Made by a program: the position numbers and the translations under genes. The notes below the pieces were generated by a model that was not told the DNA's origin, searched no databases, and saw only the letters and a program-made list of their open reading frames with translations. DNA of 64,000 nt, taken from Owenweeksia hongkongensis DSM 17368. GTDB lineage: Bacteria > Bacteroidota > Bacteroidia > Flavobacteriales > Schleiferiaceae. The number at the start of each line of letters is the position of its first letter. The first letter of the stretch is position 1. The stretch is from contig NC_016599.1 of the NCBI RefSeq assembly GCF_000236705.1, forward strand, positions 434,001 through 498,000. Direction: 5' to 3'. Below, one piece after another: positions 1 through 64,000 of this stretch.

Positions 1-887
1 AAATTGCACGTAAGTGGGGTTATGAAAAGAAAGGTGTAGAAGAGCACGAAGCGCAAATTATTGTTGCTAAAAACAACTTTCACGGACGTACCACTACCAT
101 TATTTCATTTTCTAATGATGAAGATGCACGTAAAAACTTTGGCCCTTATACACCTGGTTTTATCAAGGTAGATTATGATAATGTGGATTCTCTGGAAGAA
201 GCTATAAAGAGTAGTAAAAACGTTGTAGCATTTCTTGTTGAGCCTATTCAAGGTGAAGCGGGTGTATTTGTACCGCAAGATGGATACCTTACTGCTGCAC
301 GTGAACTTTGCGCTCAAAACAATGTGCTTTTTATTGCTGACGAAATTCAAACAGGAATTGCCCGTACGGGAAATCTTTTGGCTGTAGATCACGAAGGTGT
401 GAAGCCGGATATGTTGATTCTTGGAAAAGCGTTGAGCGGTGGTGTTTACCCGGTTTCTGCGGTTTTGGCTAATGATGACATTATGAATGTAATCAAGCCC
501 GGGCAACACGGTTCTACTTTTGGTGGAAACCCATTGGCCGCAGCCGTAGCCATGGAAGCTCTTGAAGTAGTAAAAGACGAGAAGCTTGCCGAAAATGCTT
601 TCGAAATGGGAGAGCTTTTCCGTGAGAAAATGAACGAGTATATTTCTAAAAACAGTTTGGTGAAGCTAGTTCGTGGTCGCGGTTTGCTTAATGCCATCGT
701 AATTAATGATAGCGAGGATAGCAGTACAGCTTGGGATATTTGTGTGGCTTTGAAAGACAATGGTCTTTTGGCTAAGCCAACCCATGGAAATATTATCCGT
801 TTTGCGCCACCATTGGTAATGAACAGAGAGCAAATTTTGGATTGTGTTGATATTATTACCAGCACTATTTCAAAGTTTGAGAAATAA
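1..887 (+). CDS. rocD: ornithine--oxo-acid aminotransferase, 3' part
   Basis: PLP-dependent transfer of the delta-amino group of ornithine to 2-oxoglutarate, linking arginine/ornithine to glutamate semialdehyde and proline. The reading frame is open from base 3, so the gene starts before the window. About 294 residues are visible and roughly 110-120 N-terminal residues are missing compared with the usual 400 or so. Visible family signatures are NNFHGRTTT near the left edge, the ADEIQTGIARTG segment (PLP-binding Asp) and the LGKALSGGVYPVSAV segment with the Schiff-base lysine, then GSTFGGNPLA. Ornithine aminotransferase is favoured over acetylornithine aminotransferase from the ARKNFGPYTPGF and GLLNAIVI segments. 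The GTG at 183 is an internal valine, not the start. Confidence 0.93.
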   Translation, partial: IARKWGYEKKGVEEHEAQIIVAKNNFHGRTTTIISFSNDEDARKNFGPYTPGFIKVDYDNVDSLEEAIKSSKNVVAFLVEPIQGEAGVFVPQDGYLTAARELCAQNNVLFIADEIQTGIARTGNLLAVDHEGVKPDMLILGKALSGGVYPVSAVLANDDIMNVIKPGQHGSTFGGNPLAAAVAMEALEVVKDEKLAENAFEMGELFREKMNEYISKNSLVKLVRGRGLLNAIVINDSEDSSTAWDICVALKDNGLLAKPTHGNIIRFAPPLVMNREQILDCVDIITSTISKFEK

Positions 888-969
888 AAAATAGGCCTTT
901 GTCAGGTTAATGGCATTAGGCTTAAATCTCAATGCTGATATTGTACGTACATTAAAACAAAACAACAGC

Positions 970-1320
970 ATGCAAGAGATTTGGGAAAGTGTTAAGACCT
1001 GGTTTTTGAGCCTTGGAGAAACTTACGGGGTAGATCCTATCATATTTGGAAGCATTTATGTGGGGGCTATCCCGTTTTTTACGCTATCTGTAGCCTGGAT
1101 AGTGCGTAATTACCGTAAGGATAAACCTATTACGATACCCGTGCTCTGTGCTGGTTTTTTCTTTGTTTCGGCATACCTTTATCTTTTTATTGTAGGAGAA
1201 AATATTCCTTGGTGGGTATATGTTTTGCTTGGCGCAATGATAGCGTATGGCGCATGGAGCACTTATCAAAGTACCAAAAAGAAGGCTCTAAAGGCCAAAG
1301 AAGAAAAAGATGACGATTAG
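970..1320 (+). CDS. small membrane protein, unknown function
   Basis: A 116-residue protein with about three hydrophobic segments (roughly residues 22-42, 54-73 and 78-95) and a strongly charged, Lys/Glu/Asp-rich cytoplasmic tail ending in four acidic residues. The frame is open from 910, but the ATG at 970 (MQEIWESVKTW) gives a more natural amphipathic N-terminus and is preferred. Its last 11 bases overlap the start of prmC, so the two are probably co-translated. I do not recognise a named family. The link with prmC is positional only. Confidence 0.7.
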   Translation: MQEIWESVKTWFLSLGETYGVDPIIFGSIYVGAIPFFTLSVAWIVRNYRKDKPITIPVLCAGFFFVSAYLYLFIVGENIPWWVYVLLGAMIAYGAWSTYQSTKKKALKAKEEKDDD

Positions 1321-2155
1321 CGATTTACAATCAAATTTTATTGAAAAGCTGGAAGGGCTTTATACCAAAGGAGAGGCAGAGCGCCTCTTTTTTATTGGAC
1401 TGGAAGATCTGATGGATATAAACCTTTCACAGTATAGAGTAGAGCAAAATCGTACTACAAAGGAGATTGACCCCAAACGTATGCTGAACTACCTTCAGGG
1501 CTTGCTTGAGGGGAAGCCTTATCAGCATTTGATAGGTGAGGTACACTTTGCTAATCTAAAGTTAAGGGTGGGGCCAGAGGCGCTTATTCCAAGGCCAGAA
1601 ACGGAGGAGCTGGCTTATCTGATTAAGGAAGAAAATGATACTGCTGCACAACTTAGTATTTTAGATATAGGCACAGGAACAGGATGCTTGGCTCTGGCTT
1701 GTGCTCATTTGTTTAAAAATTCAAATGTAGAAGCTGTTGATATTTCTAAAGAAGCTTTGGGTTTAGCTAGAGCTAATACTAAACAGAATTCACTTGATGT
1801 AAAGTTTTGGGAAGCGGACATTTTAGATAAAAGTAAATGGCCATCTGGAAATTGGGACTTGATAGTGAGCAACCCTCCATACATTGGTGAAAGCGAAGCT
1901 GTAGAAATGGATGATTTGGTAAAAGAACATGAGCCACATACAGCGCTTTTTGTGCCAGATAATGACATCCTCATTTTTTACCGAGCTATAATGGAGCTGG
2001 CCAATGAGCGACTAAATACAGGAGGGAAGGTTTATATGGAAATCAATCAAAAGCTTGGTGAGGCCACACGAGAGCTTTTTGTACACGAAGGTTACGAAAC
2101 CAGGTTATTGAAGGACCTTAGTGGTAATGATAGGTTTGTGGTGGCGGAGAGATAA
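1310..2155 (+). CDS. prmC: release factor glutamine N5-methyltransferase
   Basis: Methylates the glutamine of the GGQ motif in peptide-chain release factors using S-adenosylmethionine, which speeds termination. The 281-residue length is typical. The N-terminal helical domain is followed by the PRPETEEL segment (about residues 95-101), the SAM-binding glycine loop LDIGTGTGC (118-126) and the substrate-glutamine-binding NPPY motif (188-191). The ATG overlaps the preceding membrane-protein gene by 11 bases, and no other start fits better. No terminator is evident after the stop; a degenerate repeat-rich spacer follows. Confidence 0.95.
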   Translation: MTISDLQSNFIEKLEGLYTKGEAERLFFIGLEDLMDINLSQYRVEQNRTTKEIDPKRMLNYLQGLLEGKPYQHLIGEVHFANLKLRVGPEALIPRPETEELAYLIKEENDTAAQLSILDIGTGTGCLALACAHLFKNSNVEAVDISKEALGLARANTKQNSLDVKFWEADILDKSKWPSGNWDLIVSNPPYIGESEAVEMDDLVKEHEPHTALFVPDNDILIFYRAIMELANERLNTGGKVYMEINQKLGEATRELFVHEGYETRLLKDLSGNDRFVVAER

Positions 2156-2177
2156 GTGACTTTTACTTCCTTTAGAA

Positions 2178-2262
2178 CCACTCTGTGAAACTCTGTGCAA
2201 CCCTGTGGTGAAAAAATTGCGCACAGATTATTGACCACTGAGGTCAAGGAGTTGCACTGAGA
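2178..2262. repeat. degenerate intergenic CTCTGTG-type inverted repeat
   Basis: The gap between prmC and the HU gene holds three near-tandem copies of a CTCTGTG/CCTGTG motif at about 10-base spacing (2181-2207). About 30 bases on there is an inverted, diverged counterpart (CACTGAG...GTTGCACTGAG, 2235-2262). The arms can fold on each other imperfectly. Intergenic CTCTGTG/CACAGAG repeats are, to my recollection, scattered in many Bacteroidota and other genomes. It is non-coding and carries no transposase. Confidence 0.5.
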
Positions 2263-2308
2263 TGAACTGTGTTCAAAAACACTTTAAGGTAAGGCAGACA
2301 AGGAAGCA

Positions 2309-2335
2309 TAAAAAACCCCGACTAAAAGCCGGGGT
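2309..2335 (-). terminator. intrinsic terminator of the HU gene
   Basis: On the minus strand a GC-rich stem (ACCCCG...CGGGGT, about 9 bp with one G-T pair and a 3-base loop) is followed by six T residues. It lies 26 bases after the HU stop codon. There is no comparable T-run on the plus strand, so it serves HU rather than prmC. Confidence 0.85.
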
Positions 2336-2361
2336 CTTATAAATATCTTAAGATATAATTC

Positions 2362-2631
2362 TTAGAGCTTAGCAGTAAGCTCAGAACCTGCTTTAAACTT
2401 AGCAACAGTTTTAGCTGGGATTTGAATTTTCTTTCCGGTCTGTGGGTTTCTACCCTCACGAGCCGCTCTTTCTGAAGTAGAGAAAGTTCCGAATCCTACT
2501 AGTGATACGCGACCACCTTTTGACATTGTATTAGCTACATTGTCGGTAAAAGAATCCAATGCTTTTTTAGCCGCAGCTTTAGAAATACCGGCATCAGCTG
2601 CCATAGCATCGATCAAATCTGATTTGTTCAT
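2362..2631 (-). CDS. HU-family histone-like DNA-binding protein
   Basis: Small basic nucleoid protein that bends DNA as a dimer. At 89 residues it is full length. The sequence shows the alpha-helical N-terminus (MNKSDLIDAMAADAGISKA), the VSLVGFGTFS core strand and the beta-arm GRNPQTGKKIQIPA with the intercalating proline. It stands alone with its own consensus promoter (2671-2700) and its own terminator (2309-2335), as expected for a highly expressed monocistronic gene. Confidence 0.96.
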   Translation of the reverse strand: MNKSDLIDAMAADAGISKAAAKKALDSFTDNVANTMSKGGRVSLVGFGTFSTSERAAREGRNPQTGKKIQIPAKTVAKFKAGSELTAKL

Positions 2632-2670
2632 GATTATAATTAATTTTAGTTAAACAATTATCAACTCTCA

Positions 2671-2700
2671 CAAAGGTAGACTTATAGCGGGATTGCGCAA
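2671..2700 (-). promoter_or_regulatory. HU promoter (Bacteroidota -33/-7)
   Basis: Read on the minus strand, TTG is followed after 19 bases by TACCTTTG, matching the Bacteroidota housekeeping pattern TTTG-N17-20-TAnnTTTG. The -7 element ends about 40 bases before the HU start codon. No Shine-Dalgarno sequence is apparent, which is usual for this phylum. Confidence 0.75.
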
Positions 2701-2787
2701 GTTTAGGCCAAAAAAAATGCCCTAAATGTTGAAAATAGTGGTCATTTGTTGAAAAAGGTAGGGGCAAACCTACTGTGAATAAGGGAT

Positions 2788-3726
2788 TCAGCCCATTTTG
2801 GCGTTCTCAGAAATTTTAAAGCCATTTAGTAATTCTGACACCTCCATTCGCCTTTTTCCCGCTATTTGTAGGCTTTTCAGGCGTATCATTTTGTCATGGC
2901 AACCCACATTTAACACATTTTTATTGTTGGTTTCTAATTCACCTGCTCCTTTGCTAGGTTCATCAGTAAGTTCTACCTCAAAAATTTTAACTCCAATTTT
3001 TTCGTCATCCATTATAATGTTGCTGATGGCGGCCGGGTAGGGCGAAAGCCCTCTAATGAAATTGTAAACCTGCTCGGCTGGTTTTGAAAAATCAATAATG
3101 GTATCCTCCTTAAAAATCTTAGGGGCTTCCTTATTTGCTTGGTTGTGATCTTGCGGAGTAGAAGGTGCATTTCCGCTCTCAATTTTATTCACGGTATCCA
3201 AAAGAAGCTTGGCACCCTCAATCATTAGTTTATCGTGATAAGTTCCCGCTGAGTCATTTTTTGTAATGGGCACTTTTACGTTTTGGATAGTTTCACCGGT
3301 ATCTATCTTTTCATTAATAAAGAATGTGGTGGCGCCACTTTCCGTTTCTCCATTTATAATTGCCCAATTGATAGGGGCAGCACCTCTATATTGAGGAAGT
3401 AATGAGCCGTGTAGATTTATCGTTCCCTTGGCGGGTAAATCCCACACCACTTTTGGAAGCATCCTAAAAGCAACCACTATTTGTAAATCTGGCTTTAGAG
3501 CCGAAAGCTCTTCTATAAACTCTGGAGCCTTGAGATTGGTAGGTTGAAGTACTTTCAAACCCTGAGATTCGGCATATACTTTAACGGCTGATTGTTGCAG
3601 CTTTCTTCCGCGACCAGCAGGTTTATCCGGAGCGGTAATTACACCTACCACGTTTTTTCCGTTTTCTACAAGTTTTTTTAATGAGGCTACCGCAAAATCT
3701 GGGGTGCCCATAAATACAATTCGCAT
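2788..3726 (-). CDS. fmt: methionyl-tRNA formyltransferase
   Basis: Formylates the amino group of initiator Met-tRNA using 10-formyl-tetrahydrofolate. The 312-residue length is usual. The N-terminal formyltransferase fold begins MRIVFMGTPDFA. The catalytic segment NLHGSLLPQYRGAAPINW lies at about residues 104-121 (Asn and His of the active site), followed by the catalytic Asp in KIDTG. A C-terminal tRNA-binding domain follows (EDTIIDF, IRGLSPYPAA). It sits 77 bases downstream of recQ on the same strand and may be read from the same transcript. Confidence 0.96.
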   Translation of the reverse strand: MRIVFMGTPDFAVASLKKLVENGKNVVGVITAPDKPAGRGRKLQQSAVKVYAESQGLKVLQPTNLKAPEFIEELSALKPDLQIVVAFRMLPKVVWDLPAKGTINLHGSLLPQYRGAAPINWAIINGETESGATTFFINEKIDTGETIQNVKVPITKNDSAGTYHDKLMIEGAKLLLDTVNKIESGNAPSTPQDHNQANKEAPKIFKEDTIIDFSKPAEQVYNFIRGLSPYPAAISNIIMDDEKIGVKIFEVELTDEPSKGAGELETNNKNVLNVGCHDKMIRLKSLQIAGKRRMEVSELLNGFKISENAKMG

Positions 3727-3803
3727 GATTGTGATTTTATGAAATACTGCTGCGCAGCAATGGATTCTGAATAAGTGGTAAAATTAAGAAGCTATTTGAT
3801 ATC

Positions 3804-5714
3804 TCAGCTATTGAGCGCGTAAAGGTCTTGGCCTACACTTTTGATAAAACCGGAATCCAGCAACCAGCGAAGTGCTTCCAGGCAAATGGTATCATTGATT
3901 TTCAATTGCTCCCGAATTTTTGCATGCGAAAGAGGCGATTTCTCCTGAAGTAATGATTTGATAGAAGCGATGGCTTTATCCATTTTTTCATCAGCATTTT
4001 CAGCTCCTTTTTTTGCACGGCATACATCACAATGCCCACAATCCTGTGTGCTTTTTTCACCAAAGTATTTGAGGAGTTTTACGCTTCGACAGGTTTCACT
4101 ATCACTTACAAAATCTTCAATAGCGTCTATTCGTTGCTTTTTATCCTTAAAACGATCCTTCAAATTTTCATTTGAAATAGAAAGATGCTTCGTTACCTGT
4201 CGTGGTTTATTGATGGTAATTTCAGAATCTCCTTTGTTGGGAATGTAGTCGATAATTCCTTTGGTCTTAAGATACTGAAGCGCTTCGCGAACATTTCGTT
4301 CCGTAGATTTTAACCTGCCCGCAATCACAGATTCCTGGATGGAAGCATATTCCGTTTCTAAACCGCCATAAGATCTGGTGAGTGATTTTATCAAAATATC
4401 CAGCTTGGGATAACGAAGCTGAAAATCATACAATGTGGTTCGATCCACTAAAATGTGAACACGTGAGGTAGACTTAAAACCTTCATTGAGTGTAAGCCAA
4501 CCCTCACGCTCAAGTATTTTTAATACTTCGTAGGCCTTTAGTACGGGCAAGGAATACTGGTCTATAAATGCTTTGAAGTCAAAAGGGAAGTTTTGCCCTT
4601 CGCCAGTGCCAGAAGCTAATTGTAAGTAATTATTTAAAGCTTGGTAGGTACGTTTTACAAATTCCAGATCCGGAAAGCTTTCCAGGTGCCTTCTTTTTAA
4701 TTCATCTAAATCTGGTGGGCCAATGAGCATTACAGAGTATGCTGTCTCACCATCTCGTCCTGCCCGGCCAGCTTCCTGAAAGTAGGCTTCTAGAGATTCG
4801 GGTAACTCAAGATGAAGCACAATGCGAACATCTGGTTTATCAATCCCCATCCCAAAGGCATTGGTACAAACTATAATTCTAAGCTTGTTATTAACCCAGG
4901 CTTCCTGCTTTTTCTTCCGGTCTTCCGGGCTCATTCCTGCGTGGTAAAAGTCAGCTGAAATACCATTTTGCGTAAGCCATTGAGCAATTTCTACGGTGTG
5001 CTTTCTATTGCGGACGTATATCAGGCCAGAGCCTTTTATTCTCCTCAATATTTCTATTGCCTTACTCCATTTACGTTCAGTGTGATTTACGTTATAATAA
5101 AGGTTGGGTCGGTAAAAACTCTTTTGAATAACATGCTTCTCAGGGAAGCTTAATTTTTCCTGAATGTCATCCACCACATTTGGGGTGGCCGTTGCTGTAA
5201 GGGCAAGTATAGGTACTGAGGGTAGTAGCTCGCGTATCTCTGCAATTTTGGTGTAGGGGGGTCTAAAGTCATATCCCCATTGAGAAATGCAATGTGCTTC
5301 ATCTACCACCAGCAAATTGACTTTCATGCGCTTGATGCGCTCCTGCACAATTTCCGATTGTAACCTTTCGGGAGATAGATATAAAAATTTGTATCGCCCA
5401 TGAACACAATTGTCCAGGGCAATATCAATTTCACGGTAGGTGAGACCCGAGGTAAGTGCTACAGCTGGTATTTCTCGGTTTTTTAGATTTTGAACCTGAT
5501 CAGCCATTAAGGCTATCAAAGGAGATACTACAATGCCAATTCCCTTTTGGGCCATTATGGGCACCTGAAAACAAATAGATTTACCCCCGCCAGTAGGGAG
5601 CAGAGCCAGTGTGTCTTTCCCCGAAAGGGCAGAATTTATAATATCTTCCTGTAGTGGACGGAAATTTCTAAATCCCCAATAGGAAAATAATATGTCATGA
5701 ATTTTGTCCGTCAT
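3804..5714 (-). CDS. recQ: RecQ-family ATP-dependent DNA helicase
   Basis: 3'-5' DNA helicase of recombination and replication repair. Walker A LLPTGGGKS is at residues 38-46 and the DEAH box at 138-141. Helicase domain 2 includes the GMGIDKPDVR and QEAGRAGRDG motifs, and a four-cysteine zinc site (CRSVKLLKYFGE...CGHCDVC) comes near residue 545-570. The last 60 or so residues look like a winged-helix-type tail, not a clear HRDC domain, so this may be the HRDC-less form. Its ATG overlaps the stop of the upstream NTPase gene by four bases (ATGA), implying translational coupling. Confidence 0.95.
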   Translation of the reverse strand: MTDKIHDILFSYWGFRNFRPLQEDIINSALSGKDTLALLPTGGGKSICFQVPIMAQKGIGIVVSPLIALMADQVQNLKNREIPAVALTSGLTYREIDIALDNCVHGRYKFLYLSPERLQSEIVQERIKRMKVNLLVVDEAHCISQWGYDFRPPYTKIAEIRELLPSVPILALTATATPNVVDDIQEKLSFPEKHVIQKSFYRPNLYYNVNHTERKWSKAIEILRRIKGSGLIYVRNRKHTVEIAQWLTQNGISADFYHAGMSPEDRKKKQEAWVNNKLRIIVCTNAFGMGIDKPDVRIVLHLELPESLEAYFQEAGRAGRDGETAYSVMLIGPPDLDELKRRHLESFPDLEFVKRTYQALNNYLQLASGTGEGQNFPFDFKAFIDQYSLPVLKAYEVLKILEREGWLTLNEGFKSTSRVHILVDRTTLYDFQLRYPKLDILIKSLTRSYGGLETEYASIQESVIAGRLKSTERNVREALQYLKTKGIIDYIPNKGDSEITINKPRQVTKHLSISNENLKDRFKDKKQRIDAIEDFVSDSETCRSVKLLKYFGEKSTQDCGHCDVCRAKKGAENADEKMDKAIASIKSLLQEKSPLSHAKIREQLKINDTICLEALRWLLDSGFIKSVGQDLYALNS

Positions 5715-6250
5715 TCAACCCCAAGGTGCGCCAAAATAAACTTTACGCGTTCTTGCGAAGAGCTTTTTGGTACCTCTACTACTTCATAACCAAAACTAGT
5801 GTAGGCTTTGATAAGTTCTTCGTGAATAGTATTCATTGTGGCAAAGTCTTCTCTGCGCTCTTCGTCCATTGAATAGATTTCCTCCCAAGGTGGCGTCAAA
5901 AAAACTTTTGTATGATAGGGGTAATGTATAGCCAGATCTTCCAACGCATCTGCCGGAAGGTTATCTTTTTTGAGGTATGCAATCACATCAATAATGCCTC
6001 GGTCATAAAAGTTGATTTTTCCTTCAGCAGCATTTCGATATTGGTTTGTTTGACCATCAAACACCAAGTTGCTGAATCCAGAAAGATCATCCCAGGGTAA
6101 CTGTGCAGATCCTTTTGCCAATTCCTCTTTTATTACAGATCTTGAAACTTCGGTGTGGCAGGTGTAGCCGTTTTGTTTCATCAAGTCAATAATAGTAGAC
6201 TTTCCTGTGCCCGGGCCTCCGGTTATAATCACGCGTTTGGTTGTACTCAT
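5711..6250 (-). CDS. AAA_28-like P-loop NTPase/kinase
   Basis: A 179-residue single-domain P-loop protein. Walker A is GGPGTGKST at residues 11-19, followed by a conserved ...CHTEVSRSVIKEE segment, YDRGIIDVIAYL in the middle and a FLTPPWEEIY(S)MDEERRE lid-like region. These match the AAA_28/NadR-kinase-like group of predicted small-molecule kinases. The substrate is not evident. The stop overlaps the recQ start by four bases, so it is probably the first gene of a recQ-fmt operon. No consensus promoter was found in the 240-base divergent gap upstream. Confidence 0.8.
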   Translation of the reverse strand: MSTTKRVIITGGPGTGKSTIIDLMKQNGYTCHTEVSRSVIKEELAKGSAQLPWDDLSGFSNLVFDGQTNQYRNAAEGKINFYDRGIIDVIAYLKKDNLPADALEDLAIHYPYHTKVFLTPPWEEIYSMDEERREDFATMNTIHEELIKAYTSFGYEVVEVPKSSSQERVKFILAHLGVE

Positions 6251-6490
6251 GGTTTATACGTAGTTCCTTGTGTGTTATTTGGTTTGTTGTCAATCGTTAA
6301 GCTAATCTGTAATTTAGAAAAGCCTATTGTAAATCCAACTAAAATTACAATGTCTCCTCAAACAAAGTAATGTGGTGCCGAAGATAAAATTTTAGTTGAA
6401 ACGGAAACGCTTCTATTGAAACCGCAAAAATGGGTTTAGAAAGTATAAATTCTATGAAGTAAATTCGCATCCTTTAACAAAAGAGTCAGC

Positions 6491-6772
6491 ATGGACAGTA
6501 GAGAAGAAAAGTACGAGAAGTTAAAAATACAGTTGGAAGAAGGGTTTGAATGGCCAACACTATATATGTTTAAATTCATTATTCCAGCGGATAATGAAAA
6601 GCTTGCTCAGATAGAAAGTTTATTCAATTCAAAAGAAGCGCAGATAAATACACGTGAATCCAGCAAGGGAAACTTTATTAGCGTTACCGTAAAAGAAATG
6701 ATGATGAGCCCTCAGCGTGTGATTGACCGTTATGTTGAATCAGAGTCTATTGAAGGAATAATTTCACTTTAG
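6491..6772 (+). CDS. DUF493 (YbeD-like) family protein
   Basis: A 93-residue alpha/beta protein of the DUF493 family, a small ACT-like fold. The family pattern is visible as FEWPTLYMFKFIIPA near residues 18-32, a central SKGNFISVTVKEMMMSPQRV segment and the DRY motif (IDRYVESESIEGIISL). The biochemical role of the family is not established, although E. coli YbeD sits beside lipB. It is convergent with the CPXCG gene, with a gap of only three bases and no terminator between them. Confidence 0.85.
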   Translation: MDSREEKYEKLKIQLEEGFEWPTLYMFKFIIPADNEKLAQIESLFNSKEAQINTRESSKGNFISVTVKEMMMSPQRVIDRYVESESIEGIISL

Positions 6773-6775
6773 ATA

Positions 6776-6961
6776 TTATTGCCCGATGGGTTCGGCACTA
6801 AAAGCTTCGATTTCCTGACTTTCATTTATTGAGATAGTAAACTCTATAGGATTGCAGCACCTTTCGCAATCCTCAATATACTGTTGCTCCGGCACCGAGG
6901 TATCGATAAGAATTGATACTTCGGTAAAACAATAAGGACAGGGGTAAAAGTATTCTTCCAT
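6776..6961 (-). CDS. CPXCG-motif cysteine-rich protein
   Basis: A 61-residue zinc-ribbon-like protein. CPYC occurs at about residues 8-11 and CERCC at about 33-37, spaced as in the CPXCG cysteine-rich family, with the conserved DTSVPEQQYIEDCERCCNPIEF segment. The function of the family is unknown; metal binding is inferred from the cysteine pairs. The gene ends three bases from the convergent DUF493 gene. Confidence 0.85.
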   Translation of the reverse strand: MEEYFYPCPYCFTEVSILIDTSVPEQQYIEDCERCCNPIEFTISINESQEIEAFSAEPIGQ

Positions 6962-7114
6962 TGTATTCAGGTATTGGAGTTTTTAACCATTCTTTAACTG
7001 TGTAATTAACAGTTAGGTAGTTGTTAATGTTCTAATTTCTGATTTTCAAAAGAGGCAAAAAATTAATTGCTGAAAATCTAGTAAAACAATAAACTTAGAA
7101 TTGGTTTTTAAGCA

Positions 7115-8302
7115 TTATGAGGCCTCTTGGGGTCTCATTTTGTTTTTCACCAACTGAAACGCCATGAAAGTGGTAAGAAGCATCAAAGCACCAGCTACAA
7201 TGTTTGGCATAAAATAGGTCAATCCAAAAAGGAAACCTCCCAATGATGGACCAAAAACACGGCTAAGTGCACCTACGGATTGTGCGAGCCCCAGTATTTT
7301 TCCTTGTTCCTTCTTTTTAGCATTTTGCGAAAGCAAAGAAGAAATGATTGGCGTTACAAATGCGTTTCCAAAAGAGATGAGGGTAAGTGCGATGATAGTT
7401 AAAATAAGGAAGCCTCCGGGAGGTGCAAATGGAAGACTGGCCAACCCAGCTGCCATCATTAAATTACCAACTACAAACAATCTACGCTCGCCAAATATAT
7501 TACTGAGTTTGCCAACAAATAGCCCCTGAATAAGAGCTGTAGAAATACCTACATAGGCAAACATTACCCCAATCTCCTGCTCGTTTAATTGGTACTCTTT
7601 TGCCCAAAGCAATGACGCTGTAATTTGCATCATTGAAAAAGCCATGATAAATACAAAGTGAATCATCAGCACACTTCTAATCTCAGGGCGCGGAAGGATT
7701 CTGTAGATTTCGGTAAAAGGATTTTTGAAAAGCTTTGAATCCGCATTTTTTTCCTTGTTGGATTCTGGAAGGAAAAAGAATGCAAGAAGAAAGTTTAACG
7801 TTGAAATACCAGCAGCTACATATCCCAGGCCTTCAATGCCAAAGTTGGTTTTAAGGTACCCGCCTAGTGGAGGGCCAAATATGAAGCCAATTCCAAAAGC
7901 TGCTCCGATGTACCCAAAATACTTTACACGCTCCTTGGGTTTTACCAAATCACTAATGAAAGCTTGGGCTGCACTAAGGTTTGCTGCTCCAATTCCAGAT
8001 ACTATTCTTGCCAAAAATACCAAAGCGATTAATGTAGCATTTGCCAATACCAGATAGGAGAGTACCATGATACCAATGCTAATAAGTATTACAGGTCTTC
8101 TACCAATTCGGTCGCTCAACCCTCCCCAAAAGGGGGTGAATAAAAATTGGGCTGCTGCAAATGAAGCTTCAATAAGGCCAATGGTAAATTCAGAAGCACC
8201 AAGCTGATCGGCATAAATGGGCAGAACAGGAATAATTATTCCAAAGCCAAGCATATCTATGGCAATGGTAATTATCAGTACAAGAATTGGTAATTTTTTC
8301 AT
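7115..8302 (-). CDS. MFS transporter, TetA/drug-efflux type
   Basis: A 395-residue, 12-helix major facilitator protein, predicted proton-driven exporter in the inner membrane. The N-terminus (ITIAIDMLGFGIIIPVLP) and the motif A loop GGLSDRIGRRP at about residues 60-70 are of the TetA/multidrug group. An FGNAFVTPIISSLLSQ segment lies late in the second half. The substrate cannot be deduced. It lies 28 bases downstream of rnz on the same strand. Confidence 0.88.
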   Translation of the reverse strand: MKKLPILVLIITIAIDMLGFGIIIPVLPIYADQLGASEFTIGLIEASFAAAQFLFTPFWGGLSDRIGRRPVILISIGIMVLSYLVLANATLIALVFLARIVSGIGAANLSAAQAFISDLVKPKERVKYFGYIGAAFGIGFIFGPPLGGYLKTNFGIEGLGYVAAGISTLNFLLAFFFLPESNKEKNADSKLFKNPFTEIYRILPRPEIRSVLMIHFVFIMAFSMMQITASLLWAKEYQLNEQEIGVMFAYVGISTALIQGLFVGKLSNIFGERRLFVVGNLMMAAGLASLPFAPPGGFLILTIIALTLISFGNAFVTPIISSLLSQNAKKKEQGKILGLAQSVGALSRVFGPSLGGFLFGLTYFMPNIVAGALMLLTTFMAFQLVKNKMRPQEAS

Positions 8303-8309
8303 GGGGCGG

Positions 8310-8317
8310 CAAATATA
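8310..8317 (-). promoter_or_regulatory. possible -7 element for the MFS gene
   Basis: TATATTTG on the minus strand fits TAnnTTTG and ends eight bases before the MFS start codon, which would give a very short leader. No matching -33 TTTG is seen at the usual distance, so this is weak. Confidence 0.3.
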
Positions 8318-8330
8318 CCCACGTTCATTA

Positions 8331-9281
8331 TTATGAGCCCAATTCTATCAATAACTTTTCGGAGGATTGTAACTTAAACGTTGTTTTTTCTACCGCAATA
8401 TGAGTTTTTGGAAATACTGCTTTAGCTTCTTGTAAGAGTTCATCAAACTCATCATATCGTACTGAAAAGTGCCCTATAATCAAATGTTTGGCTTCAACTA
8501 GTTGAGCAATTTCTGCTGCTTGTTTAGCTGTGGAATGCTTGGTTTGCTTAGCTCTGTCTTTTAAATCTTCACTGAATGTAGCTTCGTGATAAAGTAAATC
8601 TGGGGCATCGGGTAAAAGCTTTCGAAGTTGTTTGATAGGCTTGGTATCAGTACAAAAGGCGTAGCTCAAAGAAGCAGGAGCGTCCGTGGTTAGCTCATGG
8701 TTGGGCACAATGTTTCCATTTTCATCTTCCCAATCAGCTCCCTGTTTTATTTGTCGTATTTCAGCATTTGGAATACTATACTTTGCCAGGGCTTCTTTTA
8801 TAAACTTCCTTGGTTTTGGTTTTTCCTGAAAAAAGAAACCACAGCACGGAAGACTGTGTTTTAAGGGAAAGGAGTGAACCTTAATTCCTTTATCCTCATA
8901 TACTAAGTCAGGCTCCTTCATATTGAGAGGATGAAAAACAAGGGGGTATCTGAGCTTAGCATGAGAAAGAGCCAGTAAGTCGTAAATACCTTTTTCAAGC
9001 TCTGGTGGGCCATAAATGTGTACTTCCTTTTGTCTATCCAAAAGATGAAGTGTGCTGAGTAGAGGTACTAATCCATAAAAATGATCACCATGAAGATGAC
9101 TGATAAGGATGTGTTCGATGCGAGAAAAACCAATTCTATTTCTGCGTAATTGTATTTGAGTACCCTCACCACAATCCACTAAAAAGTGACGACTGGCAAT
9201 AGTTACAAACTGGGCAGTAGGATTTCTTCCGCTGAGCGGAATAGCGGAACTGCTCCCTAAAATCTGAACTTTAAGTTCCAT
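8331..9281 (-). CDS. rnz: ribonuclease Z
   Basis: Zinc-dependent endonuclease of the metallo-beta-lactamase fold that trims tRNA 3' ends. At 316 residues it is full length. The N-terminal strand LGSSSAIPLSGRNPTAQ and the DCGEGTQ segment are typical of RNase Z. The metal-binding HLHGDH motif is at residues 62-67. Further ligands appear in LKHSLPCCG, FCTDT, HEATFSEDL and IIGHFSVRY. The start codon shares one base with the stop of the upstream T9SS-cargo gene (TAATG arrangement), so it is translated with the pyr-linked transcript. Confidence 0.95.
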   Translation of the reverse strand: MELKVQILGSSSAIPLSGRNPTAQFVTIASRHFLVDCGEGTQIQLRRNRIGFSRIEHILISHLHGDHFYGLVPLLSTLHLLDRQKEVHIYGPPELEKGIYDLLALSHAKLRYPLVFHPLNMKEPDLVYEDKGIKVHSFPLKHSLPCCGFFFQEKPKPRKFIKEALAKYSIPNAEIRQIKQGADWEDENGNIVPNHELTTDAPASLSYAFCTDTKPIKQLRKLLPDAPDLLYHEATFSEDLKDRAKQTKHSTAKQAAEIAQLVEAKHLIIGHFSVRYDEFDELLQEAKAVFPKTHIAVEKTTFKLQSSEKLLIELGS

Positions 9282-10048
9282 TAGCGGGAGATTGTAAATC
9301 TCCCTGTAAAGGTTTTTTGATTTTCTTGTATAGTATATAGATACACTCCTGGGCTCAATGAATGGACATCAAAAGTAAAAGTGTTGTTGCCGTTGCGTAC
9401 ATCAAAAGATTTTGCAGCAACTACTCGGCCTAACATATTGGTAAGAGTTACTTCGGCTTCATCAGCAACCTGACCTTGATAATCAATATGCAGAGTGTTA
9501 TTTGCAGGATTTGGATAAAGCTTTGGGGCTTTATTGCTTGTAGCAACTTCATCAAGTCCTACGGGCTGACCTCCTTTAATTACAAGCATAAAACCACTAA
9601 TTGTATCTCGAAGAGGGGTAGGAAGGCCACCTATCGTGACGTTGTATTCAATCGCTACTTTAAGTTCTATTGAATCATTAGCTTGAGGAGTGCCCGTCAT
9701 GCTAAGACAGCCCGAAGAGCCTCCAAAAATTTTACATCCCGCAGGATTACAACTTGTGGTAAAACCTGCAGGCATACCCAATACACTATCAAGTTTCACA
9801 TAGTTTATAGTTACCGTTTGTCCAAACGCAGGGGTGTCAACAGGAATTTTAAAATAAAGAACTTCATTATAACTTTGACCAACGTAGGCATATGGCAAAA
9901 CCACATATGGAATTCCAAAAGCAGTGTCATGTCTGCTTCCTGGAGGTGCCTGATAAAGGTCGGTGATGGTAGGGTCGGGAGTACATTGAGCATTTGTAAA
10001 AAAAGTTGTGAAAAGCACAACAGATATGCTAAGTAGTATTTTCTTCAT
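9281..10048 (-). CDS. secreted protein with T9SS type A sorting domain
   Basis: A 255-residue exported protein. A signal peptide occupies about residues 1-20 (MKKILLSISVVLFTTFFTNA, then Q). The mature part is beta-rich with several cysteines (CTPDP, CNPAGCKIFGGSSGC). The last 80 or so residues are a T9SS type A C-terminal domain (LYPNPANNTLHI ... GVYLYTIQ ... GRFTISR), which would route it through the type IX system to the surface. The central domain is not recognised. It is embedded between pyrB and rnz, overlapping rnz by one base. Confidence 0.85.
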   Translation of the reverse strand: MKKILLSISVVLFTTFFTNAQCTPDPTITDLYQAPPGSRHDTAFGIPYVVLPYAYVGQSYNEVLYFKIPVDTPAFGQTVTINYVKLDSVLGMPAGFTTSCNPAGCKIFGGSSGCLSMTGTPQANDSIELKVAIEYNVTIGGLPTPLRDTISGFMLVIKGGQPVGLDEVATSNKAPKLYPNPANNTLHIDYQGQVADEAEVTLTNMLGRVVAAKSFDVRNGNNTFTFDVHSLSPGVYLYTIQENQKTFTGRFTISR

Positions 10049-10052
10049 AATG

Positions 10053-10382
10053 TTAAATTTTTCGCTCTATTTCTTCCATTTCCAGAATGTCCAAAGCTTC
10101 GTTTTCATTTGCTGCCGATGGGGTAGTAAGTTCTAGTTCATCAAGCAGTTGTAAGGTGGCAATTACGATAAAGCTTTGGTCTTGTTTAATAAAACGATCT
10201 ATTATCTTTTTAAGTTGGGTAGGTTGGCGAAAATTTCTCGCTGCAACCATGTGCAAAATAACATTTTCAGAGGAGACATCGTCTAAAATATTTTCTAGGC
10301 TCTCAAACTCAGAGTTACCCACGCTCTCAAAAGGACAGCGAATAAAAATATGATCATCCCGATATTCCACCTCATAGTTCAT
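10053..10382 (-). CDS. small conserved protein, possibly STAS-like
   Basis: A 109-residue soluble acidic protein. The predicted pattern of strand (YEVEYRDDHIFIRC), helix (FESLENILDD), strand (NVILHMVAAR), helix and strand (FIVIATLQLLDEL) resembles a STAS or similar small alpha/beta fold. I base this on the pattern only and would not insist on it. It lies two bases from pyrB and four from the T9SS cargo gene, in the same run. In related genomes a protein of this kind next to rnz is, to my recollection, common. Confidence 0.65.
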   Translation of the reverse strand: MNYEVEYRDDHIFIRCPFESVGNSEFESLENILDDVSSENVILHMVAARNFRQPTQLKKIIDRFIKQDQSFIVIATLQLLDELELTTPSAANENEALDILEMEEIERKI

Positions 10383-10384
10383 AC

Positions 10385-11326
10385 TTAGCCTTTGAAGTTC
10401 ATCTTCTTTTTAGAAGCTAAAAGGTACAAAACGGCCATTCTAATAGCTACTCCATTTTCCACTTGATTTAGAATAATAGAATAATCGCTATCGGCTACTT
10501 CGCTGGTAATTTCCACACCACGATTTATAGGACCTGGGTGCATTATGGTTATGTCCTTCTTCAAGCTATCCAGCATTGGCAGGGTAAGACCAAATTGCTG
10601 GGTGTATTCTCGCACCGAAGGGAAATATTTTATATCCTGGCGCTCATGCTGTACTCTTAGCATATTAGCTACATCACACCACTCCAGAGATTCTTGTAGA
10701 TTATGCGAAACTTCAACCCCCAATGTATGAATGTATTTAGGAATAAGTGTGGTTGGCCCGCAAACTCTGACTTCAGCTCCAAGTTTTTGCAGGCAAAATA
10801 TATTGGACAGAGCAACTCTAGAGTGAAGTATATCTCCAACTATCACCACTTTTTTGCCTTTCAAATCATTATGTTTCTCTCTCATAGAAAAAGCATCCAG
10901 TAGTGCTTGAGTAGGGTGCTCGTGAGCTCCATCACCCGCATTTACTATGGTGCTGTCCACGTTTTGTGAAAGAAATACAGCCGCACCTGGGTTAGGGTGC
11001 CGCATCACCACCATGTCCACTTTCATAGACAAAATGTTGTTTACAGTATCAATCAAGGTTTCACCCTTGGAAACAGAAGAGGAGGAGGCCGAAAAGTTTA
11101 CAGTATCAGCCGAAAGGCGCTTTTCTGCCAGCTCAAATGAGAGGCGTGTTCGTGTACTATTTTCAAAAAAGAGATTAGCTATTGTAATATCCCTAAGTGA
11201 AGGTACTTTTCTGATAGGTCGGTTAATCACTTCTTTAAACTGATCTGCCGTTTGGAAAATCAGATTAATATCTTCTGTGCTAAGGTTTTTAATACCAAGT
11301 AAATGGTCTACACTTAACTCACTCAT
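10385..11326 (-). CDS. pyrB: aspartate carbamoyltransferase catalytic chain
   Basis: Condenses carbamoyl phosphate with aspartate in the first committed step of pyrimidine synthesis. The 313-residue length is typical. The carbamoyl-phosphate-binding motif STRT (residues 57-60, within FFENSTRTRLSF) is present, as are HPTQALLDAF, the VGDILHSRVALSN segment and MHPGPINRG near the C-terminus. It overlaps pyrR by eight bases. No pyrI regulatory chain is in the window. Confidence 0.96.
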   Translation of the reverse strand: MSELSVDHLLGIKNLSTEDINLIFQTADQFKEVINRPIRKVPSLRDITIANLFFENSTRTRLSFELAEKRLSADTVNFSASSSSVSKGETLIDTVNNILSMKVDMVVMRHPNPGAAVFLSQNVDSTIVNAGDGAHEHPTQALLDAFSMREKHNDLKGKKVVIVGDILHSRVALSNIFCLQKLGAEVRVCGPTTLIPKYIHTLGVEVSHNLQESLEWCDVANMLRVQHERQDIKYFPSVREYTQQFGLTLPMLDSLKKDITIMHPGPINRGVEITSEVADSDYSIILNQVENGVAIRMAVLYLLASKKKMNFKG

Positions 11327-11864
11327 CTTTTGGCTTTATAAGGTATACTACGTCTTTTTCACTTTCTTCTTTCCACTCCACGGCTACTTTTTGCGAAGCC
11401 AAGGAGTCTACTTGCTTTCCTGTATAATCTGGTTGAATTGGTAGCTCTCTGGAAAATCTACGATCTATAAGTACAAGAAGTTCAATTTCTGATGGGCGAC
11501 CAAAACTGTGAATGGCATCCAAAGCAGAGCGTACACTTCTGCCGGTGTACAGAACATCGTCCACAAACACTACTTTTTTACCTTCTAGAATTACATCAAT
11601 CTTAGTTTGATTGGGTTGAAGAGGTATATCTCTACGTCTAAAATCATCCCTGTAAAAGGTAATGTCTAGTCGACCATGGTTTACATCAGAAATACCATTG
11701 TCCGCAAGCTTGGCTAGTAGTTTGTCAAGTACCAAAACACCACGTGGCTGTAACCCTATGAGTACTGTATCTTTAAAATCACCATGATTTTCGATAAGCT
11801 CACAAGTGAGTCGGCTAAGAATAATGTCTATGGATTTACCGCTGAGCAGTTCTTTTTTGATCAT
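11319..11864 (-). CDS. pyrR: bifunctional PyrR regulator/uracil phosphoribosyltransferase
   Basis: Phosphoribosyltransferase-fold protein. In Firmicutes PyrR binds pyr mRNA and also has uracil phosphoribosyltransferase activity. The PRPP loop VVFVDDVLYTGRSVRSALDA is intact, with the LIGLQPRGV segment upstream. The frame is open to a TTG at 11882, but the ATG at 11864 (MIKKELLSG) matches the family start better and gives 181 residues. A candidate -7 lies just upstream at 11880-11887. Whether it acts on pyr mRNA here is untested; I saw no antiterminator-terminator pair in the short leader. Confidence 0.93.
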   Translation of the reverse strand: MIKKELLSGKSIDIILSRLTCELIENHGDFKDTVLIGLQPRGVLVLDKLLAKLADNGISDVNHGRLDITFYRDDFRRRDIPLQPNQTKIDVILEGKKVVFVDDVLYTGRSVRSALDAIHSFGRPSEIELLVLIDRRFSRELPIQPDYTGKQVDSLASQKVAVEWKEESEKDVVYLIKPKDE

Positions 11865-11879
11865 CAGAAAAGGATTGTG

Positions 11880-11906
11880 CAAATGTAATCATTGATTGAA
11901 TTCAAA
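11880..11906 (-). promoter_or_regulatory. candidate pyrR operon promoter
   Basis: On the minus strand TTTG (11903-11906) is followed after 15 bases by TACATTTG (11880-11887), close to the Bacteroidota pattern but with short spacing. It lies between the mpl stop and the pyrR ATG, and supports the ATG at 11864 over the TTG at 11882. Confidence 0.45.
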
Positions 11907-13260
11907 TATCGGCTTCTTCGATCACTTTCTTCCAGTCAATGCCGTCAAAACTTCCAGAACTCATAATTAACAAGACGTCATCTTTCTTAAGTTCCGTTTT
12001 TATCTTGCTGATTAGGTTGGTATTGTCATCAAATACTTCCAGTTGGCTGTTGCCAAATTTATCTTGAATGGCCTGCGTATTTAGTTCTGGCAACCTCTTG
12101 TGCGCGACTACTTCCGGGTTAAAATATACATACTTTACATCTGCAGCATCCATACTTTCAGCATATTGATCCATAAATTCAATATTTAAACTGCTAAAAG
12201 TGTGTAATTCCAAGCAAGCAATTACGCGTCTATTTGGAAAGCTTTCTTTGACAGCATTTACGGTAGCATTCACCTTAGAAGGGGCGTGTGCAAAATCGCG
12301 GAAAGCCTTTATACCTTCTGATGCATCAATAGTTTCAAGCCTACGGGCAGCACCTTTGAATGAAGTGATAGCTTCATAAAACTGCTCATCATTTATGCCC
12401 ATTTGGTTACAAATCCAACGAGCGCCTTCCAGGTTATTCATATTGTGCTTTCCGAATATAGAAAGGGGCACAGGACCTTCCTCAGTATTTAATACAGCAT
12501 GTCCATCATTTACTTCGTAGTCTGGCAGACCGTAGGCAAATTTTTTCACCTCATTTTTGGTGCGTTCTATTACATTGTCTACCTCGGTATCGGTTTGGTT
12601 ATAAATTACCACACCTCCCGGTTCTATGCTTTCCAGCAAAAGATCAAATTGCTTTACATAGTCATCATATGTAGTAAACACATTAACATGATCCCAAGCT
12701 ATTCCTGAAATTAAAGTGATATTGGGTTTGTAGTGTAAAAATTTAGGACGTAAATCAATAGGAGAGGAGAGGTACTCGTCACCTTCGAGCAAAATAAAGT
12801 CGCTATCATTTGTGAGGCGTACCATGGCATCAAAACCTTCTAGCTGGGCGCCAATCATAAAATCACATTGATGATTATGATAATGTAGCACATGAAGAAT
12901 CATTGCCGAAATGGTAGTCTTGCCATGACTTCCAGCAATAACTACACGGGTTTTGTCTTTGCTTTGCTCAAATATAAACTCAGGGTAGGAGAGTACTTTA
13001 ATCCCCAATTCATTTGCTTTTGCAAGCTCAGGGTTATCCTTTCGGGCGTGCATACCCAAAATGATATAATCAAGATCTGTAGTAATATTTTCAGGGTACC
13101 ATCCCATAGACTTGGGAAGTAATCCTCTAGAATCTAATCGTGAGCGAGATGGTTCAAAAACTTCATCATCACTGCCACTTACTTCGTATCCTTTTTGGTG
13201 AAGGGCTATTGCCAAATTGTGCATGGCACTTCCGCCAATTGCAATAAAGTGTACTTTCAT
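11902..13260 (-). CDS. mpl: UDP-MurNAc:L-Ala-gamma-D-Glu-meso-DAP ligase
   Basis: Recycles the murein tripeptide by ligating it to UDP-N-acetylmuramic acid. It is a 452-residue Mur ligase. The N-terminal Rossmann-like domain is MKVHFIAIGGSAMHNLA; the ATP loop is AGSHGKTT (about residues 109-116). The central domain has LLEGDEYLSS and the C-terminal domain includes FRDFAHAPSKVNATVNAV. The HFIAIGG.AM.NLA start and FAHAP motif fit Mpl better than MurC, which has HTFxHHP-like features. It is upstream of pyrR on the same strand; a separate promoter for pyrR is likely. Confidence 0.9.
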   Translation of the reverse strand: MKVHFIAIGGSAMHNLAIALHQKGYEVSGSDDEVFEPSRSRLDSRGLLPKSMGWYPENITTDLDYIILGMHARKDNPELAKANELGIKVLSYPEFIFEQSKDKTRVVIAGSHGKTTISAMILHVLHYHNHQCDFMIGAQLEGFDAMVRLTNDSDFILLEGDEYLSSPIDLRPKFLHYKPNITLISGIAWDHVNVFTTYDDYVKQFDLLLESIEPGGVVIYNQTDTEVDNVIERTKNEVKKFAYGLPDYEVNDGHAVLNTEEGPVPLSIFGKHNMNNLEGARWICNQMGINDEQFYEAITSFKGAARRLETIDASEGIKAFRDFAHAPSKVNATVNAVKESFPNRRVIACLELHTFSSLNIEFMDQYAESMDAADVKYVYFNPEVVAHKRLPELNTQAIQDKFGNSQLEVFDDNTNLISKIKTELKKDDVLLIMSSGSFDGIDWKKVIEEADI

Positions 13261-13278
13261 TTATATAATTGCTTAGCG

Positions 13279-13286
13279 CAAATCTA
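13279..13286 (-). promoter_or_regulatory. candidate mpl -7 element
   Basis: TAGATTTG on the minus strand fits TAnnTTTG and ends 18 bases before the mpl start codon. No clear -33 element is seen inside the end of the upstream gene, so support is moderate. Confidence 0.35.
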
Positions 13287-13295
13287 TAAAAGCAT

Positions 13296-14078
13296 TTATT
13301 GTGCGGGCTGTACTACTTCCAATTTTGTTGCGTCAGCAAGATTTATCATAAAACGTTCGCCAATTAGATCGTCTAAAGCACCTACCATATGTACTTGGTT
13401 GGCATCTTCTTTCGAAAAGTCAATCACCCCAGCTGATCCATCAAAAATGTCATTAATATCAAATTGAATAAGCAATTCCTGAGTGCTACTTGAGTTTACC
13501 TCCAAATCAGAGCTAAAGTCATACTCGCGAATTTGATATAAAGCATCTTTACCTGGATGTATAGAAACTAAGTAGTCAGTGCTAGTAGAAGTTTGCGTAG
13601 ACTGGCCTTCAAGTTTTACAAAACGATAATTAATCATTGGCCAGTACATGCTCTGATAATTGGAAAGAGGATGATTTTGCGAGAAAGAGGTTGGGTCTGA
13701 AAGGTTTTGCTCTGCATCTACACCGTATCCAATTTTGATACTGGTATAATTTCCATAAGGAACATTGAGAGTAGTGGTGTTATCATCATTTTTTACCGGT
13801 GATAAAATATCCACACCTTTAACTAAGTGTAGTGTACCATCATCTTCTGTAAGAGTAATGTCGGACACATACATTCTTAATAATTGTAGCTTAAAATCAA
13901 ACCCAGTGGTAAGTTTAACATCATCACCCAAAGCCATTTGATTGTTTTCATCCATAATAGCAAACTTCAGTTTTACCATTTTATCTGGATTTAACTCTTC
14001 TTTTTTATCCTCTTTGCAGGAAGATAATCCGATTATTAAAGCTAATCCAGCAACAGAAAATGTCTTTAAGGTTTTCAT
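13296..14078 (-). CDS. MbnP-like lipoprotein (copy 1)
   Basis: A 260-residue lipoprotein with signal and lipobox LIIGLSSC (Cys at about 21). The mature part has the MbnP family pattern: a first strand MVKLKFAIMDENNQMALGDD, then FDFKLQLLRMYVSDITLTEDDG, then SIKIGYGVDAEQNLSDP. MbnP proteins of methanotrophs bind copper through an oxidised tryptophan made by the MbnH cytochrome peroxidase; Bacteroidota homologues are mostly uncharacterised. No MbnH-type gene is adjacent. It follows the second copy by 10 bases and is probably co-transcribed with it. Confidence 0.78.
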   Translation of the reverse strand: MKTLKTFSVAGLALIIGLSSCKEDKKEELNPDKMVKLKFAIMDENNQMALGDDVKLTTGFDFKLQLLRMYVSDITLTEDDGTLHLVKGVDILSPVKNDDNTTTLNVPYGNYTSIKIGYGVDAEQNLSDPTSFSQNHPLSNYQSMYWPMINYRFVKLEGQSTQTSTSTDYLVSIHPGKDALYQIREYDFSSDLEVNSSSTQELLIQFDINDIFDGSAGVIDFSKEDANQVHMVGALDDLIGERFMINLADATKLEVVQPAQ

Positions 14079-14088
14079 AATATTTTTG

Positions 14089-14835
14089 TTAAAACAAGTT
14101 TACTTGAAGACTATCAGCTACTTCTAGTGCAGCATCCATGTCAAACTGATTGGTAGGGTCAGTTTTAATTACTGGTCGGTCATAGAGTTGCATGTCATTA
14201 AATACTGGCCATAAATTTATTTGCACTATAAACGGAATTACGGCTGTACCTGAAACTGAAAAATTATTCACATCACTAATTTTGGACCTTGAATATGCTG
14301 TGGTTCCAATTCTAATATCAAAAGGAATTTTTCCAATGGAATCCAATGGATCAAGTGGATCAAAAAGCTTGCCCTTTATGACTATATGGTCAATACCATC
14401 TGCATCTAATCTAAATACACTGGAATTTTTCAATTCATCATCCTGAGCCATGGCCTTGGTGTAACCCACTCCTTGGGCAGAATCTAAACCTAACCTCAAT
14501 CCATATTGGCCAGAGTATCCGCCAGTTATAAAACGAGAGATTAATCGCTCTTGGTTTTTGGCTGTAATTAAAAATGGCTCTGGTCGGTGCAGAATAGTAT
14601 CACCTTTTTCAGCAAATGTATAATCGCTAAATGCAAAACTCATTTCAGTAAAATAAAACTCAAGACCCAAATTATTGGTGTAAATGGTGTCAAGATGTAC
14701 CGTTGAAGTATCGTATAGAATAGACGTTTCAATATTTACATTGTCTTTATTTTTTGCGGGGTTCTCGGTAGTTAGATCTTTCTCTTCGCATGCAAAGAAA
14801 GCTGGTACTATGAGTAGAAGAAATAATTTTCTCAT
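14089..14835 (-). CDS. MbnP-like lipoprotein (copy 2)
   Basis: A 248-residue lipoprotein starting MRKLFLLLIVPAFFAC, where the lipobox Cys is residue 16. The open frame extends to 14874, but that start lacks a signal sequence at its N-terminus and lies upstream of a candidate -7, so the ATG at 14835 is preferred. MbnP-like features are LEFYFTEMSFAFSDYTF, GQYGLRLGLDSAQGVGYT and a C-terminal VQINLWPVF(N)DMQLYDRP stretch. It is divergent in sequence from copy 1 (13296-14078) but of the same size and order of motifs. Function is inferred from family only. Confidence 0.7.
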   Translation of the reverse strand: MRKLFLLLIVPAFFACEEKDLTTENPAKNKDNVNIETSILYDTSTVHLDTIYTNNLGLEFYFTEMSFAFSDYTFAEKGDTILHRPEPFLITAKNQERLISRFITGGYSGQYGLRLGLDSAQGVGYTKAMAQDDELKNSSVFRLDADGIDHIVIKGKLFDPLDPLDSIGKIPFDIRIGTTAYSRSKISDVNNFSVSGTAVIPFIVQINLWPVFNDMQLYDRPVIKTDPTNQFDMDAALEVADSLQVNLF

Positions 14836-14857
14836 TGTTGAAATAAGGGTTAAACTC

Positions 14858-14865
14858 CAAATATA
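14858..14865 (-). promoter_or_regulatory. candidate -7 element of the MbnP pair
   Basis: TATATTTG on the minus strand matches TAnnTTTG and ends 22 bases before the preferred ATG at 14835. No convincing -33 TTTG is present. Confidence 0.38.
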
Positions 14866-14931
14866 GCAATACAATTACTATTGAATGATAGGAGATAATT
14901 AAAAAATAGGAGAGACTTATTAAACGCCAGC

Positions 14932-15723
14932 TTAGGAAGGAATGTCGCTTTGTTCAGTTACTTGGCTATCCTTAATTTTCTTCATGGTATTGAAGTCTTC
15001 GGTTTGCTCAATATTACGCATCAACTCGTCCAAAATTTGACGACTGTTCATGTTGTCGTAATCCAGCTTTAGCGGTTCCTTTATTGTAATGGAAAGTTTT
15101 ACACCTCTTTTTTTAAGGTATAATCCTTTTTTATCAAATGCTCTTCTAAAACCATCCACCACTACAGGAATTACAATAGGCTGAGTCTCTTTAATGATAT
15201 GAGCAGTGCCTCTTCTGCCAGGCACATAAGGAGTGGTGGTTCCTTGTGGGAATGTGATTACCCAACCAGCATCAAGTGCTTTGTAAATTTTGTTGATATC
15301 GCGCTTATCTACTCCACGATCCACCTCTTTACCAGCTTGACGCCAGCTACGTTTAATGGATACCGAGCCTACATAAGCAAATAGCTTTGGCAAAAATCCA
15401 GCCTTCATGGTTTCAAGAGCGGCCACAAAGAATATGTTGAGCTTAGGATTAAGAAGGTATATAGGGTTTGTAATTTTATCATACATACCCCATTTAGCAG
15501 AACAAAAAACTTGATAAAGTCCCATTACATCTGCGAAGTAAGTTTGATGATTGCTCACAAACATAACCTTAGTATTGGGCAAGCCCTTAAGGTGTTTACT
15601 TCCTTTTATTACTGTTTTGTTGACAATATTAAAACGATAAAATGCAACGAGGCCAACAATAAATATTAGAAACCTCTTTATTATCAGTGAATTGCCGAAT
15701 GCATCGCGTAGTCTGATCTTCAT
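14932..15723 (-). CDS. lysophospholipid (1-acyl-glycerol-3-P) acyltransferase
   Basis: A 263-residue PlsC-type acyltransferase, inner-membrane associated through an N-terminal hydrophobic segment (about residues 17-33). Acyl transfer to lysophosphatidate or a related acceptor is inferred. The catalytic NHQTYFAD (NHx4D) box is at about residues 58-65. The third motif reads FPQGTTTPYVPGRRGTAHIIK, with Gln where many PlsC proteins have Glu. The spacing is otherwise normal, and I believe this variant recurs in Bacteroidota. A KR-rich C-terminal tail follows. Substrate is not known. Confidence 0.85.
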   Translation of the reverse strand: MKIRLRDAFGNSLIIKRFLIFIVGLVAFYRFNIVNKTVIKGSKHLKGLPNTKVMFVSNHQTYFADVMGLYQVFCSAKWGMYDKITNPIYLLNPKLNIFFVAALETMKAGFLPKLFAYVGSVSIKRSWRQAGKEVDRGVDKRDINKIYKALDAGWVITFPQGTTTPYVPGRRGTAHIIKETQPIVIPVVVDGFRRAFDKKGLYLKKRGVKLSITIKEPLKLDYDNMNSRQILDELMRNIEQTEDFNTMKKIKDSQVTEQSDIPS

Positions 15724-15774
15724 GTAATGCTGAAATATCCTGGGCCAAAGATAGAATTAATAAAAAAGGAGGTG

Positions 15775-16407
15775 CTACAATACCTTAATAATCATCTGTC
15801 GAAGCTCGCTTAGCATCATAGCTGTGGCTCCCCAAATAGTGTGTCCATCTACGTAAAAGGTAGGCACATCCATGTTGAACCCACGCACATTTATTCTTTG
15901 TTGCTTGATGGATGAGTCTAGCAAAAAGTCATTAAAATCAACAGTAATAACATTCGCCACCTCACTAACCTGAGGAATAAACTGTGGCTCTTGGTGATAA
16001 ATTCCTGTAAAAGGATGAACCATAAAATTGCTCGGAGGGATATAAATAGGAGAGAAACTACCAAATACTTCAATCTCCGATGCTTTCAATCCAATTTCCT
16101 CTTCGGTTTCGCGAAGAGCGGTTTCTTTAAAAGAAGTGTCTTGTTCTTCAACTTTGCCTCCAGGAAATGCAATTTGCCCAGAATGAACACCTTTTGATGT
16201 GGCTCGTTCGATGAGTACAAGGTGTGGCCTTGTTTTTGTTTCAACGAAAAGCGCCATAACACCAGCCTGCCTAATATTAGTCTCTTCTATTTGAGAAGGT
16301 ACGAAGGCTGTTCGGCCTACAGGGGCAAGCATATGCTGTGCATCACTGCCCGGTAGCGGTTGCCGAAGTGCGGATTTTAAAACGCCTTGAAATTGTTCAA
16401 AGTTCAA
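15775..16407 (-). CDS. Nudix hydrolase, CoA pyrophosphatase-like
   Basis: A 210-residue Nudix protein predicted to hydrolyse CoA or its derivatives. The Nudix box reads GGKVEEQDTSFKETALRETEEEIGL (key residues Gly, Glu and the REtEEEiGL end). Upstream is HSGQIAFPGGKV and downstream FSPIYIPPSNFMVHPFTG, both typical of the NudL/CoA-pyrophosphatase branch. The start is a TTG at 16407; the frame stays open upstream but I see no ATG or GTG there. It is divergent from oxyR across a 132-base gap. Confidence 0.85.
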   Translation of the reverse strand: MNFEQFQGVLKSALRQPLPGSDAQHMLAPVGRTAFVPSQIEETNIRQAGVMALFVETKTRPHLVLIERATSKGVHSGQIAFPGGKVEEQDTSFKETALRETEEEIGLKASEIEVFGSFSPIYIPPSNFMVHPFTGIYHQEPQFIPQVSEVANVITVDFNDFLLDSSIKQQRINVRGFNMDVPTFYVDGHTIWGATAMMLSELRQMIIKVL

Positions 16408-16505
16408 GTTAAGTAGCTTTATGATTAAGTCTAAACCGATGAACGAAGGTAGAAATCTAGATTAAAAAAATATCAATGTGATAACATTAAATAAGTTTTA
16501 ATTAT

Positions 16506-16513
16506 TAAATTTG
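16506..16513 (+). promoter_or_regulatory. candidate oxyR -7 element
   Basis: TAAATTTG matches TAnnTTTG 26 bases before the oxyR ATG. No strong -33 TTTG lies at 17-20 bases upstream, which is compatible with a regulated promoter but does not show it. Confidence 0.38.
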
Positions 16514-16539
16514 CTCATCCAATTTGTAAAAGTAATATA

Positions 16540-17481
16540 ATGACAATAACACAACTTCAATATTTAATAGCGGTAGACAACCACAGGCACTTTGCTCGTG
16601 CTGCCGAGGCATGCTTTGTTACTCAACCCACATTGAGTATGCAAATTCAAAAATTAGAGGACGAATTGGGTGTATTGCTTTTTGACCGAAGTAAACATCC
16701 GGTAAGACCTACATCTATCGGGGAGCGTATTGTTAATCAAGCACGCACTGTTGTTCATGAAAGTGAGCGTATTCATCAAATATTGCAGGAAGGTAAAAAC
16801 CAACTTGAAGGTCCGTTTAAATTAGGAGTTATTCCTACCGTAGCATCTTCATTAATTCCTCGTTTCATTGCCAATTTCCATAAGAAGTTTCCCAAAATTC
16901 AACTGCAAATTCAGGAACTTCAAACCGAAACTATTCTTGAAAAGCTCAGGATGGATGAGTTAGATGCTGGAATTATGGCGACACCTCTTGATGAAAAAGG
17001 AATTATAGAAAAGCCTTTATATTATGAGCCATTCATGGCTTTTATTCCTGAAAATCACCGTTTGGGTAAAGAATCTTTTGTGACGAACTCTGAACTTAAT
17101 GTGGATGACATTCTTTTGCTAAATGAAGGACATTGCTTTAGAAACAGTGTTTTGAATATTTGCAATCAACCGAAAAAAGAAGATAGCAAGGCTATTAAGT
17201 TGGAAAGTGGAAACTTTGAAACACTGGTGAAGCTAAGTAAGCAAGGTTTTGGAATGACTTTGATTCCATACTTGCACGCATTGGATCTTGCTGAAGAAGA
17301 TCAAAAACTTGTAAAGCCAATTGCTGATCCACGACCTATGCGTGAAGTTAGCATTGTGTATACAAGAGCCGAACTTAAGATTAAGGTAATTGAGGAGCTT
17401 CACAAGATCATTTTGAATAATATTCCTGAGAAACTTGCAAACGAAACGGAAGACGTGGTAAGTCCGTTGAAGAGCGCTTAA
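16540..17481 (+). CDS. oxyR: hydrogen peroxide sensor OxyR (LysR family)
   Basis: A 313-residue LysR-type activator of peroxide defence genes. The N-terminal winged HTH is MTITQLQYLIAVDNHRHFARAAEACFVTQPTLSMQIQKLE in family position. The redox switch is intact: Cys199 and Cys208 enclose eight residues in the GHCFRNSVLNIC segment, the same numbering and spacing as E. coli OxyR. The effector domain ends with the GFGMTLIPYL segment. It stands divergent from the Nudix gene and is followed by its own terminator. Regulated genes cannot be named from sequence. Confidence 0.93.
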   Translation: MTITQLQYLIAVDNHRHFARAAEACFVTQPTLSMQIQKLEDELGVLLFDRSKHPVRPTSIGERIVNQARTVVHESERIHQILQEGKNQLEGPFKLGVIPTVASSLIPRFIANFHKKFPKIQLQIQELQTETILEKLRMDELDAGIMATPLDEKGIIEKPLYYEPFMAFIPENHRLGKESFVTNSELNVDDILLLNEGHCFRNSVLNICNQPKKEDSKAIKLESGNFETLVKLSKQGFGMTLIPYLHALDLAEEDQKLVKPIADPRPMREVSIVYTRAELKIKVIEELHKIILNNIPEKLANETEDVVSPLKSA

Positions 17482-17505
17482 GGATTAAGTTAAGTTTAGT
17501 TTTTG

Positions 17506-17538
17506 AAGCACAAGTTGGTTTTCCGACTTGTGCTTTTC
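17506..17538 (+). terminator. intrinsic terminator of oxyR
   Basis: A 13-bp stem (AAGCACAAGTTGG with CCGACTTGTGCTT, one T-G pair) and a 4-base loop is followed by a short T-run, 24 bases after the oxyR stop. Confidence 0.75.
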
Positions 17539-17602
17539 TGTTTTTAGCTAAGGCTAAAATCGAATTTTTACATTCGCATTTCTCAATATCTCTTTAAAGT
17601 AT

Positions 17603-18394
17603 ATGCTAAGATTCCCTCTTCGTCCCAAATCATTATTCCTTTATGCTATCCTCAGTTTTTTGTTTTTGGCGGCTTGTAGCCAAAATAACACCGCAGCAGA
17701 TACAGTTATAAGGAGGGAAAGCACACAGATTAAGGTAGAGAACAAAAGGAAAGAACCTAAGACTTTAACAGAGAATAATGCTCAGGACTTCTTAAAGCAA
17801 TATGCTGCTGAGCATAAAGAAACCGTGGTTGAAGTAAGCACTCCAAAAGGAAATATTAAAATCCAACTTTACAAAAACACGCCCCTTCATAGGGCAAATT
17901 TTTTATACCTAACTAAAAAGAAATATTTTGATGACACTTGGTTTTATCGGGTAAGCGAAGGTCACGTAATACAAGCAGGAAATACCGATGCCGTGGAAAC
18001 TGTGAGAAAACGAAAGAAAATAGGCGAGTACAAAATTCCTGCAGAAATGGTGGAAACCAACTATCATAAATATGGCTCTGTGGCCATGGCACGTTCGTAT
18101 TTTCAAAACCCAGAAAAGCTTTCTGACCCCTATGAATTTTACATTGTGCTAGGCAAAAGTTACACTCGGAGGGAGCTTGAGTTATTAGCAGAAAAGCATG
18201 AAATGACCTTTACTGATGCACAGTTAGATTTTTATAGTAAGAATACAGGTTCGCCACATTTAGATGGCCAGCATACAGTATTTGGCGAGGTGGTAGCCGG
18301 AATGGATTTTGTGGAGGCAATAAGTAAAGTGCAGGTAGATGAAGGGGAATGGCCTGTGGTAAATTTGCCAATTAAAGTAAAAGTGGTGAAATAG
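17603..18394 (+). CDS. cyclophilin-type peptidyl-prolyl isomerase, lipoprotein
   Basis: A 263-residue envelope PPIase. The signal peptide ends in the lipobox FLAAC (Cys about residue 25), so it is probably anchored to the outer or inner membrane facing the periplasm. The cyclophilin domain spans about residues 75-262, with VSTPKGNIKIQLYKNTPLHRANFLYL and FDDTWFYRVSEGHVIQAGN (the catalytic FxR-type region), then GSVAMAR and HTVFGEVVAGMDFVEAIS. A family-specific insertion (FYIVLGKSYTRRELELL) interrupts the domain. It is convergent with the DUF1684 gene at one base distance. Confidence 0.9.
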   Translation: MLRFPLRPKSLFLYAILSFLFLAACSQNNTAADTVIRRESTQIKVENKRKEPKTLTENNAQDFLKQYAAEHKETVVEVSTPKGNIKIQLYKNTPLHRANFLYLTKKKYFDDTWFYRVSEGHVIQAGNTDAVETVRKRKKIGEYKIPAEMVETNYHKYGSVAMARSYFQNPEKLSDPYEFYIVLGKSYTRRELELLAEKHEMTFTDAQLDFYSKNTGSPHLDGQHTVFGEVVAGMDFVEAISKVQVDEGEWPVVNLPIKVKVVK

Positions 18395-18395
18395 C

Positions 18396-18998
18396 TTAAT
18401 GCTTTTCAAACACTAATTCTCCAGCTTTTATCTCAATGCCCAAGTGGTTTTCCTTTGGCGGAATAGGGCAAGAGTACTTATCGTTATAAGCGCAGTAAGG
18501 ATTATAGGCTTTATTAAAATCGATAAGTAATGTATCACCTTCAGGAAGGGTGGCTTCTACATATCGACCGGCTCCATATGTTTCTTCTCCATTGGTAAGG
18601 TCTGTAAAAGGAATGAACAAGTAGTCTTTGTAATTTGGGAGACTTAACAATCTAAGGTTTTGATAAACCGGTAAATCAAATTTTTGTGAGTCAATTTCGA
18701 AATGGGCAATGCCCCACTGGCGATAATCTGCCAAGCGGTCGGTGCTAGTTTTCATTTTAAAAGGGACACTATCCGGTGTTTGGGTAACCGAAGCTATTAT
18801 GTAAAAAGTCTCATTGATGGGATAAAAAGCTAGGCTATCAAAGTTTTTTCTGTCTATATCTTTGAGAGGACTTTGGGTAGAATCCCTAAACTCTGCATTT
18901 TGCTTTTTGCGCCAAGCCGTGTTTTCTTCAATAATATTTTGAGCGGAAAGCATTGAAGCAACTAAAGTGAAAAGAAGAATTAGTGGGGGTTTAATCAT
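18396..18998 (-). CDS. DUF1684 domain exported protein
   Basis: A 200-residue protein with a signal peptide (MIKPPLILLFTLVASMLSA, cleaved before QN). The remainder is DUF1684: WRKKQNAEFRDSTQSPL near the N-terminus and the hallmark DFNKAYNPYCAYNDKYSCPIPPKEN block with conserved Asn-Pro-Tyr-Cys near residues 163-185. The enzymatic role of DUF1684 is not established. It is probably periplasmic. Confidence 0.87.
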   Translation of the reverse strand: MIKPPLILLFTLVASMLSAQNIIEENTAWRKKQNAEFRDSTQSPLKDIDRKNFDSLAFYPINETFYIIASVTQTPDSVPFKMKTSTDRLADYRQWGIAHFEIDSQKFDLPVYQNLRLLSLPNYKDYLFIPFTDLTNGEETYGAGRYVEATLPEGDTLLIDFNKAYNPYCAYNDKYSCPIPPKENHLGIEIKAGELVFEKH

Positions 18999-19062
18999 GT
19001 GTTATGGATTGCGCCTGTGGCGTTTGTTTATTGTAACCAAACTTAAAATAATTCAATTAATA

Positions 19063-19081
19063 AAATAAGGAGAGCTTATTT
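19063..19081. promoter_or_regulatory. dyad over the -33 element of the leader promoter
   Basis: AAATAAG-gagag-CTTATTT is a perfect 7-bp inverted repeat with a 5-base spacer. Its right arm overlaps the -33 TTTG at 19079-19082. The position suggests an operator; the regulator is unknown. Confidence 0.4.
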
Positions 19082-19109
19082 GTGTGCTCTTAAAAATTCA
19101 CTATGTTTG
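19079..19109 (+). promoter_or_regulatory. consensus promoter of an intergenic transcript
   Basis: TTTG (19079-19082), 19 bases, then TATGTTTG (19102-19109): a full match to the Bacteroidota -33/-7 consensus. Transcription would start at about 19115-19117, in a region with no annotated-size gene, and run to the terminator at 19243-19272. Confidence 0.65.
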
Positions 19110-19114
19110 AGCTA

Positions 19115-19216
19115 ATGAAAAGCACAATGCGCAATAATAATATTTACCATAACCAGTCTTGCAATAAGATGTGGACGGTAAGTATATTGGGGCTAGAGGT
19201 GCAGCATATTAAATAG
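19115..19216 (+). CDS. putative small ORF (33 codons) in the leader transcript
   Basis: ATG at 19115, with a second in-frame ATG at 19127, opens a 33-codon frame (29 from the second ATG) ending TAG at 19214-19216. The peptide starts MKSTMRNNNIYHNQSC and ends WTVSILGLEVQHIK; I do not recognise it. The first ATG is so close to the predicted transcription start that translation would be leaderless from it, so the second ATG may be used. It may be a leader peptide, a small protein, or chance within a non-coding RNA. Confidence 0.3.
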   Translation: MKSTMRNNNIYHNQSCNKMWTVSILGLEVQHIK

Positions 19217-19272
19217 AATTAGATTTATATCAGCATAAACCAAAAGCCCCGAAGAAATTCGGGGCTTTTTTT
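19116..19272 (+). ncRNA. candidate small RNA or attenuator leader
   Basis: A consensus promoter at 19079-19109 and an intrinsic terminator at 19243-19272 define a transcript of roughly 155 bases in the 300-base gap between the DUF1684 gene and the unknown gene at 19301. No known RNA family was recognised. Because the terminator ends 28 bases before that gene and no separate promoter is seen for it, the unit could be a transcription attenuator. Confidence 0.45.
19243..19272 (+). terminator. intrinsic terminator of the leader transcript
   Basis: An 11-bp stem (AAAGCCCCGAA with TTCGGGGCTTT) with a GAAA tetraloop is followed by a run of seven T. It lies downstream of the small ORF and upstream of the gene at 19301. 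Confidence 0.8.
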
Positions 19273-19300
19273 GTGGTATAAGTCGCAAAGCAAAAAGGCA

Positions 19301-19690
19301 ATGAAGGACTATGTGAAAATTTTGGAGAGCAACAAGAAAGCAAACTTTCAAAAAGTGGTAACCATGCGTGGTGAGGGGCAACCCAAGCTTCAGTGGAATG
19401 CACTTAACCTTATTGAAGAAGCTTCTGCACAAATGCAGCATAGACTGAATGATATGCTGGACGACCACCTAAAAATAAAGGTGCCCAATGTGAAGCTCGA
19501 TATATTTAATGAGTTAGGCACTGAGCCTCAACTAATGGTAAAGGCACAATTGTATGCTTCTAATAGCAGAGAAATACTGCTCAAGGTATTTGTACACGAA
19601 GTACAAGGTAAGGGCAAAACCAGAAAATTAGCAAAAGCTATATACCACTTACAATTGGTAAATACACTTAGTGGAAAAAAAGTGGCTTAA
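19301..19690 (+). CDS. unknown protein, possibly hotdog-like
   Basis: A 129-residue soluble protein starting MKDYVKILESNKKANFQ. The frame is open back to a TTG at 19271, but that lies in the T-tract of the preceding terminator and is rejected. An amphipathic N-terminal half (ALNLIEEASAQMQHRLNDMLDDHL) is followed by strands (NVKLDIFNEL, QLMVKAQLYASN, ILLKVFVHEV) and a helix-strand end (LAKAIYHLQLV). This order is reminiscent of a hotdog thioesterase but I see no catalytic motif. It ends one base from the convergent small heat-shock gene. Confidence 0.6.
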   Translation: MKDYVKILESNKKANFQKVVTMRGEGQPKLQWNALNLIEEASAQMQHRLNDMLDDHLKIKVPNVKLDIFNELGTEPQLMVKAQLYASNSREILLKVFVHEVQGKGKTRKLAKAIYHLQLVNTLSGKKVA

Positions 19691-19691
19691 C

Positions 19692-20120
19692 CTATTTAAT
19701 TTCAATTTTGCGTTGTCTGACTTTAGGGTCATGATCATGCCTACCTATGGAAATTATGAGCACTCCGTCTTTAAAAGTGGCTTCTATTTTATCTTCATTT
19801 ACATCATCCGGCAAGCTGAATGAACGCTGAAATGAAGATTGGTAAAACTCACGTCTAGTGTAATTCTCGTTAATTTCACTGCGTTTTATTTCTTCGGCTT
19901 CAATGGTCAAGATGTTTTGATCTACTGATAGATTGATACTTTCACGCTTATAGCCGGGCAACGCCAATTGAATTTCGTATCTATCGTCTAGAGATTGAAC
20001 ATTGGCAGCGGGCCTATAATCACTTCTTCTCATGAGGCTATCTGTAAAGAAGTTGTCTTTGAAATAGCCTGAGAAAGAGTTTCTATTTCGAAGGTCTTCG
20101 TCAAATTGTCTAAGTGACAT
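19692..20120 (-). CDS. Hsp20/alpha-crystallin small heat-shock protein
   Basis: A 142-residue ATP-independent holdase chaperone. The alpha-crystallin domain runs from about residue 40 (DDRYEIQLALPGYKRESINLSVDQNILTIEAEE) to the FSLPDDVNEDKIEATFKDGVLIISI block, which holds the conserved A-x-x-x-D-G-V-L motif. The C-terminal tail RQRKIEIK stands in for the usual I-x-I anchoring motif. The Arg/Asn/Phe-rich N-terminus is short. No heat-shock promoter or CIRCE element was recognised in the 172-base divergent gap. Confidence 0.93.
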   Translation of the reverse strand: MSLRQFDEDLRNRNSFSGYFKDNFFTDSLMRRSDYRPAANVQSLDDRYEIQLALPGYKRESINLSVDQNILTIEAEEIKRSEINENYTRREFYQSSFQRSFSLPDDVNEDKIEATFKDGVLIISIGRHDHDPKVRQRKIEIK

Positions 20121-20292
20121 AACTATTTATTTTTAATTAATACTTTGATATTAAAACGGTTGAGTTTATTTCATTGTTCACAATGAGATATGAACTTATA
20201 AAGGAATATCTCTAGACAGCATATGTATTCTAAGGTTTGGCACGTAATTAGTAGATTAGCCGCTGTTTTTAAGAAAATATAATAACTACATA

Positions 20293-21483
20293 ATGAGAAT
20301 AAAAAGTTTCGCAATAGCCCTATCGCTATGTGCTACTATTCCACTTGCGGCACAGGATGAACTGATTGACAAAGTAAAAGACAATGGAGCTGCAGATGCA
20401 GAGCAAGGTTTTGAATTTGAAACCATAGTAGATTTAGAAGCTACTCCGGTAAAAAATCAAGGGAGAAGTGGTACTTGCTGGAGTTATGCCACCAGCTCGT
20501 TCATAGAATCAGAGATGATTAGAATGGGTAAGGAGCCAGTGGATATTTCCGAAATGTTTACCGTTCGTCAAGTATATCTGGATAAAGCTGAGCGTTACGT
20601 ACGTCTTCATGGTAATCTAAACTTTGGACAAGGTGGTGCTTTGCCAGATGTAATGTATGTTATCAAAAAGTATGGTGCCGTTCCTCAAGAAGTATATGAA
20701 GGGTTGGACTATGGGATGGACGAAAACAACCATGGTGAGCTTGAAAGTATTTTGAAAGCACAACTTGAACAAGTAGTAAAAAATCATAACAAAACACTTT
20801 CTCCAAGTTGGAGAAAAGCTTTTGAAGCCACGCTTGACGCTTACCTTGGAGAGTATCCAGAAGAGTTTGAGTGGAACGGAAAAAAGTACACTCCACGTAC
20901 TTTTGCTGATGAAGTAATTGGTATAAAGCCGGATAACTACATTCAGATAACATCGTTTACACACCAGCCAATGCATGAGTTGGTAATGATTGAGGTTCCT
21001 GATAATTGGCTTTGGGGAGAGAGCTACAACGTAACTCTTGACGAAATGGAGCAGGCTGTAGATTATAGCTTAGAGCAGGGCTACACTATGGGCTGGGCCA
21101 CTGATGTTAGCGAAAAAGGTTTTTCATTGAAGAATGCACTTGCTATAGTTCCTGCTGAGGATTATAGCGATATGACTTCTGAAGAGCGTGAAACAATGTT
21201 TGAAGGACCAAAGGAAGAAATGAAGATTGATGCGGAAATCCGTCAAGCGGCTTATGATAACTATGAAACCACTGATGACCACGGTATGCAAATTACCGGG
21301 AAGGTGAAAGACCAAAATGGTAATGAGTACTATGTGGTAAAGAATAGCTGGGGCGAGCGTAAAAACAGTAACCGTGTAGGGTACATTTATGCATCTGAGT
21401 CTTTCTTTAGATATAAAACTATTTCGGTGCTAATGCATAAAGATGCTTTACCGAAAAGCATCAAAAAGGAACTTGATCTGTAA
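20293..21483 (+). CDS. C1-family cysteine peptidase (bleomycin hydrolase/PepC-like)
   Basis: A 396-residue papain-fold peptidase exported by a signal peptide (about residues 1-20, ending LAAQ). The active site is complete: Gln56 in PVKNQGRSGTCWSYAT, catalytic Cys62, His330 (DDHGMQITG) and Asn351 (VKNSWGE). The large insertion between Cys and His and the DDHGM motif are characteristic of bleomycin hydrolase/aminopeptidase C. The export signal places it in the periplasm, unlike cytoplasmic PepC. It is monocistronic with its own terminator. Confidence 0.93.
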   Translation: MRIKSFAIALSLCATIPLAAQDELIDKVKDNGAADAEQGFEFETIVDLEATPVKNQGRSGTCWSYATSSFIESEMIRMGKEPVDISEMFTVRQVYLDKAERYVRLHGNLNFGQGGALPDVMYVIKKYGAVPQEVYEGLDYGMDENNHGELESILKAQLEQVVKNHNKTLSPSWRKAFEATLDAYLGEYPEEFEWNGKKYTPRTFADEVIGIKPDNYIQITSFTHQPMHELVMIEVPDNWLWGESYNVTLDEMEQAVDYSLEQGYTMGWATDVSEKGFSLKNALAIVPAEDYSDMTSEERETMFEGPKEEMKIDAEIRQAAYDNYETTDDHGMQITGKVKDQNGNEYYVVKNSWGERKNSNRVGYIYASESFFRYKTISVLMHKDALPKSIKKELDL

Positions 21484-21509
21484 AAGGGATTGATTGCTTT
21501 AAAATTGAA

Positions 21510-21539
21510 ATGGCCGCTCATCGAGCGGCCATTTTTTTT
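21510..21539 (+). terminator. intrinsic terminator of the C1 peptidase gene
   Basis: A 10-bp stem (ATGGCCGCTC with GAGCGGCCAT), a 3-base loop and seven or more T, 26 bases past the stop. The opposite strand lacks a strong T-run, so it mainly serves the plus-strand gene, though it also separates it from the convergent kinase gene. Confidence 0.88.
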
Positions 21540-21586
21540 GCGTTAACAAATCGTTTGAGAACAATTATCAAGCGTATTAGACTTAA

Positions 21587-23632
21587 CTATTTTGGCGCTT
21601 CATGAAAAATCATGCTGAAAATGCTTCCTTCTCCTTTACGACTTTGGATATCTAACTCGCCATTTTGATTTTGCATAAACTCACGGGTAATTAATACTCC
21701 AAGTCCGGTGCCTTTTTCATTCATGGTGCCAAGGGTGGTAAAATCACCTTTCATGTTTTTAAGCTTATCTACTTGATCTATAGACATGCCTACTCCATTA
21801 TCAATTACCCTTATAATTTTGTCTCCATTTTCTTCAACTGCCTCAATGGTGATTACACCACCGCTATTGGAAAATTTGATGGCATTGTTCACCAAGTTTC
21901 GGAGGCAGATATCTAGCTGACTCATGTCGGCTTTCACTTTTAAGAAATCGGGAACGTGAATGTCCAATTTAAGATTTTTAGAATCCAAATTTGCCTTTAC
22001 CTGGCTTTCGATTTGCCACACCTGAGGTAATAGGTGAACATCTACGATCTTAGTATTGATACCCGTCAACTGCTTTTTACTCCATAGGAGTAAATTTTCG
22101 AGCGCATTGCTAGAGTTGTCAATCGATTCGCGAAGCTTTTGGACGATTTCTACACGATCTTTTTTAGTCAAGTCTTCCATTTCCAACAGTTCTAAAACAG
22201 ATTTAACTTGATTTATAGGTTGGCGTATATCGTGGGTAAGTATTGAGAAAACCTTGTTTTTATTTTTGTCAAGATCTTTAAGTTGCTGGTTGTCTTTTTT
22301 CAACTCTAGCTGCTCTATACTTATTTGTTCCTCTTTCTCAGAAAGTTTCTTATGTGTTGTTTTGAGTTTTTTTAATTCTCGTTTTTGCTTAAAGAGTAGG
22401 ATGGAAGTAATAAGTCCAATAATGAAAGCGATGGCTGAGAAAATGATAAGCCCAATTATCACTTCTTTACCTTTCGCTTTTATCAATATTCTTTTAGGGG
22501 AGGAGGATACAGAAGCCTCTAAGGTATCCGTCTTAGGGAGTGTATCAATTCTTGTTTTTGGCTTCGTGGTGGTAAAGGGCAGGGTTACCAACTCAAAGCT
22601 TTTAAGCGAATCTTGAATAGTGTTTAATTGTAAAAGAGCTGTTAAGGCTTTGGCCGTATCAGCACTGGCTAAGTAAACTTTATGTAGTTGATTAAGGACT
22701 TGTAGTTTGAGCGAAGTAGCAGCAGGAAGATTGTTATGAAGATTTTTTGCCTGTTGGGCAAATTCAATACTTTTTTGGTTGTTTTTTTTCAGAATATAAA
22801 CTTCTGATAAGTTGATTTGGGCTTCAATACTTAAGGTAGGACTGTGATGGGCATTTGCCCATAATAAAGCTTTTATACCAGCTTCTTCAGCCTTTTGTGG
22901 GTTGAGCATTGCCTGCCAATACTTAGACCAATTCAGGTTTAAATTATAAAGATAATCAGGATGTAAAGCTTTTTGCTTGGTTTTGTTCAGTAAATCATAA
23001 GCTCGGCTTAATTGACCAAATTCAATTTCAATAAGAGCAAGTTGCTGAAAAATGGCAAACTCCAGATCTAAGTTTAGATCAGCCGATTCCAAAATAGATT
23101 TAGCTTTTATTAAACCTTTCTTTGACTTTGAGTATTGCTGTTGAGTAAAGTTGATTTGCGCAATGTGATATTCGGATAGCGCATGGTAATAATGATTATT
23201 TATTTCTAAAGCTAGCTTTGTGCTATTCCTTAATTTACTACGTGCTTGATATAAGTTTCCATTTTCAAAATCAATAAGAGCAAGTGTGATAAGGGCAGCA
23301 CATTGGCCTTCCTTGTTTTTATACTTCTGAAATATGGCAAGCGCTTCATTTTGTAAAGCTAATGACTGATTTAATTCGCCATTTATAAATCTTGATTTAG
23401 TTTCAAGACCGAGTGAAGAAGCATATAAAAGACTGTCTCTATTGCGCAGAGCACTTATCTGAATATTTTTAGCAATACGGTTGCTTTCACCACTGGGCAT
23501 GGCCAAAATACTATCCGAATAAATATTCAGACTATCAGTATTAACAATGTTTTGCCAAAAAAAACTACTTTGGCCATACGCACCAAAACAGAACAGCAAG
23601 AATAGTATGTTCGTTTTCAACAATGTCCTCAT
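21587..23632 (-). CDS. TPR sensor histidine kinase (paralogue A)
   Basis: A 681-residue membrane kinase. Signal peptide (about 1-20), periplasmic TPR-like helical repeats to about residue 345, a Thr/Pro-rich linker, one transmembrane segment (about 391-414), a coiled coil (about 417-457), then the HisKA H-box SILTHDIRQPINQ with His467. HATPase_c follows with N-box (RNLVNNAIKFSN), G1 (DNGVGM) and G2 (GTGLGV) motifs. No receiver domain and no adjacent response regulator are found. It shares its architecture with 24697-26712, and the two are separated by two small convergent genes. Confidence 0.92.
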   Translation of the reverse strand: MRTLLKTNILFLLFCFGAYGQSSFFWQNIVNTDSLNIYSDSILAMPSGESNRIAKNIQISALRNRDSLLYASSLGLETKSRFINGELNQSLALQNEALAIFQKYKNKEGQCAALITLALIDFENGNLYQARSKLRNSTKLALEINNHYYHALSEYHIAQINFTQQQYSKSKKGLIKAKSILESADLNLDLEFAIFQQLALIEIEFGQLSRAYDLLNKTKQKALHPDYLYNLNLNWSKYWQAMLNPQKAEEAGIKALLWANAHHSPTLSIEAQINLSEVYILKKNNQKSIEFAQQAKNLHNNLPAATSLKLQVLNQLHKVYLASADTAKALTALLQLNTIQDSLKSFELVTLPFTTTKPKTRIDTLPKTDTLEASVSSSPKRILIKAKGKEVIIGLIIFSAIAFIIGLITSILLFKQKRELKKLKTTHKKLSEKEEQISIEQLELKKDNQQLKDLDKNKNKVFSILTHDIRQPINQVKSVLELLEMEDLTKKDRVEIVQKLRESIDNSSNALENLLLWSKKQLTGINTKIVDVHLLPQVWQIESQVKANLDSKNLKLDIHVPDFLKVKADMSQLDICLRNLVNNAIKFSNSGGVITIEAVEENGDKIIRVIDNGVGMSIDQVDKLKNMKGDFTTLGTMNEKGTGLGVLITREFMQNQNGELDIQSRKGEGSIFSMIFHEAPK

Positions 23633-23727
23633 TAAGCTTGACCGCTAATGTAACCGAGTGTACTCATAGACTGTTCTAATAATAGATAATAGCGGTGTTT
23701 TTTTCGATAAGAAACTACCTACAAAAT

Positions 23728-23976
23728 ATGCAACCAAAGTGCCCAAAATGTGCGTGGTTTCCAACACCTGATACCCTCTGGCACTGTGAGTATTGCCAAA
23801 GTGTCGATCAATTACTAGATAAAGCGGGTGAATGTTCACAATGTGGCTTTAGGCACCAGCAAATTTATTGCATTGAGTGGGAAGGCGGATGTGGTGAATC
23901 CAGCCCTTTACTTGATTGGTTTCCGGATTTGGATGCTGGACTGACTGAACTAAATATTACTCGATCACCCGACTAA
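23728..23976 (+). CDS. cysteine-rich zinc-ribbon protein
   Basis: An 82-residue protein starting MQPKCPKCAW; a longer frame to 23695 exists but adds an unlikely N-terminus. Three CxxC knuckles (CPKC, CEYC, CSQC) plus two further cysteines suggest one or two zinc ribbons, followed by an acidic Trp/Leu/Asp-rich tail. The function is not recognised. It is convergent with the AlbA-type gene and overlaps its 3' end by 12 bases. Confidence 0.7.
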   Translation: MQPKCPKCAWFPTPDTLWHCEYCQSVDQLLDKAGECSQCGFRHQQIYCIEWEGGCGESSPLLDWFPDLDAGLTELNITRSPD

Positions 23977-24657
23977 TGAAAAGCGAATTCCAGCCTCTGT
24001 AGCTTTCCAATTTATGATTTCCCACTTTATAAATAGAGCTAAAGTTTTTTCTGCCTTCCGAATAGGGATTTTGGCTATTTTGGAAAACTTGCTCAGTGAT
24101 ATTTCTTCATTTTCACTTAAATAGTCAAAAAGCATTCGCTCATGGTCGCCATAAGCTATTAAGTTTTTCCTTTCGCTCTTCGGTGTTTTGTCACGCAAGT
24201 AGGAGAGAAGCACCCCGTTAGCCATAAAGTTTTCATCATTTTGCCTTACATAGGCAATCCACTTCTGGTCTTCAGTTTTTGCAAAATGTGGCCGGTTTAT
24301 AGATGGAGGAACTTCTATTTCTAAAATCAACTTATCCTCGGCAGAGTATACAGTTGAGTAAAACTCGATGGCTGGTTTACAGTAAATATTTGCTGCACCA
24401 TCTATCATGTAAAATTCTTCTTCAGGATCAATACCAGCAAGTCTACCATTGTCTTTTACACCAATCAGTAATTTGCCACCATCAGTATTGGCAAAGGCGC
24501 ATAAAGTTTTTGCTATTTTTTGGGAGCTATCAATGCGAAATTTAAAATCCTGCTTTTGATGCTCACCTTCCTTTATCATTCTGTTCAAATCAAACTCGGT
24601 ACCCTGTATTTGGTCGAGCTGGCGAGGATGATTTGATGGGGCTCCTTTTGAGTTCAT
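23965..24657 (-). CDS. AlbA_2 (Schlafen-type) domain protein with winged helix
   Basis: A 230-residue protein. The AlbA_2/Schlafen putative nucleic-acid- or ATP-binding domain spans about residues 30-145: EHQKQDFKFRIDSSQKIAKTLCAFANTDGGKLLIGVKDNGRLAGIDPEEE is the characteristic block, and RPHFAKTEDQKWIAYVRQND follows. A C-terminal winged-helix domain (about 168-228) follows. This combination is usually annotated as an ATP-binding or transcriptional regulator protein; the target is unknown. It sits between two paralogous TPR kinases, which is suggestive but not proof of a link. Confidence 0.85.
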   Translation of the reverse strand: MNSKGAPSNHPRQLDQIQGTEFDLNRMIKEGEHQKQDFKFRIDSSQKIAKTLCAFANTDGGKLLIGVKDNGRLAGIDPEEEFYMIDGAANIYCKPAIEFYSTVYSAEDKLILEIEVPPSINRPHFAKTEDQKWIAYVRQNDENFMANGVLLSYLRDKTPKSERKNLIAYGDHERMLFDYLSENEEISLSKFSKIAKIPIRKAEKTLALFIKWEIINWKATEAGIRFSLVG

Positions 24658-24696
24658 TTTTTAGGGTAAAATTGCTTGTGCGTAGCAAGTAAAACT

Positions 24697-26712
24697 CTAC
24701 GCAGCAGGAAGTATTATTCTAAAAGTGCTTCCCTTGTTTGGTTTGCTTTTAACCTCCAGCTGGCCGTTGTTTTCCTGTACAAAGTCATTTACAATAAGCA
24801 TTCCTAAGCCTGTGCCTTTTTCATTCAAAGTGCCGGGAGTAGAGAAATGAGCATTTACATCAAATAGTTTTTTTATTTGCTCCTGATCCATTCCCTTGCC
24901 GTCATCACTTACTTCAATATGTACATTTTCCTTTTCCTTTATAGCACGCACGTTTATTTCTCCTTCCGAATTAGAAAATTTCACAGCGTTTTGAAGCAAG
25001 TTTCTAAGTATAATCTCGAGGTGGTTTGGATCCGCTAGCACTTTTAGGCCTGGCTCCATTTCTATCTGAAAGTTTATTCTTTTTTGCTCAATTGCATTGG
25101 TAAACTCTGCTCGTAGCTCCATTGCAAGAGGCTTTATTAATACGGCCTTTGGTCTTGTTTTTAGATTTGTAAATTGTGATTTAGTCCAGGTAAGCAGGTT
25201 ATCTACGGTGCCTTTGGTATTTTCTACTGTATCTTTTACCTTTCTAGTCAATTCACGCAGATCTTCATCTTCATTCATTTCATGATCTAAAATCTCAAGG
25301 AGTTGAAGAGTTTGATTGAATGGTTGTTTAAGATCATGAGTCAAAATAGAAAGTAGTTTATCCTTTCCTTCATTTAGTTGCCTTAAGGCTTGATTAGTAT
25401 TATTGAGTTCCTCACTTTTTGCGTTGAGTAACTTTTGCTTTCCTTCTATAATTTGCTGCGAATGATGTTTTCTGCGTAAACTTTTTAGCAGAATAAGTAG
25501 AATAATGAGGGCCAGTATAAATGCAGTGCCTATGCCTATCATCACTATTCTATCCTGCTTTATTACAGATTGTTGAAATGAATTTTTTGCTTTTAGTAAC
25601 TCAGCCTCTTGACTTTGAATTTTATTCTGGGTTAATAGTATCCGCTCATGAATATTTATCTTGGCGAGAGTGTCTTTGTAGGCATAATATGTTTTATAAG
25701 CTTGTAAAGCTTCTTTAGGAAAGTTGTTTGATTCTAAGGCCTGACCAAGTATTAGAGCGATATCCTTGTGCAGCAATTGGGATTTTATCGTGTCAGCATA
25801 TTTTTGTGCAATTTCAGCGTATTCCAGTGCCGCTTGATTTTTACCTGAACTTAGCATTATGGAAGATAAGTGGCCATATTGTTTAGCAATCTCCACCGGC
25901 TCGCCAAATTCAATTGCCTTCCCTAAAGCTTCTTTTTGAAAAGAAATGGCTTTTGTATGGTTACCATAATTAGCATGCACCTGTGCTAATAGTTCCAATG
26001 ATTTAGATTGTTCGAGCAGGTCTCCATACTCTTTTGCTTGATTTAGCGCCAGTTGTGCATACTTGCGGGCCTCTTCATCCTGACCCTCAATTAGGAGTAA
26101 CTCCGCATTTACATTTTTTATCGCAAAAAGTAACTCATACGCACTATCCTGAATAGCATTGTGCTCAGCTTTGTTCAAGTATTCTTGAGTATTAATAAAG
26201 TCACCCAAGTCCATAAAGGTTTGAGAAGTATTATAATATAGGTACGCTAAATTATAATGTAACCACTCACTATTCTTAGGAAGGTAGTCCTCAGCACTTT
26301 TATAATAATTAAGCCCTTTTTCAAAAAATCCCATTTCAGTGTATACGTTGCCAAAATTCATATTGGCATCTGATAGATCACTGGAATCACCAATTTTTTG
26401 GTATATGTCATAACTTACATGAAGATATTCCAACGCCTCATCTAGTCGATACTGATAAAATAGGGTGGACGATAGTCCTGTGTAGGCATACGCTATATAG
26501 AAGCTATCATTTTTAAGCAATGATTCGTTCATCAATTCACAAGCATAATAGCGTGAGCTATCAATGTTTTTGTAAACCCAATCTTCCATTTTAATTGTTA
26601 ATTCAAGCAAAGTGTCCTCGGTTGATGTGGTATCATCAAAATTTTGCTGCCCGGCACAGGGGATAAGATGTGCCGTAGCAAGAAGAAGGAGCAAAAAGTA
26701 TCTAATGTTCAC
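24697..26712 (-). CDS. TPR sensor histidine kinase (paralogue B)
   Basis: A 671-residue kinase with a GTG start (no alternative ATG precedes the signal peptide MNIRYFLLLLLATAHL). TPR-like repeats cover about residues 35-365. One transmembrane segment lies at about 390-410, then a coiled coil and the H-box SILTHDLKQPFNQ with His459. HATPase_c has RNLLQNAVKFSNSEG, DDGKGMD and GTGLGM. It closely parallels the kinase at 21587-23632 in domain order and spacing. No response regulator is nearby, so the output partner is unknown. Confidence 0.92.
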   Translation of the reverse strand: MNIRYFLLLLLATAHLIPCAGQQNFDDTTSTEDTLLELTIKMEDWVYKNIDSSRYYACELMNESLLKNDSFYIAYAYTGLSSTLFYQYRLDEALEYLHVSYDIYQKIGDSSDLSDANMNFGNVYTEMGFFEKGLNYYKSAEDYLPKNSEWLHYNLAYLYYNTSQTFMDLGDFINTQEYLNKAEHNAIQDSAYELLFAIKNVNAELLLIEGQDEEARKYAQLALNQAKEYGDLLEQSKSLELLAQVHANYGNHTKAISFQKEALGKAIEFGEPVEIAKQYGHLSSIMLSSGKNQAALEYAEIAQKYADTIKSQLLHKDIALILGQALESNNFPKEALQAYKTYYAYKDTLAKINIHERILLTQNKIQSQEAELLKAKNSFQQSVIKQDRIVMIGIGTAFILALIILLILLKSLRRKHHSQQIIEGKQKLLNAKSEELNNTNQALRQLNEGKDKLLSILTHDLKQPFNQTLQLLEILDHEMNEDEDLRELTRKVKDTVENTKGTVDNLLTWTKSQFTNLKTRPKAVLIKPLAMELRAEFTNAIEQKRINFQIEMEPGLKVLADPNHLEIILRNLLQNAVKFSNSEGEINVRAIKEKENVHIEVSDDGKGMDQEQIKKLFDVNAHFSTPGTLNEKGTGLGMLIVNDFVQENNGQLEVKSKPNKGSTFRIILPAA

Positions 26713-26901
26713 GTTACTGCAAGATAGAGTTTGTTAGTTTTTAACCTTCCTAATGTAGGCTGAGTATAAGTTGAGTAACACAAATAACGGAAATTTAAAT
26801 ATGATCACTTGCGGTAAACATCAGAATGCAGGTTTCTGCCTGTTTTAATGTGCACGTAGATCACTTATCAATCTCGTGAAACCAAAGAGGGGAAGGATGA
26901 T

Positions 26902-28089
26902 TTATGCTCTGGCCTTGCTCTTGTAGTATTGAGTAAGAATCAACACTATTACAGCACACGACATCATTATGGTAATCATTGGTAATTCTGTGCCATCAAA
27001 GAAAAAGCTAATTAAAGCTGAGGCTACAGCTCCGGAAAACATTCTTAGACTGCCGATAAGAGCAGATGCAACACCTGCATTTTTGGTAAACGGCTCAAGT
27101 GCCAATGCGGTGGTATTGGGATTGAGAAATCCGAGAAAAAATAAGAATAAAAAAAGTAGAGTTAGTAGGAGTGGCGCATTAAGTATGTTGGAGAAATGAG
27201 CAAAGGTTAAAACACATCCCACCAGAAATAAAATAACCGCAGTAATATTTGAAATACTCTCTGTGCTGCGCTTCCTTAGCCATGCCCGGTTCACTTGACT
27301 ACCGGCAATAAAACCAAAAGCATTTAGTCCAAATATCCATCCAAACTCGGTTTCCGAAAATCCATAAATTTCCATTAATACAAAAGGAGAACCTGTGATA
27401 TACGTAAACATACCAGCCATGGTAACACTACCAGCCATTGAAAATGTAAGGAACTCTCTATTTTTAAGAACTTCAAAGTAACCTTTTGCAACCTTTCCTG
27501 GCTTTAGAGATACCGTTGGGTCAAACTCTTTTGTTTCAGCCAAGCCGCGGTAAACTAATAGAATCAAAACTGCCGAAATAGCACTTAATATGATAAAAAT
27601 GTATTTCCAGCCAAAAGCGCTGGTTACATATCCACCAATGGTGGGAGCAATTATTGGTGCTATTCCCATTACAAGTAGAAGGGTAGAAAACACACGAGCC
27701 GTTTCATTTACAGGAAAAATATCTCTTACAATTGCACGGCTTGCCACCATACCTACACATCCACCAAGTGCTAGTATAAGCCTGAGGGCTATTAGCCAGT
27801 CTATGCTTGGTGAAAGAGCACAACCTAAAGCAGCCACAAGGTATATGAAAAGACCTATTAATAATGGCTTTTTTCTTCCATATCTATCTACGAGTGGACC
27901 ATAGATTAATTGCCCCACAGAAATTCCTATAAAATAGCTGGTAAGTGTCAGACCAACACTGGCCACGTCAGTATTTAGGTCTTTGGCTATGGCCGAGAAA
28001 CCAGGCAAATACATATCAATAGAAAATGGCCCTAAGGCAGCAATAGCTCCTAAAATGAGAATGATAATGTATTGCTGTCGTTTGGTCAC
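26902..28089 (-). CDS. Bcr/CflA-family multidrug efflux MFS transporter
   Basis: A 395-residue, 12-helix inner-membrane exporter. The N-terminal LGAIAALGPFSIDMYLPGFSAIAKDL block and the motif A loop YGPLVDRYGRKKPLL are diagnostic for Bcr/CflA, with the LALGGCVGMVASRAIVRD segment in helix 4. Proton antiport of drugs is the family role; the substrate is unknown. The start codon is GTG. A dyad lies about 95 bases upstream. Confidence 0.9.
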   Translation of the reverse strand: MTKRQQYIIILILGAIAALGPFSIDMYLPGFSAIAKDLNTDVASVGLTLTSYFIGISVGQLIYGPLVDRYGRKKPLLIGLFIYLVAALGCALSPSIDWLIALRLILALGGCVGMVASRAIVRDIFPVNETARVFSTLLLVMGIAPIIAPTIGGYVTSAFGWKYIFIILSAISAVLILLVYRGLAETKEFDPTVSLKPGKVAKGYFEVLKNREFLTFSMAGSVTMAGMFTYITGSPFVLMEIYGFSETEFGWIFGLNAFGFIAGSQVNRAWLRKRSTESISNITAVILFLVGCVLTFAHFSNILNAPLLLTLLFLFLFFLGFLNPNTTALALEPFTKNAGVASALIGSLRMFSGAVASALISFFFDGTELPMITIMMSCAVIVLILTQYYKSKARA

Positions 28090-28117
28090 CTGAATTTTCC
28101 GCTTTTTAGCTAAGGGG

Positions 28118-28125
28118 CAAATGTA
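28118..28125 (-). promoter_or_regulatory. candidate -7 element of the Bcr/CflA gene
   Basis: TACATTTG on the minus strand fits TAnnTTTG and ends 28 bases before the GTG start. No -33 TTTG was found at the usual spacing. Confidence 0.38.
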
Positions 28126-28182
28126 TTAGTAACCTAAAGTGTACCTTCCAGTTTTCAATACGATTTGTTTATACGCTACAAT

Positions 28183-28200
28183 CACAAATATCTATTTGTG
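28183..28200. promoter_or_regulatory. 8-bp dyad between DUF3820 and Bcr/CflA genes
   Basis: CACAAATA-TC-TATTTGTG is a perfect inverted repeat with a 2-base spacer. It has no T-run, so it is less likely a terminator than a binding site upstream of the transporter. The regulator is unknown. Confidence 0.35.
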
Positions 28201-28210
28201 TGAGGCAGAC

Positions 28211-28435
28211 CTAACGCTTTAGAGGTTTGAGAAGGTCTTCAAGACCATTTATTTTAATTACATGCATAGTTTGCAAGAGCATTCCTAGCTTACCGTCAGG
28301 GTAGCCTTTAGCATCAAACCATTCAAGGTAACTTACGGGCAAATCGCAGAGAATTCGCCCTTTATATTTTCCAAAAGGCATCTGCATCTTTACAAGATCT
28401 TTGAGTAATTGGGGGTTGAGGCCGTTTTCCTGCAT
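28211..28435 (-). CDS. DUF3820 family protein
   Basis: A 74-residue protein starting MQENGLNPQLLKDL; a TTG start seven codons earlier is possible but less likely. The family core MPFGKYKGRILCDLPVSYLEWFDAKGYPDGKLGMLLQ is present. DUF3820 has been annotated as a putative quorum-sensing-regulated virulence factor in other bacteria, but its function here is unknown. Confidence 0.85.
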   Translation of the reverse strand: MQENGLNPQLLKDLVKMQMPFGKYKGRILCDLPVSYLEWFDAKGYPDGKLGMLLQTMHVIKINGLEDLLKPLKR

Positions 28436-28498
28436 GCTTAGATTTCTTATTTGCAAAGAAAACTAATTGCACACGTTAGCACCACGCATCGCAGTTTA

Positions 28499-30898
28499 TT
28501 ATGCAATTTTTAGTTTGGCACTAAGTTTTGACTGTTCTAGCTGTTGCGTTATTTTTCGATATAAAGCATCTTGATTAATTGGCTTAGACAAGTAGTCATT
28601 CATACCAATATCCATCACACGTGATTTTGTACTTTCCATTGTGTCCGCTGTCACAGCAATGATTGGGATAGTTTTTAAATCATTTCCAACTACCCCGTTT
28701 CTAATATTGGTGGTGGCTTCATATCCGTCCATTACGGGCATTTGAAGATCCATTAAAATAATATCAAAATTGCTGCTCTTAAGAATTTCTAAAGCTTGTT
28801 TTCCATCATTCACTACTTCTACAATAGTATTGCTCCAACAGCTAAGTAATTTCTTGATGATCATTTGATTTATAGGGTTATCTTCTACCACAAGCACGCG
28901 CGCATTCTTCAAATCATATGGACTATCAGGTAGACTTATTGATGATTTTGGTGCAGCTTTTACCTGATATGGAAGGAAGATAGTGCACTGTGTTCCTTGG
29001 TTTGGCTCGCTTTCAATTGCGATAGTTCCTTGGTGTAGATCAACTAATTCTTTTACGAGAGAAAGCCCAAGGCCCAAACCTCCGTAATTACGCTTATCAT
29101 CGCTTTCTACCTGAGTAAAGCTTCTAAATACAGCCTTTTGTTTAACCTTATCAATCCCTACACCAGTGTCTGTAATGGTGAATTTTAGTTGGCCGTTTTC
29201 TTTATCAAGCGGAATGTAATCCATGTCAAAACGGACGCTTCCTTTAGATGTGAATTTAATGGCATTGTTGAGTACATTATTTAAAATTTGAGTTAGCCTT
29301 TCGGAGTCACCAATTGCAATATTTGGAGCCTTTTCATCTATATTATACTCAAAATTGAGGCCTTTATTTTTGGCCTGACTAACGATGCTTTTGATTATAT
29401 CATTTGCCACATCAACAGGGGCAAAGTCTTCACGACTTAACTTCAGTTCACCTTTCTCAATTTTATTAAAATCTAGAATGTCGTTTACACAAGAAAGTAA
29501 TCCTACCGAGGCATACTTTACTACCTCAAAATTTTCAATTACTTTCTTATCTGTACTTTCCCTAATCATAAAATCAGAAACACCCATTATGGCATTGAGA
29601 GGAGTCCTTAATTCATGACTCATATTACTCATAAAGTAAGACTTCAAGTCATTCATATCTTGAAGATGTTGCAAAGCGGTGTTTTGAATTTCCTCTTTTT
29701 CTCGTCTTAGATTTCTAATGCGATTGATCATTGAAATAGAGAGGAAGATCACCTCTAAACCGGTTCCGAATTTTGTTGAGTTGGTGGTGATAAAGTTGGT
29801 AGGTAGGATACCAAAATTATTTAAAATAAAAACCACAAAACCGGCAACAAAAAAGGTAATACCCAAGCTAAAGAATGGATCCACTTTAACATTCTTGCCG
29901 CTAAGGGCAAATACAGAACCTAATATGAGTAATATTGAAATCAATCCCAGAGCATTGGCCATAGGATAGCTGAGCTGAAGCGCTAGGGGAGAAATAGATA
30001 AGCCTACTAGCGTAAGGGCTTGGAGGGCAATTATTACATTAAATATTTTGGAAACAACTTTGAGATTAGACTTAAGTTCCAGAAAGTGCTCAGCATACTT
30101 TATTAAGAAGAAATTGGCAATAAGGGCTAGAGAAATAACTGCTCGGCTATTTACCCAACCTCCTGAAGGGAGTAAATACTGGAAAAGGAAGCCATCAAGG
30201 CTAAATTGCAAAAGCCCAATAAACAGGACATAAAGTCCATAATACATAAAGGTCCTTTCTTTAAGACTAATGAAAAAGAACAAGTAGAAGATACTTGCAA
30301 AAATTAGCATTCCATAAAATAATCCATAAAACACTTGCTCTGTGCTCGCATTTTGTATGAATGACTCCGTATCATAAAGCTTTAATGGAATGCTGATAAC
30401 CTCACCATCACTAGATAAATGGAGGTAGGCCTGAAGTTCTGCATTTGGGGGTAACTCTAAGTGAAAGATGCTTTTGTGATCCGCAAAATCTCTTTCATCA
30501 AATGGAATTTGATCACCGGAAACTCGTTTCTCAATCTTGCCATTTTTACCAACTAGGTAAAGATCCACAATATCAGTAAGTGGACGGGCCGTTTCAAAGT
30601 AATAGTCCTTATATCGATCAGTAGGGTTTGAGATAGGAAATTTTAGCCAATAGTGATGATTTGTAAAGCCCAGATCTTCATTAGAGCCAGTAAGGGCGCG
30701 AAAGGGTAATTCGTCTTGTATTTTAAGAAAGTGAGAAAAAGAATAGTCATTGTCTTCAACATCCGCTATTTGAGCTTGAGAGGATAAATCAAGGATATTA
30801 GGTTCAGCTTGGGAAGCTTTAGCCAAATAGCTTGTAAGCAAAAGTAGGGGTAAAAGCACCCAGTTACGCATTGTGATTTTGGAGTAGTAGTTATTCAT
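28499..30898 (-). CDS. hybrid histidine kinase with 7TM-DISM sensor
   Basis: A 799-residue signalling protein. After a signal peptide comes a periplasmic 7TMR-DISMED2 ligand domain (about 40-180), seven transmembrane helices (7TMR-DISM, about 190-395), a short coiled coil, HisKA with His428 in MSNMSHELRTPLNAIMG, HATPase_c (GIGVDK-type GVGID, GLGLGL) and a C-terminal receiver domain (about 667-795) with Asp717 in IILMDLQMPVMDG. It lacks an Hpt domain, so a separate phosphotransfer protein is expected. An ATG at 30871 gives a more conventional signal peptide and is an alternative start. Confidence 0.93.
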   Translation of the reverse strand: MNNYYSKITMRNWVLLPLLLLTSYLAKASQAEPNILDLSSQAQIADVEDNDYSFSHFLKIQDELPFRALTGSNEDLGFTNHHYWLKFPISNPTDRYKDYYFETARPLTDIVDLYLVGKNGKIEKRVSGDQIPFDERDFADHKSIFHLELPPNAELQAYLHLSSDGEVISIPLKLYDTESFIQNASTEQVFYGLFYGMLIFASIFYLFFFISLKERTFMYYGLYVLFIGLLQFSLDGFLFQYLLPSGGWVNSRAVISLALIANFFLIKYAEHFLELKSNLKVVSKIFNVIIALQALTLVGLSISPLALQLSYPMANALGLISILLILGSVFALSGKNVKVDPFFSLGITFFVAGFVVFILNNFGILPTNFITTNSTKFGTGLEVIFLSISMINRIRNLRREKEEIQNTALQHLQDMNDLKSYFMSNMSHELRTPLNAIMGVSDFMIRESTDKKVIENFEVVKYASVGLLSCVNDILDFNKIEKGELKLSREDFAPVDVANDIIKSIVSQAKNKGLNFEYNIDEKAPNIAIGDSERLTQILNNVLNNAIKFTSKGSVRFDMDYIPLDKENGQLKFTITDTGVGIDKVKQKAVFRSFTQVESDDKRNYGGLGLGLSLVKELVDLHQGTIAIESEPNQGTQCTIFLPYQVKAAPKSSISLPDSPYDLKNARVLVVEDNPINQMIIKKLLSCWSNTIVEVVNDGKQALEILKSSNFDIILMDLQMPVMDGYEATTNIRNGVVGNDLKTIPIIAVTADTMESTKSRVMDIGMNDYLSKPINQDALYRKITQQLEQSKLSAKLKIA

Positions 30899-31256
30899 TG
30901 CGTTGTGTTAAGGATATTCCTTAAAAGGATAAATAAGTACGTGGGCTTTTAAATTTGAATTAATGGTAAAAGCATTTATTCCACCCCTACTTATTAAAGT
31001 CGAAATTAGTAATAATCCTACATTATATAAGAAGGATGTTAGTGTGAAGTGCTTGAAAATGAAGTGTTAGTTGGATTTTTAAAGAATTTTCACTTCTGTG
31101 TTTCAGGATAGTATATTCGTTTTTTAAAAGAACTTTAAAAACCCAACATATTGATTTAGAGTCTCAAATGATTGGGGTTTTTTTTAATTGACCCTAGCAT
31201 TGGTGAAATGCAGGTTTTATTCGATAAGAAGCACGAAAGTTTAGATGAGTGAATGG
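30899..31256. other. 358-base gap with AT-rich repeats and a terminator-like hairpin
   Basis: No ORF of note. It contains a TAAATTTG on the plus strand (30950-30957, -7-like but without -33), a short imperfect repeat of GAAGTG/CACTTC that can pair (about 31045-31100), and the hairpin listed at 31136-31185. No tRNA or known RNA was recognised. Confidence 0.5.
31136..31185. terminator. probable terminator between phzF-like gene and hybrid kinase
   Basis: AAAAACCCAA pairs with TTGGGGTTTTT around an inner ATTT-GAG/CTC-AAAT element, with an eight-T run on the plus strand and a five-T run on the minus strand. It lies about 70 bases after the phzF-like stop (minus strand). The outer stem has a bulge, so confidence is moderate. 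Confidence 0.45.
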
Positions 31257-32069
31257 CTAGTTTTTGTAAGAATCTATGTCAATTACACCTTCAGATAGGG
31301 TTTTAAAGCTGCCGATTAGCCGAATTTTTTCTTGAATTAGTTCGCCTTTAAAGGTTCCTCCACGCTTACTAAGTTGATTAGCTATCATATCTGCCTTATT
31401 CAATTTCTTTCCCCAAAAAGGAAAAAGAGCAGCATGAGACGAGCCTGTTGCAGGATCTTCTAATTGATGAACATGAGGAACTAATGTTCGACTCACAAAA
31501 TCAACTTTATCTCCAGGAGCTGTGACAGCGTAACCAAATACATCACTTTCTCTGAGTTTAGAAAAGTTTGGATTCATTTCACGAACACGCTTTTCCGTAT
31601 CCGTCAAAATTATGTGCTTATTCCCCGTGGGGTAAAAACCAAGAATGGGAATTCCTAGTCCTTTTTTAATAGCATTGGGAACGGGCTCTTCGGGCAGAGT
31701 ATGGATTTGTTCAATGATAAGAACTCCAGAAAATTGATCAATTGCTTCAGCCTCAACGCTTCCCGTCTTATAATTGAGCTTAATCTCTTTCTCACCAGTG
31801 AGATTATGAACGTAAGCCATAGCAGCCATTGATCCGTGACCGCATAAGCCTATTTCTGCATCTGGTGCAAACCATCGTACATTATATTCATCATCTTTTT
31901 GTGTTTTCCAAAGGAATGTGGTTGCAGGCTGCAATTGATCGGCAGCAATACGTTGCATCGTGTCGTCACTTAATTCTTTATCGAGAAACAGCACTGTAGA
32001 TGTATTTCCAATGAAACCCATCTTTGGGTTATCGAAAACCTGAAAAAGTTGAAAGGGGAGTAAAGCCAC
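31257..32069 (-). CDS. PhzF-family isomerase-like protein
   Basis: A 270-residue protein of the PhzF/diaminopimelate epimerase-like fold. Typical segments are QVFDNPKMGFIGNTSTVLFL near the N-terminus, EIGLCGHGSMAAMAYV (the conserved catalytic-site GHG region, around residue 72) and the RTLVPHVHQLEDPATGSSHAAL phosphate/substrate-loop block. The GTG at 32069 is used because no ATG precedes the conserved N-terminus. The family isomerises small acids, and one member makes phenazine; no phenazine genes are here, so the substrate is unknown. It follows thioredoxin on the same strand. Confidence 0.85.
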   Translation of the reverse strand: MALLPFQLFQVFDNPKMGFIGNTSTVLFLDKELSDDTMQRIAADQLQPATTFLWKTQKDDEYNVRWFAPDAEIGLCGHGSMAAMAYVHNLTGEKEIKLNYKTGSVEAEAIDQFSGVLIIEQIHTLPEEPVPNAIKKGLGIPILGFYPTGNKHIILTDTEKRVREMNPNFSKLRESDVFGYAVTAPGDKVDFVSRTLVPHVHQLEDPATGSSHAALFPFWGKKLNKADMIANQLSKRGGTFKGELIQEKIRLIGSFKTLSEGVIDIDSYKN

Positions 32070-32103
32070 AACTAAAAATATTAAGGGAGTAAAACTATTG
32101 AAC

Positions 32104-32469
32104 TTAGCTTTTAATGCTTGGCTTCAATTCTTCATCAATCACCTTTTGGAGAACGTTTTTAGGTAATGCTCCTTTTTGCATCATAGGTTGTCCTTCCATT
32201 GGAATGAATAGGATGGAGGGTATGCTTTGAATACCAAAAGCTGCGGCCAGTTCTTGTTCTGCTTCCGTGTCTACTTTATAAATAACCACCTCTTCGTTTT
32301 CATCACTAAGCTGCTCAAAAAGAGGAGCTACCGCTTTACACGGCCCACACCAGTCTGCATAAAAATCGATAATGGCTGGCTTGTCTCCATGAAAAGTCCA
32401 GTCTTTATGTTTGGTGTAATCAAATACTTTGGCTTTAAATTCTTCTGTAGTTAATTGTACTGTAGGCAT
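32104..32469 (-). CDS. thioredoxin
   Basis: A 121-residue thioredoxin. The catalytic WCGPC is at residues 40-44 (IIDFYADWCGPCKAVAPLF), the cis-proline is in IQSIPSILF, and there is no signal peptide, so it is cytoplasmic. The frame extends to 32508, but the consensus promoter at 32493-32521 lies inside that extension, so the ATG at 32469 is the start. It is the first gene of a trx-phzF transcript, divergent from the tetR gene. Confidence 0.93.
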   Translation of the reverse strand: MPTVQLTTEEFKAKVFDYTKHKDWTFHGDKPAIIDFYADWCGPCKAVAPLFEQLSDENEEVVIYKVDTEAEQELAAAFGIQSIPSILFIPMEGQPMMQKGALPKNVLQKVIDEELKPSIKS

Positions 32470-32492
32470 GTGATGCGTTTTATATTTAAGCA

Positions 32493-32521
32493 CAAAGGTA
32501 GGCGTCAATATTGGTGAACAA
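32493..32521 (-). promoter_or_regulatory. thioredoxin promoter
   Basis: On the minus strand TTG (32519-32521), 18 bases, then TACCTTTG (32493-32500), matching the Bacteroidota consensus. It predicts a 5' leader of about 17 bases. Confidence 0.7.
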
Positions 32522-32565
32522 GGTCATCCAGGTTACATAATTCTTTAAGGGTCTTTCTCATAATT

Positions 32566-32596
32566 TTTGGTGGGTTGTAGAAAAGGATTACCTTTG
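32566..32596 (+). promoter_or_regulatory. tetR promoter
   Basis: TTTG (32566-32569), 19 bases, then TACCTTTG (32589-32596): a full consensus match. The predicted start of transcription (about 32603) falls inside the dyad at 32599-32612, so a bound repressor would block it. Confidence 0.75.
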
Positions 32597-32598
32597 TA

Positions 32599-32612
32599 AG
32601 TGATTACTCACT
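32599..32612. promoter_or_regulatory. TetR operator 1
   Basis: AGTGA-TTAC-TCACT inverted repeat directly after the tetR -7 element. The flanked 18-base form AAGTGATTACTCACTATT recurs, with four extra central bases, at 33155-33172 before the next gene. Position and repetition support an autoregulatory operator. Confidence 0.65.
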
Positions 32613-32618
32613 ATTGAA

Positions 32619-33140
32619 ATGACAGAAAAGCAAGAGAAAATATTGGAAGCAGCATTGCAACTTTTTGCTGAGCAGGGGTATGCAGCAACTTCCACAAGTA
32701 AAGTAGCCAAGGTAGCTGGCGTTTCTGAAGGTTTGATTTTTAGACACTTTAAAAATAAGGAAGGTCTACTTGAGGCTATTTTTGAAACGGTAGCTGAAAG
32801 GACAAAAGCAATTTTTGCAGATATAGTATTGTCAACTGACCCGGAGGAGGTGATTAGTAAAGCACTGGAGATGCCATTTATGATTGATCCTGGTGAATAT
32901 AGGGTTTGGAGACTCACATATGCTATGAAATGGCAGGTTCAAAATTACAGCAGAGAAAAGGTAGAACCTTTGAAATTAGCTGTAAAAAATGCTTTTGACA
33001 AGCTTGGCTACGAAAACCCTGATGCAGAAAGTGAATTGATCTTGATGCAACTCGATGGAGCGGCTACAGCTATTTTGTTGCACGAACCAGATAATAAAAT
33101 GGAGATTTTAAAATGCTTGAAGGCAAAGTATAATCTCTAA
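32619..33140 (+). CDS. TetR/AcrR family transcriptional regulator
   Basis: A 173-residue repressor-type protein. The N-terminal HTH is canonical: EKILEAALQLFAEQGYAATSTSKVAKVAGVSEGLIFRHFKNKEGLLEAIF, with recognition helix around GLIFRHF (residues 38-44). The C-terminal ligand domain is not assignable to an inducer. It heads a plus-strand run of five genes (33193-37677), and matching dyads at its own promoter and before the next gene suggest that it represses both itself and the run. Confidence 0.92.
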   Translation: MTEKQEKILEAALQLFAEQGYAATSTSKVAKVAGVSEGLIFRHFKNKEGLLEAIFETVAERTKAIFADIVLSTDPEEVISKALEMPFMIDPGEYRVWRLTYAMKWQVQNYSREKVEPLKLAVKNAFDKLGYENPDAESELILMQLDGAATAILLHEPDNKMEILKCLKAKYNL

Positions 33141-33154
33141 ATTTTTGACAGAAT

Positions 33155-33172
33155 AGTGAGTAATTAATCACT
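33155..33172. promoter_or_regulatory. TetR operator 2
   Basis: AGTGAGTAATTAATCACT, in the 52-base gap between tetR and the SDR gene. Read on the other strand, its flanked form is operator 1 with ATTA inserted at the centre. A TTTTTG tract (33142-33147) lies just upstream, but no clean -7 follows, so the local promoter is uncertain. Confidence 0.6.
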
Positions 33173-33192
33173 TATAAAACGAAAGAAAAATA

Positions 33193-34254
33193 ATGGAAAT
33201 TGATAAATCAAAGCCAGTGATGGTAACCGGAGCTAATGGTTATGTAGCAAGTTGGTTGGTGAAAAAATTGCTCGATGAGGGCATTACCGTCCATGCTGCT
33301 GTACGGAATCCTAACAAAAAAGATAAGTACCAGCATCTGGATAATTTAGCTGCTAATGCCCCCGGTAGGATAAAATATTTCAAAACTGATTTATTGGAAG
33401 AAGGCTCTTATGCAGAGGCAATGGAAGGATGCGAACTGGTGTATCACACGGCCTCACCTTATATTTTAAACGTTAAGAATCCACAAAAAGAGCTTATTGA
33501 CCCTGCTTTAAAAGGTACACAGAATGTATTGAATCAAGCCAGTAAAACTCCTTCGGTAAAAAGGGTAGTGGTGACTGGTAGTTGCGCTGCGATATATACT
33601 GATGCTATAGACTGCAAGTCAGCTCCTAATGGCACTCTTACGGAAGAAGTTTGGAATACCAGTTCTTCGTTGGATTATCAGCCGTATTCTTATTCAAAAA
33701 CCTTGGCCGAAAAAGAGGCCTGGAAAATTGCGGATGGCCAAAATCAGTGGGACTTAGTTGTTATAAATCCTAGCGGTGTTTTTGGTCCAGCATTGAGCAT
33801 GAATACAGACTCTGAGAGTATTAGCATTTTGAAGCAATTTGCCGATGGTGCCTTAAAAATGGGAGCACCTAAGGTAGGTATTGGTTTAGTAGATGTTCGC
33901 GACTTAGCAGAGGCACATTACCTTGCTGGCTATACACCAGCTGCAAATGGGCGAAACATTATTTCTGGTCACAATACAAATTTTCTTGAAATGGGCCTCG
34001 CCCTTCAGGAGAGGTATGGAAGTAGTTACCCAATTCCTAAGTCTGCTCTACCAAAATGGTTACTGATGATTATCGGTCCAATAGTAAATAAGGCACTGTC
34101 GAGGAGATTCATCAAAAATAATGTGAACATAGAATGGAAGGCAGATAATTCTAAGAGTAAAAAAGAGCTTGGAGTGAAATACAGACCTTTAGAACAAACC
34201 ATGGAGGACTCTTTTCAATTTTTAATTGAAAGTGGTTTAACTTCTAAAAAGTAA
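33193..34254 (+). CDS. NAD(P)-dependent extended SDR (dihydroflavonol/aldehyde reductase-like)
   Basis: A 353-residue extended short-chain dehydrogenase. The nucleotide-binding TGANGYVASWLVKKLL motif is near residue 12. The VVVTGSCAAIY strand and YSYSKTLAEKEAW (YxxxK catalytic pair) are followed by NPSGVFGPAL. The group contains dihydroflavonol reductase-like and aldehyde/ketone reductases; the substrate is unknown. Cytoplasmic. It is the first structural gene after tetR and carries operator 2 just upstream. Confidence 0.88.
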   Translation: MEIDKSKPVMVTGANGYVASWLVKKLLDEGITVHAAVRNPNKKDKYQHLDNLAANAPGRIKYFKTDLLEEGSYAEAMEGCELVYHTASPYILNVKNPQKELIDPALKGTQNVLNQASKTPSVKRVVVTGSCAAIYTDAIDCKSAPNGTLTEEVWNTSSSLDYQPYSYSKTLAEKEAWKIADGQNQWDLVVINPSGVFGPALSMNTDSESISILKQFADGALKMGAPKVGIGLVDVRDLAEAHYLAGYTPAANGRNIISGHNTNFLEMGLALQERYGSSYPIPKSALPKWLLMIIGPIVNKALSRRFIKNNVNIEWKADNSKSKKELGVKYRPLEQTMEDSFQFLIESGLTSKK

Positions 34255-34299
34255 TGGTCGCGTTTGCAAGTATATTTAAGTCTTTAAAGAAAAATCAAA

Positions 34300-34794
34300 A
34301 TGAATTTTTACGATTTAGAAGCTTTGACACCAAGCGGCAAGCCCATAAAAATGAGTGACTACAAAGGTAAGGTTGTACTTATTGTAAATACAGCAACTCA
34401 ATGTGGTTTAACCCCTCAGTTTGAAGGTTTGGAAAAACTACACCAACAATACAAAGGTCAAGGGCTGGTTGTATTAGGTTTCCCCTGTAATCAGTTTGGC
34501 GGGCAAGAACCTTTGAGTAATGATGAAATGGAAAGTACCTGTCAGGTGAATCACGGGGTGAGTTTTCAGCTTACTGAAAAGGTGGACGTGAATGGCCCTG
34601 GTACTCACCCAGTTTTCAAATATTTGAAGAGTAAGTTTTGGTCAATTTTGGGAAGAAGTATCAAATGGAATTTTACCAAATTTTTGGTTGGACCAGATGG
34701 AAAGCCCTACCAAAGATATGCTCCTACCACCAAGCCAGAAAAGCTAGAAAAAGACATTTTGAAATTATTAAAAACAACAAAAGCTACAGCATGA
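34300..34794 (+). CDS. glutathione peroxidase family protein (Cys type)
   Basis: A 164-residue thiol peroxidase. The catalytic tetrad is complete: Cys35 (NTATQCGLTPQ), Gln69 (FPCNQFGGQEP), Trp123 and Asn124 (KWNFTKF). Cysteine, not selenocysteine, is used. Many bacterial members are reduced by thioredoxin, not glutathione, and a thioredoxin gene lies 2 kb away. The stop overlaps the next gene by four bases (ATGA). Confidence 0.94.
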   Translation: MNFYDLEALTPSGKPIKMSDYKGKVVLIVNTATQCGLTPQFEGLEKLHQQYKGQGLVVLGFPCNQFGGQEPLSNDEMESTCQVNHGVSFQLTEKVDVNGPGTHPVFKYLKSKFWSILGRSIKWNFTKFLVGPDGKPYQRYAPTTKPEKLEKDILKLLKTTKATA

Positions 34795-35456
34795 AAGTAA
34801 TAGTTACAGGGGCAAGCGGAATGGTTGGTAAGGGTGTTTTACTGGAATGTTTAGATCACCCTAAAGTTGTGGAAGTGTTGTCCATAGGAAGAAGAACCTT
34901 GGACTTAACCCATCCAAAACTGAAGCAAATAGAACACAAAGATTTTTCGGAGTTTGAATCTATAGCAGATCAGCTTACCGGCTATGATGCCTGTTACGCC
35001 TGTATGGGTGTTAGTTCGGCAGGAATGAAAGAGGAGCAATACAGAACAATGACTTATGATTATACCATGGCTCTGGCAAATGTGTTGTATGGTTTAAACG
35101 CAAAAATGACCTTCATATATGTTTCTGGCCAAGGAACAGACTCTTCGGAAAAAGGAAGGATTATGTGGGCTCGGATAAAGGGTAAAACGGAGAATGATAT
35201 TTTTAAATTAGGATTCAAACAAGCTTATGCGTTTCGACCCGGAGCCATTATTCCAATGCGAGGTGTAGAGTCTAGTAGTAAGCTTTATAACTTTCTAATT
35301 AAGAGTTTAGGTTGGCTCATTAAGCTGATGAAGAAAATATCACCAAACTCCATTGTTAACACCCAGCAAATTGGGGTAGCTATGATAAATGCAAGCATCG
35401 CAGGGTTTGATAAAGAGATAATTGGGCCAAAGGAAATCTTAATGTTAGCTGAGTAA
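34791..35456 (+). CDS. NAD(P)-binding Rossmann protein (epimerase/NmrA-like)
   Basis: A 221-residue atypical SDR. MKVIVTGASGMVGKGVLLECL is a clear N-terminal Rossmann motif, and the YDACYACMGVSSAGM and TFIYVSGQGTDSSEKGRIMWARIKGKTENDI segments are typical of small oxidoreductase-like HTATIP2/YwnB relatives. Lys in KGKTEN may correspond to the SDR lysine. ATG at 34791 overlaps the gpx stop by four bases; the longer frame to 34638 is within gpx and is rejected. Substrate unknown. Confidence 0.85.
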   Translation: MKVIVTGASGMVGKGVLLECLDHPKVVEVLSIGRRTLDLTHPKLKQIEHKDFSEFESIADQLTGYDACYACMGVSSAGMKEEQYRTMTYDYTMALANVLYGLNAKMTFIYVSGQGTDSSEKGRIMWARIKGKTENDIFKLGFKQAYAFRPGAIIPMRGVESSSKLYNFLIKSLGWLIKLMKKISPNSIVNTQQIGVAMINASIAGFDKEIIGPKEILMLAE

Positions 35457-35490
35457 TAATTTTTAAATAACGAACCCGACACACCACATT

Positions 35491-36528
35491 ATGATAGTAA
35501 CCAAAAACTTTAACCTATTACGGATAATTCGTTTTGCCGGACATCACTTCATATGGCTTATTCCATTGGTAATAGGAGTTGCACTTATACAAGAATATTC
35601 AGGCTGGGAATGGGTAAAAGTGCCGTTTCAACCCATAAGCTTAGTGGGTACAGCTGTAGCGTTCTATTTAGGTTTTAAAAATAATCAGAGCTATGATAGA
35701 CTTTGGGAGGCACGTAAGGTATGGGGAGCCGTGGTAAACACAAGTAGAGCTTGGGCTAGTAATGTCAAACATTTTGTTACCGATCAGCATACCGATAATG
35801 ATGTGGCTGATGCTGAGCTAAATCAATATCGAAAGACTCTAATTTACAGACACCTGGCTTGGTTATATGCCTTGCGTAGTCAATTGTTAATACCTACAGA
35901 GTGGGAGCATGTTAGTCAAAAAGGTATGGTAGGAAAATATGCCAATATGCGAATACAGAAGTATGGTTTAGGACAAATTACCGATGAAATAACCAGGGCT
36001 GAGCTCCATACTTTTTTGGATGCTGAGGAATATGAAAATTTGAAAAAGTTTAAAAATATGAGCACTCAGATTATTGATAAGCAAGCCGAAAACTTGAAGC
36101 TACTGCGGAAAGAAAATTTAATTGATGACTTTAAACTGGCACAGCTACAAACCTTGCTAAATGAATTATACATCCATCAAGGTAAGTTGGAGCGAATAAA
36201 GAAGTTTCCTCTGCCAAGACAATATGGGAGCATAAGCTTCATTTTTGTTGGAATTTTTATCGTTCTGCTACCATTTGGTATGATTCCACTTTTTCACGGT
36301 ATGGGAGCCTGGGGCTTGTTTCTATCAATTCCTCTTACTGCACTGGTAGCCTGGGTTTATTTGGTTATGGAGCTTGTGGGTGATTATTCCGAAAACCCGT
36401 TTGAAGGTTCAGCCAATGATATTCCGATGTATTCGCTTTGTAGAACTATTGAAATAGACTTGCGTGAAATGCTAGGAGAAACGGATCTGCCTCCGGCCAT
36501 TGAAGCCAAAAATGGAATTTTAATGTAA
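35491..36528 (+). CDS. bestrophin family anion channel protein
   Basis: A 345-residue membrane protein of the bestrophin/RFP-TM (UPF0187) family. An N-terminal pair of helices (about residues 17-60) contains the neck-like FYLGFKNNQSYDRLWEARKVWGAVVNTSRAWA block, which is the family signature. Two further helices lie at about 245-300, and the conserved ELVGDYSENPFEGSANDIPM follows. Bacterial bestrophins form pentameric ion channels. It is in the tetR-led gene run. Confidence 0.88.
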   Translation: MIVTKNFNLLRIIRFAGHHFIWLIPLVIGVALIQEYSGWEWVKVPFQPISLVGTAVAFYLGFKNNQSYDRLWEARKVWGAVVNTSRAWASNVKHFVTDQHTDNDVADAELNQYRKTLIYRHLAWLYALRSQLLIPTEWEHVSQKGMVGKYANMRIQKYGLGQITDEITRAELHTFLDAEEYENLKKFKNMSTQIIDKQAENLKLLRKENLIDDFKLAQLQTLLNELYIHQGKLERIKKFPLPRQYGSISFIFVGIFIVLLPFGMIPLFHGMGAWGLFLSIPLTALVAWVYLVMELVGDYSENPFEGSANDIPMYSLCRTIEIDLREMLGETDLPPAIEAKNGILM

Positions 36529-36567
36529 TTCACCATTATAGATATAAATACAGTGAGAATAATTAAG

Positions 36568-37677
36568 ATGATTTTAAAAACACTTTTAGTCCTTTTAATT
36601 GTGGGTGGTGTTGCAGTGGCTGCATACCTCAAAATGAATCCACAGTTTGGAGGAAGTATTTCAAAAGCGGAAAAAAAACAGTTTTCAAAATCTCAGCAAT
36701 GGGATGGTGAAAAGTTTGTGAATCAGAAGGAAACGCTGATGGATCTTGGCATTAAAGAAATGCCGGGATTATTAAAAAAACAGTTTACAGGTAGAGAAAA
36801 TAGAGGACCAAAAGAAAAATTACCACTTATAAAATTTGATAGGAAAACCTGGGATGCTGATACCACAAGTTTTCAATTTATATGGTTTGGGCATTCGGTA
36901 GGATTGATGAAAATGGCGGGAAAAAACATATTAATTGACCCGATGTTTGGCGCAGATGCTTCGCCTATAGGGCCGTTCAGAACCAATAGATATACCGACA
37001 GCACCCTTTATGTGATAGATCAATTGCCCGAAATTGATGCAGTTTTGATCACACACGATCACTACGATCATTTGGACTATGACAGCTTTAAGAAACTAAA
37101 AGGAAAAGTCGGTCATTATTATGTTCCACTTGGAGTTAAGCGTCATTTGCTGAGATGGGATATTGCCGATGAGGATATTACAGAATTTGACTGGTGGGAG
37201 TCTGCTAATCTAGATGAAGTAAAAATGACTTTTGTGCCTTCACGCCACTTTTCAGGCAGGGGACTGACCGACAGAGCAGAAAGCCTTTGGGGCGGTTGGA
37301 CATTTATAAGCACTAAACATAGAGTGTATTGGAGTGGAGATGGTGGCTATGACACCCATTTTAAAGAAATAGGAGAAAGGTTAGGGCCCTTTGACTGGGC
37401 ATTTTTAGAGTGCGGCCAATACAACAAACTGTGGCATCATATCCACATGTATCCTGAAGAAAGTGTGCAGGCTGCGATTGATGTAAAAGCCAAAACAAGT
37501 ATTCCCATACATTGGGGAGCATTTACTTTGGCACTGCATGATTGGAGAGATCCAGTGCAAAGGTTTGGGGAAGAGGCGAAAGCAAAAGGAGTACATATTG
37601 CAATGCCAGAATTAGGAGAGGTGATTAGGTTTCAAGGAAAAGAAGAAAACGGTTTTTGGTGGGAAGGTTTTGAGTAG
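36568..37677 (+). CDS. MBL-fold hydrolase, NAPE-PLD/UlaG-like
   Basis: A 369-residue metallo-beta-lactamase-fold protein with an N-terminal membrane anchor (MILKTLLVLLIVGGVAVAAY). The HxHxDH motif THDHYDHLD is at about residues 162-170, preceded by WFGHSVGLMKMAGKNILIDPMF. Further ligands occur in VPSRHFSGRGLTD, SGDGGYDTHF and IHWGAFTLALHDW. The GHS-DPM and SRHFSGRG pattern resembles the NAPE-hydrolysing phospholipase D/RomA group. The ATG at 36568 is preferred over a GTG at 36553. Last gene of the run, before a strong hairpin. Confidence 0.88.
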   Translation: MILKTLLVLLIVGGVAVAAYLKMNPQFGGSISKAEKKQFSKSQQWDGEKFVNQKETLMDLGIKEMPGLLKKQFTGRENRGPKEKLPLIKFDRKTWDADTTSFQFIWFGHSVGLMKMAGKNILIDPMFGADASPIGPFRTNRYTDSTLYVIDQLPEIDAVLITHDHYDHLDYDSFKKLKGKVGHYYVPLGVKRHLLRWDIADEDITEFDWWESANLDEVKMTFVPSRHFSGRGLTDRAESLWGGWTFISTKHRVYWSGDGGYDTHFKEIGERLGPFDWAFLECGQYNKLWHHIHMYPEESVQAAIDVKAKTSIPIHWGAFTLALHDWRDPVQRFGEEAKAKGVHIAMPELGEVIRFQGKEENGFWWEGFE

Positions 37678-37696
37678 AATTCAAAATATTATGTAA

Positions 37697-37740
37697 ACTG
37701 AAAAAGGCCGATAGTCATCAAACTATCGGCCTTTTTCAGT
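37697..37740. terminator. bidirectional intrinsic terminator
   Basis: A perfect 19-bp inverted repeat (arms 37697-37715 and 37722-37740, centre GGCCGATAGT/ACTATCGGCC) with a 6-base loop. T-tracts lie on both strands inside the outer stem. It separates the plus-strand MBL gene from the convergent SDR gene. Confidence 0.9.
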
Positions 37741-37758
37741 TCTAAAAATTATTCAACA

Positions 37759-38511
37759 CTATCTAGAAAGGTATCCACCATCTACAGGGTAGTACGATCC
37801 ACAAACAAAAGATGCTTTTTCGCTGGCCAGCCATAGAACTAGTTCCGCTACCTCTTCCGGTTTTCCCAAGCGGCCGATCGGATGAAGTCCAGCTAGCTGA
37901 TTTAATTGCTCCTGAGGTAAGTTTTCATCTAGAAGTGGTGTTTTAATAAAACCTGGGCCAATTGCGTTTACACGTATTCCTTTACTAGAATATTCTAAAG
38001 CTGCATTCTTTGTAAGTCCAACCACCCCATGCTTTGCCGCCACATAAGCTGAACTTTGCTCAAAACCTACTTGGCCAAGTATAGAAGCAATATTTACAAT
38101 GGCTCCGCCTCCTGCTTTTTGCATGGCGGGAATTTGGTATCGCATTCCATAAAATACTCCAGAAAGGTTTACACCAATTACTTTGTCCCAACTTTCAATT
38201 GGATATTCACCAACTGGAGCTTGGGCTCCTCCAATGCCCGCATTATTCACGGCAATATGTACATCAGCAAAGGCTTTTTGAGCTTCACCTACTATTCTTT
38301 CATTGTCTTCAGCGCTACCTGAGTCTGCTTTTACAAAAATAGCTTCCGCACCTTTGTCTTTGACAGCTTGCAATACACGTTGCCCGCCCTCCTCGTCAAC
38401 ATCTGTGAGTACAAGTCGTGTACCATTTTCAGCGAATAGAAGTGCAATGCTTTCACCAATACCAGAACCGGCACCAGTTACAATTGCCGTTTTATCTTTT
38501 AATAAACTCAT
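37759..38511 (-). CDS. classical SDR oxidoreductase
   Basis: A 250-residue short-chain dehydrogenase of the glucose 1-dehydrogenase/FabG-like type. TGAGSGIGES (about residues 12-21) is the cofactor motif, followed by NNAGIGG, the IVNIASILGQ serine region and SAYVAAKHG (YxxxK). GPGFIKTPL and a C-terminal SFVCGSYYPVDGGYLSR complete the family pattern. Asp after the second strand (LTDVDEEG) favours NAD(H). Substrate unknown. It is downstream of the tetR-like gene on the same strand. Confidence 0.9.
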   Translation of the reverse strand: MSLLKDKTAIVTGAGSGIGESIALLFAENGTRLVLTDVDEEGGQRVLQAVKDKGAEAIFVKADSGSAEDNERIVGEAQKAFADVHIAVNNAGIGGAQAPVGEYPIESWDKVIGVNLSGVFYGMRYQIPAMQKAGGGAIVNIASILGQVGFEQSSAYVAAKHGVVGLTKNAALEYSSKGIRVNAIGPGFIKTPLLDENLPQEQLNQLAGLHPIGRLGKPEEVAELVLWLASEKASFVCGSYYPVDGGYLSR

Positions 38512-38694
38512 GTTTTTGAATGTTTATAGTGTTATTACTGAGTGAAAATATTTATAAATGTAAGGTTATTCTGTAAGTGTAAAAAGTAGGGTGATAGCTA
38601 TATTGGTGCACCTTATGTTCTCTTCAGGTTGAACTATAAATTCAACCAGAGACTCTGATTAGATCCTCGATTGAGAAGGGTGGATTCAGTAATG

Positions 38695-39246
38695 CTAGTC
38701 CGAAATATCTACTTGAATTCCTTTAAACCTAACGGTGAAAATTTGAGTATAAATTTGTTCAATGGTGTAATCATTGGTTTGAAGGTTAAACTCAGATAGA
38801 ATTTGGGTAAGCATAGTTTTGTGAATAAAGCACTCCAGATCTACATCTATCCAAAACATTATATTTCCCTGAGCTTTCCCTTTCTTTAAAAGGCGCTTTA
38901 CTTCGTTATAAATAGAATCCTCCAAAACCTCCATCAGGTAATTAAAATGCATGGAGTGATACTTTCTTAGATCATTAAAAAATGCCAAATTAAAATTGAG
39001 CATGTAATGGAACAAGTCGTTGTAAATCCTCAGAATCTGATCGGCAGGAGATAGAAGGGGATCATGTGTTTTAGGTACTATCTTTCGAATTTCACTCTCT
39101 ATTTCTGCCATGCATTGCTCAAGGATTTCATCCTTAGATATAGGCAAGTTCATCTTTTCGCGAGCGGCATTTATAATATCCTGTTTGGACACTGCACGAA
39201 TACCATTTTTCGAAAAGAGTTTTAAAGCTGTAGCTGCTATTTCCAT
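38695..39246 (-). CDS. TetR-like regulator with eroded HTH
   Basis: A 183-residue protein. The first HTH helix (MEIAATALKLFSKNGIRAVSKQDIINAA) is TetR-like, but the turn and recognition helix are replaced by REKMNLPISKDEIL, about four residues shorter than the usual GVSxGTxYxxFxSKEEL. The C-terminal part resembles a TetR ligand domain. The frame stays open upstream of the ATG (KRKNKEHFT, with no ATG or GTG), so the true start may be a rare codon. It follows the RND permease gene by 104 bases on the same strand; DNA binding is doubtful. Confidence 0.7.
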   Translation of the reverse strand: MEIAATALKLFSKNGIRAVSKQDIINAAREKMNLPISKDEILEQCMAEIESEIRKIVPKTHDPLLSPADQILRIYNDLFHYMLNFNLAFFNDLRKYHSMHFNYLMEVLEDSIYNEVKRLLKKGKAQGNIMFWIDVDLECFIHKTMLTQILSEFNLQTNDYTIEQIYTQIFTVRFKGIQVDISD

Positions 39247-39350
39247 TGTAAAATGCTCTTTGTTTTTTCTTTTAAAACGCAGAAGCTTTGCGCCAATGGC
39301 CCGCTGCTCCTGCGATTGTCTAAACCAAACCTCACAAATCCTAAATTTTA

Positions 39351-42300
39351 TTACCAGACAAATTCCGGTTCTTCTTCTTCTTTCTCTTGGCTGGTGAGTT
39401 GAGCTTCTTTGAGCGATTCCTCTACTTCAGAATTATGCTCCATCGGTGATTCATCTAATTCAATCACCAACTCTTTATCCCAACCAAACTTGGCCAACAC
39501 TCTATCCATTAGGTAATATATTACCGGAACTACAATAAGAGTGAGGAACATGGAGCTGGTAAGTCCACCGATAAGTACCCAAGCTAGTCCGTTTTTCCAC
39601 TCTGCCCCAGGGCCATCAGCCAGGGCAATTGGTAACATTCCTATGGCCATGGCCAATGTGGTCATAAGGATAGGACGGATACGTGTTTGCGTAGCTTTCA
39701 TCAAAGCTTGTTTTACTTCAAGCCCAGCAGCTTTTAGCTGATTAGTAAAGTCGACTACCAGAATCGCATTCTTGGCCACAAGACCGATGAGCATAATCAT
39801 ACCAAGTATGGAGAAAATACTCAATGAACTATTGGTAAGAGCCAGTGCAAGTAGTGCTCCTATCACCGCTAGGGGAAGGGAGAACATTACCACAAAAGGA
39901 TAAGCATAACTATCATAAAGTGCCACCATAATGAGGTATACCAAGGCAAGTGAAGCGAAGAGTGCAAAAAACAAGCTACCGAAAGCTTCGCCTTGTTGTT
40001 CCAGCTGTCCTCCCATTTGGTAAGATACACCTGCTGGTAAATCCATTCCAGCCATCATTTGATCAACTTCGGTACCAACCGTACCCACCGGGCGACCAAT
40101 AACCTGAGCCTTTACGGTAACGGTACTTGATTTATCCAAACGTTCCAATTTTGACGGACCGGCACCATCAACCACTTTGGCAAATTGCCCAAGTCTAATT
40201 ACCTCTCCACGGTTATTTATAAAAGATAGGTTGCGAATATCATTGGCACTGGCACGATCAAATTCATCTAATTGAATAGTAATGTCATATTCATTTTCGC
40301 CATCGCGGAATTTGGTGTCTTGTGTTCCACTAAAGGCGGTTTGCATACTTCCTCCAACAACTTCCAGAGATAATCCAAGTTCGGCCATCTTATCGCGATC
40401 AACTTCTACTTTTACTTCCGGATTACCCTCATCTACACTAGTTTCAATTTGGGCTGTACCCTCAATAGCTCCAATGTCGGCCATTACTTTTTTGGAGTAA
40501 GTCAGCAAAGTGTCAAGCTCTGATCCGCTAAGAATTACCTGAATAGGGGCGTCATCAGCGGTACCCATTATACTTACCGGAATAGATTTTATTTTTCCTC
40601 CAGGAATGGTTTCTTCAAGGGCAATTTTTATCTCGCGAGCTAATACTTCCGAACTAACGTTTCTCTTATCTTTTTCTACCAACTTTACACTTACCTGGGC
40701 TTTATAAGGCTCGCTGGTGCTGGCGGACATGGCTCCATTACCTTGACCAACGGTGGTGTTGATAGATTCTACTTCAGGATATTGACTGATGAAACGCTCA
40801 ATTTTACGGGTTGCAAAATTGGTGTTCTCCAGAGTAGATTTTTTTGGCATTTCCAGCTCTATGATAAATTCACCACGATCACCGGAGGCGACAAATTCGC
40901 TACCGATAAAACCGAATCCTACCAAAGCAAATGAAGAGAAGAAAAGAACAAGCGTGCTCACCAAAACTATAGCCTTATGGTTAAAAGACCATTCCAAGGC
41001 ATTGGACATTCCCTTTTCAAACGAGTTTACAATTCCTTCAAAACCGTTTACCACTTTTCCGATAAGGCTGGTTTCTTTGATGTGCTCTACTTTGGCAAAA
41101 CGTGAAGCCAACAATGGAATTACTGTAAATGCAACCAGTAAACTCAAGGCTGTACTTACGGCCACAGTTCCTGAAAACTGAAGAAGCAAATCTCCCACAG
41201 TACCACCGGTAAGGGCAATAGGCAAGAACACCGCGATAATTACGAGAGTAATAGAAACTACGGTTGTTCCAATTTCACGAACTCCATCATAAGCAGCTTG
41301 AAATTTGGATTTACCCATTTCCAGGTGACGGTATATATTTTCTATCACCACAATGGCATCATCAACCAAAATACCTACTACAAGGGATAGTGCGAGCAGC
41401 GACATAAGGTTTAGCGAAAAGCCAAATAAATACATGGCAGTAAGCGTAGCGATGATAGACATCGGTACCGAAACCATTACAATAATTGCCGTACGGAAAC
41501 TGTGCAAAAACAGCAGCATGATAAGGGCTACCAGCACAATGGCTATCATAAGGTCATGCATTACACCATTGGCAGCTTCTAGCGTAAACTCAGAACTATC
41601 AGAAGCAACTTTAAAGTCAATTCCATTTTTAGCATAAAGCTCTGAAAGACTCGCCATTTCCTTGTAAGCCAATTCACTAATCTCTACTGCATTGGCATCA
41701 CTTTGCTTTTGGATGGTTAGTCCGATAGAATTTTCACCATCAATGCGGCTATAAATCTCAGCGTCTTTCTTTGTGTCCTCTACATCAGCCACATCGGATA
41801 AATGAACTACAGATCCGTCCTGATCTCGAACAATCACCAAGTCCTTCATTTGATCTACCGAAGAGTATTTTCCGCTAAGGCGAATGGTAGTTTGCTTACC
41901 ACCGTCTTTTATTTTTCCTGTAGGAAAATCAAGGTTTGCATTATTTATAGCTTGGCTCACCTGAAGAATACTTAGATTATAACCACTAAGTTTTTCTTCG
42001 TTTACGTTTACCCGAACTTCGCGTTCCTGACCACCCAAAATGTTTACCTGAGCTACACCGGGAAGCTTTGAAAGGGCAGGGGCGATCTTATTGTCAACCA
42101 AGTCATAAAGCTCAGTAGGCGATAAATTTCCCGATACACCGAGTCGCATAATAGGAAGGTCGCTGAAGTCAAATTTACCAAGTGAAGGTGTTTCTACATC
42201 TTCGGGTAAATCATTTATCATGGAGTTGATTTTTCGCTGTGCTTCCTGTAAAGAAACATCAACGTCCATCGACTGCTCTAGTTCAATTACTACAGAAGAA

Positions 42301-42563
42301 ACACTTTCCATAGAGGTAGATGTAATCTTCTTAATTCCCTCCATCGAAGACACCGCGTCTTCAATATTTTTGGTCACAGAATTTTCTACCTCATAAGGTG
42401 ATGCACCAGGGTAAATGGTAGTAACAGATACCACCGGACGAGTGATTTTTGGTATCAGTTCGTAGTTAAGCTTTGTGTAGCTAAAAGCTCCCAAGGCTAG
42501 TAGTATGGTGAAAATCACCACTACCATGGTAGGTCGCTTTATGGATGTTTTTACAATTTGCAT
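39351..42563 (-). CDS. RND efflux pump inner-membrane permease (AcrB/HAE1 type)
   Basis: A 1070-residue proton-driven exporter working with the adaptor and TolC-like genes just upstream. The N-terminal helix and periplasmic porter domains are followed by TM helices from about residue 335. The proton-relay Asp pair is in LVVGILVDDAIVVIENIYRHLE, and GMIMLIGLVAKNAILVVDF is in the second half. The C-terminus is extended, acidic and Glu-rich. Substrates are not predictable. It is separated from the adaptor by 28 bases. Confidence 0.95.
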   Translation of the reverse strand: MQIVKTSIKRPTMVVVIFTILLALGAFSYTKLNYELIPKITRPVVSVTTIYPGASPYEVENSVTKNIEDAVSSMEGIKKITSTSMESVSSVVIELEQSMDVDVSLQEAQRKINSMINDLPEDVETPSLGKFDFSDLPIMRLGVSGNLSPTELYDLVDNKIAPALSKLPGVAQVNILGGQEREVRVNVNEEKLSGYNLSILQVSQAINNANLDFPTGKIKDGGKQTTIRLSGKYSSVDQMKDLVIVRDQDGSVVHLSDVADVEDTKKDAEIYSRIDGENSIGLTIQKQSDANAVEISELAYKEMASLSELYAKNGIDFKVASDSSEFTLEAANGVMHDLMIAIVLVALIMLLFLHSFRTAIIVMVSVPMSIIATLTAMYLFGFSLNLMSLLALSLVVGILVDDAIVVIENIYRHLEMGKSKFQAAYDGVREIGTTVVSITLVIIAVFLPIALTGGTVGDLLLQFSGTVAVSTALSLLVAFTVIPLLASRFAKVEHIKETSLIGKVVNGFEGIVNSFEKGMSNALEWSFNHKAIVLVSTLVLFFSSFALVGFGFIGSEFVASGDRGEFIIELEMPKKSTLENTNFATRKIERFISQYPEVESINTTVGQGNGAMSASTSEPYKAQVSVKLVEKDKRNVSSEVLAREIKIALEETIPGGKIKSIPVSIMGTADDAPIQVILSGSELDTLLTYSKKVMADIGAIEGTAQIETSVDEGNPEVKVEVDRDKMAELGLSLEVVGGSMQTAFSGTQDTKFRDGENEYDITIQLDEFDRASANDIRNLSFINNRGEVIRLGQFAKVVDGAGPSKLERLDKSSTVTVKAQVIGRPVGTVGTEVDQMMAGMDLPAGVSYQMGGQLEQQGEAFGSLFFALFASLALVYLIMVALYDSYAYPFVVMFSLPLAVIGALLALALTNSSLSIFSILGMIMLIGLVAKNAILVVDFTNQLKAAGLEVKQALMKATQTRIRPILMTTLAMAIGMLPIALADGPGAEWKNGLAWVLIGGLTSSMFLTLIVVPVIYYLMDRVLAKFGWDKELVIELDESPMEHNSEVEESLKEAQLTSQEKEEEEPEFVW

Positions 42564-42591
42564 TGAATGTTATTTTATCGGTTATCGAGCC

Positions 42592-43680
42592 TTATTTACT
42601 TGCAGAAAGATTGGTGTCATCATTAGCATTCAAGGTTTTTACCTTGGTGCCATCTTTCAGGTTTATTTGGCCGTTTACTACCACTTCATCACCTTCTTTT
42701 AATCCAGCTACTACCTGGATTTCATTGTCCAATATGTCGCCAATAGCGATGTCAATTAGCTTTGCTTTACCATCCTGAACTATAAAAACTTGCGGTTCTT
42801 TTATACTTCCTGCCAAAGCCTCACGACTGATATACAAACCTTCACCTGCATTAGTGAATTCAAAATGTGCTTTGCCAAACATCCCGGCTTTAAGAGGATT
42901 TTCATCACTGTTTTTCATCAATAGCTCAATATCATATTTAAGGCTATTGTCAGCTTTAGCAGCTATAGCAGTTACCTTGGCGGTAAAAGCTTTGGATGGA
43001 TAAATATCACTGGTCACCTTCACTTCATCTCCTTCATGAATGCTTAAAACATGGCTTCCAGTAACCTTCACATTTAGCTTTAGCTGGCTTACATCTACTA
43101 TGTCGTACAGTTTTCCTTTGCGGGAAATATTAGAACCTTCCTGGATATAATCTTCGTTTATGGTTCCGGTAGCCGTTGCTCTGATGTAAGTATCCTCAAG
43201 ACGTTTCTTGGCACTTTTGTACTGCGCTTCCGCATTGGCTGTGGCCACATTTATATCCTCTAGCTGGCGCTCAGTCACAGCATCCTTTTCGGCTAATTTT
43301 GTAAAACGATTAAAGTCTGTTTTCAACTTTTCGTAATTAGCTTTTGTGGCGGTAACTTCTGCTTGCAAAAGTTCGTTTTCCACCTCTGCCAAAAGCTCAC
43401 CTTTTTTTACAAAGTCACCTTTTTTGTGATAGATCTTTAAAACCAAACCTTCTGTCTCGGCAAGCATCGTAAGGTCTGTGTAAGCTTCAAAAGTTCCAAT
43501 ATTAGTTACATGGCTTTCGAGCTTTTTGCTGGTTACTGTTCCAAGTTCTACAGGAATGTAATCACTCACCTTTTCGGCAAGCTTGGCGGTTTCCGCCATC
43601 TGTTTTTTATTGTCTGATAGTTTCCAGGCCACTAATCCTATAGAAGCGATTACTACAACGGCTATTATTACTTTTTTCAT
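42592..43680 (-). CDS. RND efflux periplasmic adaptor (MFP)
   Basis: A 362-residue membrane-fusion protein. An N-terminal anchor (MKKVIIAVVVIASIGLVAWKL) without a lipobox Cys, a lipoyl half-motif (GLVLKIYHKKGDFVKKGELLAEVEN), a coiled-coil hairpin (about 110-165), the second lipoyl half, a beta-barrel (KLNVKVTGSHVLSIHEGDEVKV) and a membrane-proximal domain (AGLKEGDEVVVNGQINLKDG) are all present. It bridges the permease and the outer-membrane channel. It lies in the middle of the efflux operon. Confidence 0.95.
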   Translation of the reverse strand: MKKVIIAVVVIASIGLVAWKLSDNKKQMAETAKLAEKVSDYIPVELGTVTSKKLESHVTNIGTFEAYTDLTMLAETEGLVLKIYHKKGDFVKKGELLAEVENELLQAEVTATKANYEKLKTDFNRFTKLAEKDAVTERQLEDINVATANAEAQYKSAKKRLEDTYIRATATGTINEDYIQEGSNISRKGKLYDIVDVSQLKLNVKVTGSHVLSIHEGDEVKVTSDIYPSKAFTAKVTAIAAKADNSLKYDIELLMKNSDENPLKAGMFGKAHFEFTNAGEGLYISREALAGSIKEPQVFIVQDGKAKLIDIAIGDILDNEIQVVAGLKEGDEVVVNGQINLKDGTKVKTLNANDDTNLSASK

Positions 43681-43725
43681 TATTTGTGGTGTTACCCTTT
43701 CGGGGAAATATTTAAGTTTAGACGA

Positions 43726-45069
43726 TTATGAGTTTGATAATTGGCGAAGCTGACCTTGAGCTCTAAGTAAATCCAGCTCGGCTTTTTTGAATTTTAATAT
43801 CTCACGGATATAGTTGATTTGGGATTCTCTCCATGAAGTTTCGGCATCCAGCAAATCCGTTAATGAACCTACTTGCTCAGCGTATAACTCTTGGGTTTGA
43901 TCATATACTTCCTGAGCCAAATCTTTGTTTTCGCGTTGTGCCTCTACAGATTTCATGCTGTTTAGCAATTGCTCACGGGCATTTTGATATTCCATCGATT
44001 TTCCTCGCTCTGCATATAGCAAGTCCAGTTGTGTTTTTTCAATATCAATTTTGGCTTGTTGTACCTGGTGATGACGTTGTAATCCACTGAAAAGTGGAAC
44101 ATTGAGTTGCACACCAATTACGGTTTGTTGAAACCAGGACTGGCTGTCATCAAAAAAGTTAAATTCATTTCGCTGTGCATTCCAACTTTGTTGACCAAAT
44201 GCTGCCAAAGAAGGGTAGTTGCCCGCCTGAAGGCTTTTCTTGTTCAGCACATTCAATTCATATTGTTTGTCCAAAAGCTGAATCTCAATGGGAATTTCCT
44301 TTTCGTATTGAAGTGTAGAAAGATTGATTTCTTCAATGTCTTCACCTTTGATAAGCGAAATGTTTTGCTCCATAGACATTCCCATCAGTAATTTCAGGTA
44401 GTTTTTGGATTGCTCTTCAGCGGTTTTTAAAGTTTGAAGGTTCGTCTCAATGTTAATCCGGTTTACCTTCAAACGGTTATAATCCGTTTTGGTGATCAGG
44501 TCATTTTCCTGTTGCACTTTCATTATTTTTTCTACCTCATTCAGGCGGTCTACGTTTGCCTGTAGCGCATTTATAGAAGCTTGTATTTCAAGCACCTGAT
44601 AATAAGCTGTAGAAACCTGGTAGATTACATCTTCTTCTGTTTGGATTTTTAGCAACTCATATAATTGCTCAGAAGCATTGGCGGCTTGTAAACCTGTGAA
44701 AAATTGCTGGTTATAAAGTAATTGAGACGCCTCAATGGTTCCGGTTGCATTGAACTTTGTACCAAATTGCACCGGAATTTGTGTTCCTGGCTGCCCTACA
44801 ATTTCACCTGGTAGGAGTTGGGTTGGGAGGTTGGGGAAGTTTTGAAATTGACCATTGGCATTTACCTGTGGCAATCCGGTTCCTCTAACTTCAGACACCA
44901 AATGGTCTGCTTGTTTTTTATCCAAAATTGATTTTTGGATATCTATGCTGTTTTTTAATGCGTAGTCTAAAGACTGCTTTAGCGTAAAGCTGTTGTCAGT
45001 CTGACCCTTCACAGCAAATGGGATCGAGACTATTAGTGCCATTAGGGCACTGATGACGGTTTTTCTCAT
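43726..45069 (-). CDS. TolC-family outer-membrane efflux protein
   Basis: A 447-residue outer-membrane channel protein. ATG at 45069 (MRKTVISALMALIVSIPFAVKG, signal peptide) is preferred over a start six codons earlier. Two OEP repeats are evident: FTLKQSLDYALKNSIDIQKS near the N-terminus, and the QTVIGVQLNVPLFSGLQRHHQVQQAKIDIEKTQ block with the long helical AEQVGSLTDLLDAETSWRESQINY segment in the second half. It is the first gene of the RND operon, with a GbsR/MarR-type dyad 35-60 bases upstream. Confidence 0.94.
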   Translation of the reverse strand: MRKTVISALMALIVSIPFAVKGQTDNSFTLKQSLDYALKNSIDIQKSILDKKQADHLVSEVRGTGLPQVNANGQFQNFPNLPTQLLPGEIVGQPGTQIPVQFGTKFNATGTIEASQLLYNQQFFTGLQAANASEQLYELLKIQTEEDVIYQVSTAYYQVLEIQASINALQANVDRLNEVEKIMKVQQENDLITKTDYNRLKVNRINIETNLQTLKTAEEQSKNYLKLLMGMSMEQNISLIKGEDIEEINLSTLQYEKEIPIEIQLLDKQYELNVLNKKSLQAGNYPSLAAFGQQSWNAQRNEFNFFDDSQSWFQQTVIGVQLNVPLFSGLQRHHQVQQAKIDIEKTQLDLLYAERGKSMEYQNAREQLLNSMKSVEAQRENKDLAQEVYDQTQELYAEQVGSLTDLLDAETSWRESQINYIREILKFKKAELDLLRAQGQLRQLSNS

Positions 45070-45105
45070 GTGAATTTTTGGTTTCAAATGTTTTGATATA
45101 ATTGT

Positions 45106-45129
45106 TTAGTTCGGTTTTTAAAGAACTAA
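45106..45129. promoter_or_regulatory. efflux operon operator (TTAGTTC dyad)
   Basis: TTAGTTC-N10-GAACTAA inverted repeat in the gap between the GbsR/MarR gene and tolC. It has the same half-sites and the same 10-base spacing as the dyad over the regulator's own promoter at 45650-45679. Confidence 0.7.
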
Positions 45130-45142
45130 TTAGGTAAAAAAA

Positions 45143-45616
45143 TTAGGAGCGCGATTGCTCCCAAGCTTTATAAAGATTAGGTAACTCCTTATTCATATAC
45201 CGGATAAAGTCCACGATATCGGCTAGGTTTTTATTGAATTCAACTGTATTCCCAGGGCGTTGCTTAAGTATTTCGTCAAAGATATCAGCAATGTGATTCA
45301 TGGTCGAAAACTTGCTTTTAATATCCTCTTTCCAGTTAGTGATTTTGCTCCTGAAGTAGCGTTTGCGGTCACCAGTTTTTGTTATGTACTCTAGCCTCTG
45401 TGTAGTAAGGAGCAAGTTTATAGCATTGCTAGTAGCACTTTTGCTTAGCTGCAATGTTTCTCTTATTTGATCAAAGGTCAATTCCGTCTTTGGTGATACA
45501 AGCAGGAGGGCTATCACTCTTGAAACAGCTGGCTGAAGTCCTTCGTGTTCATGCATCACACCAAGGCGCTCTATGAGCTCTTTCTGTTGATCTGTTAATT
45601 GAATTGCGTTTTCCAT
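45143..45616 (-). CDS. GbsR/MarR-family transcriptional regulator
   Basis: A 157-residue winged-helix regulator starting MENAIQLTDQQKELIERLG; a TTG seven codons upstream is possible but lies only 2 bases past the -7 element, so the ATG is preferred. The HTH is LTFDQIRETLQLSKSATSNAINLLLTTQRLEYITKTGDRKRYFRSK (recognition helix around SATSNAINLL), as in GbsR-type MarR proteins. The position just upstream of the RND operon, and shared dyads, make it the probable local repressor of efflux. Confidence 0.88.
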   Translation of the reverse strand: MENAIQLTDQQKELIERLGVMHEHEGLQPAVSRVIALLLVSPKTELTFDQIRETLQLSKSATSNAINLLLTTQRLEYITKTGDRKRYFRSKITNWKEDIKSKFSTMNHIADIFDEILKQRPGNTVEFNKNLADIVDFIRYMNKELPNLYKAWEQSRS

Positions 45617-45634
45617 TACTGTTAAATTATGGAG

Positions 45635-45664
45635 CAAAGATATAAATACTTTTTAGTTCTGCAA
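45635..45664 (-). promoter_or_regulatory. GbsR/MarR gene promoter
   Basis: On the minus strand TTG (45662-45664), 19 bases, then TATCTTTG (45635-45642), matching the consensus. The -33 element sits in the centre of the dyad at 45650-45679, so binding there would block the promoter. Confidence 0.68.
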
Positions 45665-45679
45665 TTACAGAACTAAAAA
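45650..45679. promoter_or_regulatory. GbsR/MarR operator over its own promoter
   Basis: Perfect 12-bp arms (TTTTTAGTTCTG and CAGAACTAAAAA) with a 6-base spacer. The inner TTAGTTC and GAACTAA are 10 bases apart, exactly as at 45106-45129. Confidence 0.75.
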
Positions 45680-45707
45680 TACTTTCAATAGTTTTTAGAT
45701 TTGGGAA

Positions 45708-46088
45708 CTAGTCCGTGGGCTGTATAATGGAGAGAATATTTCCGGCTGGATCCTTAAACCAAGCAATAGAAGGGCCGTTTTCACTTCGGGAAATACCTTT
45801 ACTATCCTGATTAAATCCGTCATAGCGTTCAAAAGTAATACCCCTAGTACTTAATTGGGCTACCGCCTCTTCAATGTTTTCAACAGGAAAATTGAGAATT
45901 GTGAATGTTGCAGGCTGGTGGTTTTCTTTAGGATATATAATTACTGGATTTCCATTACCAACATGTAATTCAAGTAACCCCATTACGCCATCCATTACTT
46001 TCAGCTGCAGTTTGTCACCATAAAATTCTCGGGCTTTATTAATATCAGAAACTGAAAATCCGCTAAAGGCTCTGTTGTTATCAATCAT
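45708..46088 (-). CDS. VOC (glyoxalase/bleomycin-resistance-like) protein
   Basis: A 126-residue vicinal-oxygen-chelate protein with two beta-alpha-beta-beta modules: FSGFSVSDINKAREFYGDKLQLKVM in the first and FTILNFPVENIEEAVAQLSTRGITFE ... AWFKDPAGNILSIIQ in the second. The DPAGN segment is the usual second-module signature. Substrate unknown. It lies five bases after the cyclase gene on the same strand and is probably co-transcribed. Confidence 0.88.
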   Translation of the reverse strand: MIDNNRAFSGFSVSDINKAREFYGDKLQLKVMDGVMGLLELHVGNGNPVIIYPKENHQPATFTILNFPVENIEEAVAQLSTRGITFERYDGFNQDSKGISRSENGPSIAWFKDPAGNILSIIQPTD

Positions 46089-46093
46089 AGTTT

Positions 46094-48028
46094 TTAATTT
46101 ATGATACTTTTCTTTCGCACAAAATACATATCTAATTTACCCTTTCCCTTGGCTTCAATTTTTCCTCTATGCTCAAACTCGAGTTCGGGCACATCTTTGA
46201 TGATCTCATAAGTAACCTCCGAAATGTTGACCTTTCCTACCTCACAGGAGCTCTCCATTCTAGCTGCGGTGTTTACGGTATCACCCCAAATATCATATTG
46301 GAATTTCTTCACACCTACAATTCCGGCAACCACCGGCCCGGTATGAATTCCTATCCGCATACTGAACAGGTTTAAAATATGTGTATCGCTGTATTGCTGT
46401 CTTTTTTCCTTTACAATGTCTTGCATTTCCAAAGCAGCGAGAACTACATTTTTTACAGAGTTTGGATTTGGAACAGGCACACCACCAGCCGCCATGTATG
46501 CATCACCAATGGTTTTTATTTTTTCGATTTTGTATTTAGAAACTACATTGTCAAATGCCTTGAAATAATAATTGATTTCATTCACGAGCTCTTTGGCCGT
46601 TAGTTTTTCGGAAAGCTCAGTAAAAGCCACAAAATCTGTAAACAACACAGACACTTGGTTAAAATCACGTGCTTCAGATTTCCCCTGCTCTTTAAGTTCT
46701 TCGGCTATTTCATAGGGGAGAATGTTAAGAAGCAGTTTTTCGCTTCTATCTTTTTCCTTTGATATTTTTCGCTTTTGCAAAATGGCAACCAATAGAAAAA
46801 TAATTACAGATACAAAGCCAGCAATAACCAGATTTCGGACAACCTTCTGCTTTTCTAAATCTAAAGATTGTAGCTCTTGATCCTTTTTTAAGAGGTTTAT
46901 TTCGTTTTGCTTTTTTTCTATTTGGAAATTGAAGAGTTGATTGGAAAGGAGTTTTTGAGTTTCAATGTTGTAAAGGGAATCCTTTACATTAACCATAAGG
47001 GTTTGGTATTTATAAGCACTGTCATACCTATTAGAAGCGAAGTAAGCTTGACCTAAGCCTAAATAAGAGAGCTCCAAAAATTTAAGATAGTTAGTTTCTT
47101 TGGCGAGAATTATGGCTTCTCTATAAAGATTAATTGCCTTGCGATAATCTTTTAAATCGAAATATACTTCCGCCTTTGCAACTAGAGCGGTGGTTTTGTT
47201 TGGTTTTGCATTTAGTAGGTCAGCAGTTTCTAGAGCCTCATCTAATGTTTTTAAAGCTTTTGAATATTCTCCTTGTTTGGTGTATACTTTCCCAATTTCA
47301 ATCATGGTAAATACAGTACCATCAGTCCCCTGCATTGCATTCAAAGAGCGAGTGTAATACTCTAAAGCAAGATCATAGTTTTTTCGGGTGAAGTAAACGA
47401 TTCCAATATTAAGGGAAGAGTTTGCAATAGCATCGCTGGCGCCAATTTTTTCACTAAGTTCCAATGCCCTGCTTAAGTATTCCAGAGCCTTGTCGAGAGT
47501 TGCTGATTTATCAATATATACCGCTCCAATGTTGGTTAGAGCAGTTACTATTCTTAGTGTATCCTTTAATTCTTCGGATATTTTAAGAGATTTGAGGTAA
47601 TAATCTAGAGCTCGGTTATACTCGCCTTCATTATAATAGATGGCTCCGATGTTACTTTGGATGTTAGCTACACCAATTCTATCATTTATAGAGTCAAATA
47701 CAGACAATGATTTTTGCCAACTTGATAATGCATCCACATATTCTCCTTGGTAGTAATAAGCAATTCCTACATTCTTTAAAGCATAGGCAGTACCTTTCCT
47801 ATATCCTATTTTATGTGCCAATTTCTTGGCATTCTCAGCAACGATAATTGCCTTTTCTGGAGCTGAGCTAAAGTAAACACTACTAAGTTCAAGCATCTTG
47901 TTCACCTTCAGAGTGTCCTCTGGCAAGGTGTGCACGTGGGCTCGGAGGCTGTCAATTTCATTGCCTTGCGCACTTACTGATAAATTCAACAAAAGGATAA
48001 GTAAAATTGGCAGTACGTGTCTCAGCAT
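46094..48028 (-). CDS. TPR sensor class III adenylate/guanylate cyclase
   Basis: A 644-residue membrane cyclase. Signal peptide (1-20), eight or so TPR repeats (about 55-345), a TM helix at about 398-418, then a class III cyclase domain (about 450-640). The metal-binding Asp residues are Asp465 (LFTDFVAFTELSEK) and Asp509 (IKTIGDAYMAAGG). Lys505 and the Asp in FQYDIWGD are the residues that usually select ATP, so cAMP is the more likely product. It follows the giant subtilase-like gene by 26 bases. Confidence 0.9.
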   Translation of the reverse strand: MLRHVLPILLILLLNLSVSAQGNEIDSLRAHVHTLPEDTLKVNKMLELSSVYFSSAPEKAIIVAENAKKLAHKIGYRKGTAYALKNVGIAYYYQGEYVDALSSWQKSLSVFDSINDRIGVANIQSNIGAIYYNEGEYNRALDYYLKSLKISEELKDTLRIVTALTNIGAVYIDKSATLDKALEYLSRALELSEKIGASDAIANSSLNIGIVYFTRKNYDLALEYYTRSLNAMQGTDGTVFTMIEIGKVYTKQGEYSKALKTLDEALETADLLNAKPNKTTALVAKAEVYFDLKDYRKAINLYREAIILAKETNYLKFLELSYLGLGQAYFASNRYDSAYKYQTLMVNVKDSLYNIETQKLLSNQLFNFQIEKKQNEINLLKKDQELQSLDLEKQKVVRNLVIAGFVSVIIFLLVAILQKRKISKEKDRSEKLLLNILPYEIAEELKEQGKSEARDFNQVSVLFTDFVAFTELSEKLTAKELVNEINYYFKAFDNVVSKYKIEKIKTIGDAYMAAGGVPVPNPNSVKNVVLAALEMQDIVKEKRQQYSDTHILNLFSMRIGIHTGPVVAGIVGVKKFQYDIWGDTVNTAARMESSCEVGKVNISEVTYEIIKDVPELEFEHRGKIEAKGKGKLDMYFVRKKSIIN

Positions 48029-48054
48029 ATTTTATAAATATCTGGTTAAGATAG

Positions 48055-51000
48055 TTAATCCTTGATGACCTTATAAGTAAACCTTTCTTCTTTGGTCTGC
48101 ACAATAACCATATACATTCCGGGGTGCACGTTAGAGAAGTCTACTTTGTAATTTCCTAAATCAGTCTTTGTCAGTATATAATTCTCATTCGTACGCTTTC
48201 CATTGAGGTCATAAATGAATATTTCTTCGCCAGCAAACTGGTTGAATGTATTTATAACTAAATGATTTTTTACTGGGTTGGGATATATCGATGGCTCTGT
48301 TGCATATTCCTCGGCTAACTCAATTGGTGAGCTACTTTTCTTAGCAACTATACATTTTTGCGAATTATTATTAGCATACACCAAACTATAGCTTAGGCTA
48401 TTGTTTTGATTGGAAAATACAAACCATGCAAAACCAGATCCGTCAAAGTAGATATCCTTACTGCCATTTCCCGCATGGAATATTTCAGTTGGATCATCAC
48501 TATTTAGCCCCCCAGAAAGTATCACATTATTTTTTCCTTTTGGAATATAAATTGGAGTGCTATTTCTATTGCTATAGCTAATGTGGGCCACATAATCAAA
48601 ACCTGAAGAGTGGTTACTAATTTGATCAACGCACTGTAAGGAGAGTAGGATTTTTTGGGTTCCAATACCTTTTGGGTTCACGTATAATTGTCCGGTGGTG
48701 TAATAGATCAAATAGTTTGATGCACGTTCTATTACTAAACCAGATGGATTAATATCATACACACCAGCTGCGCCAGTATACATTGAACCTAATGTGAGGC
48801 TTGGTGCTGATAGTATTGAATCTATACTATAATGATCACCTAAAATATCATAGTTAAAAGGAGGCGCTGGAGAACCTGCTTCAGCGAATGTATCTCTAGC
48901 TGTAACATAAATCTCAGCCGGGTTTACGGTCAAAATTCCATCAATGAGGATAATGTCGTAATTACCTGAACTTCCTCCCAGCAGGTAAATTGGATAAACT
49001 CCAATACTGCTGGAGTCAACGGCTTGGCATGATACGATAGGAAGTGTTAAGTCACCAGGAGCGTCATTGTATTCAAATCCATTATATGATAGGTTGAATG
49101 CAGGATTAGGTTTTCCATATATTTTGGAAGTATCTTCTGCAGTGACGATAAGGTTTGCTTTATTAACTACCAATTTTCCTAACACATAATGCACAACATA
49201 ATTTGTAGGTTGCACCAGCATTAAACTATCTGGAACAATGGTGTATGTTCCCGCATCTACTTGCGTTGTGCTTATTGAATTTTCACTTGAATCTAAAATC
49301 TTGTAGGTGGGAATATTCTTAATCACGTTAGAATCTGCATCACCATACTGATAACCGCTGGTAGAGTGAGAAAAGGAGATACTGTCCCCATATGTCCTTG
49401 TTAGAGAATCAACTTTAAAGGTTAGCGTAGCAGGAGTGATAGTGAGGTTCCCTAATTCATAGGTGATATTATAATTTGCATTAAATAGGGGGGCAGGAAC
49501 AATAATATGAACTCCTACATCTGTTCCAGTTATTAAATTAATCGGTAAGAAACGAAAGACACTATCAGTTCCTAAAGTATCCAGATCATTTTCATCAAAA
49601 ACTAAAGCCACCTCACCACTATCGGAAATGGTATCTAATCCATTGATTAAAGGGATTCCATTCACTAATGGTTGGGCATTAACCAAAGGATAACCGTTGA
49701 CAACGGCTCTTCCATATGCAACGGCTCTAGCATTTACCACAGCCCTCCCATAAGCAGATAGTGTAGATCCTCTCTGGCGTGGAGCGGTTAGCAGGGTTGC
49801 ATTATTTGGTGAAGTTTGATAGTCAAAAATTGATTGGGCTGCAATCTCGACAAAATAAGTAGTATCATACTGAATGGCGCTGTTTACCACGGCTCTTCCA
49901 TAAGCCACAGCTCTTGAGTTTTCCACAGATCTTCTGCTAGCGGCATAAGATAATCCACGTAGATCGGCATTTACTACTGCACGTCCGTATGCACTTCTTC
50001 TTACTACAGCCACAGCATTCGTTAAGTTGGATTGGTGATTATACTCAATGGAATCGCTAAATAAAGCTAGTTCAGAAGGGGCAACAAGTGAATCTTCAAA
50101 TGAATATTCAAAATGGAAATCACCTAAGGGATAACCATATTCTACCGTTGTATCTTTTGCAGTAATGGTTAAAGGCATTGGGTTTATGGTTAGCGATCCA
50201 TCTACAAACTCATAATTGAACAACTCAGAAAGTCCAAGTTCATAAGGGATGTTCAAGTCAAGAGAGTCCATTTCTGCACGGATCAAATAAATTCCAACAT
50301 TGCTAGTGGAGGTGGCTGTTGTAAATACATCAATACTGTCAAGACCTAAATCATAAAGACTATATCCAGCAGAATCAAAAGGAATGCTGTCCACCAATAC
50401 CTCAAAGGTTAAAAGAGGAACTGCTTCGCTATACTTTTTGGTTTTGTTGTTTACAACAATTTGCACGTTTTTTTTGGTTGGAGAAAATAGGAGGAGGGTA
50501 TCTGAAAATCCACCATCCAGAAGAGAGGAAGAGATGGGATTGTTGTAAACTCGAACTGGTGGGTTTCCATTAAATGGCGGAATATTCGCTGCAATTTCTG
50601 AAGAATTAATATAGTTTGATGAGACGGTGTCATCACGTAATAATACTATACTTGAAGGTGTAAAATAATCTCCGATGATGTTTACACTTATAGTATCCGT
50701 TCCCGGAATTTGGGTAGTATCGAGAAATGAAACCTGTGATACGGATGGCTTGGGGTTAGCAAAAGAAAGCATGGCTTGATCGGCTTGAATAAATCCTGAG
50801 CCGCTTTCATTATCAAAACCAGAAGCACCCATATCAATAGCAGTATTGCTAAGCAAGTTTTTAATTTCTAATGGTGTGCTATTATGGTTTTCAAATTTTG
50901 CTTGAGCTGATTTTAGCAAAGCGGCCACCCCAGCGGCATGTGGTGCGGCTGCGGAGGTACCAAAAAAGTTTGGAAACGCATCCGATTCTATATTTGGTCC

Positions 51001-53763
51001 ACCAATATTTACAGTGGTATTCACGCCATTGGGGGCGCAAAACTCAGGTTTGTTACGAGCTGTTCCATTTACAGGGGTGCCACCTCTTGACGAAAATGAA
51101 GCAACAGAAGGTGTGTTTCCAAATTCTGGAGTATTGCTATAAAGCACAGCTCCCACGGCCATTGCACCTTCTGCATTAGGGTGGCCAACTATGGTGCTGG
51201 TCCCGGATTGATATTCATTAATAATCATATTGCCCTGAAAGACGATGTACTTAAAAAATACATTTTGACTTCCAGATTCGCGAACGATCAATATGTTGGA
51301 CTGTGTGTGTTGAGTCACCGTAAAAGGCATTACCTCCAAGGGGTCGTTGTTGAGGTTATTTCGGTTAAAACCGAAAAGGGTGTTCCCTAAATCATCAGTC
51401 AGATAAATGTCCAAGTCATTATTAGTACCGGTACTGGTTTGCCCAATACTATAAACTGAATCTTGCCATTGCAAAACGATGGTATAATTGCCTGGCTCTA
51501 GAGTTACACTTTGAAAAATATCGCCTCCACCAAAGTCATGAGCATCACCAAGAATGTTATTAGGAGTAGGAGCTGGGTTGAATGCGGAGGCATAGGATTT
51601 ATCACCAAAATTACCAGCTGATGAAAAGTAGCTAACTCCCGAATCTGCCACGGCATTTACAGTTTGTGAAATCACACCATCGGTCAAAAAGGGCTCTGTA
51701 ATAAAGGTGATGTCGTCTACTATTATGTCACAGCTATCTGCTGCAAGGTCTAGAATCCCTTTAGCCATATTTCCAGCGCTCAAAAAACCTGTAGTAAATG
51801 CAAGCTCAGCCTTAGGTGCCACATCATGAATTATTTGCAGCATGGCTCGGCCTTCGTCAGATTGAACTCCATAAGGGAAATCCTGAAGAACCTTTATTGG
51901 AGTTGGGTTTTTAGTATTTCCATTACCGGGTAGATCTTCGTTCAATACGTCTGTCGGAGCTTTATTTCCTGGTTGAGTATTGTAGCTATTTGACAAAACT
52001 CCAACTTTCACACCTTCACCGGCAACATCATACCCTAATCTTGCAAAAGGAGCTCTTAGAGCTTTATCGCCTTGACTTAGTGCAATTCCACTATTTACAA
52101 CTGGGGGAAAGAGAGGACGAACGTAATTGATAAGAAGGGGGAGACTATCTAGTTTTTGTAAATTTTGGATAGGAAACAGACCTGTTATAGTCAATGAAGA
52201 AGGGCCATTATCAATCACATTTGTAAGACCATAGCTTGGTGATTGCAACAAACTAAGAAGCGTTTGATATTGTCCTTGTACTGCAATAACCTCTATGTAA
52301 ACCCCGCCATTATCTAACCTGAAAATGTTACCAGCGGTGTCATTATAATTTGCATTGTCAATCAATGTTCCCAATTCAGAGCCAGTAGGATTGGGCGATT
52401 TACCTGCGGTGGGTGGCGGATAATAGGGTATAATGCAGCTTGATTCGGGCACATTCACATTTACAGATTGGGAGCAGCCACTGGCCAGGGAAACAGTCAA
52501 CGTGTATAGTCCACCTTTATTTACCGTAGGGCTAAGCGTATTGGCTCCGCTTGCAATATTTCCATTTGCCGTGTGCCAATTGTAAGTGGCATTTGTAGCG
52601 CTGGTATTTGCTAATAGTACAACATTGCGTTGGCTGCAGGTTACTGAGTCAGGGGTGCTAATATTGATAACAAATGAAGAATCACAAAAGGCGAAAGGTA
52701 CATGTTGAAAAGTTACACCATTATTTAGGGTTACAAACTTGGGGCTGAAAAGTGCACCGGTTACAAATGCTTGGCTTGTGTTTTTACTAATAGTAATACC
52801 TCCGAAAGGAGCCCAAACCGTTCCTTTCCATTCTGAATATTTATTTGTACCAATCCACCCCGAATTTTGATACCAAGCTGTTTTTCTATCGCTTGAGGAA
52901 GAGCCTGTTCCGTGCGTTTCAGCGTAAATCCTTGAAGCATCGCCTCCATTGATAATGTTTACCTCAAGTTTCCCAAGGTCTACATCTCCATGAATTAGAA
53001 GTCGGATGTTACCTGTGGGGGCGTTTTGAAAATCGAAGGTGAAAACGTTTTTGTACCCAGTATTTTTTATTGCGCTAAACACATAATCACCAATTCCAGA
53101 AAACACAAGCTCATTTACACCACTTAAGGCAATACTGTCATAAGAACCGGGAGTAATATTAGCATCACTGTAAATAGAAGTTGATCCCAAGGGAGGGAAG
53201 CTGTTTACGAAAGGATATTTGGGTAGCGGTGCGAATACAGGTTGAGACAACACTTCACCACCCTGTGGAGTTGGGCCATCGTACTGCGTTCCTGCTGGAT
53301 GGGTTACTTGCCCAATTACAAAGCCGGGTTGAATAATGATATCACCATTTATGAAAAGATTACCAGCCAAATTTGCACGGTGACCAACTGTTAAAGTAGA
53401 GTTTGAGCTTGACCTGGCATTTGCGCTCCAAATACTTCCAGACACTTGGGCATCTGTAAAAATGTGAGTTTCATTTCTTGCGTAGATTCCTCCTTGAAGC
53501 GTAAATGACCATAAGGTGGATACGTTAGTATAGCTTCCTACATTTCCCCCCAATATTACATTGGTTGCTCCTAAAGAAACTCCACAATCATTGGGTGCTA
53601 CGCAATTAGAATCCCCTCCCAAAATTGCATAATCCATAATGGAAGATGATTGTGAGGTGCTGAATAGGGGGATTAAGAAAATAATAAGTCCGAGGAATGT
53701 TTTGTTTCCAAAGGAAATACTCCAATTGCTGCCAAGGCTGGCGCATTTTGTAAAGGTTTGCAT
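48055..53763 (-). CDS. giant multidomain subtilase-like T9SS surface protein
   Basis: 1902 residues. Signal segment about 15-39; beta-rich adhesin-like domain (40-360); PKD-like domain (365-445); S8 subtilase-like domain (about 570-975); IPT/TIG-like domain (about 1005-1095); five MBG domains (about 1098-1700); T9SS type A sorting domain (about 1825-1902). Ser937 of GTSAAAPH and Asn718 of SAGN fit a subtilase, but the Asp and His positions read Ser591-Asn592 and Glu637. MBG domain 2 carries four AYGRAVVN octapeptides at residues 1258, 1287, 1337 and 1349, then YPLVNA-QPLVNG-IPLING. Probably a surface adhesin or altered peptidase. Confidence 0.88.
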   Translation of the reverse strand: MQTFTKCASLGSNWSISFGNKTFLGLIIFLIPLFSTSQSSSIMDYAILGGDSNCVAPNDCGVSLGATNVILGGNVGSYTNVSTLWSFTLQGGIYARNETHIFTDAQVSGSIWSANARSSSNSTLTVGHRANLAGNLFINGDIIIQPGFVIGQVTHPAGTQYDGPTPQGGEVLSQPVFAPLPKYPFVNSFPPLGSTSIYSDANITPGSYDSIALSGVNELVFSGIGDYVFSAIKNTGYKNVFTFDFQNAPTGNIRLLIHGDVDLGKLEVNIINGGDASRIYAETHGTGSSSSDRKTAWYQNSGWIGTNKYSEWKGTVWAPFGGITISKNTSQAFVTGALFSPKFVTLNNGVTFQHVPFAFCDSSFVINISTPDSVTCSQRNVVLLANTSATNATYNWHTANGNIASGANTLSPTVNKGGLYTLTVSLASGCSQSVNVNVPESSCIIPYYPPPTAGKSPNPTGSELGTLIDNANYNDTAGNIFRLDNGGVYIEVIAVQGQYQTLLSLLQSPSYGLTNVIDNGPSSLTITGLFPIQNLQKLDSLPLLINYVRPLFPPVVNSGIALSQGDKALRAPFARLGYDVAGEGVKVGVLSNSYNTQPGNKAPTDVLNEDLPGNGNTKNPTPIKVLQDFPYGVQSDEGRAMLQIIHDVAPKAELAFTTGFLSAGNMAKGILDLAADSCDIIVDDITFITEPFLTDGVISQTVNAVADSGVSYFSSAGNFGDKSYASAFNPAPTPNNILGDAHDFGGGDIFQSVTLEPGNYTIVLQWQDSVYSIGQTSTGTNNDLDIYLTDDLGNTLFGFNRNNLNNDPLEVMPFTVTQHTQSNILIVRESGSQNVFFKYIVFQGNMIINEYQSGTSTIVGHPNAEGAMAVGAVLYSNTPEFGNTPSVASFSSRGGTPVNGTARNKPEFCAPNGVNTTVNIGGPNIESDAFPNFFGTSAAAPHAAGVAALLKSAQAKFENHNSTPLEIKNLLSNTAIDMGASGFDNESGSGFIQADQAMLSFANPKPSVSQVSFLDTTQIPGTDTISVNIIGDYFTPSSIVLLRDDTVSSNYINSSEIAANIPPFNGNPPVRVYNNPISSSLLDGGFSDTLLLFSPTKKNVQIVVNNKTKKYSEAVPLLTFEVLVDSIPFDSAGYSLYDLGLDSIDVFTTATSTSNVGIYLIRAEMDSLDLNIPYELGLSELFNYEFVDGSLTINPMPLTITAKDTTVEYGYPLGDFHFEYSFEDSLVAPSELALFSDSIEYNHQSNLTNAVAVVRRSAYGRAVVNADLRGLSYAASRRSVENSRAVAYGRAVVNSAIQYDTTYFVEIAAQSIFDYQTSPNNATLLTAPRQRGSTLSAYGRAVVNARAVAYGRAVVNGYPLVNAQPLVNGIPLINGLDTISDSGEVALVFDENDLDTLGTDSVFRFLPINLITGTDVGVHIIVPAPLFNANYNITYELGNLTITPATLTFKVDSLTRTYGDSISFSHSTSGYQYGDADSNVIKNIPTYKILDSSENSISTTQVDAGTYTIVPDSLMLVQPTNYVVHYVLGKLVVNKANLIVTAEDTSKIYGKPNPAFNLSYNGFEYNDAPGDLTLPIVSCQAVDSSSIGVYPIYLLGGSSGNYDIILIDGILTVNPAEIYVTARDTFAEAGSPAPPFNYDILGDHYSIDSILSAPSLTLGSMYTGAAGVYDINPSGLVIERASNYLIYYTTGQLYVNPKGIGTQKILLSLQCVDQISNHSSGFDYVAHISYSNRNSTPIYIPKGKNNVILSGGLNSDDPTEIFHAGNGSKDIYFDGSGFAWFVFSNQNNSLSYSLVYANNNSQKCIVAKKSSSPIELAEEYATEPSIYPNPVKNHLVINTFNQFAGEEIFIYDLNGKRTNENYILTKTDLGNYKVDFSNVHPGMYMVIVQTKEERFTYKVIKD
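49647..49992 (-). repeat. coding repeat block AYGRAVVN / xPLVNG
   Basis: Four octapeptide copies lie at 49969-49992, 49882-49905, 49732-49755 and 49696-49719 (minus strand), followed by three hexapeptides of form xPLxN(A/G). The four copies differ at several synonymous positions, so the repeat is kept at protein level and is not a recent DNA duplication. Confidence 0.85.
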
Positions 53764-53855
53764 GGTTGTAAGGTCTGGTTTTGCTTGTATTAAAAGTACT
53801 TGTTTTCAATGACATAACATTGAATGTTCACTTTTTCGCGATAGCGTAAGATTGA

Positions 53856-53875
53856 TATCCCTGAAATCAGGGATA
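53856..53875. promoter_or_regulatory. 9-bp palindrome upstream of the giant gene
   Basis: TATCCCTGA-AA-TCAGGGATA, perfect 9-bp arms with a 2-base centre, 93 bases before the start codon of the 1902-residue protein. No T-run follows, so an operator is more likely than a terminator. The binding protein is unknown. The 213-base gap holds no other ORF. Confidence 0.5.
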
Positions 53876-53976
53876 GTCCATTGTTGTATTAAACCAGATT
53901 TTAATAATCGAGAAAATGCCTGTAATAACTTTGTAATGAAGGTGTTATGGGGTGGGTGCTTTTGGAAGTGTCTGTT

Positions 53977-54366
53977 TTACAATTGATAATCAAATTCGTA
54001 AAAGTGTTTTCCTTCCTTGATGATAATCGCCATAGTTCCAGAAATATTTTCCAGTTCTCCACTACCAGAATTAGGCACTACTTCTAGAATAAGTTTGTTA
54101 TCCGTGCTGGTCATCGTTCCAAAATGCTGAAGAATGAAACTTCCTTTTTTCCCATGAAGGGTACCATTTGCTTGCTCGATAGCTACATATCCTGCCGAGC
54201 CCTTTACAGAGCTCATAGCACTTAGCATTTCACCTTTGCTTTGCGCTGATAAGTCACCGTGAAATGTTTTGTCAATTGACATTCTTCCAAGCTGAGCACC
54301 ATCACTTGCTTGTGCAGAAAAATCTAGTGGTGTCATTTTTACTTCAAAGGATCCGGTGGCTTTCAT
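53977..54366 (-). CDS. DUF3224 domain protein
   Basis: A 129-residue protein of the DUF3224 family, a small beta-barrel. The visible family blocks are MKATGSFEVKMTPL, IDKTFHGDLSAQSKGEMLSAMSSVKGSAGYVAIEQANGTLHGKKGSFILQHFG and SGELENISGTMAIIIKEGKHFYEFDYQL. The role of the family is not established. No signal peptide, so cytoplasmic. It is preceded by a possible -7 at 54386-54393. Confidence 0.9.
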   Translation of the reverse strand: MKATGSFEVKMTPLDFSAQASDGAQLGRMSIDKTFHGDLSAQSKGEMLSAMSSVKGSAGYVAIEQANGTLHGKKGSFILQHFGTMTSTDNKLILEVVPNSGSGELENISGTMAIIIKEGKHFYEFDYQL

Positions 54367-54385
54367 AAGTGATAATTTAGAATTT

Positions 54386-54393
54386 CAAATGTA
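54386..54393 (-). promoter_or_regulatory. candidate -7 element of the DUF3224 gene
   Basis: TACATTTG on the minus strand fits TAnnTTTG and ends 19 bases before the start codon. No matching -33 was found. Confidence 0.38.
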
Positions 54394-54655
54394 TTAGAAA
54401 TACGCTATGGTGACCTTAGTCGTGAATAACTCTAAATGAAAGGTTTAGAAGTGGTAGACCTAAAGTGGGCAAAATTCCCAAATTAATACCCGAAAAAGTT
54501 TTCCATATCTGCATCCCTTTGCAGGAGTGCGATTGAGTACTTTAGAAACATACCATTGTTAATTTCGTTTATAAGGAAGATGAGTTTCAAAAGGGGCTGT
54601 GAGTATATTTATAGTCACTCTTTAAAGAAAATAATACACCCCAAAAAATAGATTT

Positions 54656-57220
54656 ATGAAGACAGAAGTGGTAGCGGATGTGACTGATAGATTGAGTTAT
54701 ACGTACGAAGAGGCTCTAGAGGCGGCCAGTAAATATTTTGATGGTGATGAACTTGCTGCAGGTGTTTGGTTGAATAAATATGCTCTTAAGGATTCTTATG
54801 GCAATATATATGAGCGCACTCCTGAAGATATGCATCATAGAATGGCAGCTGAGATAGCGCGTGTAGAAAAAAAATACCCGAATCCGATGAGTGAGGCGGA
54901 GGTGTTTGAAGTGTTAAATAGGTTTAAATATATCGTTCCACAGGGTGGACCGATGACGGGTATTGGAAATGAATTTCAGGTAGCTTCACTTTCAAATTGC
55001 TTTGTAATAGGAAATGATGGAACAAGTGATAGTTATGGAGGGGTGATGAAGATTGATGAAGAGCAGGTTCAGCTGATGAAACGAAGGGGTGGAGTTGGTC
55101 ACGACCTGTCACACATTCGGCCGAAAGGCTCGCCTGTAAAAAACTCTGCACTTACCGCTACGGGTGTGGTTCCTTTTATGGAGCGATACAGCAACTCTAC
55201 GCGCGAAGTTGCGCAAGATGGAAGGAGAGGAGCACTTATGCTGAGCATATCCATTGACCACCCGGATTCAGAAGCTTTCATAGATGCCAAGCTTGATGGA
55301 ACTAAAGTAACTGGGGCAAACGTATCTGTTCGTATCACTGATGCTTTTATGAAAGCCGCTGTAAGCGGTGAAAAATATACACAGGCATTCCCTATTGGTT
55401 CCAAAGACCCATTAATAACCAAAGAAGTTGACGCTCGTTCTATTTGGAATAAAATAATACATAATGCATGGGCTTCGGCAGAACCAGGTATTTTGTTTTG
55501 GGATACTATAATTCGTGAGTCTGTGCCGGATTCGTATAAAGACCTTGGTTTTGAGACGGTGTCTACCAACCCATGTGGCGAAATCCCACTTTGCCCTTAT
55601 GACTCTTGTCGTCTTTTAGCTATCAATTTATTGAGCTATGTAGAAAATCCGTTTTCAGAAGGCGCTTCTTTCAATTTTGAAAAATTTAAAGAACACGCTA
55701 AAATAGCTCAGCGCATAGCTGATGATATTATTGACCTTGAACTTGAGAAAATTGATGCCATTATGGCCAAAATAAAGGCCGATCCGGAGAGTGAAGACGT
55801 AAAGCGTACGGAGTTTAGCCTTTGGGAAAAAATCAAAGAAAAATGTATACAAGGGCGTAGAACAGGGATTGGCATTACTGCCGAAGGAGACATGCTGGCC
55901 GCTCTAGGTTTGAGATATGGCTCTGAAGAATCACTTGATTTTACTGAAGAGGTACATAAAACTTTGGCTGTTGAGGTGTATCGTGGATCCATGGAATTGG
56001 CTAAAGACCGCGGAGCCTTTGGAATATTTGACTGGGAGTTGGAAAAGGAAAATCCATTCTTGGCTCGCTTGGGGGAAACCGATCCAGAGCTACTTCAAAA
56101 TATAAGTAAGCATGGCCGTAGAAATATAGCCCTTCTTACAATCGCCCCTACAGGTACTACTAGCCTTATGACGCAGACTACTTCTGGTATTGAGCCGGTA
56201 TTTATGGTGTCTTATAAACGCAGGAAAAAAATCAACCCAAATGATAAGAATACCCGAACAGACTTTGTAGATGATTTAGGTGATCACTGGCAGGAATTTT
56301 TCGTGTTTCATCACCAGTTTGCCAATTGGCTAAAGCTTAATGGCTACGACCTTGCTGAAGTAGAGCAGATGGAAGAAGATGCTCTGAATGAAATTATCGC
56401 CAAGTCGCCTTATGCTGGTTCTACCGCTAGAGATGTGGATTGGGTAAATAAAGTTCATCTGCAGGGTAGAGTGCAAAAATGGGTAGACCATTCCATTAGC
56501 GTTACGGTAAACGTGCCAGAAGATACAACCGAAGAAAAGGTAAATGAAATATACCGTACCGGGTGGGAGTCCGGCTGCAAAGGAATTACCATTTATCGCG
56601 ATGGGAGCCGTTCAGGCGTTTTGGTAGAAAATAAGAAAAAAGAAGAAAAGGAGGAAGGAGCTTATATTTCTGAGCAGAAAGCACCGGCTCGTCCGCAAAT
56701 TTTGGAAGCTGATGTGGTTCGTTTTAATAATAATGAAGAGCGATGGCTAGCCGTAATAGGTTTGCTTAATGATCGTCCTTATGAAATATTTACAGGACGG
56801 GCTGAGGATTCGTTTCATTTGCCTTACTGGTGTAAAACCGGTTATGTAATGAAGAGTAAGGACGCGGATGACAATACGCGTTATGATTTCCAGTATAAGG
56901 ATAAAGATGACTTTAGGATTACCATAGAAGGGCTATCGAGGTCTTTTAACCCTGAGTTTTGGAATTATGCAAAATTGATAAGTGGAGTACTTCGTCACGG
57001 GATGCCATTGCTGGATGTGGTGCATATGGTGGAAAACTTACACTTGAGTGATGAATCACTTAATACCTGGAAAAACGGTGTGGTGCGTGCGCTAAAGAAA
57101 TATATCCCTAATGGTACCAAAGCTGTGGAAAGCACCTGTGGCGAATGTGGTGAGGATGCCGTAATTTATCAGGAAGGCTGCCTTATTTGCAAAAGCTGTG
57201 GAAACAGTAAATGTGGGTAG
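54656..57220 (+). CDS. nrdJ: adenosylcobalamin-dependent ribonucleotide reductase (class II)
   Basis: An 854-residue enzyme reducing ribonucleotides to deoxyribonucleotides with a B12-generated thiyl radical, in aerobic or anaerobic cells. Active-site NPCGEIP gives Asn305, Cys307 and Glu309; Cys115 (SLSNCFV) is the expected redox partner, and the PTGTTSL loop is present. A C-terminal region (about 700-854) ends in a Cys-rich tail (CGECG ... CLICKSCGNSKCG), as in the long NrdJ form. No B12 riboswitch was recognised in the 289-base gap upstream. A bidirectional terminator follows. Confidence 0.94.
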   Translation: MKTEVVADVTDRLSYTYEEALEAASKYFDGDELAAGVWLNKYALKDSYGNIYERTPEDMHHRMAAEIARVEKKYPNPMSEAEVFEVLNRFKYIVPQGGPMTGIGNEFQVASLSNCFVIGNDGTSDSYGGVMKIDEEQVQLMKRRGGVGHDLSHIRPKGSPVKNSALTATGVVPFMERYSNSTREVAQDGRRGALMLSISIDHPDSEAFIDAKLDGTKVTGANVSVRITDAFMKAAVSGEKYTQAFPIGSKDPLITKEVDARSIWNKIIHNAWASAEPGILFWDTIIRESVPDSYKDLGFETVSTNPCGEIPLCPYDSCRLLAINLLSYVENPFSEGASFNFEKFKEHAKIAQRIADDIIDLELEKIDAIMAKIKADPESEDVKRTEFSLWEKIKEKCIQGRRTGIGITAEGDMLAALGLRYGSEESLDFTEEVHKTLAVEVYRGSMELAKDRGAFGIFDWELEKENPFLARLGETDPELLQNISKHGRRNIALLTIAPTGTTSLMTQTTSGIEPVFMVSYKRRKKINPNDKNTRTDFVDDLGDHWQEFFVFHHQFANWLKLNGYDLAEVEQMEEDALNEIIAKSPYAGSTARDVDWVNKVHLQGRVQKWVDHSISVTVNVPEDTTEEKVNEIYRTGWESGCKGITIYRDGSRSGVLVENKKKEEKEEGAYISEQKAPARPQILEADVVRFNNNEERWLAVIGLLNDRPYEIFTGRAEDSFHLPYWCKTGYVMKSKDADDNTRYDFQYKDKDDFRITIEGLSRSFNPEFWNYAKLISGVLRHGMPLLDVVHMVENLHLSDESLNTWKNGVVRALKKYIPNGTKAVESTCGECGEDAVIYQEGCLICKSCGNSKCG

Positions 57221-57242
57221 AAATTAGAGTATAGTGATGAAC

Positions 57243-57280
57243 AAAAAAAAGGGCTTCGAAAATTTGCGAAGCCCTTTTTT
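57243..57280. terminator. bidirectional intrinsic terminator
   Basis: A 14-bp stem (AAAAAAGGGCTTCG with CGAAGCCCTTTTTT) and 8-base loop, flanked by A- and T-runs, lies between nrdJ and the convergent DUF58 gene and can act on both strands. Confidence 0.88.
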
Positions 57281-57303
57281 ATTTGTTGAAATCACGTGGA
57301 TTA

Positions 57304-58635
57304 TCACATTAACCCTCTTGATTTGAGTTCAAGATATTTATTTATAGTGTTGGCAGTAAGGTCTTCAGGCTTTGTTTTTATGGTTTGAATTCCCACCTTT
57401 TGAAGTTCATACATTACCTGATCCAATTCTTCACTTAGTCGCTGAGCCATTGTTTGGGAGGCAATGTCAAAAAGGTTTGTCACCTTGTTGCTTTTAAATT
57501 TTTGAAGCTCCGTATTTTCAAAGAAAACAACTACTAAAAGATGATCTCGGTTTATTCGTTTTAATTCAGGAAGAGCTCTTTGCAAAGCATTTAGACTCAT
57601 GAAGTTGGTGAACAAAAGTAGCATAGAACGGCTTTTGACTTTTGTGCGAAGTGATTCGTATAAACCTTGAAAATTGCTCTCATATTCGCCTTCAGTTTGA
57701 ACGTAAAGGCTATCAAGTATTTTTTGAATTTGGTTGTTTCTTCGCTGTGCAGGGATGAAGGATTCTAATTCTTTCGAAAAGGTAATTAAGCCAACATTAT
57801 CTTGGTTACGCAAAGCTATATTAAGAATGGTGAGAGAGGTATTAATCGCGTAATCCATTAGACTCAATCCTTCAAAAGGCATTCGCATTACGCGGCTTTT
57901 ATCAATTATAGCATATACCTTTTGCGATTTTTCTTCTTGATAGTTATTTACCATCATATGCCCCACGCGGCTGCTTGCTTTCCAGTTGATAGAGCGAGGA
58001 TCGTCACCCGGTACATATTGACGAATATCTCCGAATTCGTAGCCATGACCAATTCTTGGAGTTTTTCGAATTCCATCTTGTGTATGCCCGGTATTAAAAA
58101 GCATTAATTCAAACTTTCGCATTTGCTCAAATGATGGATATACCTTTACTATTTGCTTAGCTGATATCGTTTTACGGTATTCTACAAGTCCAAATTTGCC
58201 AGTAAAGAAAACATTGGTATTATGAAAAACGTACTCACCACGAGTGAGGGGTTTTAAAGAATAAGTGTGAACTTCAGAACTTTCACTTTCCACTTTTTGC
58301 AAGACTTCAAAGTCCCTTTTTTGAAACTGCAGGGGTAACTCATCAATGATTCTAATTGATACCGAATGACTACCAGTATTCTTGATCAAGAGCTTTACTT
58401 CATTAAAATCAGACATTGAGAAGTGTTTTGGTACTTTTCTGCTGATACTAATAAATTGGGCTTGCTTAGCGCTGTTTTGCAGGTCTATCGCAATGCCGAT
58501 AAATAACGTAGCTAAAGTGATAAAACCAATGTATACAAGCCAAGGCCAACTAAAGCCAAGGGCAAATAGTAAAGACGCAAAACCCAAAAGGTAAAATACT
58601 CTGTTTTTAAGAAAAATAGGCTTTAAAAACTTCAT
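57304..58635 (-). CDS. DUF58 / vWA-like domain protein
   Basis: A 443-residue protein with two N-terminal TM segments (about 13-48), a beta-sandwich region and the DUF58 core YVPGDDPRSINWKASSRVGHMMVNNYQEEKSQ (about 212-243), then a von Willebrand A-like fold (VYAIIDKSRVMRMP, LLLFTNFMSL). It is the usual partner of MoxR AAA ATPases, in a complex whose task is not well established. Its ATG overlaps the MoxR stop by four bases. Confidence 0.88.
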   Translation of the reverse strand: MKFLKPIFLKNRVFYLLGFASLLFALGFSWPWLVYIGFITLATLFIGIAIDLQNSAKQAQFISISRKVPKHFSMSDFNEVKLLIKNTGSHSVSIRIIDELPLQFQKRDFEVLQKVESESSEVHTYSLKPLTRGEYVFHNTNVFFTGKFGLVEYRKTISAKQIVKVYPSFEQMRKFELMLFNTGHTQDGIRKTPRIGHGYEFGDIRQYVPGDDPRSINWKASSRVGHMMVNNYQEEKSQKVYAIIDKSRVMRMPFEGLSLMDYAINTSLTILNIALRNQDNVGLITFSKELESFIPAQRRNNQIQKILDSLYVQTEGEYESNFQGLYESLRTKVKSRSMLLLFTNFMSLNALQRALPELKRINRDHLLVVVFFENTELQKFKSNKVTNLFDIASQTMAQRLSEELDQVMYELQKVGIQTIKTKPEDLTANTINKYLELKSRGLM

Positions 58636-59669
58636 CGAGGAACTTCAATGTCTTCTAGAATAGATTCAATAATGTCATTTGTAGTAAAACCTTCCATCTC
58701 GGCAGTAGCACTAGGTATAAGGCGGTGATTGAGTACTGGGTGGCAGGCACGTTGTACATCGTCAGGCTTTACAAAATTGCGTCCGGCCATTGCTGCAAAG
58801 GCTTTGGAAACTCGCATTATGGCTAAAGATGCTCGAGGTGAAGCTCCCAAATATATAGATTGATGATTGCGAGTGGCTTGTATTATTTGAGTGATATAAC
58901 CCAAAATTTGCTTGTCGATATGAATTTGCTGAATGTAGTTTTCACATTCTTTCAAGCTATCCTTGTTTAAAATACTGGAAACGTTTTCTTCAATTTTTCG
59001 GTCAAAATCGTTTTGAAACCTTTCAAGAATTGCCAGCTCATCTTCAGCATTGGGATATGGAACCTTTATTTTAAAAACAAATCTATCCAGTTGAGCTTCA
59101 GGAAGACGGTAAGTGCCTTCTTGATCAATGGGGTTTTGAGTGCCTATTACCAAAAATGGATAAGCAAGCGGATAGGTAGTTCCTTCCATAGTTATCTGTC
59201 GTTCCTCCATTACCTCAAATAGGGCGGACTGAGTTTTGGCTGGAGAACGATTGATCTCATCAATCAATACGAAATTTGTAAAAATTGGCCCTTTGTGAAA
59301 AGAGAAGTCCCCATTTTTTTGATCAAAAACCATGGTGCCCAAAACGTCAGAAGGCATAAGGTCGGGAGTAAACTGTATACGCTTAAAATCTACACTGATA
59401 GCTTGTGAAAGAAGCTTTACCAAAAGTGTTTTTGCCACTCCGGGAAATCCTTCTAAAAGCACATGACTATTGGTAAAGAGTGCTGCAAGTGTTTCTTCAA
59501 TGGCATTGTCCATGCCTATCAGTACTTTATTAAGCTCAGTTTTAATGTCAGCTACATTTTGCTGCACTACATTGCTTGTTTGTTCCGTATCTACTGCCGG
59601 ACTGTTCATTGGAGAAGTGGTACTTTCTTCAGTATTATTTTCTTCAGGAGTGTTTTTTTCTTCAATCAT
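58632..59669 (-). CDS. MoxR-family AAA ATPase
   Basis: A 345-residue AAA+ chaperone-type ATPase. Walker A GFPGVAKT is at about residues 75-82, Walker B VLIDEINR with the following SPAKTQSAL at about 137-144, and the sensor segments VIGTQNPIDQEGTYRLPEAQLDRF are present. A C-terminal lid domain follows (YLGASPRASLAIMRVSKAFA). The first 40 residues are Glu/Thr/Ser-rich, an unusual acidic leader. MoxR proteins act on vWA partners, here the DUF58 protein, and overlap both neighbours by four bases. Confidence 0.93.
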   Translation of the reverse strand: MIEEKNTPEENNTEESTTSPMNSPAVDTEQTSNVVQQNVADIKTELNKVLIGMDNAIEETLAALFTNSHVLLEGFPGVAKTLLVKLLSQAISVDFKRIQFTPDLMPSDVLGTMVFDQKNGDFSFHKGPIFTNFVLIDEINRSPAKTQSALFEVMEERQITMEGTTYPLAYPFLVIGTQNPIDQEGTYRLPEAQLDRFVFKIKVPYPNAEDELAILERFQNDFDRKIEENVSSILNKDSLKECENYIQQIHIDKQILGYITQIIQATRNHQSIYLGASPRASLAIMRVSKAFAAMAGRNFVKPDDVQRACHPVLNHRLIPSATAEMEGFTTNDIIESILEDIEVPR

Positions 59670-60895
59670 TTTTTCACCAGTTTATAGTATTCAGTGAGCA
59701 TTTGGTACAGCTCCACATTGTCTCTTATTTTAGAAGATGGATTGTAAACAATTTGTCGCTCCAATTTTAAAATTGACTCTATTAAATCTAATGGTACCTT
59801 AGTTTTTTTAGCAATTTCAGTGGCTAATCCATCATTGTCTTTTGTACGCTTTATACCAAACTTTCTTCGGTTAAAATTATTGAAAAGCTTCATGAGCTCT
59901 ATGGCCAAATAGCGTCCGCTACTTGCTTGGTAGTACAACGCACCTAATGATTGGGCGAAGGCTATAGAGGTATTTTCAACACGAGGAATAAGCGGAATTA
60001 TCCGTTGTTGTCTTTTGCTGCGAAATACTACAAAGAGTAATGCAGCTGCCAAAATAGAATACCATGCATATTTTAGCGGAGGGTGTTGCATCACAAATCG
60101 TAAAGGTGTTTTACTATTGGCCACATCGTTATCACTGCGAAAAACTTTATGGTATTCATCCCAAATAATTGGTTGATTGGGTAGATGGTTAATTACTTGA
60201 TCAGCATATTCAAAGCCGTCATTTTCCAACAAGTATAAATTGGTGAATAACAAAGGATCAGTATGCACATATAAATAACCCTTTCCAATATCCACCTGTC
60301 TAAAGTTTTCGAGGTTTTTTGCTGAATCGCCATTAAAACTTCCTAAAAGTTTTACATTTTCACCTGGTTGAAGAGAGTCTTCAAAATGCGTCCAATAGCG
60401 GATTTCTTCACCATAGGCACCACGAAATTCAAAGTTGTACTTTTTTTGTGGACTTTGATTTTCTAACCAAGCTTCAGTAGAAAAGTCATAATAATATTCG
60501 GTATCTCCTATTCGGTCGGTTGAGTCTAGCGCTTGGTGAATTTCATATGAAATTTGCCGAGTGCAGATAAATGCAGTGTTGCCTCGCCTGATAAAATTCA
60601 AAATGTCGCGCGCTTCCAAGCTATCAGCATACAGCTGAGTACCCATAAAAATTAAAGTTTTGCTAGTAGTGGTATCTTCCAATTCACTTATGGGCGAGAA
60701 CAAAACTTCACTTTCTCCATTGGCGGCTGAGTCAACTAATATTTTAAAGAGATTTAGATCATAGGGTTCGTCTTCCGTAAAACTATAGCGCTCACCCCAG
60801 TAATTGCTCTGCATAGCCATAAAAAGTACGTAGAGTATGAGCGCCAAGCCGGCTATACCGATGAATACAATCGCAACAACTTTACTCTTTCCCAT
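59666..60895 (-). CDS. DUF4350 domain membrane protein
   Basis: A 409-residue protein with an N-terminal TM helix (about 5-27), a DUF4350-like domain to about residue 275 (LFSPISELEDTTTSKTLIFMGTQLYADSLEARDILNFIRRGNTAFI, and later NQPIIWDEYHKVF), a second TM helix (about 283-300) and a cytoplasmic tail. DUF4350 is related to GATase-like/IFT52-like folds with no assigned activity. Overlaps the MoxR start by four bases and the DUF4129 stop by 14. Confidence 0.85.
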   Translation of the reverse strand: MGKSKVVAIVFIGIAGLALILYVLFMAMQSNYWGERYSFTEDEPYDLNLFKILVDSAANGESEVLFSPISELEDTTTSKTLIFMGTQLYADSLEARDILNFIRRGNTAFICTRQISYEIHQALDSTDRIGDTEYYYDFSTEAWLENQSPQKKYNFEFRGAYGEEIRYWTHFEDSLQPGENVKLLGSFNGDSAKNLENFRQVDIGKGYLYVHTDPLLFTNLYLLENDGFEYADQVINHLPNQPIIWDEYHKVFRSDNDVANSKTPLRFVMQHPPLKYAWYSILAAALLFVVFRSKRQQRIIPLIPRVENTSIAFAQSLGALYYQASSGRYLAIELMKLFNNFNRRKFGIKRTKDNDGLATEIAKKTKVPLDLIESILKLERQIVYNPSSKIRDNVELYQMLTEYYKLVKK

Positions 60896-61529
60896 GCAAT
60901 TGCCCGTTTAAAGAGTTGATACGTTGAATTACTAAATGGTATTGATCTTCTGATAATGAAACAGATCCATACCAGATTTTATCGTATAATATCACAATAT
61001 GGTTGAATGAATTTTTAAGTTCAGATTGTGTAAGTTCTCTTAAATACTGCTCGTTTGTTTTTCGTTTTTTCCAAATAATCATTTCAGCGTCAATCATACT
61101 TTGGAGTATCATCAAAAATTTGATTCTCAATGCAGATTTGAATTCTCCTTTTTCTATTGCTTCTTGATATATCTTGTCCAGCGTAACATCGGGTAGATTT
61201 TCTTCAGCTTCGGCTAAAGTGTTGGCTTGTATACGTCCAGGTTTTATAATCGCGGGTTGTCGCGATTTTCGAATAACAATGATGAGTGCAATTAAAATTA
61301 CGGTAATGATGAGCCCAAATAGGAGGGGCTGTATAAAGCTTAAATTCCAATTTGTATTATTATCAGTTTGCGGGGCCGTTTGCTCTTTTTCTTTTACAGG
61401 ATCATAACTCACCTCTTTTTTAGACTTTTCCCATACTTCTGGGTCGAGCCGGAGCCGGTCATTTTTTTGGGCACTGCCAGAGAGCGTAAAAAACCAGAAG
61501 GTGATTGTTAGGTAGATTATATGCTTCAT
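60882..61529 (-). CDS. DUF4129-like protein
   Basis: A 215-residue protein with a signal peptide (about 1-20), a charged periplasmic stretch, a TM helix at about 69-86 and a cytoplasmic DUF4129-like region (ALRIKFLMILQSMIDAEMIIWKKRKTNEQYLRELTQSELKNSFNHIVILYDKIWYGSVSLSEDQYHLVIQRI). The conserved Y-x-W-Y pattern and gene order fit the MoxR cluster. Function unknown. Confidence 0.8.
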   Translation of the reverse strand: MKHIIYLTITFWFFTLSGSAQKNDRLRLDPEVWEKSKKEVSYDPVKEKEQTAPQTDNNTNWNLSFIQPLLFGLIITVILIALIIVIRKSRQPAIIKPGRIQANTLAEAEENLPDVTLDKIYQEAIEKGEFKSALRIKFLMILQSMIDAEMIIWKKRKTNEQYLRELTQSELKNSFNHIVILYDKIWYGSVSLSEDQYHLVIQRINSLNGQLHGKE

Positions 61530-63388
61530 GCTCTGTTTAGCTTGCTGCTGCTCAATAAGTTTGCATTTTGCGATGAAGCAAACCCTGTGTCTGGAAAACT
61601 CTCGTGAATGCGTTGCTTTAAGTTTTGTGCGGTTTGTATTTCTTGTATGCTAAAGAAACTAAGACCAATAGAAGAAAAAAGTACAAAGTAAAAGGCAAAA
61701 AACAATATTGCCATAGCTAGATATGATGCCAAATAATTGATAAAAGAAAAGTGATCTTGCGTACTTATAAGGCTGGATAAGAGTTGTGGAAATAACTCTC
61801 CAAACACGAATTGGATTAATAAACTACCAAGAAAAATAACTGCTGATAAGATAAAAACTAAGCTGAGTAGCCTACCGAAAGAGGACTTTAACCATTTCCA
61901 GAATTTTTGAAAATTAAACTTTCCATCTTCATTATTTAGTGTTGCCAAAAATAATCCCACTGCTGGGAAAAGGAGTAGGGTAAGAATTACAAACGAACCA
62001 TAACTGTAGCCAAAGGAAAAAATAAGGGCAAAGACAAGAGAAGCTAGAATAATCGCACCACGATTTTTTTTCCAGGCACTCGTTCCAAAAGGTGCATTTT
62101 TCGCATGTTTAGAATTTAACATTTGGCTTAGTACAAGGGCCGTAAATAGTACACAAAAGTGGATAAGAAAAATAGGGCTAGCGCTATAATTAAAAAACAT
62201 GGCAATACCCACTAAACTGCTTTGGTAGAGGTAGAAAGAAGAAGTGGAATGCTGGGCAATGGTAAGTATACTTATAAGACCCAGTAAAAGTATACCAAGG
62301 GCTCTCCCTATAGTTTTTTTGTGGAGATTCATTATTCTAATGGACTCCCATATTATGGTGGGGTTCTTTTGAATTTTGGTAAAAGAAAATCTTGAAAATT
62401 GAATAGGGTGGAGGTAAGCCTTAAATGTCAATTGCCATTCTTGTTGCTGTGCCACCTTGCGCGGGTACCACACAAAATAGAGCAGTACAAATGAAAATGT
62501 GATAAGTATAGAAAACAGACGAATGCTCCAGTGCATTTCAGTGTATCTAGTTACAAATGCTTCTACCGCTCCAGAGTATACAAGTAGTGGCATCAAGCCA
62601 AGCATTATCACCAAACTTTTTCTACCTGCAATTCTGAAGGCGTCTAAACGAGAAAGTGTGCCCGGAAATAGGGTGCCTTTAGCGAGCACCAACCCCGCTG
62701 TGCCCGCAAGCACAATACATGAAATTTCAATAACACCATGCTGCCAAATAGTTAAAAAGGACTCAAAGAAAAGCCCCCGTTCAATAAAAAAATATTGAAA
62801 CACCCCGAGCATAACACCGTTGTAGATAATCACCAGCAATGTGCCTGCTCCGGCAAAAAGACTTAAAAGAAAGGTTCGTACCGAAACCAGAATATTATTT
62901 ATAGTAATACCTAAAAACATGTTGGCTCTGGCTTCATCCTTATATATAGCCATTGGATCACCTTTTTCGATGTTGGCGAGCGTTGTTTTTACATACGAAT
63001 CTCCTAATATGTAATTGGCAAAGCTAGAGTCATGCATACTAGAAAAAATACCAATAGCTATGGAGACAGCAAGAATTATGAAGGAAAGTAAAAATTGATT
63101 ACGTGCTTCAAACATCATCAAAGGGAGATCTCTTTGCCAGAATTGCACAAAATTTCTGAAATAATTTTTTTGACTTTTTTGAACTCTAAGAGAAAGAGAT
63201 TCAGCCAAACCGTTTAAGTAAGATCTAACCAATCGGTTGGGGTAATGTGTGCGAGCAAAGGAAAGATCATCAATAGTTTCTACATAAAAATGAGAAACTC
63301 GGTGAGGCTTTGGCTCACTTTGCGCTAGTTCTTTTTCAAACTCTAGCCATTTAGCTTTATTTTGGTCAACAAATTGGGTTTCCTTCAT
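61526..63388 (-). CDS. SpoIIM-like (DUF95) membrane protein with second membrane domain
   Basis: A 620-residue protein from the ATG at 63388 (MKETQFVDQNKAKWLEFEKEL); a TTG three codons upstream is also in frame. Residues 1-310 match the stage II sporulation protein M/DUF95 family, with a cytoplasmic N-terminus and about five TM helices (ISIAIGIFSSMHDSSF, EISCIVLAGTAGLVLA). Residues about 330-600 add some six more TM helices not part of a normal SpoIIM of about 320 residues, suggesting a fusion with a separate membrane protein. Overlaps the DUF4129 start by four bases. Divergent from the RDD gene. Confidence 0.82.
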   Translation of the reverse strand: MKETQFVDQNKAKWLEFEKELAQSEPKPHRVSHFYVETIDDLSFARTHYPNRLVRSYLNGLAESLSLRVQKSQKNYFRNFVQFWQRDLPLMMFEARNQFLLSFIILAVSIAIGIFSSMHDSSFANYILGDSYVKTTLANIEKGDPMAIYKDEARANMFLGITINNILVSVRTFLLSLFAGAGTLLVIIYNGVMLGVFQYFFIERGLFFESFLTIWQHGVIEISCIVLAGTAGLVLAKGTLFPGTLSRLDAFRIAGRKSLVIMLGLMPLLVYSGAVEAFVTRYTEMHWSIRLFSILITFSFVLLYFVWYPRKVAQQQEWQLTFKAYLHPIQFSRFSFTKIQKNPTIIWESIRIMNLHKKTIGRALGILLLGLISILTIAQHSTSSFYLYQSSLVGIAMFFNYSASPIFLIHFCVLFTALVLSQMLNSKHAKNAPFGTSAWKKNRGAIILASLVFALIFSFGYSYGSFVILTLLLFPAVGLFLATLNNEDGKFNFQKFWKWLKSSFGRLLSLVFILSAVIFLGSLLIQFVFGELFPQLLSSLISTQDHFSFINYLASYLAMAILFFAFYFVLFSSIGLSFFSIQEIQTAQNLKQRIHESFPDTGFASSQNANLLSSSKLNRA

Positions 63389-63437
63389 ATCAGGCAATCA
63401 GATGGTAAAAAAAGGCTTTTACTTTTAATATTACAAA

Positions 63438-64000
63438 ATGAATATTCTTGAGTTTGAAAATACACAGGGCATTACTTTACGTTATAGTACGGCTTCAGTT
63501 TTTGATCGCAGTATTGCATATTTAATAGATCTGGCAATTGTTGGTTTTGTAGTAGGAGTTTTAGCTATTGCTTTAGGATCCAGTTCTTCGGCACTTTTAA
63601 TATTGGTTATCGCCATTCCAATCCTTTTTTATAGTCTGTTAATGGAAATTTTCAACGATGGAAAATCATTAGGTAAGATGGCTTTAGGCCTCAAGGTAGT
63701 TCGTGTAGATGGACAGTATCCTACGGGCTATGATTATTTCATGAGATGGATTTTTAGATGGGTAGATATTTACATGACTTCGGGTGCTCTTGCCGCTCTT
63801 GTGATTTCATCAAGTCCTCGCAACCAGAGGGTAGGAGACATGCTGGGAGACACCACCGTAATAAGAACTCGTAAATTGAGAGTTCCTTTACAGCGAATAC
63901 TTAATTTGAATAAGTTATCTAAGTATACCCCCCAGTATCCACAGGTAATTCAACTTAAAGAGTCACAGGTAGTGCTTATCAAAGAAAGTTTAGATCAGGC
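63438..64000 (+). CDS. RDD family membrane protein, 5' part
   Basis: Starts at ATG 63438 (MNILEFENTQGITLRYSTASVFDR) and is cut by the right edge after 187 complete codons. Three hydrophobic segments (about residues 25-47, 50-68 and 112-125) surround the RDD hallmark FNDGKSLGKMALGLKVVRVDG and later SPRNQRVGDMLGDTTVIR. RDD proteins are often beside SpoIIM/DUF4129/MoxR clusters, here divergently. Function unproven. Confidence 0.87.
   Translation, partial: MNILEFENTQGITLRYSTASVFDRSIAYLIDLAIVGFVVGVLAIALGSSSSALLILVIAIPILFYSLLMEIFNDGKSLGKMALGLKVVRVDGQYPTGYDYFMRWIFRWVDIYMTSGALAALVISSSPRNQRVGDMLGDTTVIRTRKLRVPLQRILNLNKLSKYTPQYPQVIQLKESQVVLIKESLDQ

Follow-up and report, generated by a model that had tools for sequence, protein, structure and literature searches.

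A gene of a TetR-family regulator (tetR) in Owenweeksia hongkongensis lies between two similar inverted repeats, called here operator 1 and operator 2. Do both sites belong to this regulator, and do they differ from one another in the spacing of their half-sites or in some other way? A first-pass annotation of the window (the whole stretch of 64,000 nucleotides that was analysed) described operator 2 as operator 1 with four bases inserted in the middle, and suggested that, through this half-site shift, the two sites may bind with different affinity or oligomer. We consider it highly probable that the TetR-family protein is an autorepressor that acts locally through two operators alike in type and spacing, and would thereby repress both tetR and the adjacent gene of an SDR oxidoreductase. 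In kind it is ordinary, a local TetR autorepressor of an already known type. The difference between the operators lies elsewhere than in the spacing.

The source genome is a single contig of 4,000,057 bp, and the genome-wide site searches covered all of it. Relatives were collected as 80 loci from a tblastn search, supplemented with relatives within the family. The comparative set consists of 77 usable Bacteroidota loci with a tetR homologue of 35–100% identity. A site in these loci was called an operator when at least 12 of the 14 core letters matched. The loci are related to one another, so that counts of loci do not represent independent events. This lineage of TetR was seen in records of Flavobacteriales, Cytophagales, Bacteroidales and Saprospirales, and the nearest relative (L019) has 84% protein identity. 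In the window, tetR is separated by a gap of 52 bp from the extended SDR gene, which is followed by a glutathione peroxidase gene and others. The features of the locus are collected in Table 1.

Table 1. Features of the tetR locus; positions are counted from the first letter of the window.
Feature	Position	Strand	Description
Putative -33 element TTTTTG	32564..32569	+	TTG at -32..-30 relative to the operator core; assigned by analogy to the -33 element known in Bacteroidota
-7 box TACCTTTG (TAnnTTTG) of the tetR promoter	32589..32596	+	Conserved at a fixed place
Operator 1	32596..32611	+	GTAA-GTGA-TTAC-TCAC; two overlapping GTRA-N4-TYAC dyads with a 4 bp offset; 14-bp core 32599-32612
TetR-family regulator, 173 aa	32619..33140	+	N-terminal HTH PF00440
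A/T tract AAATTTTTG	33139..33147	+	Located at the stop codon of tetR; operator 2 follows about 22 bp downstream
Operator 2	33156..33171	+	GTGA-GTAA-TTAA-TCAC; first dyad complete (GTAA-N4-TCAC), second dyad incomplete; 14-bp core at 33159-33172
Extended SDR oxidoreductase	33193..34254	+	Dihydroflavonol/cinnamoyl-CoA reductase-like

The assignment of the protein to the TetR family is clear. The TetR_N helix-turn-helix model PF00440 matches it with an E-value of 3.6e-20 (71.9 bits against a cut-off of 24). The AlphaFold2 monomer has nine helices in a two-domain all-helical fold with a mean pLDDT of 92.2. A structure search with this predicted monomer gave 364 PDB matches at E ≤0.001 with TetR regulators at the top, and the nearest fold was that of the FadR of B. 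halodurans. The Bacillus FadR proteins (B. halodurans, 5GPA/5GPC, and B. subtilis) are the nearest solved fold and are also among the best sequence matches. However, the identity in the structural alignment is only 22–25%, the neighbours here are SDR oxidoreductases and not genes of fatty-acid degradation, and the protein misses the cut-off of the NCBIfam FadR model NF053878 (51.2 bits against 200). As is characteristic of TetR/AcrR regulators, conserved inverted repeats, i.e., palindromic operators, flank tetR on both sides. The recognition-helix region VSEGLIFRHF is nearly invariant, in parallel with the nearly invariant operator.

To judge from the sequence and its conservation, the two sites that flank the TetR-family gene are almost certainly its operators. 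In the whole genome, sites with at most two mismatches to GTGAGTAATTACTCAC are just these two, and only 1 of 100 shuffles of the window yields two matches at up to three mismatches. Operator 1 is present in 74 of the 77 loci and operator 2 in 57 of the 77, with proteins down to 35% identical. Conservation of both sites was the support that the first-pass annotation had asked for. The regulator presumably binds both of them, and the extended SDR is the presumed target of operator 2. The gene after tetR is a DFR-like extended SDR in 25 loci and belongs to the classical SDR group in 33. When the extended SDR lies no more than 15 nt from tetR, operator 2 is missing (8/8 loci); with a gap of at least 37 nt, it is present (18/18 loci). 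The regulon looks local, consisting of the repressor and one neighbouring transcription unit. At up to two mismatches the genome contains no further site that would indicate a wider regulon. One-mismatch matches to the degenerate core (34 on the forward and 27 on the reverse strand) are not clearly above a reversed-pattern control (24 and 20). A literature search for the sequence GTGATTACTCAC found no paper. The analysis thus supplies this TetR lineage with an operator motif, AGTRAKTAMTYACW, with the form GTRAGTGATTACTCAC at operator 1, and with a two-site local regulon.

The place of operator 1 suggests how tetR could be controlled. The motif TAnnTTTG, at positions -12 to -5, serves the housekeeping sigma factor as its -7 box (PMC9723704). 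In the window, the box ends two bases ahead of the operator 1 core, and therefore the predicted transcription start of tetR is at about 32601, inside operator 1. At least five of the six fixed letters of the box are kept at a fixed distance from operator 1 in 69 of the 74 loci; the TTG of the putative -33 element is weakly conserved at its place across the 74 aligned relatives. The first-pass annotation had put operator 1 on the predicted start of a promoter, and this agrees with the box and its conservation. Lying on the start site, a repressor bound to operator 1 would block RNA polymerase.

The mechanism that we propose is as follows. A repressor dimer would read the inverted repeat GTRA-N4-TYAC with the core AGTRAKTAMTYACW. 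At operator 1, directly past the -7 box, binding would result in autorepression. Operator 2 is situated some 560 bp farther on, in the gap that separates tetR from the SDR gene; there the same repressor would keep the SDR down, and a small ligand would free the repressor and release the SDR.

By sequence comparison, the difference between the two operators is real and conserved, and it lies in the second dyad and not in the spacing. One complete dyad is found at operator 2 in practically all loci. A second GTRA-N4-TYAC dyad with at least seven of eight letters is present at operator 1 in 65 of 74 loci and at operator 2 in 19 of 57, against a background of 0.0015. The operator 2 of the window itself retains seven of the eight letters of the second dyad, so that its two sites may differ less than those of most relatives do. 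Operator 1 has the two overlapping dyads of the QacR-like operator class. With both dyads complete and offset by 4 bp, it could plausibly accommodate a pair of dimers, as is the case for QacR or FadR, and the second dyad of operator 2 would be the weaker one.

The predicted split is that operator 1 takes up two dimers and operator 2 firmly holds a single one; we give it roughly equal chances for and against. The prediction is a fair one, since overlapping-dyad systems are known and the predicted monomer is nearest to FadR. Two dimers on overlapping dyads have been described for QacR, SlmA, CprB and FadR (5GPC) (PMC6018408). DarR (PMC10636190) and QacR (PMC6018408) share with our locus overlapping palindromes, to which a dimer of dimers binds in those systems. 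An N4 spacer, as here, also occurs in the operator of DarR, ATACT-N4-AGTAT (PMC10636190), and in these systems binding is weaker where a half-site of the second dyad is missing (PMC10636190, PMC6018408). The regulators themselves differ from ours, as do their ligands and the sequences of their operators, and at our locus the dyads are offset by 4 bp. The FadR of Sulfolobus acidocaldarius binds its own operator as two dimers and another operator as one, and which of the two occurs depends on a G-C pair that lies 11 positions away from the symmetric C-G (PMC6449355). That protein is also a local regulator, and in our operator 1 the bases G(-3) and C(8) are likewise 11 positions apart. However, it is archaeal, and the stoichiometry was measured there, whereas it is only predicted here.

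The strongest competing explanation is that each site takes a single dimer alike and that demands of the promoter or leader, not a second dimer, preserve the TTAC block peculiar to operator 1; we consider this quite possible, though somewhat less than evenly likely. TetR regulators that bind as a single dimer are common (PMC6018408), and operator 1 is under other constraints as well, since the transcription start and part of the -7 box fall within it. The -7 box ends on the G at -3 of operator 1, and conservation of that part of the second dyad can therefore have either of two causes. On the other hand, the TTAC block at positions 5–8 is found in 62 of 74 operator 1 sites but in 3 of 57 operator 2 sites; as the loci are related, a Fisher test on these counts is no more than indicative. 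The nearest solved fold, B. halodurans FadR, is among the listed two-dimer binders (PMC6018408). In addition, the Crocinitomix-type loci (L052, L056, L058 and L060), in which operator 2 is absent, carry as operator 1 an inverted copy of the asymmetric unit. This argues that the whole 16-bp unit matters, and promoter constraints would not demand that it be kept inverted.

If the split between two dimers and one is true, nature offers in these loci a series of operator pairs whose stoichiometry is set by a few bases. According to the 2019 paper on the archaeal FadR, bacterial TetR proteins belong to one class or the other (PMC6449355). It is doubtful that the wider statement holds, namely that this is a Bacteroidota-wide regulator with two stoichiometries, a dimer of dimers at its own promoter and a single dimer before the target, conserved through the phylum.

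The distance between the operators allows for another explanation. The two sites could cooperate by DNA looping, or operator 2 could be a roadblock to readthrough from the tetR promoter, with the SDR gene having no promoter of its own. The SDR gene follows tetR directly on the same strand, and the operators are 557–572 bp apart in most loci. A TAnnTTTG box near operator 2 was found in 0 of 57 loci, and no canonical promoter was found there. The near-constant distance, however, is explained by the constant length of tetR, and its spread covers more than one helical turn, so that phased looping is not suggested. In 52 of the 57 loci, a tract matching AAAAAATTT at no fewer than seven of nine letters precedes operator 2 by about 22 bp. 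This A/T tract is possibly part of an unusual promoter, and if it belongs to an unrecognised promoter, this would speak against a readthrough unit. We therefore regard looping or a roadblock as unlikely next to two operators that each repress the gene behind them.

As for the spacing, the strings from which the four-base insertion had been read are correctly located. The core of operator 1 reads AGTGATTACTCACT, and the reverse complement of 33155-33172 is AGTGATTAATTACTCACT, the first string with a central ATTA. The arms, said to be identical, match over 10 and 9 bases. The insertion itself proved to be a misalignment. On the same strand, AGTGATTACTCACT aligns without gaps to AGTAATTAATCACT, the core of operator 2, and a repeat finder pairs the two sites directly with a spacing of 560. 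At operator 1, 62 sites have the form AGTRA-N4-TYACW, and at operator 2 it is seen in 51 of 57. The N8 form is limited to two of these 57, those of the window and of L019, and none of the operator 1 sites has it. When the operator 2 regions are scored with a profile built from the operator 1 sites of other loci, the ungapped register comes out best in 57 of 57, and in L019 operator 1 and operator 2 share the identical 16-mer GTGAGTAATTAATCAC. The ungapped register is thus conserved, and the insertion is no property of the system. An operator 2 made of operator 1 plus four central bases, i.e., an AGTGA-N8-TCACT dyad with an altered dimer geometry, is very improbable on this evidence, even though the letters of the window genome permit it with 19 matching bases around the four-base gap.

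The artefact of register has a simple source. The half-sites are tandem four-base steps (GTRA GTRA / TYAC TYAC), and because of this operator 2 still resembles operator 1 when slid by four. In the window, the centre of the N4 dyad of operator 2 is at 33165/33166 and that of the N8 dyad at 33163/33164. Judging from the aligned sites, the dimer spacing is the same at both operators. The four-base register was dropped on the evidence from the 57 second sites. The half-site shift can no longer be the ground for a different affinity or oligomer; the idea of such a difference survives as a prediction that follows from a complete versus a degenerate second dyad. In general, a half-site with a period of four bases can imitate an insertion between two sites.

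Several observations concern the genes around the operators. In L012–L087 the type of SDR behind operator 2 is swapped between extended and classical while tetR and the operator persist. In L021 a glutathione peroxidase gene stands directly after tetR. Downstream of the extended SDR of the window, positions 34300-37677 of the same strand encode the glutathione peroxidase, an NAD(P)-binding protein, a bestrophin-like channel and a metallo-beta-lactamase-fold hydrolase. An apparent homologue of this hydrolase comes after tetR in L081.

Follow-up and report, generated by a model that had tools for sequence, protein, structure and literature searches.

Two copies of one inverted repeat, TTAGTTC-N10-GAACTAA, flank a GbsR/MarR-type regulator gene in Owenweeksia hongkongensis DSM 17368, one upstream of the gene and the other in the gap between the regulator and tolC, which raises the question of what the same dyad does at each of the two places. 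The stretch of DNA that was analyzed, referred to here as the window, spans 64,000 nucleotides (NC_016599.1, positions 434,001 to 498,000). An initial annotation of the window proposed that the regulator represses both itself and a tolC-adaptor-permease operon. The features concerned are, in window coordinates:

39351..42563, minus strand: RND permease of the AcrB type (PF00873, 1.3e-273)
42592..43680, minus strand: RND periplasmic adaptor (TIGR01730, 209.8 bits, cut-off 94.9)
43726..45069, minus strand: TolC-type outer-membrane efflux protein (OEP; PF02321, 1.3e-44), most likely starting at the ATG at 45069
45106..45129, no strand: O2, the second dyad TTAGTTC-N10-GAACTAA, in the regulator-tolC gap
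45136..45144, minus strand: A-tract AATTTTTTT, directly after the regulator stop codon, with which it has two bases in common
45143..45164, minus strand: hairpin resembling a terminator, spanning the final codons and the stop of the regulator, with T7 after it
45143..45616, minus strand: GbsR/MarR-type regulator (MarR_2, AlphaFold, Foldseek), most likely starting at the ATG at 45616, which gives 157 aa
45635..45642, minus strand: -7 box TATCTTTG of a sigma-A-type promoter, read from the sequence
45653..45676, no strand: O1, the dyad TTAGTTC-N10-GAACTAA upstream of the regulator
45662..45664, minus strand: -33 element TTG, within the O1 spacer

The elements described in the initial annotation are all found in the sequence. 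Both dyads have a spacer of 10 and match all 14 half-site bases, the perfect arms at O1 extend over 12 bp each (45650-45679), and the promoter at 45635-45664 has its -33 TTG beneath the dyad center, 19 nt from the -7 box. The centers of O1 and O2 lie 547 bp apart. A further point, absent from that annotation, is that the regulator, tolC, adaptor and permease genes all run in one direction on the minus strand. Since the regulator and tolC are co-directional, O2 falls inside what is likely a single operon of regulator and pump genes.

The regulator matches Pfam MarR_2 at 28.6 bits (cut-off 27), and its AlphaFold model (pLDDT 94.4, 61 sequences) contains the helices and wing strands of a winged helix-turn-helix protein. 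Foldseek searches with the monomer model returned Mj223 (1ku9, TMq 0.70) and 4nb5 (0.72-0.73) as the best matches, at a sequence identity of about 20%, ahead of the other listed MarR-type proteins, all listed matches apart from these reaching at most 0.61; the model thus points to a GbsR/Mj223-like fold with a C-terminal helical dimerization part. Assignment to the CudC choline regulators (NCBIfam NF047500) was rejected, the score being 26.4 bits against an equivalog cut-off of 218. Residues Y74, Y84, F85 and W92 are conserved at 94-100%; an aromatic cage for choline or glycine betaine is a property of the osmostress GbsR-type members only. The operator of Mj223 is given as unknown in PMC7396694.

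The informativeness of the dyad depends on how closely it is matched. With three mismatches allowed, the window holds 5 sites against 5.08 expected, showing no enrichment, and at up to two mismatches a reversed-pattern control is commoner in the genome than the dyad itself (36 vs 19), so that only near-perfect sites are meaningful. Exact copies occur in the 4,000,057-base genome at just two sites, O1 and O2. One mismatch admits a single extra site (C1:3589565) with no such regulator within 1.5 kb, and a genome-wide regulon was rejected on this ground. The only sites with at most one mismatch in three related genomes (G001, G003 and G015) are the pair at the regulator, and elsewhere in the examined loci only 5 sites with spacer 10 were found in 923,972 bp. 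A chance origin of the pair was rejected, because exact sites are confined to the regulator locus in their own genome and are rare elsewhere. In a draw of 395 genomes of the phylum, the exact pattern was found in 39 and a regulator homolog (E up to 1e-12) in 22; comparing the two scans by hand, an exact dyad directly adjoins the homolog in 14 of those 22. The number of sites is not in excess (42 dyad sites vs 42 reversed-pattern sites, by hand count), and the phylum-wide signal is the location of the sites, not their number.

Conservation was assessed in the regions around the regulator in 81 loci, consisting of the window and the best 80 of 322 relatives from named genome contigs, a sample biased to close relatives. 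O1 was called with at most one mismatch to TTRGTTC-N10-GAACYAA, and O2 with at most two mismatches when it lay 12-22 nt beyond the stop codon of the regulator. By these rules 72 of the 81 loci keep O1, 61 keep O2 (39 of these at 14-15 nt past the stop) and 58 keep both, spaced 527-577 bp apart. Most of the regulators in these loci share no more than 44-62% identity with that of the window. A spacer of 10 is seen at 72 loci for O1 and 50 for O2, and spacers of 5-9 and 11-15 showed no enrichment (no locus at O1, at most 4 at O2). The contig titles name Flavobacteriales, Cytophagales, Crocinitomicaceae, Chitinophagaceae and others, with Pontibacter frequent. Because many O2 loci belong to Pontibacter or its near relatives, the counts were repeated on clusters at 70% identity (80 regulators, fragment L119 left out, yielding 50 clusters): with up to three mismatches at O2, O1 is found in 44 clusters, O2 in 37 and both in 34, and the sequence of the spacer varies while its 10-bp length and the position of the site stay. 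The change of O1 in two relatives is symmetric (TTGGTTC/GAACCAA). A family-level check of 88 genomes identified 8 clear orthologs including that of the window (53-100% identity), and in all 8 the two dyads, with 0-2 mismatches, occupy the positions seen in the window. The pair is a genuine, conserved feature.

Variants of the dyad were also observed. One Flavobacterium carries a third copy 79 bp past O2 (L040:2055-2078; the same organism as L123). Several sister regulators (L154-L158, L187, L188) share the outer half-site TTAGTTC and differ in the inner bases, which read GGT...ACC in one group and AAT...ATT in another; their recognition helices differ as well.

At O1, the arrangement is that of a promoter-blocking operator. 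The exact -7 sequence TAnnTTTG follows O1 in 69 of 72 loci, the box having been defined with the consensus and the -12 to -5 position reported in PMC9723704. With transcription predicted to start near 45630, the O1 center would lie about 35 bp before the start. Occlusion of the promoter from O1 is well supported by this position, and O1 is very probably the operator of the GbsR-type regulator.

At O2, about 510 bp past the predicted start, no recognizable promoter follows the dyad. Among the 63 O2 sites with up to three mismatches, none is followed by an exact TAnnTTTG, and TAnnTTGY, GG-N10-GC and CGT boxes are not in excess; a second ordinary sigma-A promoter and a promoter with any of these other boxes were rejected accordingly. 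The proposed repression of regulator and pump operon therefore holds in part: the conservation of both dyads, their rarity elsewhere and the GbsR/Mj223-like fold support it, and auto-repression by coverage of the -33 element fits, but the tolC dyad does not accompany a promoter of its own that can be recognized (0/63). Transcription of the pump genes instead seems to start at the promoter of the regulator and to run on across O2. Six co-directional loci (L052, L071, L075, L093, L105, L110) leave little or no gap after the regulator: the following gene has its earliest start codon at -68 to +11 nt of the regulator stop, so that it overlaps or abuts it. These loci have O1 and lack O2, indicating that the pump can be expressed from the O1 promoter.

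The interpretation we favor, with a probability of roughly 0.6, is a twin-operator, auto-regulated efflux operon in which O1 occludes the promoter and O2 gates read-through; we infer for it binding by the regulator, one transcript, roadblock action and induction. A GbsR-type dimer would bind the same dyad at both places. On O1 it would cover the -33 element and block RNA polymerase at the single sigma-A promoter for regulator and pump, and on O2, just past the regulator stop, it would obstruct polymerase that has escaped O1. Leaky transcription would then produce the regulator and not the pump, and an inducer, perhaps a pump substrate, would free both sites, opening promoter and gate together. 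We have high confidence that the regulator of O1 also binds O2, while a role of O2 mainly as an elongation gate, instead of at a promoter, is only somewhat favored. We consider O2 to be probably an intra-operon RNA-polymerase roadblock because no recognizable promoter follows it, because abutting operons indicate that the O1 promoter is able to drive the pump, and because a GbsR-type precedent exists. PMC7396694 describes B. subtilis OpcR as blocking at -35 and GbsR as a roadblock bound past the transcription start; like the protein proposed here, they are GbsR-type repressors acting on A/T-rich inverted repeats, at gbsAB, opuB and opuC. In that system each mode has its own regulator, both acting on osmoprotectant genes, and the half-sites lie 4 bp apart for GbsR, whereas here both modes are proposed for one protein, the half-sites lie 10 bp apart, and the same dyad stands on either side of the regulator gene, the inner copy being accompanied by an A-tract. 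If true, one operon and one protein would join two repression modes of separate B. subtilis proteins. Repressors that stop elongating polymerase are treated as an accepted class in PMC10310618.

Consistent with the statement in the initial annotation that no Bacteroidota GbsR-type operator of this form was known, none was found in the open-licence literature, where a search by the two half-sites also gave no relevant title among the matches listed. Among MarR-family proteins, MexR and MepR likewise repress neighboring efflux genes or operons by way of a dyad operator, but we know of none among such efflux repressors with a twin site inside the operon that is accompanied by an A-tract.

In the loci compared, that A-tract goes together with O2. 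An AnTm tract of at least 7 bases without a TpA step precedes 59 of the 63 O2 sites, whereas only 14 of the 860 other ORF ends in these loci have one; it ends 18.5-19.5 bp before the O2 center in 56 of 63 (18.5 bp for AATTTTTTT in the window). Beyond the center, T-W-C at +1.5 to +3.5 is part of the strand-specific O2 signature, with C at +3.5 in 57/63 sites at O2 vs 27/72 at O1 (by clusters, 31/37 vs 19/44, p 0.0002). Where O2 is absent (20 of 81 loci by the two-mismatch rule, 18 by the three-mismatch rule), a run of at least four T is present in only 5 of the 20; in three of these (L050, L117, L126) O2 was missed by the rule, owing to a spacer of 11 or to three mismatches, and two (L077, L080) carry T7 without a dyad. 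L050, with a spacer of 11, also counts among the 18. A TAAAC element 35-39 nt past O2 was weak and, by eye, largely carried by Pontibacter, and was dropped.

The same arrangement recurs around the other GbsR-type gene of this genome (C1:1575461-1575958, outside the window), which is 24% identical to the regulator and precedes two small membrane proteins of 119 and 132 aa with no Pfam match. Its dyads, TTTCA-N8-TGAAA at C1:1575415-1575432 and 1575987-1576004 (L020/L190), have the same O1/O2 layout. This subfamily was found in 104 of 326 phylum genomes and was sampled at 80 loci (10 chosen, plus L190-L259, 70 of 105 matches), in which O1 is present in 51 (with 40 nt of flank) and O2 in 36. The A-tract accompanies O2 at 30 of the 36 sites, ending at -18.5/-19.5 in 28; C at +3.5 is found in 30/36 at O2 vs 6/51 at O1, and TAnnTTTG in 0/36 at O2 and 35/51 at O1. 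A branch of 27 loci (L233-L259) runs counter to the general rule, with O1 in one locus and O2 in none; we take this branch, tentatively, to be sphingobacterial or chitinophagal, and many of its loci have what is presumably a YraN-like reading frame directly 3' of the regulator. Judging by these comparisons, the O1/O2 geometry is kept while dyad and recognition helix change between subfamilies, posing the question of how the bound protein, the preceding DNA and the stop codon act on Bacteroidota RNA polymerase.

The A-tract and the C at +3.5 are strand-specific extras, more than a plain roadblock needs, and count against one; they could mark an unrecognized promoter type or a pause/release element. 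The main rival is accordingly an unrecognized promoter, with O2 as the operator of a second pump promoter, non-canonical or dependent on an alternative sigma factor, in which the A-tract is UP-like or part of a -33 and the dyad covers the -7 or the -33. A signature fixed to the dyad center and common to two subfamilies with different dyads speaks for it, as does the hairpin before O2 in the window (-11.8 kcal/mol, z -3.67, then T7; also in the closest relative), which is evidence for termination before O2, though not conserved. There, as in three paralog loci with a terminator-like hairpin (L196, L202, L219), read-through could be inefficient and a start site could follow the hairpin. Against this promoter stand the lack of TAnnTTTG at O2 in both subfamilies (0/63 and 0/36), with no excess of TAnnTTGY, GG-N10-GC or CGT, the loci with abutting genes, which do without O2, and several paralog loci in which the target ATG lies only 2-20 nt past the dyad; at 2-3 nt, as in L192, L193 and L012, there is no room for a promoter after O2. 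On balance we judge it unlikely.

The pause/release alternative would make O2 a composite, strand-specific checkpoint, in which an A-tract without TpA and T-W-C cause polymerase to pause or release only when the regulator occupies the dyad. This would amount to a repressor-dependent elongation gate (a protein-gated attenuator), present across Bacteroidota in two or more GbsR subfamilies whose dyads are unrelated, and its position at the regulator stop codon would keep a trailing ribosome from helping the polymerase through. We regard it as a tentative, rather doubtful proposal.

Two identical sites about 550 bp apart also recall the lac operon, whose second operator likewise lies hundreds of bp into the transcribed region, and O2 might be an auxiliary operator that loops to O1 and raises the local repressor concentration. 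The 527-577 bp spacing in 58 loci is compatible with looping, but helical phasing was rejected (Rayleigh test, p 0.36 for a period of 10.5 bp and 0.14-0.69 over the range 10.0-11.25), O2 lies in an intergenic gap and not, as in lac, in coding sequence, there is no evidence of tetramers, and GbsR is modeled as a homo-dimer in PMC6207618, all of which makes looping improbable. Least probable of all is that O2 acts as RNA, as a hairpin or an intrinsic terminator/attenuator in the regulator-tolC gap, in spite of the window hairpin and T7, a dyad that folds as RNA at -5 kcal/mol, and a ratio of G-U-compatible to A-C half-site pairs of 17 to 5 at O2 (14 to 15 at O1): hairpins of at least -4 kcal/mol in strength end at the tract in only 4/62 loci (shuffles 13/186) and 3/35 paralog loci (shuffles 2/105), which led us to reject a conserved hairpin plus U-run, the tract varies from A2T7 to A7T3, often A6-7T3-4, and so behaves as a DNA feature and not a U-run, and the same dyad at O1 precedes the -7 box and would stay untranscribed.

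Returning to the twin-operator reading, the genes it would control vary between loci. The tolC-adaptor-permease operon named as the target in the initial annotation is the one present here, but the scope is wider, as the paralog with its other dyad also indicates. Downstream genes are mostly RND systems, whose RND proteins are 27% to 76% identical to that of the window (one fragment excluded); in Winogradskyella (L116, 6601-7716) the gene that follows both dyads encodes not a pump but an MscS mechanosensitive channel, and in L122 O1 (one mismatch) is followed by an MMPL protein. In two Cesiribacter genomes (L078/L129, L103/L130), the pair flanks a second regulator copy heading the pump operon, the first-found copy sitting behind the pump. 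Judging from the varied downstream genes, regulator and dyads seem to stay together while their cargo changes. The dyad offers a concrete predicted operator for a large, uncharacterized Bacteroidota group of efflux-pump regulators, with which pump regulons could be predicted and inducers screened.

A different layout was observed in two contigs titled Chitinophagaceae and Cytophagaceae, where a single dyad, located in the intergenic gap, is common to two divergent regulator paralogs (L066:5847-5870, L067:5070-5093), with no O2. Elsewhere in the window, a minus-strand gene (48055-53763) encodes a 1,902-aa protein, subtilase-like by eye, whose middle part contains several near-copies of the peptide AYGRAVVN.

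Follow-up and report, generated by a model that had tools for sequence, protein, structure and literature searches.

The window (the whole stretch of 64,000 nucleotides analysed here) contains two adjacent genes on the minus strand, which are the subject of this analysis; their features are listed in Table 1. The upstream gene encodes a protein of 1902 aa with a signal-peptide-like N-terminus. Pfam searches recognized a Peptidase_S8 domain (59.5 bits, cut-off 21.8), five MBG_2 stretches (PF18676, 117 bits for the whole protein), and a Por_Secre_tail. The C-terminal sorting domain of the type IX secretion system (T9SS) was detected both by PF18962 (40 bits, cut-off 27) and by TIGR04183 (39.5, cut-off 23), by which the protein is a predicted T9SS type A cargo. 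Motif segments of the subtilase domain were placed by eye near residues 588, 636, and 935. The Ser motif GTSAAAPH was intact, the segment where HGT is expected reads DEGRAM, i.e., has Glu, and the Asp segment reads GVLSNS (Asn) in the window and in several relatives and GVLSDS in most others. The subtilase domain may be inactive or dependent on another acid. PDB searches with this protein gave matches restricted to the subtilase part and to chance stretches.

The downstream gene follows after 26 bp on the same strand and encodes a protein of 644 aa. Its layout, read by eye from the sequence, comprises a signal-peptide-like start, TPR repeats (TPR_12, E 1e-48), a hydrophobic segment, and a cyclase domain (Guanylate_cyc, PF00211, 191 bits). 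By its Lys/Asp signature (KIKTIGDAYM/YDIWG), the catalytic domain is of the class III adenylate type. A Pycsar defence system was considered and rejected: only generic cyclase-domain matches were obtained, the recurrent neighbours found were subtilase, HD, and GAF-kinase genes, and no recognised Pycsar effector was among them.

Table 1. Features of the two genes in window coordinates
Feature	Coordinates	Strand	Basis
Subtilase-like/MBG/T9SS type A CTD protein, carrier of the array	48055..53763	-	ORF, Pfam, TIGR04183
Insert in the second MBG domain, ~residues 1250–1404, repeat arrays and loops	49552..50016	-	alignment of relatives; approximate boundaries
AYGRAVVN copy 1, residue 1258	49969..49992	-	exact match
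AYGRAVVN copy 2, residue 1287	49882..49905	-	exact match
AYGRAVVN copy 3, residue 1337	49732..49755	-	exact match
AYGRAVVN copy 4, residue 1349	49696..49719	-	exact match
YPLVNA-QPLVNG-IPLING hexads, after copy 4	49639..49692	-	sequence reading
Predicted periplasmic TPR – TM – class III adenylate cyclase, proposed receptor	46094..48028	-	ORF, Pfam
Cyclase Lys85 (column 86, TPR1 position 5)	47774..47776	-	alignment
Cyclase Tyr92 (column 93, TPR1 position 12)	47753..47755	-	column scan
Cyclase Asn122 (column 123, TPR2 position 2)	47663..47665	-	column scan
Cyclase Ala129 (column 130, TPR2 position 9)	47642..47644	-	column scan

The array in the window and in related proteins

The second MBG domain, which matched PF18676 only along its C-terminal half (25.6 bits, cut-off 25), carries an insert of ~155 residues, non-repeat loops included. 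Four exact AYGRAVVN copies and the PLVN/PLIN hexads lie in it, as described in the first-pass annotation, and the order of the MBG_2 stretches confirmed that this domain is the second of five. The span given there is 49647–49992; its start clips the last hexad, the true edge being 49639. In 2000 shuffles of the carrier protein, two occurrences were the maximum for any 8-mer. Units of six and eight residues are mixed in this array, and AYGRAVVN represents one local version of a more frequent hexad, whose general form is close to [GA]-[RK]-[AP]-[LIV]-V-N. All four DNA copies differ (GGACGT, GGAAGA, GGGAGG, and GGAAGA for Gly-Arg), and they do so at the majority of synonymous sites; codon identity between the GRAVVN cores averaged 0.31 compared to 0.34 for random synonymous choice.

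The opinion that no motif of this kind had been described was upheld: Pfam, NCBIfam, and PDB gave no match describing the array in the window protein, and a literature search for the motif found nothing. The titles and abstracts listed for MBG/T9SS/subtilase proteins, for cyclase/TPR proteins, and for Bacteroidetes peptide signals contained no earlier description. Fold prediction, proposed as a check on the array, was of little help; the predicted structure of the second MBG domain (two-sequence input) had a pLDDT of 28.5, and the array of locus L004 alone gave one long helix with pLDDT 58.4 and pTM 0.27, both of low confidence.

Relatives were found with a profile of the region preceding the insert in class, phylum, order, and family samples. 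Overall, the family comprises 57 loci in 40 Bacteroidota genomes, window included. All complete inserts carry an array at the same place, and most are divided by the same two loops. The recurrence named as a check in the first-pass annotation was observed for arrays in homologues, but exact AYGRAVVN was found in no protein other than the window carrier among the sequences searched. Two same-genus relatives have ARGRALVN in four copies (L027, genome G026) and SGRALVN, ARALVN, and GYPLVN (L004, genome G027, JAUICR010000003.1). Each protein repeats its own 6–8-mer, near-identical within the protein and different between proteins, e.g., RALVNG, KGLVNG, NPRVIT, GLSVIN, KRSVNG, GKRSVN, GKGLVN, AKVVTN, GRVVTS, NPRVITN, SRGIANG, GHPLAN, RGTALVNG, GIPLVN, LRGIVS, QRVIAS, GKSIVN, and GRAVAIVN. 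The unit is 6, 7, or 8 residues long and is present in up to 13 copies (range 5–13); the loosest array, L038, has no exact 6-mer more than twice.

Strong matches in a search for GRAIVN in seven genomes were confined to this gene family, and no relatives were found in viral contigs and phages. The first order-wide search yielded L009 and otherwise chance low-complexity matches. Matches of the L043 and L055 inserts (IPLVNG/GRAIVN arrays) to Pam3_gp18, a cyanophage baseplate plug, were above the Pfam cut-off and were judged to be probably a low-complexity resemblance. Long collagen-like GPVGDQ/GPIGDQ arrays in another protein of a genome of the same order (L010, L023, and L024 of G398) are unrelated.

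Identical copies within an array had an average codon identity of 0.47 (49 arrays) compared to 0.39 for a random synonymous draw, and the median pN/pS among repeat units was 0.18. The peptide is constrained and the DNA is not, most arrays being near synonymous saturation. Synonymous divergence in the window and low pN/pS across the family agree with the first-pass view that selection acts on the peptide, and the codon analysis together with the recurrence in relatives rules out a low-complexity artefact. A few arrays retain DNA similarity, which indicates that DNA-level spread does occur. The clearest is the QRAIAS array of L068/L138 (G1102), whose six copies have only two DNA versions and a codon identity of 0.89, a candidate for a recent sweep of new wording.

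Linkage to TPR-cyclases and association of the motif with the TPR domain

At 32 loci (window included) of many families, the array gene has a TPR-cyclase gene as a same-strand neighbour. In 28 of them it lies directly downstream within ~220 bp, in two upstream (L026, L035), and in two further downstream (458 bp and 5 kb). Many of the remaining loci end too close to a contig edge for such a neighbour to be judged. Around the lone array gene of G568 (L040, L106/L147; AKAIVN), no cyclase was present within the sequence covered.

Eight array genes, each an orphan or a second copy in its genome (L052, L054, L058, L073, L049, L060, L032, and L055), all matched a cyclase-linked copy of their own genome at at least five of six motif positions (8/8); when linked genes from other genomes were compared, the same match was reached in 11.7%. 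The term orphan is loose for two of them, since L032 and L046 are tandem genes and L055 sits near the end of its contig. Genome G647 has two distinct motifs and two linked cyclases. In G1108 and G648, the gene of the second motif (GRILSN and KSIVIS) runs off the contig; a second cyclase is predicted for both, which do not count as tests. Among trios whose flank and loops were nearer to a sister from another genome, five had more of the motif in common with the genome-mate and five had less. This mixed result indicates that some of the sharing is due to whole-insert exchange between paralogues.

Motif distance was correlated with TPR distance when the cyclase domain and two subtilase regions were controlled for (partial r 0.305, permutation p 0.005); the 30 linked pairs used are related by descent, and label permutation does not remove all of the phylogeny. 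The value was 0.295 (p 0.007) for non-redundant pairs, 0.287 (p 0.01) without the T-5 group (motifs with Thr at position 5), and 0.245 (p 0.03) without the T-5 and AN groups. The other three regions, cyclase catalytic and two subtilase, gave −0.17 to 0.08 with all pairs and −0.19 to 0.13 across runs. Divergence of the motif follows that of the TPR domain and shows no such link to the catalytic domain of the cyclase or to the remainder of the subtilase.

Many columns were scanned, and the z values given here are uncorrected: for motif position 5, TPR1:12 was the leading TPR column (z 11.8, next 6.1), and for position 6 residue 360, past the last mapped TPR, ranked first (z 6.5) and TPR2:2 second (z 6.1). 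The non-groove columns TPR2:28 and residue 360 also rank high. Helix A of a TPR faces the groove, and helix-A positions 2, 5, 9, 12, and 13 gave 0.087 vs. 0.046 for other TPR positions (p 0.04), mostly in TPR1–3. Column numbers are the annotated residue plus one, and columns 93, 123, and 130 all lie on helix A. Column 93 is Phe in 3/3 T-5 motifs and in 0/29 others, Asn in both -AN motifs, and Tyr otherwise. At column 123, Asn accompanies all 27 motifs ending in N, and three of the five that end in S have Ser, Thr, or Arg there, i.e., three different changes in three families. Column 130 is Asn in 3/3 T-5 motifs and in no other. The T-5 receptors form no clade on the catalytic-domain tree, and two of them pair on the TPR3–7 tree.

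The Lys85 position is Lys in 31 of 32 receptors and Arg in the remaining one, and Asn at TPR2 position 6 is kept throughout. Lys at TPR1 position 5 is a clamp position of Hop-type peptide-binding TPRs (PMC2939883). The likeness to carboxylate-clamp TPRs (Hop, CHIP; EEVD tails) lies in the proposed short peptide in the groove and in two of the five clamp residues, TPR1 Lys5 and the common TPR2 Asn6 (PMC2939883), whereas Asn9, Lys2, and Arg6 were not seen in the cyclase TPRs and the proposed ligand is not acidic.

A possible peptide ligand and alternative explanations

The best explanation, although an evenly balanced one, is that the array serves as a peptide ligand in many copies, with the TPR-cyclase as its receptor, RRNPPA-like in working and not an RRNPPA member. 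A T9SS-exported subtilase-like scaffold would carry the ligand, and each copy would present, or release after proteolysis, the same short peptide (the GRAVVN core in the window). The groove of TPR repeats 1–2 in the downstream adenylate cyclase, with its TPR domain predicted to be periplasmic, would recognise this peptide, and binding would set the cAMP output. As all copies would have to fit one receptor, agreement within a protein and shared wording in second precursor genes would be expected, and so would a joint change of wording and receptor from one species to the next. Recognition of the peptide by the adjacent TPR domain would account for identity within proteins, change between species, sharing between paralogues, linkage, and the TPR-only association.

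The TPR, predicted to be periplasmic, and the exported array would be in separate compartments and could meet only if a fragment came back or if binding took place ahead of export. This mismatch favours either the return of a small fragment to the periplasm or recognition of the array prior to export. No conserved cleavage site was found in the arrays; GIPLVN and GLSVIN arrays are without the Arg/Lys seen elsewhere. We hold only tentatively, and rather lean against, the fuller reading of a new class of Bacteroidota peptide pheromones, in which 5–13 identical 6–8-mers in an Ig-like loop of T9SS-exported precursors would be released and sensed in trans by the periplasmic-TPR adenylate cyclase, with species-specific wording as private channels and several precursors per receptor.

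The same ligand–receptor pair could also work without a released peptide, the TPR-cyclase reading the intact array in the periplasm before T9SS export and cAMP reporting the export. Such a secretion checkpoint would explain the linkage and the motif–TPR association without proteolysis and would solve the compartment problem, and it fits the T9SS signal and the absent cleavage site. It has no inherent need for 5–13 identical copies or for rapid rewording between species, and we consider it unlikely. In a structural module (a beta-solenoid or cross-beta stack), identical units would pack best and the cyclase would be an ordinary regulatory partner. The LVN/NG pattern is beta-prone, and in some proteins the whole array has gone over to another unit length (SRGIANG heptads, GKSIVISN octads), but array size varies in single-unit steps, and the window array mixes units of 6 and 8. 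Searches gave no match to a solenoid or hexapeptide-repeat family, the structure predictions were of low confidence, and the TPR-only association and orphan-mate sharing would be left unexplained; we regard this as quite improbable. Left-handed beta-helices of hexapeptide repeats have the six-residue period in common; no Pfam match to them was obtained for the arrays, the unit length varies, and positions depart from the consensus in several proteins. The suggestion of a structural or binding module of T9SS adhesins is favoured in its binding half; its structural and adhesin half found no support, as the carrier is a subtilase-like cargo, the units have 6, 7, or 8 residues, and the strongest evidence points to the neighbouring TPR.

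Recombination might homogenise arrays and paralogues without any receptor, the TPR link being shared ancestry of a two-gene unit. The two DNA versions in L068 and the similar inserts of several genome-mates (L039/L051, L034/L047) are as expected from such concerted evolution. Yet the near-saturation and low pN/pS of most arrays are not, L055/L057, L061/L072, and L054/L056 share the motif core with no clear excess of codon similarity, and with shared ancestry an association of the motif with the catalytic domain and the flanking subtilase regions would be expected as well, which was not observed. We regard this explanation as very unlikely.

The proposed ligand–receptor pair can be compared with RRNPPA quorum sensing (Rap-Phr, PlcR-PapR, AimR), in which tandemly duplicated pheromone propeptides with repeated identical copies are known (PMC11343458). 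RRNPPA systems have, and the proposed pair would have, an exported precursor gene beside a TPR receptor gene (here at 32 linked loci) and a short peptide of 5–10 residues, sometimes in identical copies, with cognate specificity. RRNPPA receptors are cytosolic, DNA-binding or phosphatase-modulating, and belong to Bacillota, whereas here a predicted periplasmic TPR is fused to a cyclase in Bacteroidota; a signal-peptide-like start, a TM segment, and the cyclase domain (topology by inspection) argue against a cytosolic receptor. RRNPPA propeptides have 50–120 aa and 1–4 copies, in contrast to up to 13 copies within a T9SS cargo of 1900 aa. The pair is not assigned to RRNPPA, from which it differs in the compartment of the receptor, the output, and the type of precursor. 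Pheromone precursors of fission yeast also contain repeated copies of one peptide. A further likeness lies in receptor-driven change between species (PMC6342294); that system differs in being eukaryotic, with a GPCR receptor and defined processing sites.

If the proposal is true, a genetically encoded peptide ligand would be joined to a cyclic-nucleotide receptor, a combination not found described for Bacteroidota in the papers searched. It would supply a candidate input for these TPR-cyclases and ~30 ligand–receptor pairs with testable specificity residues. Even without signalling, a near-identical peptide on saturated DNA, reworded per species, is an unusual evolutionary pattern needing explanation.

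Some loci have additional neighbours. In L107 (G712), two tandem TPR-cyclase genes (12494–16756) stand behind one subtilase gene. HD-domain and GAF-histidine-kinase genes occur near the subtilase–cyclase pair at seven loci each (L026, at 2596–3825 and 10053–10667, L097, L098, L105, L110, L113, and L116) and are possible further parts of the pathway.
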